A stretch of DNA of 25,715 nucleotides. It comes from a virus. The notes under the pieces were generated by a model that made no database searches, had not been told where the DNA came from, and saw only the letters and a program-made list of their open reading frames with translations. The translations under genes were made by a program, and so were the position numbers. Below, piece by piece: positions 1 to 25,715 of this stretch. Where the stretch lies: positions 1 to 25,715 of the IMG/VR virus record IMGVR_UViG_3300009164_000323, one strand, 5' to 3'. Within the stretch, counting starts at the first letter, position 1. The number at the start of each line of letters is the position of its first letter.

Positions 1-708
1 CCAGCTGCACCAGCTGCACCAGCTGCACCAGCTGCACCTCCTGCTAAGTTCCAAGGTACAATCAAGGACTTCCAGGCACAGAACCCAGGAGCATCCGTTG
101 GGCAAGCACTGAATGCTATACAAGGCAAGACTGCTCGCCAGGGCGGAGCGAACGATCCATCTGTGGTCCAGGGGAACATAAACAAGCAGCAAGGTTCCAA
201 TCCTGGCGCAGGTCCCAAGGCTTACAATCCTGGAACACCTCTTGCTCCAGCTGCACCGGCTGCTCCTAAACCAGCAGCACCAAAAGCACCAGCAGCAGCC
301 GATAATACTCAATACTATCGTGATCCTGGCGACGGTGCTCCGCTCGTTCCGCTCGGCAACAAGCAACAAGCTGGCAAGGGCATATACGGCAACGAACAGG
401 GCACTGGTGTGCCTGGCGATAATACTAAGTTCTTCGGTGTGCCTGGTGACGGTTCTCAACCAAAAGGTCCTGCTATCGGCGGACCTGCTCCTACCTCAGG
501 TGCTAAGCCAATGAATACTATCGGCGGACCTGCTCCTACCTCAGGTGCTAAGCCAATGAATACTATCGGCGGACCTGCTCCTACCTCAGGTGCTAAGCCA
601 ATGAATACTATCGGACCAATGGATGCTACTACCTCAGGTACTAAGCCAATGAAGGAAGATTCAGATCTGTCTTGGATGCTAGACAAGCTGAAGAAGATGA
701 GCCGTTAA
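1..708 (+). CDS. Pro/Ala-rich low-complexity protein with tandem repeats (5' truncated)
   Basis: The frame is open from base 1, so the gene begins upstream of the window; about 235 codons are visible, ending at TAA 706-708. The visible N-terminal part is a run of Ala-Ala-Pro units. Then come two spaced copies of a DNT(x)2-3(Y/F)-rich PGDG motif, and then three exact copies of a 15-residue unit (IGGPAPTSGAKPMNT) with a diverged fourth. A short charged helix follows (ends DKLKKMSR). There is no recognisable enzyme motif and the composition predicts a disordered or extended chain. It is followed directly by a terminator and precedes gp32. A virion or linker role is possible but unsupported; I do not recognise the family. 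Confidence 0.75.
   Translation, partial: PAAPAAPAAPAAPPAKFQGTIKDFQAQNPGASVGQALNAIQGKTARQGGANDPSVVQGNINKQQGSNPGAGPKAYNPGTPLAPAAPAAPKPAAPKAPAAADNTQYYRDPGDGAPLVPLGNKQQAGKGIYGNEQGTGVPGDNTKFFGVPGDGSQPKGPAIGGPAPTSGAKPMNTIGGPAPTSGAKPMNTIGGPAPTSGAKPMNTIGPMDATTSGTKPMKEDSDLSWMLDKLKKMSR
473..607 (+). repeat. Three tandem 45-bp repeats inside the Pro/Ala-rich gene
   Basis: Copies start at 473, 518 and 563 with a period of 45 bp, and appear identical at the base level. A diverged fourth copy starts at 608. The period is a multiple of three, so copy-number changes keep the reading frame. Base-level identity points to recent duplication or ongoing homogenisation. Confidence 0.9.
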
Positions 709-742
709 AAACATATTGCTCTAGGGCAGATAAGATACTAAT

Positions 743-780
743 ATAGCAGCATGTCCGAAAGGTGTGCTGCTATTTCTATT
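743..780 (+). terminator. Rho-independent terminator after the Pro/Ala-rich gene
   Basis: A 9-bp stem pairs 743-751 (ATAGCAGCA) with 765-773 (TGCTGCTAT). The loop is about 13 nt and can extend by wobble pairs. A T-rich tail (TTCTATTTT) follows. It lies 35 nt after the stop at 708 and just ahead of the gp32 promoter. Confidence 0.75.
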
Positions 781-811
781 TTGACACAGATATCACATTC
801 GTGTATAAATA
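781..811 (+). promoter_or_regulatory. Overlapping sigma70-type early promoter and T4-type late promoter of gp32
   Basis: TTGACA at 781-786 is followed, after exactly 17 nt, by TATAAA at 804-809, a near-perfect host sigma70 promoter. The same -10 region reads TATAAATA at 804-811, the T4 late-promoter octamer. One site could therefore serve both the host sigma factor and a phage late sigma factor. Known T4 biology (gp32 needed throughout infection) agrees with this. Dual use is inferred. Confidence 0.8.
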
Positions 812-874
812 ATAGTGTTAGAGCAGCGGCTCTTTCAAGGCACATTAAGGCACAACAGAAAAGGAAAAGGCAAA

Positions 875-1885
875 ATGGCAAGTTTGGCAGAAATTAGAGC
901 TAAGTTACAAGAAATGGAATCCCGCGGTAGCAACAACAGCGGTGGCGGACGCGATAACGCAATCTATCCGCATTGGAACATCCCAGAAAATTCGACAGCA
1001 AGAATTCGCTTCCTCCCGGACGGCGACGATAAGAACATGTTCTTCTGGGTAGAACGTGCAATGATCCGTCTGCCGTTCGCAGGCGTGAAAGGACAAGTCG
1101 GCAGCAAGCCTGTCTTGGTACAGGTACCCTGTGTAGAGATGTGGAACGAGACATGTCCAATCCTCACAGAAGTTCGCACATGGTTCAAGGACAAGAGCCT
1201 CGAAGACATGGGCCGTAAGTATTGGAAGAAGCGTAGTTATATCTTCCAGGGTTTTGTGCGTGAGAACCCGCTCGCAGATGACACTACGCCAGAGAATCCA
1301 ATCCGTCGTTTCGTAGTAAGTCCAAGCATCTTCCCAGTAGTAACTGCGGTGCTGAAGGATACGGAATTCGAAGAGCTTCCTACCGATTACGATCGCGGTC
1401 TGGACTTCTCGATCACTAAGACCACTAAAGGTCAGTATGCAGACTACAGCACCAGCAAATGGGCTCGCAAGGAATCTGCGCTGACAGCAGTGGAACGTGC
1501 TGCTATCGAAGCACACGGCTTGCATGATCTGAAGGGCTTCCTCCCAAAGAAGCCAGGTGAATCTGAACTGAAGATCATGAAAGAGATGTTCGAGGCAAGC
1601 GTAGACGGTGCTATGTATGATGAGAGCCGTTGGGGGCAGTTCTTCAAGCCAGCAGGTTTTAACAGCAACCCAGATGCTGAAGTAGCAGATACTCCAGCAC
1701 CACGCAGCACTGCTAATGCTACAGCAGCAGCTATCATCCGGCGTCCAGTAGTAGAAGATGTCGCTCCATTCGAGACGGACGAGGAAGTTGCAGTAGCAAG
1801 CGCACCAGTATCAACTGATGCACCTAAGACATCAAATCCTCGTGCAGACGAGATACTTGCGATGATCCGCAGCCGCAAGAGCTAA
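875..1885 (+). CDS. 32: Single-stranded DNA-binding protein, gp32 type
   Basis: The predicted protein has 336 residues. The start is the ATG at 875, which follows the purine-rich ribosome site AAGGAAAAGG at 861-870; an upstream GTG at 815 lies too close to the promoter. The sequence begins MASLAEIRAKL. A Cys-x3-Trp-x3-Cys-Pro segment (PCVEMWNETCPI) near residue 90 matches the zinc-bearing part of the T4-like gp32 core. The C-terminus is acidic and flexible, then ends basic (MIRSRKS); in the family this tail recruits replication and recombination partners. gp32 coats ssDNA during replication, recombination and repair. Its place directly before uvsX, with its own early/late promoter, supports the call. 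The call rests on motif and synteny, not alignment. Confidence 0.9.
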   Translation: MASLAEIRAKLQEMESRGSNNSGGGRDNAIYPHWNIPENSTARIRFLPDGDDKNMFFWVERAMIRLPFAGVKGQVGSKPVLVQVPCVEMWNETCPILTEVRTWFKDKSLEDMGRKYWKKRSYIFQGFVRENPLADDTTPENPIRRFVVSPSIFPVVTAVLKDTEFEELPTDYDRGLDFSITKTTKGQYADYSTSKWARKESALTAVERAAIEAHGLHDLKGFLPKKPGESELKIMKEMFEASVDGAMYDESRWGQFFKPAGFNSNPDAEVADTPAPRSTANATAAAIIRRPVVEDVAPFETDEEVAVASAPVSTDAPKTSNPRADEILAMIRSRKS

Positions 1886-1896
1886 TCCATATACAA

Positions 1897-1930
1897 GGGG
1901 AGAGAGTCATAGCTCTCCCCACTCCATTTT
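1897..1930 (+). terminator. Hairpin between gp32 and uvsX (terminator or attenuator)
   Basis: GGGGAGAG (1897-1904) pairs perfectly with CTCTCCCC (1913-1920) across an 8-nt loop. A moderately T-rich stretch ending in TTTT at 1927-1930 follows. No promoter is evident between the hairpin and uvsX, so partial read-through may set uvsX below gp32. Confidence 0.65.
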
Positions 1931-1944
1931 AACAAGGAACCATC

Positions 1945-3015
1945 ATGGCAAAACCGTTTGACATTTCCAAATTTCGAAAGGACTTGACTAAGTCTATCGA
2001 TGGACTCAGCATCGGATATAACGATCCGACGGATTGGATCTCGACAGGCAACTACACACTAAACTATCTAATCTCAGGAGACTTCCATAAGGGCGTTCCT
2101 ATGGGAAAGGTCACTGTGTTTGCTGGTGAATCTGGCGCAGGTAAATCCTATATCTGCTCAGGCAACATCATCAAGAACGCACAGGCACAGGGCATCTATG
2201 TGATCCTGATCGACAGCGAGAACGCACTAGACGAAGCGTGGCTTCATGCACTAGGTGTTGATACAGGTGAGGACAAGCTGCTCAAGCTAAACATGGCAAT
2301 GATCGACGACGTGGCTAAGACCATCTCGGAGTTTGTCAAGAGCTATAAAGCTATGAGCGAGGAAGAGCGTCCTAAAGTATTGTTCGTTGTGGACAGTCTG
2401 GGCATGTTGCTCACTCCGACTGACGTCAATCAGTTCGAGGCAGGCGACATGAAAGGTGACATGGGTCGCAAGCCCAAGGCACTTACAGCACTGGTCCGTA
2501 ATACTGTCAACATGATCGGCAGCTTGAATATCGGTCTAGTAGCAACTAACCATACCTATGCGTCACAGGACATGTTTGATCCAGACGACAAGATCTCAGG
2601 CGGGCAAGGCTTCATCTATGCTAGTTCTATCGTAGTAGCAATGCGTAAGCTGAAGCTGAAGGAAGATGAGGATGGTAACAAGGTAAGCGAAGTCAACGGC
2701 ATCCGTGCTGCTTGTAAGGTCATGAAGACACGTTACTCTAAGCCTTTCGAATCTGTCCAGGTCAAAATCCCGTATGTCACTGGCATGAGCCCATACAGTG
2801 GTCTCATCGATATGCTAGAAGCTAAAGGCTACTTGAAGAAGGACGGCAACCGTCTCTCATACACTAGTCCGGTTACTGGCGAAGTGTTTAAGGAGTTCCG
2901 CAAGAACTGGACAGATCCTCAGCTGGATCAGATCATGGAAGAAGTGATGACTAAGTATGCCCAGCTGATCCAAGATACACCAGCGGAAGATACAGAGGAA
3001 GAAAATCAGGAATGA
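1945..3015 (+). CDS. uvsX: UvsX recombinase (RecA-like)
   Basis: The 356-residue protein is the phage RecA/Rad51 homologue, forming filaments on ssDNA and driving strand exchange with ATP hydrolysis. A Walker A motif GESGAGKS sits at residues 61-68. A Walker B strand VLFVVDS follows with Asp near 150. The length is close to T4 UvsX (about 390) and to its marine T4-like relatives. The start ATG follows AAGGAA with normal spacing. Upstream is the gp32 hairpin; downstream the stop overlaps the next start (ATGA at 3012). It begins a + strand run of genes with few or no gaps that reaches 10213, so glycan genes appear to be co-transcribed with recombination genes. Confidence 0.95.
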   Translation: MAKPFDISKFRKDLTKSIDGLSIGYNDPTDWISTGNYTLNYLISGDFHKGVPMGKVTVFAGESGAGKSYICSGNIIKNAQAQGIYVILIDSENALDEAWLHALGVDTGEDKLLKLNMAMIDDVAKTISEFVKSYKAMSEEERPKVLFVVDSLGMLLTPTDVNQFEAGDMKGDMGRKPKALTALVRNTVNMIGSLNIGLVATNHTYASQDMFDPDDKISGGQGFIYASSIVVAMRKLKLKEDEDGNKVSEVNGIRAACKVMKTRYSKPFESVQVKIPYVTGMSPYSGLIDMLEAKGYLKKDGNRLSYTSPVTGEVFKEFRKNWTDPQLDQIMEEVMTKYAQLIQDTPAEDTEEENQE

Positions 3016-3224
3016 GTGGAGAACTTTTAGCTATATTCTGGCAGACCATACGCGAGTATGTGCCTGCTAAAGATCGGCAGTCTGCAGCCGACCATGTGGT
3101 TAATGAACTTGTAGAAGCAGGGATATCCGATCCGGACCTGCACGAACTTGCAATCGATCGTGTGATGCAGAATGCTATCAAGGAACACGTCGATGTCAAG
3201 GATTATGATGACGAGGATGAATGA
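3012..3224 (+). CDS. Conserved-looking 70-aa protein between uvsX and uvsY
   Basis: A small acidic protein starts at an ATGA overlap with the uvsX stop and ends in an ATGA overlap with uvsY at 3221. It is predicted to be largely helical, with a very acidic C-terminus (YDDEDE). No catalytic motif is visible. The position, coupled on both sides to recombination genes, suggests a recombination or replication accessory factor. I recall small proteins in the same slot of marine T4-like phages, but cannot confirm homology. Function unknown. Confidence 0.8.
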   Translation: MSGELLAIFWQTIREYVPAKDRQSAADHVVNELVEAGISDPDLHELAIDRVMQNAIKEHVDVKDYDDEDE

Positions 3225-3679
3225 GCCATTGGTATTCCAAGGTCTGCGCGAATCTCGGTGAGATCCCTAACTTCATAGCATACTATGAGGATCAATTAGA
3301 GGATGCTCGCCGAGATATCTCCGTGAAAGGCAACGTCGAGAAGAATCTCGCCGCACTGCCTGGAAACACGGAACATCGCTTCAATCAACTACAAGAGATA
3401 GAAGCGGTCCTCAACTTCCTAAACATACAGCTACGGCAGATCCGTCGCAAGCACTTCCAGAAGTATCTGGAACACTATGCTCGTGCGCTCACTGCTCGTG
3501 ATGCCGAGAAGTATGTGGATGGCGAACAGGAAGTGGTAGACTTTGAGACCATCATCAACGATGTTGCACTCGTACGCAACAAATGGTTGGGTGTGATGAA
3601 AGCCATGGAGAGCAAGAACTTCATGCTAGGCCACATCGTTAGACTTAGAGCAGCAGGTATGGAAGACATCACACTATGA
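3221..3679 (+). CDS. uvsY: UvsY-type recombination mediator
   Basis: A 152-residue, mostly helical and charged protein, close in size to T4 UvsY (137 aa). UvsY displaces gp32 and loads UvsX on ssDNA. The assignment rests on size, helical basic/acidic composition and synteny in the order gp32, uvsX, small ORF, uvsY, as in marine T4-like phages. Residues 90-125 hold a helical stretch with many Arg and Lys (IRRKHFQKYLEHYARAL) that could contact DNA. The start overlaps the upstream stop (ATGA), and its stop overlaps the next gene at 3676. Confidence is lower than for UvsX because there is no signature motif. Confidence 0.8.
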   Translation: MSHWYSKVCANLGEIPNFIAYYEDQLEDARRDISVKGNVEKNLAALPGNTEHRFNQLQEIEAVLNFLNIQLRQIRRKHFQKYLEHYARALTARDAEKYVDGEQEVVDFETIINDVALVRNKWLGVMKAMESKNFMLGHIVRLRAAGMEDITL

Positions 3680-4515
3680 AACGACTAGCTATCTTCCCTA
3701 GCCAGGTCAGCACCGCGGGTACTAATATCTATGCGGATTTTTCTCGCAGCACAGGTTGGCAGCTGGAAGAGAATAGCCTAGATGCAGATGCAGCAGTGAT
3801 ATGGAGCATACTGTGGCAAGGTCGCATGACCAAGAATCAGCATGTATATGACCGATATCGCAAGCAGAATAAACCAGTCATAATCATCGAGACTGGTGTT
3901 ATCAAACGCAACGAAACTTATAAGGTCTGCGTCAATGAGACTGATCGTTACGGCAGCTATTGGAATGATAAGGATGATACTGATCCTGATCGTGTTTATC
4001 GAATGTTGGGTCACTTCAATCAAGTGCGAGGCGGCGACAAGATCCTGATCTGTGCTCAGAACCCTAACAGCCGTAACTGGAAGAAGTATCGCAAAGAAGA
4101 TTCATTCGAGATCATGGAAGATTGGGTCAGGAGCAGAGTAGCTTGGGCAATGTCTTGGTCAGATCGTCCCATAGAGATACGTCCTCATCCTCGATACAGC
4201 CTAAGACTACCCGATCTACAGCACCTCATCGTAAACCCACAATACACTGTCAAGGACGATACTGATCTTGTGCGGGTGTTTGAGGATTGTTTCATGGTCA
4301 TCAACTATAACAGCTATCCAGGTATACAGGCTAGACTGCACGGATTACACACCTCAGTGCATCATTCTAGCCTCGCAGCGATAGGTAAGACAGATGACAT
4401 ACATGACGATGACCAAGATTCTTGGTTAGATCTCATGGCTCGCACGGAATTTACTCACGACGAAATACGCAGCGGATTTGCATGGGATAAGATCAATTAT
4501 GCAGTTAATCTATAG
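3676..4515 (+). CDS. Glycosyltransferase-like protein, GT-B/capsule type (paralogue 1 of 3)
   Basis: The 279-residue protein starts in an ATGA overlap with uvsY. Its C-terminal half has the layout of capsule-type GT-B glycosyltransferases. There is a nucleotide-sugar-side strand with RPIEIRPHPRYS near residue 155, then a VINYNSYPGIQARLHGL segment near 210, where these families test for a free acceptor and a conserved G-x-P. The two following genes share the same plan, so this looks like a triplication. Here the usual GIPVF is replaced by a less typical sequence (GLHTSVH), so activity may differ. A KpsS/KpsC-like or related fold is possible; donor and acceptor are unknown. Confidence 0.6.
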   Translation: MKRLAIFPSQVSTAGTNIYADFSRSTGWQLEENSLDADAAVIWSILWQGRMTKNQHVYDRYRKQNKPVIIIETGVIKRNETYKVCVNETDRYGSYWNDKDDTDPDRVYRMLGHFNQVRGGDKILICAQNPNSRNWKKYRKEDSFEIMEDWVRSRVAWAMSWSDRPIEIRPHPRYSLRLPDLQHLIVNPQYTVKDDTDLVRVFEDCFMVINYNSYPGIQARLHGLHTSVHHSSLAAIGKTDDIHDDDQDSWLDLMARTEFTHDEIRSGFAWDKINYAVNL

Positions 4516-5236
4516 GAAGACTGAGAGCAAGGGTAACTGGGTAATGGATGCGTTCGCACGGAGCGACCATCACGAACACCCGCACACTGCGATGTGGGGT
4601 AACATCTCTACAGTAAAGAGCTATCCCCAACCTTTCATATTCACTGACATGCCCTACTTCAATCGCTGGATGGGCTATAACAGAGACACTTGCCACTGGC
4701 GTGTTATACCCAATCATGTACATGCTCCTTCTGACTTAAAGGATAGGTTTCCCGATGATAGATTCAAGCGGCTTGGTATCACGGTTCGAGACTGGAGAAC
4801 TACGGGCGATCACATACTAGTATGTCCTAGCAGCCCTGCTATGGAACGATACTACGGTGATGTCAACTGGCTCGAAGGTACAGTACAGCTTCTAAAGCAG
4901 CACACGGATCGACCCATTAGAGTGAGACACAAGCCTCGTGCTAATGGCACCAGCGGTCCTCGTGCTGCCGCCATACCGTTCGAGGAAGATTGTAAGAACG
5001 CCTGGGCAGTGGTCACATTGGCCAGCATCTCGGCGGTAGAAGCAGCCTGCTTGGGCATACCTGTATTCACACATGAGCGAGCACCTGGCAGCATATTTGG
5101 CAACAATGATCTTGCTAACATAGAGAGTCCAACCATGTACAATTATGGCCTGCGCACCTTGTGGTTAAATACCCTTGCCTACTATCAATACACTGAAGCG
5201 GAAATTGCTGCCGGGATCTACAAGGAGATACTCTAG
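4499..5236 (+). CDS. Glycosyltransferase-like protein, GT-B/capsule type (paralogue 2 of 3)
   Basis: The ATG at 4499 is preferred over 4478 because MQLIYRKTES aligns with the start of the next paralogue (MILFYKTFGQ). It overlaps the upstream gene by 17 nt. The protein has 245 residues. It carries RPIRVRHKPR and, further on, a VTLASISAVEAACLGIPVFT block followed by a PGSIFGNND segment. This is the acceptor/donor-binding end seen in capsule-type GT-B enzymes. The tail (WLNTLAYYQYTEAEIAAGI) matches the tail of paralogue 3 (WLDQLVHHQFRTREMLDGT). The stop TAG at 5234-5236 shares a base with the next start. Confidence 0.65.
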   Translation: MQLIYRKTESKGNWVMDAFARSDHHEHPHTAMWGNISTVKSYPQPFIFTDMPYFNRWMGYNRDTCHWRVIPNHVHAPSDLKDRFPDDRFKRLGITVRDWRTTGDHILVCPSSPAMERYYGDVNWLEGTVQLLKQHTDRPIRVRHKPRANGTSGPRAAAIPFEEDCKNAWAVVTLASISAVEAACLGIPVFTHERAPGSIFGNNDLANIESPTMYNYGLRTLWLNTLAYYQYTEAEIAAGIYKEIL

Positions 5237-6120
5237 TGATACTTTTCTACAAGACATTTGGGCAAAAGAACCATCATAGATTGCTCGATGCGCTCTACAA
5301 ATACGCACCTACGCCTAAGTACATGTATAATACTGTTGATTTCTCCTCACATTCTAGGATGAACATGAAAGCAGATGCTATAGTATTTGCAGGTATCATA
5401 CGAGGCAGCGGTAACATCTTCAAATGGTGTATCAACAACAAAAAAAGATTCTTGTACCTAGATCACGCCTATATCAACCGCGGATACAATGAGCATGATC
5501 CTGGAAGAGAATGGATGCGTATCACTGACAGTGGGTTCTTATGGAATAAGATGGTAGATCAATCCAGCGCAAGATGGGATGAGTTCTTCAGCAGAGAACA
5601 TCAATTAAGTCCTTGGATGGTCAACAAGAGCAGACCTAACATACTGGTTTTACCCCCCAGCTTGTCGACCCAAGCACTATATCCAGACAGCAAGGAATGG
5701 ATCAGCTTGACTCTAAAAGCACTGCGTGAGAATACCAATCGTAACATCGTGATCAGAGAGAAACCTCTGCAGGTAGAGACACACAGCATCACTAATCAAG
5801 TGATCAGACCTGTGAAGATACAACACGCACGCACTATAGACTCAGAGCTAGCAGATGCATACTGTGTAGTCACTTATAACAGTGCTGTAGCGGTACAAGC
5901 TACCATAATGGGAATACCTGTGTTCACCTCGCCCAATGCGGCGGCTGCTCCGATGAGCATAAATCTCACTGAGATCGATAATCCTGCAGAACCTCAGAGG
6001 CAGCGTTGGCTCGATCAATTAGTACATCATCAATTTAGAACTAGGGAGATGCTAGATGGAACGATATGGGACATGATCTATAAAATCGATAACAACGACC
6101 TGTCATTATCTGCTCAGTAA
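5236..6120 (+). CDS. Glycosyltransferase-like protein, GT-B/capsule type (paralogue 3 of 3)
   Basis: The start is GTG at 5236, in TAGTG with the preceding stop. The protein has 294 residues and begins ILFYKTFGQKNHHRLLDALY. RNIVIREKPLQ and then VVTYNSAVAVQATIMGIPVF mark the same C-terminal GT-B-like block as in paralogue 2, ending in a WLDQLVHHQF tail. The three genes are adjacent and overlapping, so they likely act on the same glycan, perhaps adding successive residues. The stop TAA at 6118-6120 is part of the TAAATATC box before the next gene. No donor specificity can be read from the sequence. Confidence 0.65.
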   Translation: MILFYKTFGQKNHHRLLDALYKYAPTPKYMYNTVDFSSHSRMNMKADAIVFAGIIRGSGNIFKWCINNKKRFLYLDHAYINRGYNEHDPGREWMRITDSGFLWNKMVDQSSARWDEFFSREHQLSPWMVNKSRPNILVLPPSLSTQALYPDSKEWISLTLKALRENTNRNIVIREKPLQVETHSITNQVIRPVKIQHARTIDSELADAYCVVTYNSAVAVQATIMGIPVFTSPNAAAAPMSINLTEIDNPAEPQRQRWLDQLVHHQFRTREMLDGTIWDMIYKIDNNDLSLSAQ

Positions 6121-6125
6121 ATATC
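6118..6125 (+). promoter_or_regulatory. TAAATATC box 5 nt before a start codon (site 1)
   Basis: TAAATA at 6118-6123 ends exactly 5 nt before the ATG at 6129, and there is no ribosome-binding site. The same arrangement recurs at 14320, 19991 and 23027. It resembles the last six bases of the T4 late octamer, and would place the transcript start near the start codon. Function is inferred. Confidence 0.4.
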
Positions 6126-6128
6126 ACC

Positions 6129-6923
6129 ATGAAGATAGTAGCAGCAACGACATTTAGTCCCGAGGGGTATGCGGAATATGCCCACAGAGTAATAGATAGC
6201 TTCGTCCAGCATTGGGACAAGAACATCAACCTTTACGCTTATTATGATGCCGTTCCTGACTCAGGATGGCAAGTGAACGCAGATAACGTGCATTACTTAC
6301 CATGTGTTGATCCTGATCTGATCGCATTCAAAGATAGAAACCGTGACAATCCTAAACAGACAGGCAATGGTACCAACAAGGACTTCCTGCGTGACGGGAT
6401 CCGATTCTCTCACAAGGTGTTTGCCTACATAGATACCGCGCTTAACAAAGGTGCAGACATAGCAGTATGGCTAGATGGTGATGTGATCACACACGAGGAT
6501 GTCAACGAAGCAACAGTATTGCGTTGGCTGGATGGCAAGATGGCAGGCGCACTGCTGCGTCCTTGGATATACACCGAGACAGGATTCCACGTGTTTGATA
6601 TGAGGTATCCAGAAGCGAAGGATTTCATGCAGCAGTGGAGAGCGCAATATACCACTGATGCTATATGGGATCTTCCTTGGTATGCTGATAGCAGCACCAA
6701 GTTGGGATACACTGATTGTCACACTTACGATGCAGTGAGAGATAGATTCCCGTCGGCGCTGTGGAACGATCTAAGCCCTAATCTAAAGCATCCACATCCG
6801 TTCGTGAACGGGATATTAGGAGAACACATGGACCACACTAAGGGTCCGCGCAAGAAGGCAGGTCGCAGTCGTGACAGCGATATAGTCGTAGATCGAAAAG
6901 AATCATATTGGAGGAATCAATGA
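6129..6923 (+). CDS. DxD glycosyltransferase (GT-A fold)
   Basis: 264 residues. The N-terminus (MKIVAATTFSPEGYAEYAHRVI) looks like the first Rossmann strand of a GT-A enzyme. IAVWLDGDVIT at 111-121 provides a DxD motif (D116, D118) for metal and nucleotide-sugar binding. The following region (WLDGKMAGALLRPW, then FHVFDMRYPEAKDF) resembles the mid-part of GT8-like phage glycosyltransferases. The C-terminus is basic (KGPRKKAGRSRDSD). It sits between the three GT-B-like genes and the sugar-nucleotide biosynthesis genes and ends in an ATGA overlap at 6920. The likely role is transfer of a hexose to a surface or virion glycan. Confidence 0.7.
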   Translation: MKIVAATTFSPEGYAEYAHRVIDSFVQHWDKNINLYAYYDAVPDSGWQVNADNVHYLPCVDPDLIAFKDRNRDNPKQTGNGTNKDFLRDGIRFSHKVFAYIDTALNKGADIAVWLDGDVITHEDVNEATVLRWLDGKMAGALLRPWIYTETGFHVFDMRYPEAKDFMQQWRAQYTTDAIWDLPWYADSSTKLGYTDCHTYDAVRDRFPSALWNDLSPNLKHPHPFVNGILGEHMDHTKGPRKKAGRSRDSDIVVDRKESYWRNQ

Positions 6924-8086
6924 GATATCCGTTAGCAGCAGATACGTGGGACGAGAAAGAACAAGCAGCCATACTAAGCGTCATGGACAGCGGTAGATAT
7001 ACGATGGGCCCTCGAGTGAAACAGTTCGAGGAAGAGTTTGCAGAAAAGTTCGGTGCAAAGCATGCAGTGATGACCAACAGCGGTAGCAGTGCTAATCTAC
7101 TGATGGTAGCAGCACTGTGTCTGCATCCTGCATATGGATTGAAACCGGGCGATGAGGTGATCGTGCCTGCAGTGAGCTGGAGCACAACATTCTTCCCGGT
7201 GACACAGTACGGTCTTAAACTGGTATTTGTAGATGTAGATAAACGCACGCTGAACATAGATACCCGTAAGATACGTGATGCGATCAGCGATAAGACTCGT
7301 GCTATATTCGCAGTCAATCTATTAGGCAATAGCTGCGACTGGGATGCACTCAGAGAGATCGCCAACGATCACAATCTAGCAATCATCGAAGATAACTGCG
7401 AGAGCTTGGGTGCTACCTATCAACACAAGATGTTAGGGACTATGGGTGTGATGGGCAGCTTCAGCTTCTTCTTCAGCCATCACATGCAGACCATGGAAGG
7501 CGGAATGATCCTAACTAACGACAGCGAGCTGGATCAATATCTACGCAGCTTGCGAGCTCACGGCTGGATACGAGACTTACCCGATGAGAACTGCATCTAC
7601 AACAAGAGTGGCGATCCGTTTGAGGATAGCTTTAAGTTCGTATTGCCGGGATACTGTGTTCGCCCATTAGAGATGAGTGGTGCTATAGGCAGCGTACAGC
7701 TTGCTAAGCTAGACGGAATGATCCAGCGGCGCAGGGAGAATGCCATCGTATTCAAGAAAGCGTTCGAGGATATCCTCACTGTGCAGATACAGCAGGAAGT
7801 AGGAGAGAGCAGCTGGTTTGGATTCAGCCTTATACTCAAATCTCAACTTGAAGGTCGCCGTAAAGAAGTGATCGATAAGCTAAGAGATGCTGGTGTAGAG
7901 ACTCGACCGATAGTAGCAGGAAACTTCACTAAGAATCCTGTGATCAGCCGCATAGATCACAGGATTGCCAGCAGCTTAGATGCTGCAGATTGCATAGATC
8001 GTAACGGATTCTTCATCGGAAACGATAGCAGGAATCTAACGGACGAGATACAGCTAGTGGCTGATGTGATCAGGAACATCGGATGA
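6920..8086 (+). CDS. PLP-dependent sugar enzyme, ColD/RfbH-like 3-dehydratase (DegT/DnrJ/EryC1/StrS family)
   Basis: 388 residues from the ATG at 6920. That start has a perfect GGAGG at 6910-6914, while an in-frame ATG at 6908 has none. Family landmarks are MTNSGSSANLL (phosphate binding, about 51-61), IIEDNCESLGA (Asp for the pyridine nitrogen, about 155-165) and a FSHHMQTMEGG block (about 185-195). In the aminotransferases of this family the residue six before the Glu of EGG is the PLP-binding Lys; here it is His187, next to His188. His in place of this Lys marks the 3-dehydratases ColD and RfbH (E1), which remove the C3 hydroxyl from a 4-keto-6-deoxy sugar nucleotide. The length also matches ColD (about 390). 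With GDP-mannose dehydratase two genes on, the product would be GDP-4-keto-3,6-dideoxymannose. The specific substrate is inferred. Confidence 0.85.
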   Translation: MRYPLAADTWDEKEQAAILSVMDSGRYTMGPRVKQFEEEFAEKFGAKHAVMTNSGSSANLLMVAALCLHPAYGLKPGDEVIVPAVSWSTTFFPVTQYGLKLVFVDVDKRTLNIDTRKIRDAISDKTRAIFAVNLLGNSCDWDALREIANDHNLAIIEDNCESLGATYQHKMLGTMGVMGSFSFFFSHHMQTMEGGMILTNDSELDQYLRSLRAHGWIRDLPDENCIYNKSGDPFEDSFKFVLPGYCVRPLEMSGAIGSVQLAKLDGMIQRRRENAIVFKKAFEDILTVQIQQEVGESSWFGFSLILKSQLEGRRKEVIDKLRDAGVETRPIVAGNFTKNPVISRIDHRIASSLDAADCIDRNGFFIGNDSRNLTDEIQLVADVIRNIG

Positions 8087-8736
8087 ACTTGGAGTTAGAA
8101 CATGTCAAGTCTCAACTTCCGTTGAAGAAGCTGCAAGACATATGGAAGTTCGAGAAAGATCGTAATAGCATGAACACCTATGACGAGACTGGCAAGTATG
8201 TGGATAAGGTAGACATCTATCTACAGGAGAAGATCAACTGTGCTATCGAGTTAGGATTAGACAACACTACCGGAAAGAGGATCTGCGACATAGGTGCTGG
8301 TATGGGTTATTTTCCTTGGCTGTGCGACAAGCTCGGACATGACTGCGATTTCACTGACGTAGATCCTCCCAAATTCTATTCCTTAGCATGGCCTGTGTTA
8401 GGCATAGACAAATGCAATCATCTAGAGATAGTAGGAAAGAAAGATTTCAAGCTACCTAGATCATACGACATCATAACGGCACATCGCACGGTGTTTGATA
8501 TACGCAACTATATCTGGCACTTGAACGAATGGATGAGCTTCTTAACATCCTGCGAGAGATACCTTAATGAGGACGGTGTGCTTTTCGTGCTGACAAACCT
8601 AAGCGGTCAGATATTCCACAGGGCACATCCGGATGTTCAAGCACTATTCCACCCTTATCGTGTGGAGAGATTCCGTAGCTTAGCATTCAAGATGACTAAA
8701 CAACAATTAAAGGACTTGCTATGCCTAGAGCTCTAA
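8083..8736 (+). CDS. Class I SAM-dependent methyltransferase
   Basis: 217 residues; the start overlaps the preceding stop (ATGA). Motif I is ICDIGAGMGYFPWLC near residue 67, followed by an acidic residue at the end of strand 2 (FTDVDPP) and a post-motif strand SYDIITAHRTVFDI. A strand near residue 165 (DGVLFVLTNLSG) fits motif III. The family includes sugar O-, N- and C-methyltransferases as well as others. Since it lies between the dehydratase and GDP-mannose dehydratase genes, methylation of the deoxysugar or the glycan is the simplest idea, but no substrate-defining motif is seen. It overlaps the next gene by 16 nt. Confidence 0.75.
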   Translation: MNLELEHVKSQLPLKKLQDIWKFEKDRNSMNTYDETGKYVDKVDIYLQEKINCAIELGLDNTTGKRICDIGAGMGYFPWLCDKLGHDCDFTDVDPPKFYSLAWPVLGIDKCNHLEIVGKKDFKLPRSYDIITAHRTVFDIRNYIWHLNEWMSFLTSCERYLNEDGVLFVLTNLSGQIFHRAHPDVQALFHPYRVERFRSLAFKMTKQQLKDLLCLEL

Positions 8737-9695
8737 TAACTGGATTTCCAGGCCAGGATGCCTGCTATCTTGCTGATCTTCTATTAAACAAAGGCTACAC
8801 AGTCTACGGTATATTGAAGAGATATTCCTGCCCGGAATACAGCAACTTAGATTATCTCAATCTGCGTGATAGAGGATTGAATCTGCTCACAGCAGACATA
8901 ACCGACATCGGTAGCCTGTTCGACGCTATAGAGATAGCACAGCCCGCCGAGTTCTACAATCTAGCAGCGCAGAGCTTCGTGGGAGGCAGCTGGAGGCTAG
9001 CACATGCTACGACCGACGTCGATGCTAAAGGCGTGCTGAACTGTCTAGAAGCGATCAAGAGGATTGACAAGAACATACGTTTCTATCAAGCAGGCACTAG
9101 CGAGATGTTCGGCAATGCTAACACGAACGGATTCCAGACTGAGGATACACCATTCATGCCTCGCAGTCCTTACGGTGTTGCTAAGCTGTATGGCTATCAC
9201 ATCACACGAAACTTCCGAGAGAGCTATGGAATGTATGCGTGTTCCGGAATACTGTTCAATCACGAGAGTCCTATACGAGGCATAGAGTTCGTCACACGCA
9301 AGGTAACGGATGGAGTAGCACAGATAGCTGTAGGCAAGAAGAAAGATCGCATCCGTCTTGGTAATCTAGACGCTGAACGAGATTGGGGATTCGCAGGCGA
9401 CTTTGTGGAAGCACAATGGTTGATGCTTCAACAAGACAAGCCCGATGATTTCATCATCGCCACTGGGGTTAAGAACAGCATCCGAGATCTATGCAAGACC
9501 GCATTCGATGTGGTGGGCATAGACTGGAGAGAATGGATCGAGGAAGCAGAGGAATTCAAACGTCCGGCCGAGCTACACAGCCTGCATGCTAAGTGTGATA
9601 AGGCATATCAGCAGCTTGGATGGAAATCCAAGGTTACTTTTGAAGAGATGATCGAGATGATGGTAGTAGCAGATCTCGAGAGGCACGGCAGATGA
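8721..9695 (+). CDS. gmd: GDP-mannose 4,6-dehydratase
   Basis: 324 residues, an extended SDR. The NAD(P) loop is ALITGFPGQDACYLADLL (4-21), matching the GMD form TGxxGQD. The catalytic set is Thr126-Ser127-Glu128 (GTSEMFGN) and Tyr151/Lys155 (YGVAKLYGY). FNHESPIRG and LGNLDAERDWGFAGDFVEA are diagnostic GMD blocks. The enzyme makes GDP-4-keto-6-deoxy-D-mannose from GDP-mannose, the precursor of fucose, rhamnose, perosamine and colitose. The length is slightly short of the usual 340-370. It supplies the natural substrate for the ColD-like gene upstream. The start lies 16 nt inside the methyltransferase end and the stop overlaps the next start (ATGA). Confidence 0.92.
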   Translation: MPRALITGFPGQDACYLADLLLNKGYTVYGILKRYSCPEYSNLDYLNLRDRGLNLLTADITDIGSLFDAIEIAQPAEFYNLAAQSFVGGSWRLAHATTDVDAKGVLNCLEAIKRIDKNIRFYQAGTSEMFGNANTNGFQTEDTPFMPRSPYGVAKLYGYHITRNFRESYGMYACSGILFNHESPIRGIEFVTRKVTDGVAQIAVGKKKDRIRLGNLDAERDWGFAGDFVEAQWLMLQQDKPDDFIIATGVKNSIRDLCKTAFDVVGIDWREWIEEAEEFKRPAELHSLHAKCDKAYQQLGWKSKVTFEEMIEMMVVADLERHGR

Positions 9696-10213
9696 GGATA
9701 CACATCACCGGCACTACCAAGGGATTGGGAAAGGCTGTTAAAGAATACGCAGAGCTACGCAACTGGACTGTGACTGCTTTCGATAGACCTATCTATGATC
9801 TAGAACGCAATGTAGGCAGCTTCGTTCGAGCAGATTTCGATGTATACGTGAATAACGCACATCACGGTTGGACACAGACTGAGTTGCTATACAAGCTGTG
9901 GGAGATGAACCGAGATCGTCCCTGCCTCATAATTAACGTAGGTAGTGTTGTTATAGACAAGCTGTATGACAAAGTATATCCTTATGCTGTACACAAGACC
10001 GCACTATCCGTAGCATGCAAGCAGCTACAGCAGATAGACAGCAGTTGCAAAGTGACGCATCTAAAGATGGGACGCATGGACACAGATATGATTGCACATC
10101 GCGCAGGGCCTAAGCTGGATACTGCAGCAGTAGCTAGACAGATAGGGCACATCGTTGACATGCCCTATGGTTGTGTTATCAAGGAACTGACGTTAGATAA
10201 TTATTTTACTTAA
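9692..10213 (+). CDS. Short SDR-family oxidoreductase
   Basis: 173 residues with a complete set of classical SDR motifs: TGTTKGLG at 6-13 (cofactor loop), NNAH at 54-57, Ser85 in INVGS, and YAVHK with Tyr98 and Lys102. It is well short of a normal 250-residue SDR, because the C-terminal substrate loop is reduced, but the active-site residues are intact. A ketoreductase role is plausible: the 4-keto sugar made by the two previous enzymes needs reduction. ColC-type epimerase/reductases are longer (about 300), so this is not a close ColC match. It ends at TAA 10211-10213, overlapping the stop of the convergent gene within the sequence CTTAAG. Confidence 0.75.
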   Translation: MRIHITGTTKGLGKAVKEYAELRNWTVTAFDRPIYDLERNVGSFVRADFDVYVNNAHHGWTQTELLYKLWEMNRDRPCLIINVGSVVIDKLYDKVYPYAVHKTALSVACKQLQQIDSSCKVTHLKMGRMDTDMIAHRAGPKLDTAAVARQIGHIVDMPYGCVIKELTLDNYFT

Positions 10214-10941
10214 GATTTCCCTATCGACCTGCTGTATGCTTCGAATTCAGCAAACCATTCCTCTGCGTAATCCACATCTTGCCAGTTAGGGAACCAAGGT
10301 CCACCTCTCGTATAGTGTACTGCTCTGGCATCGTCGGATTTATACCATCCTTCTAGATAGTTCCAATGGAACGGCAATTCTCCGATCAGATGATCTTCAA
10401 GCCAGCTAAACCTATGTAAGAATCCTGGATCTTTAGTATTGACCATCTCTAGATCCAATGCTCTATTTGCAGGATGCCCGCAGTTGAATAGTATCAAGCT
10501 GCTCCAGTTCTTCCTCGGGTATGCTTCCTGTATCTGACCATCCATCTTGACAGATTCCTTAGGAGTATAATCGTGTTTCACGACCTGTACTGCATACTTT
10601 GAATCTATCAATCTAAAGAGATCGCTGACATCAGCTTGGAATAGGAAATCGCAATCACAGAATATTGCCCATCCTTTATAGTTCATGAGATGTGGCACTA
10701 AGAATCTAGTGAATGTAAACTCTGTGCTTGCCTTGGGATCATTCTCTCTCCAGATGATTCCTTGTTCTCGTAGTTCATCTAGCTTCAGAGGTAGGACAGT
10801 GTGATTGTATGTATCTCTATCATTGATACTAAATTTACACACTTGATACGCGATATCCTCTCTGGAATCCCATCCGACGAATACTTTTCTTTCATTTTCC
10901 CATTTTAGGTAATCTCTCAATGGGTCATAAGATTGCGACAT
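10210..10941 (-). CDS. DxD glycosyltransferase-like protein (minus strand)
   Basis: 243 residues. KVFVGWDSREDIAYQVCKFS (residues 19-38) is the typical first strand and helix of a GT-A glycosyltransferase. WAIFCDCDFLFQADVSDLF (91-109) gives the metal-binding DxD (D96, D98). TRGGPWFPNW near the C-terminus fits the late loop of GT8-like enzymes. The start ATG at 10941 follows AAGGAG with 8 nt between. It is the only minus-strand protein gene in the first 15 kb and is divergent from the next gene, with a palindromic TTAAATATG/CATATTTAA intergenic site. Donor and acceptor are unknown. Confidence 0.75.
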   Translation of the reverse strand: MSQSYDPLRDYLKWENERKVFVGWDSREDIAYQVCKFSINDRDTYNHTVLPLKLDELREQGIIWRENDPKASTEFTFTRFLVPHLMNYKGWAIFCDCDFLFQADVSDLFRLIDSKYAVQVVKHDYTPKESVKMDGQIQEAYPRKNWSSLILFNCGHPANRALDLEMVNTKDPGFLHRFSWLEDHLIGELPFHWNYLEGWYKSDDARAVHYTRGGPWFPNWQDVDYAEEWFAEFEAYSRSIGKS

Positions 10942-10953
10942 CTCATCATCTCC

Positions 10954-10973
10954 TTAAATATGTGCATATTTAA
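10954..10973. promoter_or_regulatory. Palindrome between divergent glycosyltransferase genes
   Basis: TTAAATATG (10954-10962) and CATATTTAA (10965-10973) form perfect 9-bp arms around a 2-nt centre. Each strand carries a TAAATA late-type core, pointing in both directions, in the 53-nt gap between the genes at 10941 (-) and 10995 (+). A bidirectional late promoter is plausible but untested. Confidence 0.4.
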
Positions 10974-10994
10974 TGTAAGGTTCTAGAGCATCGT

Positions 10995-11693
10995 ATGAAA
11001 CAGATAATCTGCGTCCACGTGGGTGAGAAATATTCCAATCAGTATGTAGAGAAATTATATCGTGCAGTCAGGAGACAGATGTGCGATCCTTGCTTGTTCA
11101 CGGTATTGACTGATAACAAGCAATATGATATATCGGATCCAAACTTTCGATCGATCATCGTAAATCCTTTACCAGTCGGTCCAGAGAAGATGTGGTGGTA
11201 TAAGATGGAAGCATTCCGGCCAGACGTCGTTGTAGCAGGAGAGAATCTTCTGTGTGACATAGATATAGTCATCTGCAATAGCTTAGACAAGTTCTGGAAT
11301 TATCATCCGGAAGAATTCGTGATCATCCAGGATTTTAATCGTCTCTGGTATCCCAACTATAATAGAAATAACAGCAGCGTAGTGAAGTTTGATCAGATCA
11401 CAGCAGCTAAGATATGGAATCTGTGGTCGTCAGATTCCATAGGATTCGTACGAAAATATAGGGGAGATCAGGATTGGTTTGATGGCGAACTGACGGATAT
11501 GAGGCGCTGGCCGACCAAATGGATATTGAGCTGGAAATGGGAAGTATTCAACGGTGGATTGGTCGAATCAGGACGCAATAAATATCATAGCAATGAAACA
11601 ATCTTGGATCATGAATGCAGCATATTATCTTTTCACGGTAAGCCGGATCCCGCAGATGTTGACCATGAGATAGTGCATCGTCATTGGATATGA
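10995..11693 (+). CDS. Glycosyltransferase-like protein with DID motif
   Basis: 232 residues. IICVHVGEKYSNQYVEKLYRA opens like a GT-A enzyme. ENLLCDIDIVICNSLDKF (83-100) supplies a DxD-type motif (D88, D90). PEKMWWYKMEAFRP before it resembles the KxxWWxK region of phage GT8-like proteins. The C-terminal ILSFHGKPDPADV is also typical: a His-rich end strand often binds the metal. It is divergent from the previous gene and followed 28 nt later by the 194-aa gene. The three DxD-type proteins in this window are related in plan but look diverged in sequence. Confidence 0.7.
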   Translation: MKQIICVHVGEKYSNQYVEKLYRAVRRQMCDPCLFTVLTDNKQYDISDPNFRSIIVNPLPVGPEKMWWYKMEAFRPDVVVAGENLLCDIDIVICNSLDKFWNYHPEEFVIIQDFNRLWYPNYNRNNSSVVKFDQITAAKIWNLWSSDSIGFVRKYRGDQDWFDGELTDMRRWPTKWILSWKWEVFNGGLVESGRNKYHSNETILDHECSILSFHGKPDPADVDHEIVHRHWI

Positions 11694-11701
11694 GATAAAT
11701 A
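11694..11701 (+). promoter_or_regulatory. GATAAATA late-promoter-like octamer
   Basis: GATAAATA differs from the T4 late octamer TATAAATA at the first base. It lies 20 nt before the ATG at 11722, a normal distance for a late transcript with a short leader carrying GGAG at 11710-11713. Confidence 0.5.
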
Positions 11702-11721
11702 AAGCATATGGAGATACTTAG

Positions 11722-12306
11722 ATGGCTGAATCTTATCGTTTGAAAGTGACCTGCAGCTTGCTTGCTAATGTTCTTGAGGATAATGTAAGACGATTTACTC
11801 TCAACTTCGATGGATTAGACGTATTGAGCGATGTCGAAGTACGCAGCACAGATGTAGATAATCCTGACAGTTTCGAGTTTGACATCAGCAAAGCGCCCGG
11901 AATGTATATCCTGACCATGCTCAATGTCATTGACAGCATAAGTTCTACTACACTATTATTGCAGGATATCTGGATCAGCAACAATGCGGGAGTAGATTTC
12001 TTTCCTCTGAGCCTGCACCGCAGTAATTCCAATGGCACTAAGATAATTGTTCCAGAAGGTTCTCCGCATCCTAAGTGGCTCAAGATCATCAAACCTAATA
12101 CTACATTCGTGTTCAACATAGAATTACCAAGTGCAGAAGATTTCTCTAAACGGTATGATGCTAAGACAGTTGCTGAGCAGATCGCACTGTGTGATCAAAG
12201 GATAGCAGAAAACAGGGCCTTGCTAAACACTCTTGAAGGTGCTAGCGAGCTCACTTATTATAGATTGTTAGCGACCAAAACCATGTGGGAAAAATTCCTG
12301 GATTAA
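11722..12306 (+). CDS. Unknown 194-aa protein, beta-rich with a helical tail
   Basis: The start at 11722 has GGAG at 11710-11713 and a late-type octamer further upstream. Residues 1 to about 135 alternate short hydrophobic strands and look like a beta-sandwich. Residues 138-194 are helical (AEQIALCDQRIAENRALL), perhaps a coiled coil. There is no signal peptide and no catalytic motif. A late promoter and a beta plus coiled-coil architecture would suit a virion or adhesion component, but this is inference only. The family is not recognised. It is followed by a 163-nt gap holding the promoters of the outer-membrane gene. Confidence 0.7.
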   Translation: MAESYRLKVTCSLLANVLEDNVRRFTLNFDGLDVLSDVEVRSTDVDNPDSFEFDISKAPGMYILTMLNVIDSISSTTLLLQDIWISNNAGVDFFPLSLHRSNSNGTKIIVPEGSPHPKWLKIIKPNTTFVFNIELPSAEDFSKRYDAKTVAEQIALCDQRIAENRALLNTLEGASELTYYRLLATKTMWEKFLD

Positions 12307-12307
12307 A

Positions 12308-12351
12308 TTGACTTTTCTCCCTGCCTAAGCTATTATATTATAAATAGCTTA
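12308..12351 (+). promoter_or_regulatory. Tandem sigma70-type and T4 late-type promoters of the outer-membrane gene
   Basis: TTGACT at 12308-12313 and TATTAT at 12331-12336 are 17 nt apart. TATAAATA, the exact T4 late octamer, follows at 12339-12346. The whole -10 region lies within an inverted repeat (TAAGCTATT 12326-12334, AATAGCTTA 12343-12351) that could be an operator or could form a hairpin. About 120 nt of untranslated leader remains before the ATG at 12470. Confidence 0.7.
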
Positions 12352-12469
12352 CGGTTAGACATTGGTCGAACAGGTCCCTGCTTCGAACAAACCAATAAAC
12401 AGTAGGCTATTTGGATAACCCAGGCTTGCATCCATTTCCAGGGTGCCGGTCGCAACAAAAGGAAAGAAG

Positions 12470-13021
12470 ATGAACAAACTTGTAACAGCAGTCCTCGCTC
12501 TCTTAGCGACGGCGGTGGCAGCGAATGCAGCTAACCTCCCAGAAAAGAAAGCAACACCTGCAGCACCAGTAGCAGCGGCATATCCAGATTCTTGGTATTT
12601 CGGTGTCAACGGTGGTGCGAACTATCAGCGTAATGATTCGCTGCGTGATCAACCAGGTGTAACAGGATTTGTAGTAGGCAAGAACATCAACAAGCAGTTT
12701 GCTGTTGAAGGTTCCTACGACTACTACTTCAAGAATAATGGTCGTAAGGACAATCAACGTGGTACAGTCAACGTGCTGTATACTCCGATTGAATTGTTTG
12801 GCTTTAGACCATACGCACTAGCTGGTGTAGGAGCGGAAGCTCGCGACACAGCAATCGTCAAGAACGGAGACGCTCGTGCGATTTATAACGTAGGTGGCGG
12901 TGTTAAGTATACCATCACTACCAACATCGATGCTGATGTGCGTTATAAGTATGTCAAGGATTGGTCCGGAAAAGATCGCGACAGCAATGTTGTTACTTTC
13001 GGTATCAATTACAAGTTCTAA
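12470..13021 (+). CDS. Outer-membrane beta-barrel protein with signal peptide
   Basis: 183 residues from the ATG at 12470, chosen because AAGGAAAG precedes it and because it gives a clean signal peptide: MNKL, then a hydrophobic stretch, then cleavage after a small-residue motif (ANA-ANLPEKK). A short Ala/Pro linker follows, then alternating strands (WYFGVNGGANYQ, FAVEGSYDYYF, YALAGVGAEA, IYNVGGGVKYTI, IDADVRYKYV). The last residue is Phe in FGINYKF, the BAM recognition end. The plan fits an 8-stranded OmpA/Ail/Lom-like barrel. Phage Lom is a known outer-membrane moron product. Possible roles are altering host surface properties or blocking superinfection; neither is shown here. A strong terminator follows. 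Confidence 0.85.
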   Translation: MNKLVTAVLALLATAVAANAANLPEKKATPAAPVAAAYPDSWYFGVNGGANYQRNDSLRDQPGVTGFVVGKNINKQFAVEGSYDYYFKNNGRKDNQRGTVNVLYTPIELFGFRPYALAGVGAEARDTAIVKNGDARAIYNVGGGVKYTITTNIDADVRYKYVKDWSGKDRDSNVVTFGINYKF

Positions 13022-13043
13022 TTCATATAGTAACTTGATATAG

Positions 13044-13074
13044 ATGGCGAGCAGGAAACTGCTCGTCATTTTTT
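13044..13074 (+). terminator. Strong rho-independent terminator after the outer-membrane gene
   Basis: An 11-bp stem (13044-13054 with 13059-13069, one G-T pair) is capped by a GAAA tetraloop and followed directly by six T residues. It makes the outer-membrane gene a single-gene unit with its own promoters. Confidence 0.92.
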
Positions 13075-13087
13075 ATGGCCGAACATA

Positions 13088-13124
13088 TAGACAGGATACA
13101 TACAAAGTGTTACAGTATGTAACA
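13088..13124 (+). promoter_or_regulatory. Weak sigma70-like promoter with an operator-like inverted repeat
   Basis: TAGACA at 13088-13093 and TACAGT at 13111-13116 are 17 nt apart. TGTTAC (13108-13113) and GTAACA (13119-13124) form an inverted repeat over the -10 box. It would start the small membrane protein and oxygenase genes downstream. The boxes are far from consensus. Confidence 0.3.
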
Positions 13125-13140
13125 ATATGGAGCATATCAA

Positions 13141-13422
13141 ATGAAATTTGTTACTGTTATGGACATGTGGCTGTTGATCATCAACATCTGCATGATGGGA
13201 GGACTCTTCTACTTTGGGCGTAAGCTGCTTAAAACCATGACACGCATCATGCATGTAGGCGAGCAGAAGGATAACAATACAGAGCGTCAACGCTGCATTA
13301 AATTGATAGAGATGGAACTGGATCATTATAGGGTCATCAATGGCATGCATTCGGATGCAGAAGCTAATCAGGTAGTGCATACGTTGGAGTATGTGCTCGA
13401 ACAGATCAAGAAGGGAAAGTGA
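13141..13422 (+). CDS. Small single-pass membrane protein (93 aa)
   Basis: The start is supported by GGAG about 8 nt upstream. Residues 8-28 (DMWLLIINICMMGGLFYFGRK) form one membrane helix, and positive residues after it suggest a cytoplasmic C-terminus. The rest is helical and charged, ending KKGK. No family motif is seen. It is followed after one base by another small membrane protein. A holin/antiholin or membrane-anchored regulator is conceivable but not supported by any motif. Confidence 0.65.
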   Translation: MKFVTVMDMWLLIINICMMGGLFYFGRKLLKTMTRIMHVGEQKDNNTERQRCIKLIEMELDHYRVINGMHSDAEANQVVHTLEYVLEQIKKGK

Positions 13423-13423
13423 C

Positions 13424-13579
13424 ATGGATATCCTCATGTTCCTAGCTGTGTATTTCGCAGGATTCTTCACTGCTGTAAATATATTCGGAACTCTCATCTA
13501 CTGGAAAGAGATCAAGGCATGGGTATCAAACATCAAAGAGCGTATACACTGCCAGTGGATTCTCTGGAAATATAGATGA
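13424..13579 (+). CDS. Small membrane protein (51 aa)
   Basis: The ATG at 13424 directly follows the upstream stop; an in-frame ATG at 13391 would add 11 charged residues inside the preceding gene and is less likely. Residues 3-26 are strongly hydrophobic (ILMFLAVYFAGFFTAVNIFG), then Trp- and Lys-rich. The stop overlaps the next start (ATGA at 13576). It is probably co-transcribed with the 93-aa gene and the oxygenase pair. Function unknown. Confidence 0.6.
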   Translation: MDILMFLAVYFAGFFTAVNIFGTLIYWKEIKAWVSNIKERIHCQWILWKYR

Positions 13580-14322
13580 TACCAGGAGTTAGACTAACGA
13601 CTGCTCAGAAGATGAAGTTTGCCAAGCTGTCTGCAAACGTGGAAACCATATCTGATTACATGTCTATATTCAGACAACTGGAGTATCAAGAACTTACACA
13701 ATACTTTAGGATGACGAATAGTAGCTGGCCCGAACGAGAAGGAGAGTTCAGGACTGTCGGTAATATAGGAATCGAAAAAGATTATTACGAGAAACACATA
13801 TTAACTCAGACTCCTCCGGCAATAGAAGAGCTCAATCTAAACGATGAAGTGAAACTACTTAGTGGAAATCATATATCTAGCCACATGGAATATGATTTAA
13901 GCGATATTAAACAACGAATCTTAGAAAAGTTTGGATTGATGGAATGCGAAGTAGCATTACATGATCAACCGCCTGGCGGTGTGCATGTGTGGCATTATGA
14001 CAGCATGCTACGATACTATGAATCTATCTGGTTACCCGCTGATCCTGCTCGCGGTAAACTCAAGTTGAATAAACAAACGCAATGGGCCGATGACGGAACT
14101 ATGCCTATTAGATTATTCGTATCACTAAAAGATTGGCATTACGGACAGATATTCCAATTTGGTAGTAAATTATGGCAGGGATGGCAAGCAGGAGATGTGA
14201 TCTGGTTTGAATGGCAGAATCTTCCTCATGCTACTGCTAATGCAAGCATGTTTAATCGACCGATCGTTCGAGTCACTGGATTGATATCGTTATCCGATGA
14301 AAAGCACAATATGCTCCGGTAA
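13576..14322 (+). CDS. 2OG-Fe(II) oxygenase-like protein (tandem paralogue 1)
   Basis: 248 residues. An iron facial triad can be read as His140-x-Asp142 (WHYD) and His218 (LPHATAN), with Arg228 or Arg232 (RPIVRV) placed to bind 2-oxoglutarate. The core is a beta-helix-like pattern with IFQFGSKLWQGWQAGDVIWFEW before the distal His. The N-terminus shares TTAQKMKFA and the phrase TNSxWPxREG with the next gene, so the two are paralogues. Phage members of this superfamily are common in marine T4-like genomes; substrates are usually unknown (protein, nucleic acid or small molecule). The start is in ATGA overlap with the small membrane gene. Confidence 0.75.
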   Translation: MIPGVRLTTAQKMKFAKLSANVETISDYMSIFRQLEYQELTQYFRMTNSSWPEREGEFRTVGNIGIEKDYYEKHILTQTPPAIEELNLNDEVKLLSGNHISSHMEYDLSDIKQRILEKFGLMECEVALHDQPPGGVHVWHYDSMLRYYESIWLPADPARGKLKLNKQTQWADDGTMPIRLFVSLKDWHYGQIFQFGSKLWQGWQAGDVIWFEWQNLPHATANASMFNRPIVRVTGLISLSDEKHNMLR

Positions 14323-14327
14323 ATATC
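14320..14327 (+). promoter_or_regulatory. TAAATATC box 5 nt before a start codon (site 2)
   Basis: TAAATATC at 14320-14327; TAAATA ends 5 nt before the ATG at 14331. It includes the stop codon of the upstream gene. No ribosome-binding site is seen. Confidence 0.4.
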
Positions 14328-14330
14328 GGC

Positions 14331-15080
14331 ATGACGCACATGATTCCTGCTCCCACAACAGCACAGAAGATAAAATTCGCTCGATATGATTCTGTAGAAA
14401 CCATCAAAGATTATATGGATTTCTTAGACGGGTTAGAGTCTAGAGTAGCAGATCAGATATTCCGTCAGACTAATTCCGGATGGCCAGATCGTGAAGGATA
14501 TTTTGGTAAGGTTGCTGAATTACCTATCCATGATGGATTCTTCGAATCTAATATATTGCCTGTGTCCAAGGAAAGGACTCCTACGCCGTTAGTGTGGGAT
14601 CAAGAGTATCTATGTGGACAACAGAACGCATCTCCTATCGAATATAATCTTAAAGAGATAGCAGATATGGTAGTAGATGCTTTCGATATAGAGGAACCTT
14701 TCGTACAGCTCAGCTGTCAGAAACCTGGTATGGTTCATGCTTTCCATTTTGACGATCTCAAGACTTATTATAAAGGTATATGGACCGAAAATGATCCCAG
14801 CAGGAAAGAGTTCAAGTTTAATAGACAAACACTATGGGCCGAGATGGATGATAGATTTGCTATCAAGTTCATGATACCTCTGACCGATTGGCGTTACGGA
14901 CATATATTCCAATTTGGTATGAAGTATTGGGATAACTGGCGTGCCGGTGATGTAGTGATATTCGATTGGCAGAACTTACCGCATGGCACAGCTAACGCTA
15001 GCTTCTATGATAGACCGATGGTGAGGGTGTCTGCGATAGCAAGATATTCTGATCCTCGCCACGATATATTCCGGACATAA
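14331..15080 (+). CDS. 2OG-Fe(II) oxygenase-like protein (tandem paralogue 2)
   Basis: 249 residues, aligned with its neighbour along its length. His139-x-Asp141 (FHFD), His218 (LPHGTAN) and Arg228/Arg232 (RPMVRV) keep the iron and 2-oxoglutarate residues in the same positions. Shared landmarks are TTAQKIKFA, TNSGWPDREG and the IFQFG...W.AGDV...F.WQNLPH run. Both copies seem intact, so they may act on different substrates or as a heteromer. An alternative start at 14340 (MIPAP) exists; 14331 is favoured by its 5-nt distance from the TAAATATC box. The stop is followed by a hairpin belonging to the opposite strand. Confidence 0.75.
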   Translation: MTHMIPAPTTAQKIKFARYDSVETIKDYMDFLDGLESRVADQIFRQTNSGWPDREGYFGKVAELPIHDGFFESNILPVSKERTPTPLVWDQEYLCGQQNASPIEYNLKEIADMVVDAFDIEEPFVQLSCQKPGMVHAFHFDDLKTYYKGIWTENDPSRKEFKFNRQTLWAEMDDRFAIKFMIPLTDWRYGHIFQFGMKYWDNWRAGDVVIFDWQNLPHGTANASFYDRPMVRVSAIARYSDPRHDIFRT

Positions 15081-15106
15081 AAAAAGCTGTGCAATTTGCA
15101 CAGCTT
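15079..15106 (-). terminator. Rho-independent terminator of the minus-strand transporter operon
   Basis: AAGCTGTGCA (15084-15093) and TGCACAGCTT (15097-15106) form a 10-bp stem with a 3-nt loop. Read on the minus strand it is followed by seven T residues (15079-15085). It lies just after the tctC-like stop, and overlaps the stop of the convergent + strand oxygenase. Confidence 0.9.
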
Positions 15107-15112
15107 ATGAGC

Positions 15113-15991
15113 TTATCGCTTGTAAGTATTCCATAAATTTCGATCCGTCTCTAATACTTCTTGGATCTTGTCATCGGGTATCAACACTGTACTGTCATTC
15201 CACGCTCTACGCTTGCGAAGCTCTACCCACGCATCTTCTCTCCATATGTCTGCTGCATCCTTACGCAGCTTGCTCATCTGATCAGGATTGAATCCCTTAG
15301 CAATGAACCAATTACCGGTAGTAATTAACATCAGAGGATTCTTAGGCATGATATCCTTGCCCAATGCATATCCTGGAACTTGAATGTGTCCTGTGATCCA
15401 GAAACACTTAGCACCTAACTGTAGTTCTACCCACGGACCGTTAGAGATGATGAAATCCAACTCGCCTGCCTTAGCACTAGCTGCGAGCTCGCTAGTCACA
15501 CGGAACTGTAACAGCTTAGCCTTGATTCCAAACTCTTTGTTGAAGGATTCGACCAATGAATTCTCTGGCATGTTGTTGGTGCCACCGATGATATGTGTCG
15601 ATCCAGGCTTGATAAAATCTTCCCACGTCTTACCGTTTGCCTTGCTGTTACAGAAATAGATAGGATTGCTGTTCGCATACAGCACGAAGTTATCCTTAGT
15701 AGTCTGTACATCGCAATCAGGCTGAATGTTAGTGTTGATCATCGTGTCTCGATACATGATCACAGGACCTGTTGAAGTGTCCCACGTGCTCTTACTGAGG
15801 CTACAGTTGTTCAATGCTCGAAAATCGATCTTGTATCCGCGCTTGTTGAGACCTTCAGCTAAGATCTGGCTCATGCCGGCACTAGTACCACCAGGACCGG
15901 GATAGATGTGCATCGGAATCTCTTGTGCGACACTATTGCCCAGCAATGCTAGTGTCATGATACCGACAGTGATCAGTCTATTGAAATTCAT
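15113..15991 (-). CDS. TctC/Bug-type periplasmic substrate-binding protein
   Basis: 292 residues. A clear signal peptide is present (basic start, hydrophobic ITVGIMTLALLGNS, cleavage near SVA-QE). YPGPGGTSAGMSQILAEGLNKRG is the TctC/Bug opening (Y-x-PGG-x(2)D/S with the following helix). IIGGTNNMPENSLVESFNKEFG and KAGELDFIISNGPWVELQ are typical mid-domain segments. The size is normal for the family (about 300). It would bind a carboxylate or similar small solute in the periplasm for the neighbouring TctA-like permease, encoded 13 nt upstream in the same transcript. The ribosome site GGAGAG precedes the ATG. The ligand cannot be predicted. Confidence 0.85.
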   Translation of the reverse strand: MNFNRLITVGIMTLALLGNSVAQEIPMHIYPGPGGTSAGMSQILAEGLNKRGYKIDFRALNNCSLSKSTWDTSTGPVIMYRDTMINTNIQPDCDVQTTKDNFVLYANSNPIYFCNSKANGKTWEDFIKPGSTHIIGGTNNMPENSLVESFNKEFGIKAKLLQFRVTSELAASAKAGELDFIISNGPWVELQLGAKCFWITGHIQVPGYALGKDIMPKNPLMLITTGNWFIAKGFNPDQMSKLRKDAADIWREDAWVELRKRRAWNDSTVLIPDDKIQEVLETDRNLWNTYKR

Positions 15992-16004
15992 ATGTGTCTC
16001 TCCA

Positions 16005-17318
16005 TCAGAAATAAAGTGTTAACATCCTAACTATAGCAGGTTCTAATCGATCTTGCAATAAGAAAACGAATATGAAAGGCATCTTATCTTGGTTGCGTAA
16101 CAGCAGTCCGATCGTTGAGAACACTGCTAACACTATGATGTAATATAGCCCCTGACCATAGCTGTATCCAATCTTGAACACGGTATAGGTGCAGATAGCA
16201 GTCAGTATCCAAGGTGTGTATCTGCCCAACTTGTATAGGTTCTTTATCACTGCACCAGCTAGGTTCCAGCTGAGAAAGAAACTGATGATGTTAGCTATGA
16301 TCAACCATGCTGCTACAGTCTCGAATATCGGCTTGACCGTGATCCAGTTTAACACATGTGCAGATGTGTTGGTTATCTCTAGCAATAGATTCTCACTAGG
16401 TTGGATAGCAATGCCGTATATCAACACTGGCAGCAACACGCTGATCCCTGCTGCATTAGTTGCAGTCTCAGCAGCAGTCGCTTGTCTCAGAGATGAATTC
16501 TTTAACCAGCGTTCGACATAGAATGCGATATATGCGCTGACGTCAATGCCCACATAGGGAATGAGTCCTGCGAAGAATCCGATCCAACTTCCTCGAATCA
16601 TCGAGAAGACATTATCCTTTATCAGTTTCAGCTTGTTGACTAGCTTCCTATTAAAATCGATAGCAGCAGAAGCTGCACCATCCAATGAATCGATGGATTT
16701 CACGATGTTTGGTATCGCATACATGCCCAGCAACACGCTGATCACAGGTAATCCGCCACTGAGCCACATATTGCCGAACGTGAGGAAATGCTCCTTGCTG
16801 TAAGGATCTATTCCTATCTTGCTGAGCGTCCACCCAGCGGGTATCATCAACAGTGTCATCCACCAACGATTATCGCTGAACACGGAACACATGATGAGTC
16901 CGATAGCACTGAATCCGATCATCACGTAGACACGGAGATAGTCAGTATTGGTTGCAATGAAATCGATGATCAGATAGCTGAGCACGAACGTGCTGATAGC
17001 GCCTACAAAATGACCAAACGCACACAGGAACAGTGCTTCCAGTTGGTTATCTTCGCGTATGATGTCGTCTCGTATCCGCAGCAATGGTATGCTGTTCGTC
17101 TCGCCTGGCAATCCTACTGCTAATGCAGTGATGCTACCGCCAAACTGACAAGCACTTACCATGGAGCAGTAGAATATCAATATCAACACTAGCGGCAGTT
17201 TCATGAGGAAAGTAAATGCCAGGATCATGAACACTGACACTCCTATTCCCGGTAGAAGTCCTGCGATGAATCCAGCGGAGACTCCTGCTAAGCAGGCTAT
17301 TAGATGTTCTATTCCCAT
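16005..17318 (-). CDS. TctA-type permease of the tripartite tricarboxylate transporter
   Basis: 437 residues with about ten to twelve hydrophobic segments. Residues near 16-30 carry AGFIAGLLPGIGVSVFM, the first signature (GLLPGIG). A second, related segment near 260 (FFAGLIPYVGIDVSAYIAF) reflects the internal duplication of TctA. TAAETATNAAGISVLLPVLIYGI is the conserved post-duplication block. It is shorter than bacterial TctA (about 500). Its start shares a base with the stop of the PP-loop gene (TGATG). TctA is the large membrane subunit; the small TctB subunit is not in this window, so either the host supplies TctB or the phage pair works without it. Confidence 0.85.
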   Translation of the reverse strand: MGIEHLIACLAGVSAGFIAGLLPGIGVSVFMILAFTFLMKLPLVLILIFYCSMVSACQFGGSITALAVGLPGETNSIPLLRIRDDIIREDNQLEALFLCAFGHFVGAISTFVLSYLIIDFIATNTDYLRVYVMIGFSAIGLIMCSVFSDNRWWMTLLMIPAGWTLSKIGIDPYSKEHFLTFGNMWLSGGLPVISVLLGMYAIPNIVKSIDSLDGAASAAIDFNRKLVNKLKLIKDNVFSMIRGSWIGFFAGLIPYVGIDVSAYIAFYVERWLKNSSLRQATAAETATNAAGISVLLPVLIYGIAIQPSENLLLEITNTSAHVLNWITVKPIFETVAAWLIIANIISFFLSWNLAGAVIKNLYKLGRYTPWILTAICTYTVFKIGYSYGQGLYYIIVLAVFSTIGLLLRNQDKMPFIFVFLLQDRLEPAIVRMLTLYF

Positions 17319-18556
17319 CAGTCGCTTTCTAATTCTTCTTCTGTATGATACCAGATGTAGTGCTTCGGACTGCTCAGTGTTGGAAAACCGCTGTGCCAGA
17401 ACGACATGCTATGAGCATACAATGGTTTGACAGTTTTGTAAAGCTCAAATATGCCTCTGGTCCAGTTCTTGAAGAATTCGGTATTGCGATCTCGGACTGA
17501 CCAATCGCTACAAGGCTTCCAGGGCGTGCTGTTGGTCAGATGCATGCCGGGAACATCCTTGATGCTCTTGAGACCATGATAAGGTCTGGGTAGGAAACGA
17601 GGACCATACAGTATCTTACCGAGCACATCTTCGTGTATCCGACTGAAGCACAATTCTTCGCTCTGTGCTAATATAGGATCTCCTGCTTGTCTTGCTTTCC
17701 GTATCATGTGCGCTTGTTTAAGCTGCATCTTGATAGTAGTAGGATCCCAATAGAACAGTTCTACCCACTGTGGAAGTCCTGGTTCTAATGCTCTAGGCAA
17801 TACATGGTCCTGATGATTCGTCTCGCCATAGCGCATGAAATACCCTATCTCATCTCGGAACACGCCGGGCTTCTCTTTGCCTATAATGTGTCCGACACGC
17901 TTTCCTTTCTCAGTCATCACTCGCCAAGGACGATGAAGCAGATCATAGTCTGTCCTGGGCAGAGCAAATGGATCGATGCTGGCAGTGTGTCTCTTCTCGA
18001 ACCATTTTGGATCCGATTCGATCATCTTCAGCAATGTATCTGTTGTATCAGCAAAAGTGATTTCGACATCGGGCCAATAGTTACCTTTGATATATTTTGC
18101 TACCGGCAGTGCTAGATTGTGGGGTTCTAAGCATTCCATATCGGTTGCTACGTTCTGTTTCTCGAACTCGGATCTAGCAGTGTTCACAGAACCTGCATGA
18201 TACCGTATGAATAGTTGATCTATCTTCAGTCCTGCTCTGATGAAAGTCTGTGCAATGTTTCCGCTGTCATCGCCACCGCTGAAATGCAAAACGAGGTAAT
18301 CATAATCGTTACGAAGCTGTCTAGCTCTTTGAGCGTACAGTTCGAATATATCTTCCTCGGGTTCTTTAGTTAGATCGACTGCAGCTAGTTCTTTCTCAAA
18401 TATGTGCCAAGTCAGTTCTTGCCCAGACTTGATGCTATCCTGGAATGCTTCTAGCTTGTTGAAATATTCTCTATCTCCAACTCGATACACACCGACCTTG
18501 TGTACGTTTGTGTTTATTATCCTGGGATCGTTGATTAATGACAAGTCAGGCTCCAC
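17318..18556 (-). CDS. PP-loop ATP pyrophosphatase-like protein
   Basis: 412 residues starting at GTG 18556, which overlaps the end of the radical SAM gene by 11 nt; no ATG fits as well. LVLHFSGGDDSGNIAQTFI contains the PP-loop SGGxDS at residues 93-98. Such loops bind ATP in N-type pyrophosphatases (asparagine synthetase, PAPS reductase, tRNA-thiolation and QueC-like enzymes), which activate a carboxylate or carbonyl as an adenylate. The rest (about 300 residues) has no family landmark I recognise. It lies between a radical SAM protein and the TctA/TctC pair, all overlapping, which suggests one pathway. QueC, TilS and MnmA are unlikely given the length and context. Confidence 0.75.
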   Translation of the reverse strand: MEPDLSLINDPRIINTNVHKVGVYRVGDREYFNKLEAFQDSIKSGQELTWHIFEKELAAVDLTKEPEEDIFELYAQRARQLRNDYDYLVLHFSGGDDSGNIAQTFIRAGLKIDQLFIRYHAGSVNTARSEFEKQNVATDMECLEPHNLALPVAKYIKGNYWPDVEITFADTTDTLLKMIESDPKWFEKRHTASIDPFALPRTDYDLLHRPWRVMTEKGKRVGHIIGKEKPGVFRDEIGYFMRYGETNHQDHVLPRALEPGLPQWVELFYWDPTTIKMQLKQAHMIRKARQAGDPILAQSEELCFSRIHEDVLGKILYGPRFLPRPYHGLKSIKDVPGMHLTNSTPWKPCSDWSVRDRNTEFFKNWTRGIFELYKTVKPLYAHSMSFWHSGFPTLSSPKHYIWYHTEEELESD

Positions 18557-19850
18557 AATGTCTCTGAAGCAATGACCAAAGATCTGGCAGAGTGGAGCGC
18601 CAATCAGTCTTTCGAGTCCTATCTAGATAATCCATCAATCTAATAAATTTGTCTATCATAACAGGATCTTCCGGCCAATCTAGCCTACCTTCGAGAAATT
18701 TGTTCAATGCTACCACTCTCGGAGAATCTACTGATCGATTAAACTCGACGATCTCTTGCTTGGCAGATCTTGGTAACGAATCTATGCTCATGTATTCGGG
18801 AGAATATATCCATCGATATACTACGTTAGGACTATTCTTGTTATTGATTCTCCAGTGTTCTATCTCTGGTACACTAAAGATGTTTGGAAGCATGTAGCAA
18901 ACGCTGGTTCCCCAGAAATATATATGGTCCTGGTTCATTACTATATCGAGGTTCTTCTCGAACGTTTCCCACTTTCCCCCATAACGTATCAGCTCGTAAC
19001 GATGACCAACATCATCCATGCTACCTGACAGTCCTACACGTTTGAAATGCTTCCATCTCTCTATCAATTTTGGATTGACTACGCTGAGGTTGCTTGCTGG
19101 CCATAGCGTTATGTTCTTAGCAACATCGTGTTCGATGAAGAAGTCTAGGACCTTATCGTGGTCCTGCATGATGAAAGGTTCGCCGCCTAATATGGCTACG
19201 TCGATTAGATCGTCCTTGATCTCGTTCAATATCTTCCAAAAGTTCTCTGATTTGACATAAGGATCGAAGTTTGCTTTTAGCTTACCGTTGTCATTCCTCG
19301 TCAGCGTCCATTTGGTAGATAGATCACCGCCGGGTCCCTTATGGAAGTCTGGACCGAAGAATCCGTTATAATCTTCATACCATAACGTGCTTTCGGCTGG
19401 GCTACAATGCAAGCAGGCGTAGTTACAGAGATTTCCAAAACGTAGATCAAGCGTCTGTATCTTGACTTTGTCTATATAACCAGTGACTGGATCAGCGGAT
19501 CTTATCAGTCTTGCTATCTCTTGATCTTCTGGAACTCTTCTCTGCAGGTTCTTCATCATGCCTGCGGGATTGGTCTTAATGTCCTTGCAGTTAACGCAGT
19601 GTTTATGCCACTTGCCCTGTAACTGATGTAATCTAATATCTTTATGTAGATCGCTGTTTAACACATCTTGTAATACAGCACCCTTGCCTATGTTATACCT
19701 GTCGCTGTTACCGAGATAACCTTGGGTAGATCTATCTTCGCACTGTTCGCGACAGACTACCATCTCTCCGGTATTCTTCGTGGATATCTCGCTCCAAGGA
19801 TAGCTACAGAATACATCCTTGATGTCCTGGTATTTAGGTTTCTTTTCCAT
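18546..19850 (-). CDS. Radical SAM protein with N-terminal twitch/SPASM-like segment (1)
   Basis: 434 residues from the ATG at 19850; an extended frame to 19985 would run through tRNA-Val and is rejected. The CxxxCxxC motif is Cys142, Cys146, Cys149 (GNLCNYACLHC). GGEP at 222-225 binds SAM. Before the core lie Cys15 (FCSYPW), Cys33 and Cys37 (VVCREQC) and Cys85/Cys88 (HCVNC), with a G-N near residue 48. This resembles the SPASM/twitch auxiliary cluster region, but placed at the N-terminus. Such enzymes modify peptides or small molecules by radical chemistry. It is the first protein gene of an operon headed by tRNA-Val 20 nt upstream; no ribosome site is seen in that gap. Confidence 0.85.
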   Translation of the reverse strand: MEKKPKYQDIKDVFCSYPWSEISTKNTGEMVVCREQCEDRSTQGYLGNSDRYNIGKGAVLQDVLNSDLHKDIRLHQLQGKWHKHCVNCKDIKTNPAGMMKNLQRRVPEDQEIARLIRSADPVTGYIDKVKIQTLDLRFGNLCNYACLHCSPAESTLWYEDYNGFFGPDFHKGPGGDLSTKWTLTRNDNGKLKANFDPYVKSENFWKILNEIKDDLIDVAILGGEPFIMQDHDKVLDFFIEHDVAKNITLWPASNLSVVNPKLIERWKHFKRVGLSGSMDDVGHRYELIRYGGKWETFEKNLDIVMNQDHIYFWGTSVCYMLPNIFSVPEIEHWRINNKNSPNVVYRWIYSPEYMSIDSLPRSAKQEIVEFNRSVDSPRVVALNKFLEGRLDWPEDPVMIDKFIRLMDYLDRTRKTDWRSTLPDLWSLLQRHCGA

Positions 19851-19870
19851 ATTGTAGTTATCTGAGAAAA

Positions 19871-19945
19871 TGGTGGGTGATGAGAGATTCGAACTCCCGA
19901 CAACTGCTGTGTAAAAGCAGGGCTCTACCGCTGAGCTAATCACCC
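19871..19945 (-). tRNA. tRNA-Val (anticodon UAC)
   Basis: A complete cloverleaf. The 7-bp acceptor is GGGTGAT with ATCACCC, the D arm is normal, the anticodon stem CTGCT/AGCAG has loop TTTACAC (UAC), and TTCGAAT is the T loop. The discriminator is A and CCA is encoded (plus-strand TGG at 19871-19873). It sits alone between two divergent radical SAM genes, 20 nt before the start of one. Its 5' end is 8 nt past the -10 box. Confidence 0.95.
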
Positions 19946-19953
19946 ATGTTATA

Positions 19954-19981
19954 ATAATAGCATATTTATCGAGCTTGTCAA
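19954..19981 (-). promoter_or_regulatory. Promoter of the tRNA-Val / radical SAM operon
   Basis: On the minus strand TTGACA (19976-19981) and TATTAT (19954-19959) are 16 nt apart. Eight bases separate the -10 box from the tRNA 5' end. A late-type GATAAATA also reads on the minus strand at 19963-19970. Confidence 0.8.
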
Positions 19982-19990
19982 TCACTTAGT

Positions 19991-19996
19991 TAAATA
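19991..19996 (+). promoter_or_regulatory. TAAATA box 5 nt before a start codon (site 3)
   Basis: TAAATA ends 5 nt before the ATG at 20002 of the second radical SAM gene, with no ribosome site. The box reads GTTAAATAC, slightly different from the other sites. Confidence 0.4.
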
Positions 19997-20001
19997 CCCG
20001 C

Positions 20002-21222
20002 ATGGAACCTTTACAGTGCAAGTTGGCTGAGCTAAGCCTAAACCTCGATATGAGCGGCCAGATGAGTTGCTGCAATCTAAACAATCTCTATCTCAAGGAT
20101 GAGCTAGGAAACACCCTTAGGTTAGATAAGGACAGCGTTCGATCTGCTTGGACCAGTCCTACACGTCGCAAGCTATTAGGAACTCTCGAGAAAGGCATAC
20201 CTCATCCTTACTGCAGAGCATGTTGGAACATGGAAGCAGTGGGCAGCAAGAGCATACGCCAGCACTATAACACGCTGTTAGCGGATGTAGAGCCTCTACC
20301 ATCCCAACCTCGCATCATGATCATCAAGCACGGCAACAAGTGCAACAGCGCATGTCGTAGCTGTAGCGCACACAGTAGCACGCTCTGGTACAAGGATGCT
20401 TATGCTATGGAAGAGACTGATGTGCCTTATAAGGTATGGCTCAAGCAATGGCGCAGCCATGAGGAGAGCTATAACGATAATCAGGATCTCAAGGAGACAC
20501 TGGCAGAGTGGAGCGAGGGCATCGTGTTCTTCGATCTGTATGGGGGGGAGCCGTTGTTGCATCCGTTGACCTACGATATCGTAGATCATGCTGTCACGTC
20601 AGGACATGCAGCAAACCAGGACATTCAGATGCATATCAACGGCACGATATGGAATGATAAGCTGGTGGAGCAGTTGAAACAATATAAATCAGTTAGCATA
20701 GGCTACAGTGTAGATGCCGTAGGCGGGCGTAACGATTATATCAGGATGGGTAGCAAGTGGGATGTAGTATTGTCTAACCTAGAACGCTGGTTAGAGGTAG
20801 CTAGGAATCATCCTAACTTCAGTGTATCCATCAAATGCACAGGCATGAGCCATAACGTGTACTACCTAGGTGAGACGTTTGATTTCTTCAGTCGCATGGA
20901 TGTTCCTATGTATTTCACTAATCGTGTGACTGATGTAGACAAGCGTGAAGCTAACATGATGTATCTTCCCGAATTTGCGAAGCAAGCAGTCATAGACAAG
21001 TTAATGTCGTACGAACCATTGCCTAAGTATAAGGATCTATGGGAAGATCAGAGAGATTGTACCATACGCTTCATCAGCAAGAAGCCTACCGATCACGACA
21101 CGTTTGTTGATAGTTTCTGGATACGCAATCGCAAGCTGGATCTAATGCGTAGGCAAGACTATGGTAAGGTATTTCCGGAATTCAATGTTATATTGGAAGA
21201 TCATTATGTTGGTGCCCAATGA
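20002..21222 (+). CDS. Radical SAM protein with N-terminal twitch/SPASM-like segment (2)
   Basis: 406 residues. Cys114, Cys118, Cys121 (GNKCNSACRSC) form the radical SAM motif and GGEP at 181-184 the SAM-binding part. N-terminal cysteines Cys23/Cys24 (GQMSCC) and Cys71/Cys74 (YCRACW) with a G-N near 37 repeat the plan of the divergent paralogue. LEKGIPHPYCRACWNMEAVG resembles the corresponding twitch part. It is divergent from the tRNA-Val operon. The last four codons and TGA 21220-21222 lie inside the antisense 3' end of tRNA-Thr, so the tRNA sequence supplies the stop. The two paralogues look substantially diverged. Substrate unknown. Confidence 0.85.
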   Translation: MEPLQCKLAELSLNLDMSGQMSCCNLNNLYLKDELGNTLRLDKDSVRSAWTSPTRRKLLGTLEKGIPHPYCRACWNMEAVGSKSIRQHYNTLLADVEPLPSQPRIMIIKHGNKCNSACRSCSAHSSTLWYKDAYAMEETDVPYKVWLKQWRSHEESYNDNQDLKETLAEWSEGIVFFDLYGGEPLLHPLTYDIVDHAVTSGHAANQDIQMHINGTIWNDKLVEQLKQYKSVSIGYSVDAVGGRNDYIRMGSKWDVVLSNLERWLEVARNHPNFSVSIKCTGMSHNVYYLGETFDFFSRMDVPMYFTNRVTDVDKREANMMYLPEFAKQAVIDKLMSYEPLPKYKDLWEDQRDCTIRFISKKPTDHDTFVDSFWIRNRKLDLMRRQDYGKVFPEFNVILEDHYVGAQ

Positions 21223-21284
21223 GGGATTCGAACCCCCGACCTACGGTTTACGAAACCGTTGCACTACCTCTGTGCTAATTGGGC
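21210..21284 (-). tRNA. tRNA-Thr (anticodon CGU)
   Basis: Acceptor GCCCAAT with ATTGGGC, anticodon stem ACGGT/ACCGT, loop TTCGTAA (CGU), T loop TTCGAAT, discriminator A, encoded CCA. No promoter fits just upstream. It is probably co-transcribed with the oxygenase gene whose stop codon it contains (TAG formed by tRNA positions 8-10). Confidence 0.95.
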
Positions 21285-21895
21285 AGGAAAGGATTAGTCT
21301 CTAGTCCTACCTGTATCGCTGTCCTGTGTCCAGGAATGTTCTCTACGCTGTGTGGAAATCTCGCATCCAGTATCACCCAAGTGTTCAACGGTATCACGAT
21401 GCTATCTGATTCTACTAGTTCGTCCTCATCGCCCCAGATCTCAGCACGTTCGAAGACTGTTCGTCCGTCCTTAGAATCCCAGAACACAGTTCTGTGATCC
21501 TCGCCGCCCGACTCTAATAGATAGATCATAGCAAATGATCTAGTCCTGTCGGTGTGTGGAGGATGCCTATGACCTGGATCAATGCTTCTATGCAGTCTCA
21601 GCGTCTCATATTTGCTCACGATATGTTCCTCAACCCACTCTATTAATCTCTGAGATAGATCGATACCAGGAATGCGTTTCAGACCGTTTGCTGTATATTC
21701 TTCCATGGTATGTTTCTTGAGATAGTTCTTCATGGATTGACTGTGCGAACTGGTCATGTATTGTTTGAACTGAGAATTATCCTCGTCTACTGCTGCTAGC
21801 GTCTCTTCGATCATGTCCTCGGGCACCTGAGGTAGATGATCCAGTATCATGTAGCGCGGGGAGATTATGGAATAATCGTGATATTGATCTGTCAT
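21275..21895 (-). CDS. 2OG-Fe(II) oxygenase-like protein (prolyl/aspartyl hydroxylase type)
   Basis: 206 residues from the ATG at 21895; AAAGG precedes it at a suitable distance, and upstream in-frame codons overlap an RNA gene. His114-x-Asp116 (PPHTDRTRS), His182 (FPHSVEN) and Arg191 (GHRTAIQ) are the iron and 2-oxoglutarate residues. The spacing between the Asp and distal His (66) fits the superfamily. It is not a close paralogue of the tandem pair at 13576-15080. The stop TAG (21275-21277) falls in tRNA-Thr, 7 nt from its 5' end. Upstream on the same strand are tRNA-Tyr and a tRNA-like element, so the gene sits in a tRNA-led transcript. Substrate unknown. Confidence 0.8.
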   Translation of the reverse strand: MTDQYHDYSIISPRYMILDHLPQVPEDMIEETLAAVDEDNSQFKQYMTSSHSQSMKNYLKKHTMEEYTANGLKRIPGIDLSQRLIEWVEEHIVSKYETLRLHRSIDPGHRHPPHTDRTRSFAMIYLLESGGEDHRTVFWDSKDGRTVFERAEIWGDEDELVESDSIVIPLNTWVILDARFPHSVENIPGHRTAIQVGLETNPFLPN

Positions 21896-21921
21896 TGAAT
21901 CTGCCTTTCGATGATACTTAG

Positions 21922-22018
21922 TGGTTGCGCTGCGGAATCGAACCGCTCTTGGCATTTTGAAACCTACTCCACCTCTCGGCGTCTCGGATTTCCTGTGCTA
22001 CCATTACACTAGACGCAA
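21922..22018 (-). tRNA. tRNA-like element with an abnormal anticodon domain
   Basis: The ends and arms of a tRNA are present: near-paired acceptor (TTGCGTC with AGCGCAA), a normal D arm (GTGTAATGGTAGCAC), a T arm GCGG-TTCGATT-CCGC, and CCA. The 47 nt between the D and T arms is about 24 nt longer than in a normal tRNA, and no 5-bp anticodon stem with a 7-nt loop forms. A hairpin CGCC-GAGA-GGTG and an outer GAAA(T)CC/GGTTTC pairing are possible. The middle also contains a second D-arm-like stretch, so the element may be a chimera of two tRNAs. The specificity cannot be assigned. It may be a pseudo-tRNA. Confidence 0.5.
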
Positions 22019-22021
22019 ACT

Positions 22022-22104
22022 TGGTGGGCCGTCCTGGAATCGAACCAGGCATGCTATAAGCGGGGGATTTACAGTCCCCGGTATCACCTTGATACTTCCG
22101 ACCC
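22022..22104 (-). tRNA. tRNA-Tyr (anticodon GUA)
   Basis: Anticodon stem GGGGA/TCCCC with loop CTGTAAA (GUA), T arm CCTGG-TTCGATT-CCAGG, acceptor GGGTCGG with ACGGCCC (one mismatch, one wobble), discriminator A, encoded CCA. An enlarged variable arm fits bacterial class II tRNA-Tyr. It is 3 nt before the tRNA-like element. Confidence 0.9.
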
Positions 22105-22119
22105 TTAACTCTCATTATC

Positions 22120-22147
22120 ATATTAACATAATTGGATGATATGTCAA
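22120..22147 (-). promoter_or_regulatory. Promoter of tRNA-Tyr
   Basis: TTGACA on the minus strand (22142-22147) with TAATAT (22120-22125) 16 nt away; a second possible -10, TATGAT, lies at 22117-22122. The -10 box is farther from the tRNA (15 nt) than in the other tRNA promoters. Confidence 0.6.
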
Positions 22148-22157
22148 CCGTTAATCT

Positions 22158-22234
22158 TGGTACCCAGTGATGGATTCGAACCAACTCCTCCAGATCCACA
22201 ATCTGGTGTGCTGAACCAACAACACTAACTGGGC
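22158..22234 (-). tRNA. tRNA-His (anticodon GUG)
   Basis: Anticodon stem CCAGA/TCTGG, loop TTGTGGA (GUG), T loop TTCGAAT, acceptor GCCCAGT/ACTGGGT (one G-T pair), encoded CCA. The base before position 1 is T and the discriminator is A, whereas His tRNAs usually have G and C there. Confidence 0.92.
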
Positions 22235-22242
22235 ATTATCTA

Positions 22243-22270
22243 ATAATAGCACAGTATCAGAATATGTCAA
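22243..22270 (-). promoter_or_regulatory. Promoter of tRNA-His inside the end of the iron permease gene
   Basis: On the minus strand TTGACA (22265-22270) and TATTAT (22243-22248) are 16 nt apart, with 8 nt to the tRNA 5' end. The -35 box is made of the last permease codons. Confidence 0.8.
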
Positions 22271-22859
22271 TACCATAGATCTCTAATGTCTCTGTGACCC
22301 CGTGCCATAGATAGTAAGCGGCCATTGCCAATAACACGAATCCAACATAGCGGAACATGATCCGGCTGGTCATGCCCTTACCAATGCGCTCGTAAGCATA
22401 AAGTACAGCCGCTAGCACAGGGACACCTGCAGCGAGTCCGATGATCACTCCCGTGGGATCTGTCTTGATGTTAGATCCAAGGAACACTGTGGACTCTAAT
22501 GCTTCACGCAGCACGATGAGAAACACTGTTAGGTGTATGGTCCATATGCTGCTGTCCTTCACTTCGTTAGCATGCTCCTTCGCATGATCAAAGATCGCTC
22601 GACTGTTAAAGAAGATATAGATCAGCACGAATGCAGTGACTATCTTGAACATGTTCTCGATGTGCTCCATCCACGGCCATATCGCGTCCAGCACGAACCA
22701 GCCTGCAGCCAGCGTCAGCACCCATGTCGCTACGAAGTTGAAATTGATATGGTTCTTGTATTCCTTAGGGAGAGCAGAAACAATCATGCCTGTGAGCAAC
22801 AAGCTCTCGAAGCCTTCTCGAACTAATACAAGTGCAGTGCTGGTGACGGTGCTTAACAT
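22257..22859 (-). CDS. FTR1/EfeU-type high-affinity iron permease
   Basis: 200 residues with about six to seven hydrophobic segments. The two hallmark iron-path motifs of the FTR1/Fip1/EfeU family are both present: REGFE at 14-18 and REALE at 118-122, each in a membrane helix (LVLVREGFESLL; FLIVLREALEST). Spacing by about 104 residues reflects the ancestral duplication. The protein is shorter than bacterial EfeU (about 270-280) because the C-terminal part is reduced. In the family, these Glu residues guide Fe(III)/Fe(II) across the inner membrane, with EfeO and EfeB as partners; neither partner is in this window. The ATG follows AAGGAA. tRNA-Arg lies 20 nt upstream in the same transcript; the end overlaps the tRNA-His promoter. 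Confidence 0.9.
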   Translation of the reverse strand: MLSTVTSTALVLVREGFESLLLTGMIVSALPKEYKNHINFNFVATWVLTLAAGWFVLDAIWPWMEHIENMFKIVTAFVLIYIFFNSRAIFDHAKEHANEVKDSSIWTIHLTVFLIVLREALESTVFLGSNIKTDPTGVIIGLAAGVPVLAAVLYAYERIGKGMTSRIMFRYVGFVLLAMAAYYLWHGVTETLEIYGIDIF

Positions 22860-22879
22860 GGCGGTTCCTTAAAAGTATA

Positions 22880-22956
22880 TGGCGATCCGGAAGGGATTCG
22901 AACCCCTGACACCAGCTTTAGGAAAGCTGTGCTCTATCCTGCTGAGCTACCGGACC
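22880..22956 (-). tRNA. tRNA-Arg (anticodon CCU)
   Basis: Acceptor GGTCCGG/CCGGATC (one wobble), anticodon stem CAGCT/AGCTG, loop TTCCTAA (CCU), T loop TTCGAAT, discriminator G, encoded CCA. It is 20 nt ahead of the iron permease gene and 8 nt from its own -10 box. Confidence 0.95.
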
Positions 22957-22964
22957 ATATCAAC

Positions 22965-22992
22965 ATTGTAACATATACTGTTAGTTAGTCAA
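22965..22992 (-). promoter_or_regulatory. Promoter of tRNA-Arg and the iron permease gene
   Basis: On the minus strand TTGACT (22987-22992) and TACAAT (22965-22970) are 16 nt apart, with 8 nt from the -10 box to the mature tRNA 5' end. Confidence 0.8.
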
Positions 22993-22996
22993 TAAG

Positions 22997-23013
22997 TATC
23001 CTGTAACAGGATA
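22997..23013. promoter_or_regulatory. 17-bp palindrome upstream of the duplicated glycosyltransferase gene
   Basis: TATCCTGT (22997-23004) and ACAGGATA (23006-23013) are perfect 8-bp arms around one base. It lies between the tRNA-Arg promoter and the TAAATATC box of the next gene, a typical operator position. Confidence 0.5.
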
Positions 23014-23026
23014 TGATTGGTCGAGT

Positions 23027-23034
23027 TAAATATC
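23027..23034 (+). promoter_or_regulatory. TAAATATC box 4 nt before a start codon (site 4)
   Basis: TAAATA ends 4 nt before the ATG at 23037. It supports 23037 as the start rather than the in-frame ATG at 23013, which lies inside the palindrome. Confidence 0.4.
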
Positions 23035-23036
23035 GG

Positions 23037-25361
23037 ATGATTTTACCCTGTAAAGAGAACAAGATCGAACATAATCTAGTGTTCTTCGATCATCCAGAAC
23101 ACGTTAGTCGAGATCACCTGGTAGATCAACAGATATTGTTAGATCCTCGAAAGATGTATCTAAGATTTGAAACAATCTGTCAACACGTCGATATCAGCAG
23201 ATATTTCCTGTTCGTCGTGCATTTCAGAAACGATTTCCGGGACTTTCCTTATGATTACATCGATCGATATCGTAAGCATGCAGTTGCACATGATCTAATA
23301 TTTCGAATAGTGATGTTTGAACCAGGAGAAGCTCCTACCTATCGTTGGGATATGAGACAGGTAGTTGATACGCTTGTATCTTCTTATGCATTGGATCGCT
23401 ATGCTATCATATTCATGAGTGGTGCTCAACACCAGTTTTCCGATCCGTTCATCAATAGCATATGTTATGATGCTATAGGTTTTGAGGACATGTGGAAATC
23501 TATTAGACCTTGGCGTATACCTACGCATCATTATATTAGTCTAGCTCGCAGGGCTAAACCACACAGGATAGTTGCTACCGTAGAGATGCTTGATCGACGG
23601 CTGGACAATTTTGGTCACATGAGCTTAGGAGCTGCAGGTGATAATGCCTGCGAACCTAGATTTAGATATCTCATACCCGACCGATATCTAGATAGATTTC
23701 CTATTAGGCTAGATCACGATAACGTGACTGATGATCTGATGTATGATACGACAGATGATCGTATCACTGATGCGTTTGTTAATGTGATAATGGAAACCAG
23801 CTTCGAGCGAGATCCTTGGAATAACGAAACTTGGAACGTGCCATTCATGACAGAGAAAACCAGCAAGGCTTTCCTTCTAAGACAAGTGCCGATCATGATA
23901 TCTCATCGGTATTCCTTGACTTTCCTCAGAGAACATGGATTCGATCTGTTCGATGATATCATCGATCATAGTTACGACAACGAGGCTAGACCGGAAACCA
24001 GGATAAAGATGGCTATAGATCAATTACAGATCATATGCAGCAAGGACATCACGCATTGGCAGGATTATAAGATCGCTAATCAACACAGATTCGATAAAAA
24101 CAATAATATCATGCAGTCGATGATATTAGATAGAGATCTAAATTCTGCTCGCAACCTTAGCAAGGCATTGACATACTCAAATTCTACAACAGTTTATAAT
24201 ATAGATCATCGTACGATGAATTCTGTATGGTTAGAAACAGGTTGCTATCGCAATGATCAATATGGTTATGTCAATCAAGTCTTAGAACAATGTGATATCA
24301 GCAGATTCTTTCTATTCATTATTGATCAAAACGGGCTCGTCGGCGATGGTGTATTTCCAGAAGAACTACTTAAAGAATATCAGAGACATGCTGAGCATAA
24401 TAATCTCATCTTCGTCGTCGTGTTCGTAAATCTACAGGAAGCGCCTACATATCCTCATACATTCAAACCGATGGTAGATAGCATATCTCAGAGATATAAC
24501 ATACCGTTAGAAAGAATGATCATCTTCGGTGGCGCACAGCATCAGTTTGATACCCCTATACAGAACGCACTTACTCTTAAGGTTGCAGCCAAACCGTATC
24601 TATGGATCGATTCGAATCCATACAATGATCACGCACAACATAGCAATCAGCCCACACATCATTTCATAAGCCTAGCGAGACATCCTAAGTTCCATAGGAT
24701 AGCTGCCACTGTAGAGATATTGGATAGAGGATTACAGGATCTGGGATACATGAGCTTGGGCAGCACGGAGAACAGGTATTTCTGGGAAAATCTAAGCGCC
24801 GTCCCTGCGCGATATCACCCACTCGTGCCTATGATCTTGGATCATCAGGATGTACAGGAACAGGACATATACGGTAGCACGGATGATCGGATGGTGAGAG
24901 CATTTGTGAATCTAGTGATGGAGAGTGCATACGAACCTAGACCTTGGGGGCAAGGCTTATGGAACGTGCCGTTCATGACGGAGAAAACCATGAAGCCTTT
25001 CATATGGGGACAGGTTCCTGTGTTCGTAGCACATCAGCATAGCTTAAAATTCTTGAGGGATTGGGGGTTTGATCTATTCGAGGACATCGTGGATCATAGC
25101 TATGACTGCGATCCCGATTCAGCTGGTCGAGTAGTGTTAGCGATAGATCAGCTAGAAAAGATATGCAAGATGCCGATAGAACATTGGCAGCAGTATAAGA
25201 CAGATAACATGCATAGATTCAATCACAATGCTGATATGGCTCGAAAGGTCATGCATGAGCAGGAGCTGGTAGCGATACCTAATTTTAGGAAAGCATTAGA
25301 ATTGGCTGGAGGACAGAGACTCGAACCTCAGACATCCAGAGCCTGGCGTTCTACCAACTGA
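23037..25361 (+). CDS. Large internally duplicated glycosyltransferase-like protein
   Basis: 774 residues in two homologous halves of about 380. Landmarks recur in order in both: DISR(Y/F)FLF, EAPTY, GAQHQF, (Y/F)ISLARxxKxHRI(V/A)ATVE, (H/Y)MSLG, DDRxxxAFVNxxME, WNVPFMTEKT.K.F, LxFLRxxGFDLF, IxDHSYD and a HWQxYK end. The EKT-x-K-x(3)-GxxP(V/I) plus GF-x-LF and DHSYD layout is that of a phage C-terminal glycosyltransferase domain with a conserved TEKT box. So it is probably a gene fusion after tandem duplication. The first half keeps TEKTSKAF and the second TEKTMKPF. The last about 19 codons and the TGA (25359-25361) are read from a degenerate tRNA-Gln on the opposite strand, so the original C-terminus was probably altered. 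Substrate unknown. Confidence 0.75.
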   Translation: MILPCKENKIEHNLVFFDHPEHVSRDHLVDQQILLDPRKMYLRFETICQHVDISRYFLFVVHFRNDFRDFPYDYIDRYRKHAVAHDLIFRIVMFEPGEAPTYRWDMRQVVDTLVSSYALDRYAIIFMSGAQHQFSDPFINSICYDAIGFEDMWKSIRPWRIPTHHYISLARRAKPHRIVATVEMLDRRLDNFGHMSLGAAGDNACEPRFRYLIPDRYLDRFPIRLDHDNVTDDLMYDTTDDRITDAFVNVIMETSFERDPWNNETWNVPFMTEKTSKAFLLRQVPIMISHRYSLTFLREHGFDLFDDIIDHSYDNEARPETRIKMAIDQLQIICSKDITHWQDYKIANQHRFDKNNNIMQSMILDRDLNSARNLSKALTYSNSTTVYNIDHRTMNSVWLETGCYRNDQYGYVNQVLEQCDISRFFLFIIDQNGLVGDGVFPEELLKEYQRHAEHNNLIFVVVFVNLQEAPTYPHTFKPMVDSISQRYNIPLERMIIFGGAQHQFDTPIQNALTLKVAAKPYLWIDSNPYNDHAQHSNQPTHHFISLARHPKFHRIAATVEILDRGLQDLGYMSLGSTENRYFWENLSAVPARYHPLVPMILDHQDVQEQDIYGSTDDRMVRAFVNLVMESAYEPRPWGQGLWNVPFMTEKTMKPFIWGQVPVFVAHQHSLKFLRDWGFDLFEDIVDHSYDCDPDSAGRVVLAIDQLEKICKMPIEHWQQYKTDNMHRFNHNADMARKVMHEQELVAIPNFRKALELAGGQRLEPQTSRAWRSTN

Positions 25362-25370
25362 CTATTTCCC
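25303..25370 (-). pseudogene. Degenerate tRNA-Gln copy lacking the anticodon
   Basis: It matches the nearby tRNA-Gln(CUG) at 25545-25620 over most of its length (shared D arm TCAGTTGGTAGAACGCCAG, T loop TTCGAGT, GCCA end). About 6 nt holding the anticodon loop are missing; only CCAG-GCT-CTGG remains. The acceptor pairs poorly. The + strand glycosyltransferase gene reads through it and ends inside. Confidence 0.8.
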
Positions 25371-25380
25371 GATATAATGT

Positions 25381-25455
25381 TGGCTGGGGGACAGGGACTC
25401 GAACCCCGACTGGCGGAATCAAAATCCGCTGATCTACCAATTAATCTATCCCCCA
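25381..25455 (-). tRNA. tRNA-Gln (anticodon UUG)
   Basis: Acceptor TGGGGGA/TCCCCCA, anticodon stem GCGGA/TCCGC, loop TTTTGAT (UUG), T loop TTCGAGT, discriminator G, encoded CCA. It is followed, 10 nt on, by the degenerate Gln copy. Confidence 0.95.
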
Positions 25456-25463
25456 ATATAGTG

Positions 25464-25541
25464 TTAGCAAGAGGCCGGTGAGGTATCCGCCAATCTATTG
25501 AAGCTGCCCGTTCTCCGTTTGCTTTCCTTACCTCTTGCTAA
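25464..25541 (-). ncRNA. 78-nt structured element in the tRNA array (candidate ncRNA)
   Basis: TTAGCAAGAGG (25464-25474 as read on +) and CCTCTTGCTAA (25531-25541) form a perfect 11-bp terminal stem around 56 nt. It fills the gap between tRNA-Gln(UUG) and tRNA-Gln(CUG) and is the size of a tRNA, but it has no T loop (TTCGA) or D arm. A second pairing is possible inside it: GAGGTA with TACCTC, which uses the same GAGG bases as the outer stem, so two conformations compete. Strand is assumed from the neighbouring tRNAs. No known RNA family is recognised. Confidence 0.45.
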
Positions 25542-25544
25542 TGT

Positions 25545-25620
25545 TGGCTGGGGAACAAGGACTCGAACCTCGGACATCCAGATTCAGAGTCTGGCGTTCT
25601 ACCAACTGAACTATTCCCCA
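25545..25620 (-). tRNA. tRNA-Gln (anticodon CUG)
   Basis: Acceptor TGGGGAA/TTCCCCA, D arm GTTCAGTTGGTAGAAC, anticodon stem CCAGA/TCTGG, loop CTCTGAA (CUG), T loop TTCGAGT, discriminator G, encoded CCA. Six nt separate it from tRNA-Met. Confidence 0.95.
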
Positions 25621-25626
25621 ATCGCT

Positions 25627-25701
25627 TGGTGCTAATGGCTGGTTTCGAACCAGCTTTGGAGACCTTATGAGGATCTTACGATGCCAAACCGTCCCACTAG
25701 C
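25627..25701 (-). tRNA. tRNA-Met (anticodon CAU; could be Ile-lysidine type)
   Basis: Acceptor GCTAGTG/CATTAGC (one G-T), short D stem ACG/CGT, anticodon stem AGATC/GGTCT, loop CTCATAA (CAU), T arm GCTGG-TTCGAAA-CCAGC, discriminator A, encoded CCA. Positions 8-9 are GG rather than the usual T-A. CAU may also be modified to read Ile AUA; the sequence alone does not decide. The last 14 bases of the window after it may be the end of another tRNA but are too short to call. Confidence 0.9.
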
Positions 25702-25715
25702 ATATCTTGGTTGGC

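Follow-up and report, generated by a model that had tools for sequence, protein, structure and literature searches.

Uncultured phages encode an undescribed family of PP-loop ATPases whose genes recurrently adjoin those for TctC or TctA, and we put at roughly one in two the probability that these genes form a phage-borne module in which a carboxylate is taken up via TctC/TctA and then activated by the PP-loop enzyme at the expense of ATP. The example analyzed here lies in a 25,715-nucleotide stretch of viral DNA (positions 1 to 25,715 of IMG/VR record IMGVR_UViG_3300009164_000323; referred to as the window), which is a genome fragment from a T4-like phage not yet in culture and carries genes for a T4-type single-strand-binding protein, UvsX and UvsY, together with eight tRNA genes. 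Also encoded are an aminotransferase, a nucleotide-sugar epimerase and a glycosyltransferase.

A first-pass annotation of the window had described a four-gene operon, and all four open reading frames are present on the minus strand as claimed, in the order radical SAM, PP-loop, TctA, TctC. These are a twitch-domain radical SAM protein (N_Twi_rSAM; 18546..19850, 434 aa, ATG start at 19850), the PP-loop ATPase (17318..18556, 412 aa, GTG start), a short phage form of the TctA permease subunit (16005..17318, 437 aa; PF01970, 4.2e-49) and a TctC-type periplasmic solute-binding protein with a hydrophobic signal-like N-terminal segment (15113..15991, 292 aa). Recomputed from the coordinates, the radical SAM and PP-loop genes overlap by 11 nt (18546-18556), the PP-loop and TctA genes by 1 nt (17318), and a gap of 13 nt (15992-16004) separates TctA from TctC. 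The transcription unit is headed by a tRNA-Val gene (TAC; 19871..19945, minus strand, found with ARAGORN), so that the operon as noted earlier, with its end at 19945, takes in the tRNA, and the radical SAM gene itself begins at 19850.

The single promoter and single terminator proposed for the operon agree with sequence predictions that frame the unit: a promoter-like site (19954..19981, minus strand; TTGACA-N16-TATTAT, in which a TG ahead of the second hexamer gives an extended -10, 11/12 matches in a consensus scan) upstream of tRNA-Val and the operon, and a terminator-like hairpin with a T-run (15084..15106, minus strand, sequence scan) after TctC. Overall, promoter-like and terminator-like sequences are about as numerous in the region as chance would give, so these two count by their quality and position only. 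Convergent with TctC on the plus strand is a gene for a 2-oxoglutarate/Fe(II)-oxygenase-like protein (14331..15080; HxD...H...R pattern match), preceded by an oxygenase-like paralogue of it (13576..14322, plus strand). The oxygenases reported near the operon are plausible, with P0006 and P0008 fitting the HxD...H...R pattern and P0007 having HYD plus a distal H/R, judged by eye. A second N_Twi_rSAM gene, divergent from the operon as had been noted, lies at 20002..21222 on the plus strand (NF033640, 229 bits, 8e-68).

The PP-loop protein has the motif SGGDDS at residues 93-98, after the putative beta strand YDYLVLHF, and S93, G95 and D97 are invariant across 62 relatives; further conserved residues of the family include Y74, R77, R82, Y85, E144 and K280-Q281. 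No family model in Pfam, PHROGs or NCBIfam covers it, whether it is searched alone or through the 62 relatives; the PDB yielded no match, and no relative whose structure or function is known could be detected. Individual relatives have weak matches to QueC, PAPS reductase, ATP_bind_3 and MnmA-type models; the window protein matches none of these. Both AlphaFold models, built from single sequences, are of no use (pLDDT 36 and 34). Alignments of P0003 with IbrA-like proteins are weak and are taken as superfamily-level only.

Scans of viral contigs with single TctA, PP-loop and radical SAM proteins and with one DNA pattern gave no matches, and alignments were required as queries because single proteins are too divergent. 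A TctA alignment scan yielded 32 loci, with homologues of the window PP-loop protein at L102/L103, L106 and L111, and two more came from long records of related phages. With seven members as the query, at least 371 PP-loop relatives were found among IMG/VR viral contigs, whereas 84,980 genomes of prokaryote species contained a single one, located in a metagenome bin on a contig of 3.2 kb, and 50,697 GenBank phages (INPHARED), searched with three different family members, contained none. No relatives of P0004 or TctC were found in the INPHARED phages either; distant TctA-like places in that collection were set aside because we took the records concerned to be bacterial or unannotated faecal sequence. 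These counts indicate that this undescribed family is nearly confined to phages, and among phages only uncultured ones are known to carry it.

The identity of TctA is, by sequence, certain: it scores 167.7 bits against PF01970 (cut-off 28.9). The tripartite tricarboxylate transporter TctA carries the motif G-x3-G-x3-G-x2-P-G-x-G in TM1 and TM7 (PMC5812351), and the window protein has an exact fit in TM1 (GVSAGFIAGLLPGIG, residue 12) and a TM7 copy with one change from consensus (GSWIGFFAGLIPYVG, residue 243). A plain hydropathy scan shows 8 clear segments, versus about 12 transmembrane helices for TctA. The best relatives on plasmids share only 26-28% identity, and given this low identity and the altered TM7 residue, transport activity is not certain. 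TctA was absent from 43 related phage records searched; it groups with the TctA of another phage contig, L145 (99/99). That grouping and the low identity led us to reject the idea that the phage had recently acquired its TctA from a bacterium.

For the window TctC, Pfam gives no match even at E 10, but it is matched by an HMM of phage TctC proteins (E 1.3e-6) and by profile comparison (97%, hhalign), and the closest relative found is again in L145 (L145:12504-13361). TctC is the weakest of the four identity calls. TctB is without trace in the window, with no open reading frame between or beside the operon genes; it is present in other phage contigs, L103 and L106 among them.

The association of the PP-loop gene with TctC and TctA was evaluated in a set of PP-loop genes gathered without regard to TctA, forming 66 independent groups at 80% identity, with the chance level set by permutation, the PP-loop gene being moved to random places within the same loci. 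In 27 of the 66 groups the gene next to PP-loop is TctC or TctA, against 3.7 expected (max 9 of 301), and one of the two lies no more than four genes away in 37, against 13.0 expected (max 22). Adjacency of PP-loop and TctC is about seven times chance. The adjacent pairs are on the same strand in 25 of 29 cases, most of them overlapping or with gaps below about 30 nt. TctC is found in 45 of 80 PP-loop loci, whereas 80 loci surrounding related UvsX genes, 850 kb in total, contain neither TctA nor TctC. Pairing with TctC is far commoner than pairing with TctA: most PP-loop loci have TctC without TctA, and only a minority carry TctA. Neither gene is within two genes of 32 of the 66 PP-loop genes in the tree, and the members that do adjoin TctC are scattered across it.

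Where PP-loop and TctC genes adjoin, the pairwise distances of their proteins are correlated (Mantel r 0.49, p 2e-4), part of which may be explained by phylogenetic signal or shared phage ancestry. Signal-like N-termini are present in 48 of 49 TctC proteins and absent from nearly all PP-loop proteins, as would be expected if the receptor acts in the periplasm and the enzyme in the cytosol. Other families enriched near the PP-loop gene are ATP-grasp (p about 0.014), oxygenase-like (p about 0.04), nitronate-monooxygenase-like, DctP and further PP-loop families, and these may point to a larger pathway whose composition varies from phage to phage.

The radical SAM gene behaves differently. The two radical SAM proteins encoded in the window both score above the NF033640 cut-off, that of the operon with 259 bits (cut-off 170; 7.8e-77) and a CX3CX2C motif at residue 142, and its co-directional position and 11-nt overlap make co-transcription with the PP-loop gene probable. 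Near PP-loop genes in general, though, radical SAM genes are at chance, both when adjacent (3 versus 2.4 expected) and within three genes (5 of 68 versus 5.7 expected). A core role for radical SAM was therefore rejected; in the window it is a local addition, a member of the N_Twi_rSAM family by score but without a conserved partnership with the PP-loop and transport genes. The first-pass annotation had proposed a new system of four families, and the search of genome neighbourhoods for their co-occurrence upholds it in part: PP-loop and TctC/TctA recur together widely and far above chance, whereas radical SAM is not enriched. It is this contrast that delimits a module of TctC/TctA and PP-loop.

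Several other contigs show comparable arrangements. L145 has the same PP-loop-TctA-TctC order as the window, followed directly 3′ of TctC by an oxygenase-like gene related to the 14331..15080 product, with a terminase large-subunit gene beside the cassette and a carbamoyltransferase further on; the closest relatives found of the window TctA and TctC are both in this contig, and its PP-loop protein falls with that of the window in the same small clade with moderate support (80). The orders TctC-like, TctA, PP-loop (L166/L171) and PP-loop, TctA, TctC-like, DctP (L206/L208) are also found, the TctC-like calls in these being weak (E 0.0009 to 0.013). The most elaborate row, in L103, is PP-loop, AsnS-like PP-loop, Rieske, TctC, TctB, TctA, radical SAM, PP-loop and ATP-grasp, in which a full TctC/TctB/TctA set (matching PF03401, PF07331 and PF01970) lies between two PP-loop genes. 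The terminase gene beside the L145 cassette and the gp23 capsid gene found in the L206 record as well as in large records identify these contigs as phage.

The window set resembles the tripartite tricarboxylate transporters (TctABC; Bordetella BctCBA and Bug proteins) in having TctA and TctC in one operon, a TctA above the Pfam cut-off that keeps the TM1 glycine motif, and a distant TctC with a signal-like N-terminus. It differs in being phage-encoded, in lacking TctB, in its short TctA, and in being coupled to a PP-loop enzyme rather than to a catabolic enzyme or regulator. As in the case of cyanophage pstS, the host would take up a compound by way of a periplasmic binding protein of phage origin, although here the binding protein is tied genetically to a dedicated cytosolic ATP-using enzyme and sometimes to its own permease. 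With the PP-loop superfamily (AsnB, QueC, NAD synthetase, PAPS-reductase-like) the enzyme shares the SGGxDS loop and scattered weak model matches, but it has conserved residues of its own, belongs to no curated family and is almost confined to uncultured phages. The proposed module would be a form of phage-encoded uptake, a variant built around an undescribed enzyme family. That no described phage pathway has this set was also borne out by a literature search, which gave only a tctA domain match on a putative SUP05 virus contig, its role stated as unknown (PMC4164917); like the window, that contig places TctA on a putative virus sequence, but as a single domain match without neighbourhood analysis or a PP-loop link.

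Import of an acid followed by its activation is a reasonable reading of this arrangement, and the simplest one that takes all parts together. The scheme that we infer, including transport activity, substrate, the reaction of the PP-loop enzyme and what its product is for, would run as follows. TctC would be secreted to the host periplasm and bind a small carboxylate, which TctA would carry inward, with host TctB or without any TctB. SGGxDS enzymes usually activate their substrates by adenylation, and the PP-loop enzyme would spend ATP in the cytosol to activate the imported acid in this way, so that it could undergo amidation, ligation or a similar reaction and contribute to a phage product. 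The radical SAM protein may modify the same or another molecule. Most bacterial TctC proteins are orphans without a nearby membrane partner and are thought to use TctAB from elsewhere (PMC5812351), so a phage could work with TctC alone via a host permease, and phages with only TctC and PP-loop would borrow host TctAB. It is possible, though on balance doubtful, that phages of several lineages place their own tripartite-transporter binding protein in the host periplasm and turn an environmental acid, often taken up through host TctAB, into a phage-specific product (a decoration, a cofactor or a counter-defence metabolite) via an undescribed PP-loop synthetase, in a pathway dedicated to this end.

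The same genes could be read as simple nutrient scavenging, in which TctA and TctC increase the uptake of carboxylates by the host as a source of energy or carbon and the PP-loop gene is there for operon convenience. Other phage contigs do have TctB-TctA without a PP-loop neighbour (L119-L123, L126, L133), suggesting that such import alone is useful to phages, and known phage transporter genes, pstS and others (PMC6359870), point the same way. We nevertheless consider scavenging unlikely, since the PP-loop gene adjoins TctC so far above chance, tightly coupled and across the PP-loop tree, and pairs with it far more often than with TctA. Huge-phage genomes hold many loosely ordered metabolic genes, and the four could have come together as unrelated insertions; as an account of the set this is scarcely credible, because permutation within the same loci and the recurring PP-loop-TctA-TctC order contradict it where PP-loop and TctC/TctA are concerned; for the radical SAM gene the explanation holds.

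Two further readings specify the chemistry. One is a small-molecule or surface-glycan pathway in which the PP-loop enzyme would attach the imported acid to a sugar, lipid or nucleotide, with tailoring by oxygenases, radical SAM enzymes, ATP-grasp and carbamoyltransferase; it is a specialisation of import and activation and not its opposite. The ATP-grasp, oxygenase-like, nitronate-monooxygenase-like and further PP-loop genes enriched near the PP-loop gene, the carbamoyltransferase of L145 and the aminotransferase, epimerase and glycosyltransferase of the window are in keeping with it, but the tailoring genes differ between loci and no fixed pathway is seen, and we regard it as quite unlikely. 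The other is pyridine (NAD) salvage, in which TctC would bind quinolinate or nicotinate and an N-type PP-loop enzyme would amidate or activate it, countering an NAD-depleting defence. NAD synthetase is itself an SGGxDS PP-loop enzyme, and the TctC-family proteins Bug27 and Bug69 of Bordetella bind quinolinate with nanomolar affinity (PMC11452294), which by analogy makes quinolinate one candidate substrate. There is no NAD-pathway gene among the enriched neighbours, however, and the PP-loop family has no match to NAD synthetase models, so that salvage appears improbable.

If uptake and activation by TctC/TctA and PP-loop is the right reading, phages would go beyond boosting host nutrition and recruit a chosen outside compound for their own chemistry. 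The ligand of TctC would then offer a direct route to the substrate of the PP-loop enzyme, and a phage enzyme family unnamed in standard libraries, with its hundreds of members in viral contigs, would gain a functional partner.

Within viral contig L103, a single phage operon (5837-15335) encodes two members of the PP-loop family, the relatives of the window's SGGDDS ATPase, and one AsnS-like PP-loop protein, together with TctC, TctB and TctA, a Rieske oxygenase, an ATP-grasp enzyme, and a radical SAM protein whose B12-binding match is weak; the operon looks like a small-molecule pathway. A multi-gene cassette adjoining the terminase gene in contig L145 (4494-15566) has three PP-loop family genes, two TctC genes and TctA, and its enzymes include an ATP-grasp protein, an oxygenase-like protein and a carbamoyltransferase. 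The window itself contains two adjoining paralogous oxygenase-like genes (13576-15080), relatives of which lie near TctA in L106, L110, L112-L114 and L145.

In phage contigs L106, L107-L109 and L118, the gene directly before TctA is TctB-like but, at only 62-67 aa, roughly half as long as usual, and one phage group (L112-L114 and L110) encodes divergent TctC-like proteins of approximately 352 aa directly followed by a 478-aa TctA, a pair with no PP-loop neighbor. Elsewhere in the window, an iron permease FTR1/EfeU-like gene (22257-22859; PF03239, 42.4 bits) is flanked by tRNA genes, and a 782-aa protein (23013-25361) looks like a tandem duplication, both halves having a motif resembling MTEKT-K-FL-QVP-SL-FLR-GFDLF-DI-DHSYD; its relatives are located near TctA in other contigs.

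Phages also encode DctP-type (TRAP) solute-binding proteins, as in contigs L136 (7978-8931), L128 (11443-12396) and L206 (7299-8237), with further examples beyond these; one has a PF03480 match at 3.9e-46. Their genes are commoner in the vicinity of TctC or PP-loop genes than by chance. Because none of 14 distinct phage DctP-type proteins has a signal-like N-terminus, they may be cytosolic carboxylate binders.

Follow-up and report, generated by a model that had tools for sequence, protein, structure and literature searches.

The analysed DNA (IMGVR_UViG_3300009164_000323; hereafter the window) is a 25.7 kb stretch that was scanned for promoters on both strands, and all features with coordinates given here lie on its minus strand. 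tRNA-Val (TAC), with its CCA encoded, occupies positions 19871–19945, tRNA-His (GTG) positions 22158–22234 and tRNA-Arg (CCT) positions 22880–22956, and the mature tRNA ends given by ARAGORN, Rfam RF00005 and the acceptor stems are concordant. The promoter scan placed TTGACA-N16-TATTAT upstream of tRNA-Val (-35 box at 19976–19981, -10 box at 19954–19959) and of tRNA-His (22265–22270 and 22243–22248), and TTGACT-N16-TACAAT upstream of tRNA-Arg (22987–22992 and 22965–22970). Each -10 box, also ranked by weighted score, is extended by a TG (TGC for tRNA-Val). Promoters were classed as sigma70-type on the basis of a -35 box TTGACA, a spacer of 16–18 nt and a -10 box TATAAT with at least 9 of 12 matches; all three are of this type, the Val, His and Arg promoters matching the consensus at 11, 11 and 10 of 12 positions, respectively. 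In every case exactly 8 nt separate the -10 box from the mature 5' end, namely TATAACAT for tRNA-Val (19946–19953), TAGATAAT for tRNA-His (22235–22242) and GTTGATAT for tRNA-Arg (22957–22964), and all three stretches end in A at position 7 and T at position 8 (A7-T8), followed by G1 of the tRNA. From the sequence and the A7-T8 consensus, transcription is predicted to start at A7, i.e. at 19947, 22236 and 22958. Thus, ARAGORN and the promoter scan together confirm the layout that the original prediction had described for these three genes: TTGAC(A/T), 16 nt, TATTAT or TACAAT and then exactly 8 nt.

A fourth promoter, absent from the original prediction, precedes tRNA-Tyr (GTA; 22022–22104, ARAGORN). 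It reads TTGACA-16-TAATAT (-35 box at 22142–22147, -10 box at 22120–22125) and lies 15 nt before the mature end, giving a predicted leader of ~9 nt. Hence the 8-nt gap is found at three of the four window tRNAs that have their own promoter. No promoter of this type was present at tRNA-Thr (CGT; 21210–21284, ARAGORN) or at the two tRNA-Gln genes in the window, and tRNA-Met, which is too close to the contig end, stands outside this tally. Directly after tRNA-Tyr lies a degenerate tRNA-like element (21922–22018) that matches Rfam tRNA-Sec at 20.7 bits, below the cut-off of 47; a reading of this element as an intron-bearing tRNA was tested and found no support. Two of the three 8-nt tRNAs are followed closely by protein genes in what looks like a tRNA-mRNA unit: the ATG of a radical-SAM-like ORF (18549–19850) and the start of an FTR1-like ORF (22257–22859) each lie 20 nt past the CCA end of tRNA-Val and tRNA-Arg, respectively. 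The radical-SAM-like, FTR1-like and 782-aa neighbour proteins added nothing about the tRNAs.

The window is a fragment of a jumbo phage. Its single-stranded DNA-binding protein (SSB; phrog_1192) shares 48% identity with its counterpart in Sinorhizobium phage Phosso and has further matches in PA5oct, Atu_ph07 and RaK2, and the SSB gene adjoins a UvsX-like gene in the window, in Phosso and in RaK2 alike. The window thereby shows the adjacent SSB and UvsX-like recombinase genes, with similar neighbours, that mark the RaK2/PA5oct/Atu_ph07/Phosso-like jumbo phages. Its UvsX is 74–80% identical to those of four contigs (G832, G834, G850 and G860), the value for G860 being 80%. Searches with four neighbouring proteins against viral contigs and by megablast against phages returned no direct relatives of the locus itself, which precluded an alignment of its flank between phages. 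The window tRNA-His has a G1:U72 pair and A73 and lacks G-1, which fits the alphaproteobacterial type; loss of G-1 is reportedly typical of alphaproteobacteria, as Wang, Sobral and Williams are said to have described in 2007. The same form occurs in Atu_ph07 and in one of the two Phosso copies, and a G is present at -1 in the tRNA-His genes of Kaldavass, G022 and SCTP-2. Because its tRNA-His lacks G-1, the window phage probably has an alphaproteobacterial host.

Strong promoters at a short distance from phage tRNA genes

Only five sites on the two strands of the window reached a weighted sigma70 score of at least 10.2. Four of these lie immediately upstream of tRNAs: the top three are the 8-nt cases and the fourth belongs to tRNA-Tyr. 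Among 236 tRNAs of related jumbo phages, chosen irrespective of promoters, strong sites were enriched 18-fold over background at gaps of 7–9 nt and 27-fold at gaps of 10–13 nt, while there were none at gaps of 0–6 nt and no excess over background at gaps of 21–80 nt. The spacing at tRNA-Val, tRNA-His and tRNA-Arg is far beyond chance, and the expectation of the original prediction that it would recur at other phage tRNAs, and not at random sites, is borne out by the 18-fold excess at 7–9 nt.

We compared phages and cells by searching viral contigs and bacterial and archaeal genomes with the pattern TTGACA-N16-18-TATAAT-N7-37-TAGCTCAG, which captures consensus promoters only. Gaps were counted by ARAGORN and then from the conserved T8, since ARAGORN had miscounted some 7-nt gaps by one nucleotide, and a second viral pattern was added. 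Among the matches listed, gaps of at most 9 nt were found at 43 of 152 viral and 0 of 112 cellular tRNAs (p = 3e-12), and after collapsing by cluster, gap and isotype they remained at 23/95 viral versus 0/103 bacterial tRNAs (p = 1e-8, again among the matches listed); the two sets are unmatched in base composition and the phage contigs are unevenly sampled. An independent pattern gave such gaps in 13 of 47 viral and 0 of 6 bacterial cases, the bacterial gaps being judged by match length. Of the 49 matches in 398 Pseudomonadota genomes, a single one (G166) had a short gap, of 9 nt. With a relaxed pattern, gaps in 289 Alphaproteobacteria were mostly 10–15 nt, and roughly 10 of ~150 among the matches listed, counted by hand from match length, lay near 7–9 nt. 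Thus, cells are capable of the short spacing but seldom use it.

The same spacing was found in Atu_ph07, Phosso, Munch, RaK2 and G022, in the close relatives G860, G850 and G834 (UvsX 74–80% identical), and in five large contigs with no matching UvsX (G841, G855, G856, G857 and G859). Single-linkage clustering placed most short-gap phages in one group, and independence therefore rests on the long contigs that lack a matching UvsX. Since these contigs are fragments, the absence of UvsX from them is suggestive, and the spacing appears to recur in unrelated large phages.

Start site and RNase P processing

Transcription from sigma70 promoters starts most often about 7 nt past the -10 box, at a purine. 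Phage gaps have their mode at 8 nt and are almost never below 7 nt, forming a continuum of 7–14 nt with a sharp lower edge; gaps of 4–6 nt are absent from the viral pattern set, in which one 3-nt case is present. At phage 8-nt gaps, position 7 is A in 20 of 24, position 8 is T in 23 of 24, and the tRNA begins with G1 in 20 of 24. Position 7 is also A in 9 of 14 phage 9-nt gaps, showing that the A tracks the distance from the -10 box, not the tRNA, and among bacterial gaps of up to 20 nt it is A in only 4/66. For the window promoters this geometry gives leaders of 0–2 nt for tRNA-Val, tRNA-His and tRNA-Arg, in agreement with the original prediction. Its further proposal, that transcription begins right at the mature 5' end, found no such support: the conservation of A7 and T8 and the lack of 4–6-nt gaps favour a start at A7, and we infer from them that the three transcripts carry a 2-nt pppAU leader. 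G1, 9 nt past the -10 box and preceded by T8, is also a geometrically possible start. A single gap of 6 nt, with TAATAT as -10 box, was observed in G856. When the Val and His precursors were folded in silico, U(-1) paired with A73, and such pairing may occur in the transcripts.

RNase P cleavage is considered optimal at A(-2)U(-1), and E. coli tRNA leaders span 2–52 nt (PMC10731613). Over the range of 2–5 nt, the length of the leader affects the affinity of the RNase P holoenzyme (PMC4919922), and a 2-nt leader may therefore make a poorer substrate. It is also possible that the AU is retained solely for the choice of start site. Judged from their sequence context, tRNA-Thr, tRNA-Tyr, both tRNA-Gln genes and the extra tRNA-like element require RNase P, tRNA-Thr needing 5' processing for lack of its own promoter. 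In the relatives, most tRNAs are internal members of clusters and lack a strong promoter of their own. Because these other window tRNAs and most tRNAs of the relatives need 5' processing, the phage as a whole cannot dispense with RNase P, although a bypass for selected tRNAs is possible. According to the original prediction, tRNA-Val, tRNA-His and tRNA-Arg might be largely or wholly independent of RNase P; the optimal cleavage site before G1 and the dependence of the remaining window tRNAs speak against this. The spacing thus probably shortens RNase P trimming and does not abolish it, and complete bypass is less likely.

Explanations for the spacing

We favour, with a probability of about 0.6, an explanation in which minimal-leader tRNA promoters of the host sigma70 type yield near-mature precursors that RNase P can cleave and that often head a tRNA-mRNA unit. 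tRNA-Val, tRNA-His and tRNA-Arg would each be transcribed from their own strong, extended -10 promoter, most likely starting at the A seven bases past the -10 box, and the primary transcript would be pppAU followed by G1. This leader would preserve the dinucleotide favoured by bacterial RNase P next to its cut, so that a single minimal cut by the host enzyme is proposed. On the 3' side the transcript would run into a protein gene in the case of Val and Arg and into the next promoter region in that of His, and this part would also have to be removed. With their AT-rich discriminators and consensus boxes, the promoters appear suited to strong transcription by the host's unmodified RNA polymerase, and early expression of the three tRNAs from such host-type promoters is plausible.

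The strongest competitor addresses why the spacing arose and does not conflict with this mechanism: general compactness may simply have moved promoters towards tRNAs up to the limit set by transcription and RNase P, the short leader bringing no benefit itself. The continuum of gaps with its sharp lower edge, and the lack in phages of the C/G-richer discriminators of bacterial tRNA promoters, are in line with this idea. However, a mode of exactly 8 nt together with conservation of A7 and T8 gives the impression of tuning and not just of shortness, and the mode recurs in contigs that appear unrelated; we regard compactness as a real contender, albeit clearly the lesser one. Chance, or inheritance of the feature from host tRNA genes, is by comparison highly improbable: AT-rich sequence favours -10-like hexamers and gaps near 7–9 nt also occur at some alphaproteobacterial tRNAs, but the strong enrichment confined to one distance and its near absence from bacterial tRNA promoters contradict this reading.

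The model of the original prediction, in which transcription starts at G1 and RNase P is bypassed as for all tRNAs of Nanoarchaeum equitans, draws on the 8-nt spacing itself, on T8 before G1, which would provide a pyrimidine-purine start, and on the leaderless tRNAs that this archaeon makes through fixed promoter placement (PMC10100707). Against it, the conserved A7 would compete as a start, phages lack the 4–6-nt gaps that would put G1 or inner bases at position 7, and the two bases before G1 are those optimal for RNase P (PMC10731613). Moreover, the enzyme is still required by other window tRNAs and by most tRNAs in related clusters, and E. coli tRNA-His with a 5' triphosphate is charged about 14-fold less (PMC10100707). 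We therefore consider a start at G1 unlikely. We are equally doubtful of the broader idea that, in many phages, the placement of host sigma70 promoters frees selected tRNAs from RNase P processing, or leaves only a vestigial need for it, and makes them usable sooner than host-type precursors; this would be a bypass, specific to phages, of a near-universal step. Less probable still is that the tRNA serves as a 5' module of the mRNA, the short leader burying the 5' end by the acceptor stem and so protecting or pacing the downstream message until 3' processing. The radical-SAM-like and FTR1-like ORFs that begin 20 nt past tRNA-Val and tRNA-Arg fit this idea, and an ORF starts within 60 nt downstream of 23 of 42 short-gap phage tRNAs. 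However, the same holds for 21/47 and 34/62 phage tRNAs with longer gaps, so that ORF proximity is unspecific and no argument for a short leader, and dense phage genomes yield such proximity for free.

To our knowledge, phage tRNAs have been widely catalogued while little work has addressed their transcription and maturation. A promoter geometry that is common to phages and rare in bacteria and cuts tRNA leaders to ~2 nt would provide a concrete rule open to testing, with a bearing on the timing and speed of phage tRNA action and on the minimum leader that RNase P accepts in the cell. It is also relevant to the design of compact tRNA expression cassettes.

Comparison with known systems

The tRNA clusters of RaK2/PA5oct/Atu_ph07/Phosso-like phages are among the known systems closest to the window: they belong to the same group by SSB and UvsX, their tRNAs are scattered among protein genes and some have the same spacing. 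We found no description of promoter spacing in these clusters in the open-access papers searched. Monocistronic tRNA promoters of bacteria share with the window promoters the sigma70 type, a leader that is removed by RNase P and the preference for A(-2)U(-1) (PMC10731613), but differ in having gaps of mostly at least 10 nt, C/G-richer discriminators and no A7, in contrast to the 8-nt mode and A7-T8 of phages. In Listeria phage CKA15, strong early promoters of the sigma-A type (TTGAC/TATAMT) have been mapped, two of them near tRNA loci (PMC12282133). This phage belongs to another group and infects another host, and the part of the report that we draw on does not give the leader length to its tRNAs; within these bounds, the mapped promoters support the existence of active host-type promoters near phage tRNAs.

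The transcription of tRNAs as precursors has been described with mention of a single exception (PMC10941002), and N. equitans is presented in PMC10100707 as the only organism known to have leaderless tRNAs throughout (Randau 2008, cited there). The likeness to the window lies in a fixed, short distance between promoter and tRNA and a leader that vanishes nearly or wholly; the archaeon's own features are an archaeal promoter, a start at +1 (-1 for three tRNAs), the lack of RNase P and the extension of this arrangement to all its tRNAs. The window shares the fixed promoter distance but not leaderless expression of all tRNAs, given the 15-nt gap at tRNA-Tyr and the lack of a promoter at tRNA-Thr and tRNA-Gln. 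Thus, in contrast to N. equitans, only some window tRNAs follow the short-distance design, and they do so with bacterial sigma70 promoters, a probable 2-nt leader and a host RNase P that is presumably present.

Repeated promoter block in a related phage

In the related jumbo phage Munch, which infects Salmonella, the promoter blocks of two tRNA genes (4654-4744 and 13584-13660) are almost the same, reading GGGACA-N17-TATAATATAATTA(C/T), and both leave an 8-nt gap between the -10 box and the mature tRNA 5' end. The two look as if they had been copied jointly.

Atypical tRNA elements

Immediately 3' of tRNA-Tyr lies a tRNA-like element (21922-22018, minus strand) that matched Rfam tRNA-Sec only weakly, at 20.7 bits compared to a cut-off of 47, and for which ARAGORN made no call. 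Additional sequence separates its D arm from the anticodon arm, and the element is either a degenerate tRNA or an unusual one. Furthermore, a truncated copy of the adjoining tRNA-Gln genes (the copy at 25303-25370, minus strand) overlaps the 3' end of ORF 23013-25361 (plus strand); its anticodon arm is incomplete and its 3' terminus is GCCA.

Neighboring genes and tRNA-His forms

tRNA-Val is flanked by a divergent pair of radical-SAM-like genes (18549-19850, minus strand; 20002-21219, plus strand), both belonging to one PHROG family, phrog_14086. Genes matching the TctA (tripartite tricarboxylate transporter; 16008-17318) and FTR1 (iron permease; 22260-22859) families, both on the minus strand, represent uncommon phage cargo. 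In the related Sinorhizobium phage Phosso, tRNA-His comes in two forms: one bears G-1, and the other is of the alphaproteobacterial type, which lacks it.

Follow-up and report, generated by a model that had tools for sequence, protein, structure and literature searches.

A predicted six-helix FTR1-type iron permease encoded within the tRNA array of a T4-like phage

Known FTR1 systems and the short phage form

EfeU (YcdN), the permease of the EfeUOB system, is a protein of 276 aa with seven transmembrane (TM) regions, and FTR1 systems are usually paired with periplasmic partners such as EfeO/EfeB, P19 or a multicopper oxidase (PMC9174327). An earlier note on the stretch of DNA analyzed here (the window, a 25,715-base virus record that is a metagenome-derived fragment) proposed that it encodes an FTR1-type iron permease of a T4-like phage. 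The coordinates given for the open reading frame (ORF) were exact, and the strand, which had been left unstated, is minus (Table 1). The Pfam profile search with the 200-aa ORF gave a match to PF03239, the family of EfeU and yeast Ftr1p, at 42.4 bits against a curated gathering score of 25.3 (E 7e-11), and the match is therefore well beyond chance. The TIGR00145 (E 9e-13) and NCBIfam EfeU (E 4e-9) profiles also align along the protein, although their scores fall far under the curated equivalog cut-offs (48.4 of 303.8 bits for TIGR00145 and 36.5 of 255 bits for NF041756). The protein is very divergent, with 22-31% identity to its relatives; no PHROGs family was found for it, sequence searches of the PDB gave no match, and Foldseek comparison of its model with the PDB and BFVD returned nothing significant.

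Like EfeU and Ftr1p, the phage protein has RExxE in helices 1 and 4, an ExxE acidic element before helix 3 and the same order of helices 1 to 6. Residues R14, E15, G16, E18, E65, R118, E119 and E122 are invariant across the viral and cellular rows of our alignment (A5). The alanine of the second motif, REALE, is no cause for alarm, because the second motif of some cellular FTR1 members reads REVFE, RELFE or REILE. In the AlphaFold2 model (11-row alignment, mean pLDDT 74) there are six long helices and one short one; the first membrane helix contains REGFE and the fourth REALE, and the earlier description of a multi-helix protein with both motifs intact holds. However, EfeU has seven TM regions and EfeO and EfeB as partners, whereas the phage protein, when aligned with EfeU, spans helices 1 to 6 and ends at the start of the loop that leads to helix 7; the seven-TM architecture of EfeU and Ftr1p proper was not found, only six predicted TM helices ending at the start of TM7. 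This form without TM7 is common to all of the viral relatives and to the short cellular members that pass PF03239. The window protein is thus predicted to be a six-helix short form of FTR1 and not a canonical EfeU, and the permease assignment stands as to family and motifs but not as to the seventh helix or the EfeO/EfeB partners. Specifically, profiles recognized nothing resembling EfeO/EfeB, P19 or a multicopper oxidase among the scanned ORFs of the 25.7-kb fragment, and the phage FTR1 may therefore act alone or with host partners.

The best single-sequence matches are FTR1 proteins of 211-223 aa from one order of Pseudomonadota with AT-rich genomes of 1.0-1.5 Mb, within a cellular FTR1 sample drawn from Pseudomonadota only; our guess is that the order is possibly Pelagibacterales. 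These short proteins (G415, G458, G549 and others) resemble the phage protein in length, in the absence of a seventh helix and in a conserved F-H-AK segment, but they are cellular and only about 28-31% identical to it. In one of these genomes (G415, contig L200) an apparent catalase-peroxidase gene, KatG, lies directly downstream of the short FTR1 gene (5393-8302).

Genomic setting in the window

The gp32-type single-strand DNA-binding protein (SSB), UvsX and UvsY, all assigned by PHROGs, identify the contig by sequence as part of a large T4-like phage, as the earlier note had claimed. The FTR1 gene is embedded in a minus-strand run of tRNA genes, with tRNA genes on both sides. Eight tRNA genes (Val, Thr, Tyr, His, Arg, two Gln and Met) lie among protein genes at 19871-25701 on the minus strand. 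Of the two sigma70-like sites in Table 1, the one upstream of tRNA-Arg is a possible promoter for tRNA-Arg and FTR1.

Table 1. Features of the window, with coordinates, strand and the basis for each assignment
Feature	Coordinates	Strand	Basis
Predicted FTR1-family short iron permease	22257..22859	-	200 aa; PF03239 match; model; tree
REGFE, first iron-path motif (residues 14-18)	22806..22820	-	Translation; R14, E15, G16, E18 invariant
REALE, second iron-path motif (residues 118-122)	22494..22508	-	Translation; R118, E119, E122 invariant
AAGGA, RBS-like, 6 nt before FTR1 ATG	22866..22870	-	Direct sequence reading
gp32-like SSB	815..1885	+	phrog_1192 E 8e-61
UvsX recombinase, lineage marker	1945..3015	+	phrog_97 E 7.5e-68
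UvsY-like recombination mediator	3221..3679	+	phrog_231 E 6e-14
tRNA-Arg (CCT), ends 20 nt before FTR1 start codon	22880..22956	-	ARAGORN
tRNA-His (GTG), begins 22 nt past FTR1 stop codon	22158..22234	-	ARAGORN
tRNA-Tyr (GTA), next after tRNA-His in the array	22022..22104	-	ARAGORN
Sigma70-like site, 8 nt upstream of tRNA-Arg	22965..22992	-	TTGACT-16-TACAAT, 10/12; consensus match only
Sigma70-like site overlapping FTR1 3' end, 8 nt upstream of tRNA-His	22243..22270	-	TTGACA-16-TATTAT, 11/12; consensus match only
Radical SAM protein, twitch-domain type, probable iron user	18546..19985	-	NF033640 258 bits, cut-off 170
Radical SAM protein, probable iron user	20002..21222	+	PF04055 E 2.6e-11, over cut-off
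Putative Fe(II)-dependent oxygenase	21275..21955	-	HxD...H...R conserved with L268; no profile match
Putative Fe(II)-dependent oxygenase	13576..14322	+	HxD...H...R conserved; no significant profile match
Putative Fe(II)-dependent oxygenase, paralogue of 13576..14322 (47% identity)	14331..15080	+	Alignment

Five iron-using proteins near one iron importer had been called a notable coincidence. The two radical SAM proteins among them were confirmed by profile (Table 1), although the start of the first ORF may be placed too far upstream, since ARAGORN finds tRNA-Val at 19871-19945. The three putative oxygenases keep their HxD...H...R pattern in relatives but have no Pfam assignment, and no SufT, Nfu or heme oxygenase gene is present in the window.

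Other genes of the window are recorded here as side observations. A TctA-family transporter (PF01970, E 4e-49) is encoded at 15113-17318 on the minus strand, and beside it lies the gene of a 292-aa exported protein that resembles TctC without matching any profile. TctA recurs (E 1e-150) in G1096, another phage contig that carries FTR1. An OmpA-like outer-membrane beta-barrel (PF13505) lies at 12443-13021 on the plus strand and Porin_4 genes are present in FTR1-bearing relatives; both membranes of the envelope thus seem to receive proteins encoded by these phages. On the plus strand at 23013-25361 is a 782-aa protein of two similar halves with neither a Pfam match nor a GenBank-phage tblastn match, and near the contig start (163-708, plus) is a short protein with tandem IGGPAPTSGAKPMNT repeats.

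Viral relatives and their iron genes

When the window FTR1 was used alone as the query, neither IMG/VR nor the genome contigs yielded relatives; alignments were needed to find them. The viral relatives went undetected with an alignment weighted toward EfeU, one that included the short cellular members found 7 IMG/VR contigs and a later viral alignment found 19. The distinct copies on these 19 other contigs are 193-208 aa long and carry both motifs, both copies of RExxE being where they are expected in the window protein and in 15/15 distinct FTR1 proteins of the viral clade (alignment A6). Best profile matches to another family, or loss of the glutamates in close relatives, had been named in the earlier note as grounds for abandoning its reading; neither was found, because the profile match is to FTR1 and both Glu motifs are present in every viral relative. 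Pairs of FTR1 genes among the viral relatives have dN/dS of 0.13-0.20. The gene, which the earlier note placed outside the usual phage gene set, is on sequence grounds found repeatedly in a group of phages and is not a one-off. IMG/VR searches baited with the TctA-type transporter and with the radical SAM protein at 20002-21222 of the window found no relatives.

A tree with bacterial and viral members had been suggested as a check. In our 77-row tree the window and 15 viral rows form a clade with support 97/92, which is joined to the short cellular FTR1 proteins at 99/92. However, the end branch of the window FTR1 is very long (3.04) and other positions for it are not rejected by the AU test (p 0.21 and 0.12), so that the orthology of the window gene rests on layout as much as on the tree. 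As to layout, five FTR1 contigs have SSB-UvsX-UvsY, with UvsX 73-79% identical to that of the window, and in all of them (5/5), as in the window, these genes are on the plus strand with FTR1 downstream on the minus strand. When the five are oriented alike, their order is SSB-UvsX-UvsY (+), primase and DnaB, radical SAM genes, and then FTR1 (-) roughly 30 kb from UvsX, whereas in the window about 20 kb separate the two genes, with neither primase nor DnaB between them. FTR1 is patchy among UvsX-related phages: no PF03239 match was obtained in 50 other contigs related by UvsX, including two larger than 230 kb.

The short FTR1 proteins of IMG/VR contigs L251-L269 are, like that of the window, phage-encoded, 193-208 aa long and equipped with both motifs and adjoining tRNA genes. 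They differ in forming a tight clade (48-88% identical to L204) that is only about 25-30% identical to the window FTR1, in having tRNA-Thr and usually tRNA-Ala downstream where the window has tRNA-His and tRNA-Tyr, and in the SufT and heme oxygenase genes of some members. Every A6-clade relative scanned has tRNA-Thr after FTR1 on the same strand, mostly with tRNA-Ala. FTR1 phage contigs (L251, L253, L265, L269, L207 and others) also carry host-type genes, among them ClpP, ClpX, DnaK, heme oxygenase, class III aminotransferase and MFS transporter genes.

The iron theme is stronger in the relatives than in the window. In L251, L252, L253 and L255, which represent one subclade, a short distance upstream of FTR1 there is an oppositely oriented gene for a SufT/MIP18-type Fe-S assembly protein (PF01883), and in L207, a contig that is viral by IMG/VR's call, there is an FTR1-Nfu-SufT array (Nfu by PF08712 and PF01106). 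A heme oxygenase gene is found within about 3-6 kb of FTR1 on three distinct contigs (G1093/G1094, G1096 and L252). In an unbiased Pfam search of the five UvsX-bearing contigs, 12 of the 15 radical SAM matches were ≤7 kb from FTR1 where 4.4 were expected, but these are not 12 independent events and the p-value for clustering exaggerates how much independent evidence there is, because the five contigs are related. Moreover, the UvsX relatives G022 and G025 (261 and 232 kb) have 14 and 8 radical SAM matches, respectively, with no detectable FTR1, and the coincidence of an iron importer with radical SAM proteins is therefore partly general to these phages.

Proposed function and alternative readings

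The sequences themselves show that the protein belongs to the FTR1 family, that its motifs are intact, that the gene is on a phage contig and that it recurs, at a conserved place, in the phage group; they also show purifying selection in the relatives and, in some of them, linkage to Fe-S assembly genes. We now put forward a function for the gene, to which we give a probability of roughly 0.7, namely that it encodes a minimal six-helix FTR1 iron permease that is made by the phage during infection and imports iron for iron-dependent enzymes made at that time. FTR1 would be expressed in infection, probably early and cotranscribed with the tRNA genes, and the protein would insert into the host inner membrane. 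Here the glutamates of the two RExxE motifs, in helices 1 and 4, would form the path by which the metal, presumably iron, is passed, probably inward. The extra iron would most likely go to iron-dependent enzymes that are produced while infection proceeds, chiefly radical SAM and Fe-S cluster enzymes, as well as to non-heme iron oxygenases.

Any such proposal must be weighed against other roles for the protein. That it is an FTR1-fold transporter for another metal, or one working in the opposite direction (Mn, Zn or iron export), is suggested by its high divergence and lost seventh helix, and sequence cannot by itself give specificity; yet both RExxE motifs are kept in all relatives, where FTR1 is linked to Fe-S assembly and heme oxygenase genes, and we consider this unlikely. 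Small membrane proteins that alter the envelope or block superinfection are common in phages, and a non-transport role of this type would fit with the OmpA-like barrel nearby and the porins in relatives. The ion-path glutamates, however, are constrained along with the rest of the protein and iron genes adjoin FTR1 in relatives, which makes a non-transport role less probable again.

The remaining alternatives deny the gene a function in the phage. The very long branch, the failure to find a close relative and the presence of REALE where REGxE is usual might point to a decaying or recently captured host remnant, functionless for the phage, but the ORF is intact and preceded by an RBS-like sequence, the Glu and Arg residues of both motifs are intact, cellular second motifs also depart from REGxE, and the layout matches that of the five UvsX-bearing relatives; we rank a remnant below a non-transport role. 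For a 25.7-kb record from a metagenome it must also be asked whether cellular DNA was joined to a phage contig in assembly. The composition of the window is fairly uniform, FTR1 is set within the tRNA array and the arrangement repeats in independent metagenomes with phage hallmark genes, and we reject a chimera as the most improbable reading of all.

The preferred reading, that of a phage-made iron importer, places the gene with the phage auxiliary metabolic genes in general, in that it is of host type and kept by phages under purifying selection; it differs in that neither GenBank phage records nor PHROGs nor the papers searched yielded a convincing phage FTR1. GenBank matches labeled as phage were unannotated Listeria, Staphylococcus and faecal records, which we take to be host DNA. 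The literature search, covering phages or viruses with FTR1, EfeU or iron permease but few subscription papers and no preprints, gave no report of a phage FTR1; an efeU match in a paper on viruses was spurious, the matched text being 'EF_Euk'.

Iron is often limiting for aquatic bacteria, and iron in phages has been discussed largely as a component of tail proteins (the Ferrojan Horse idea). The data herein suggest that a T4-like phage and related uncultured phages bring iron into the infected cell for their own iron-dependent enzymes. More tentatively, and at rather less than even odds, we propose that a group of T4-like phages has an iron-supply module, in which FTR1 in the tRNA array, in some phages together with SufT, Nfu and heme oxygenase, feeds radical SAM enzymes and Fe(II) oxygenases; if true, this would be a virus-encoded route of iron uptake and Fe-S biogenesis. 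The six-helix FTR1 without a seventh helix appears to be a form maintained by selection, and the outcome is a concrete, testable set of genes. If real, a conserved phage iron importer tied in relatives to Fe-S assembly and radical SAM genes would mean that some phages actively alter how much iron an infected cell has at its disposal.
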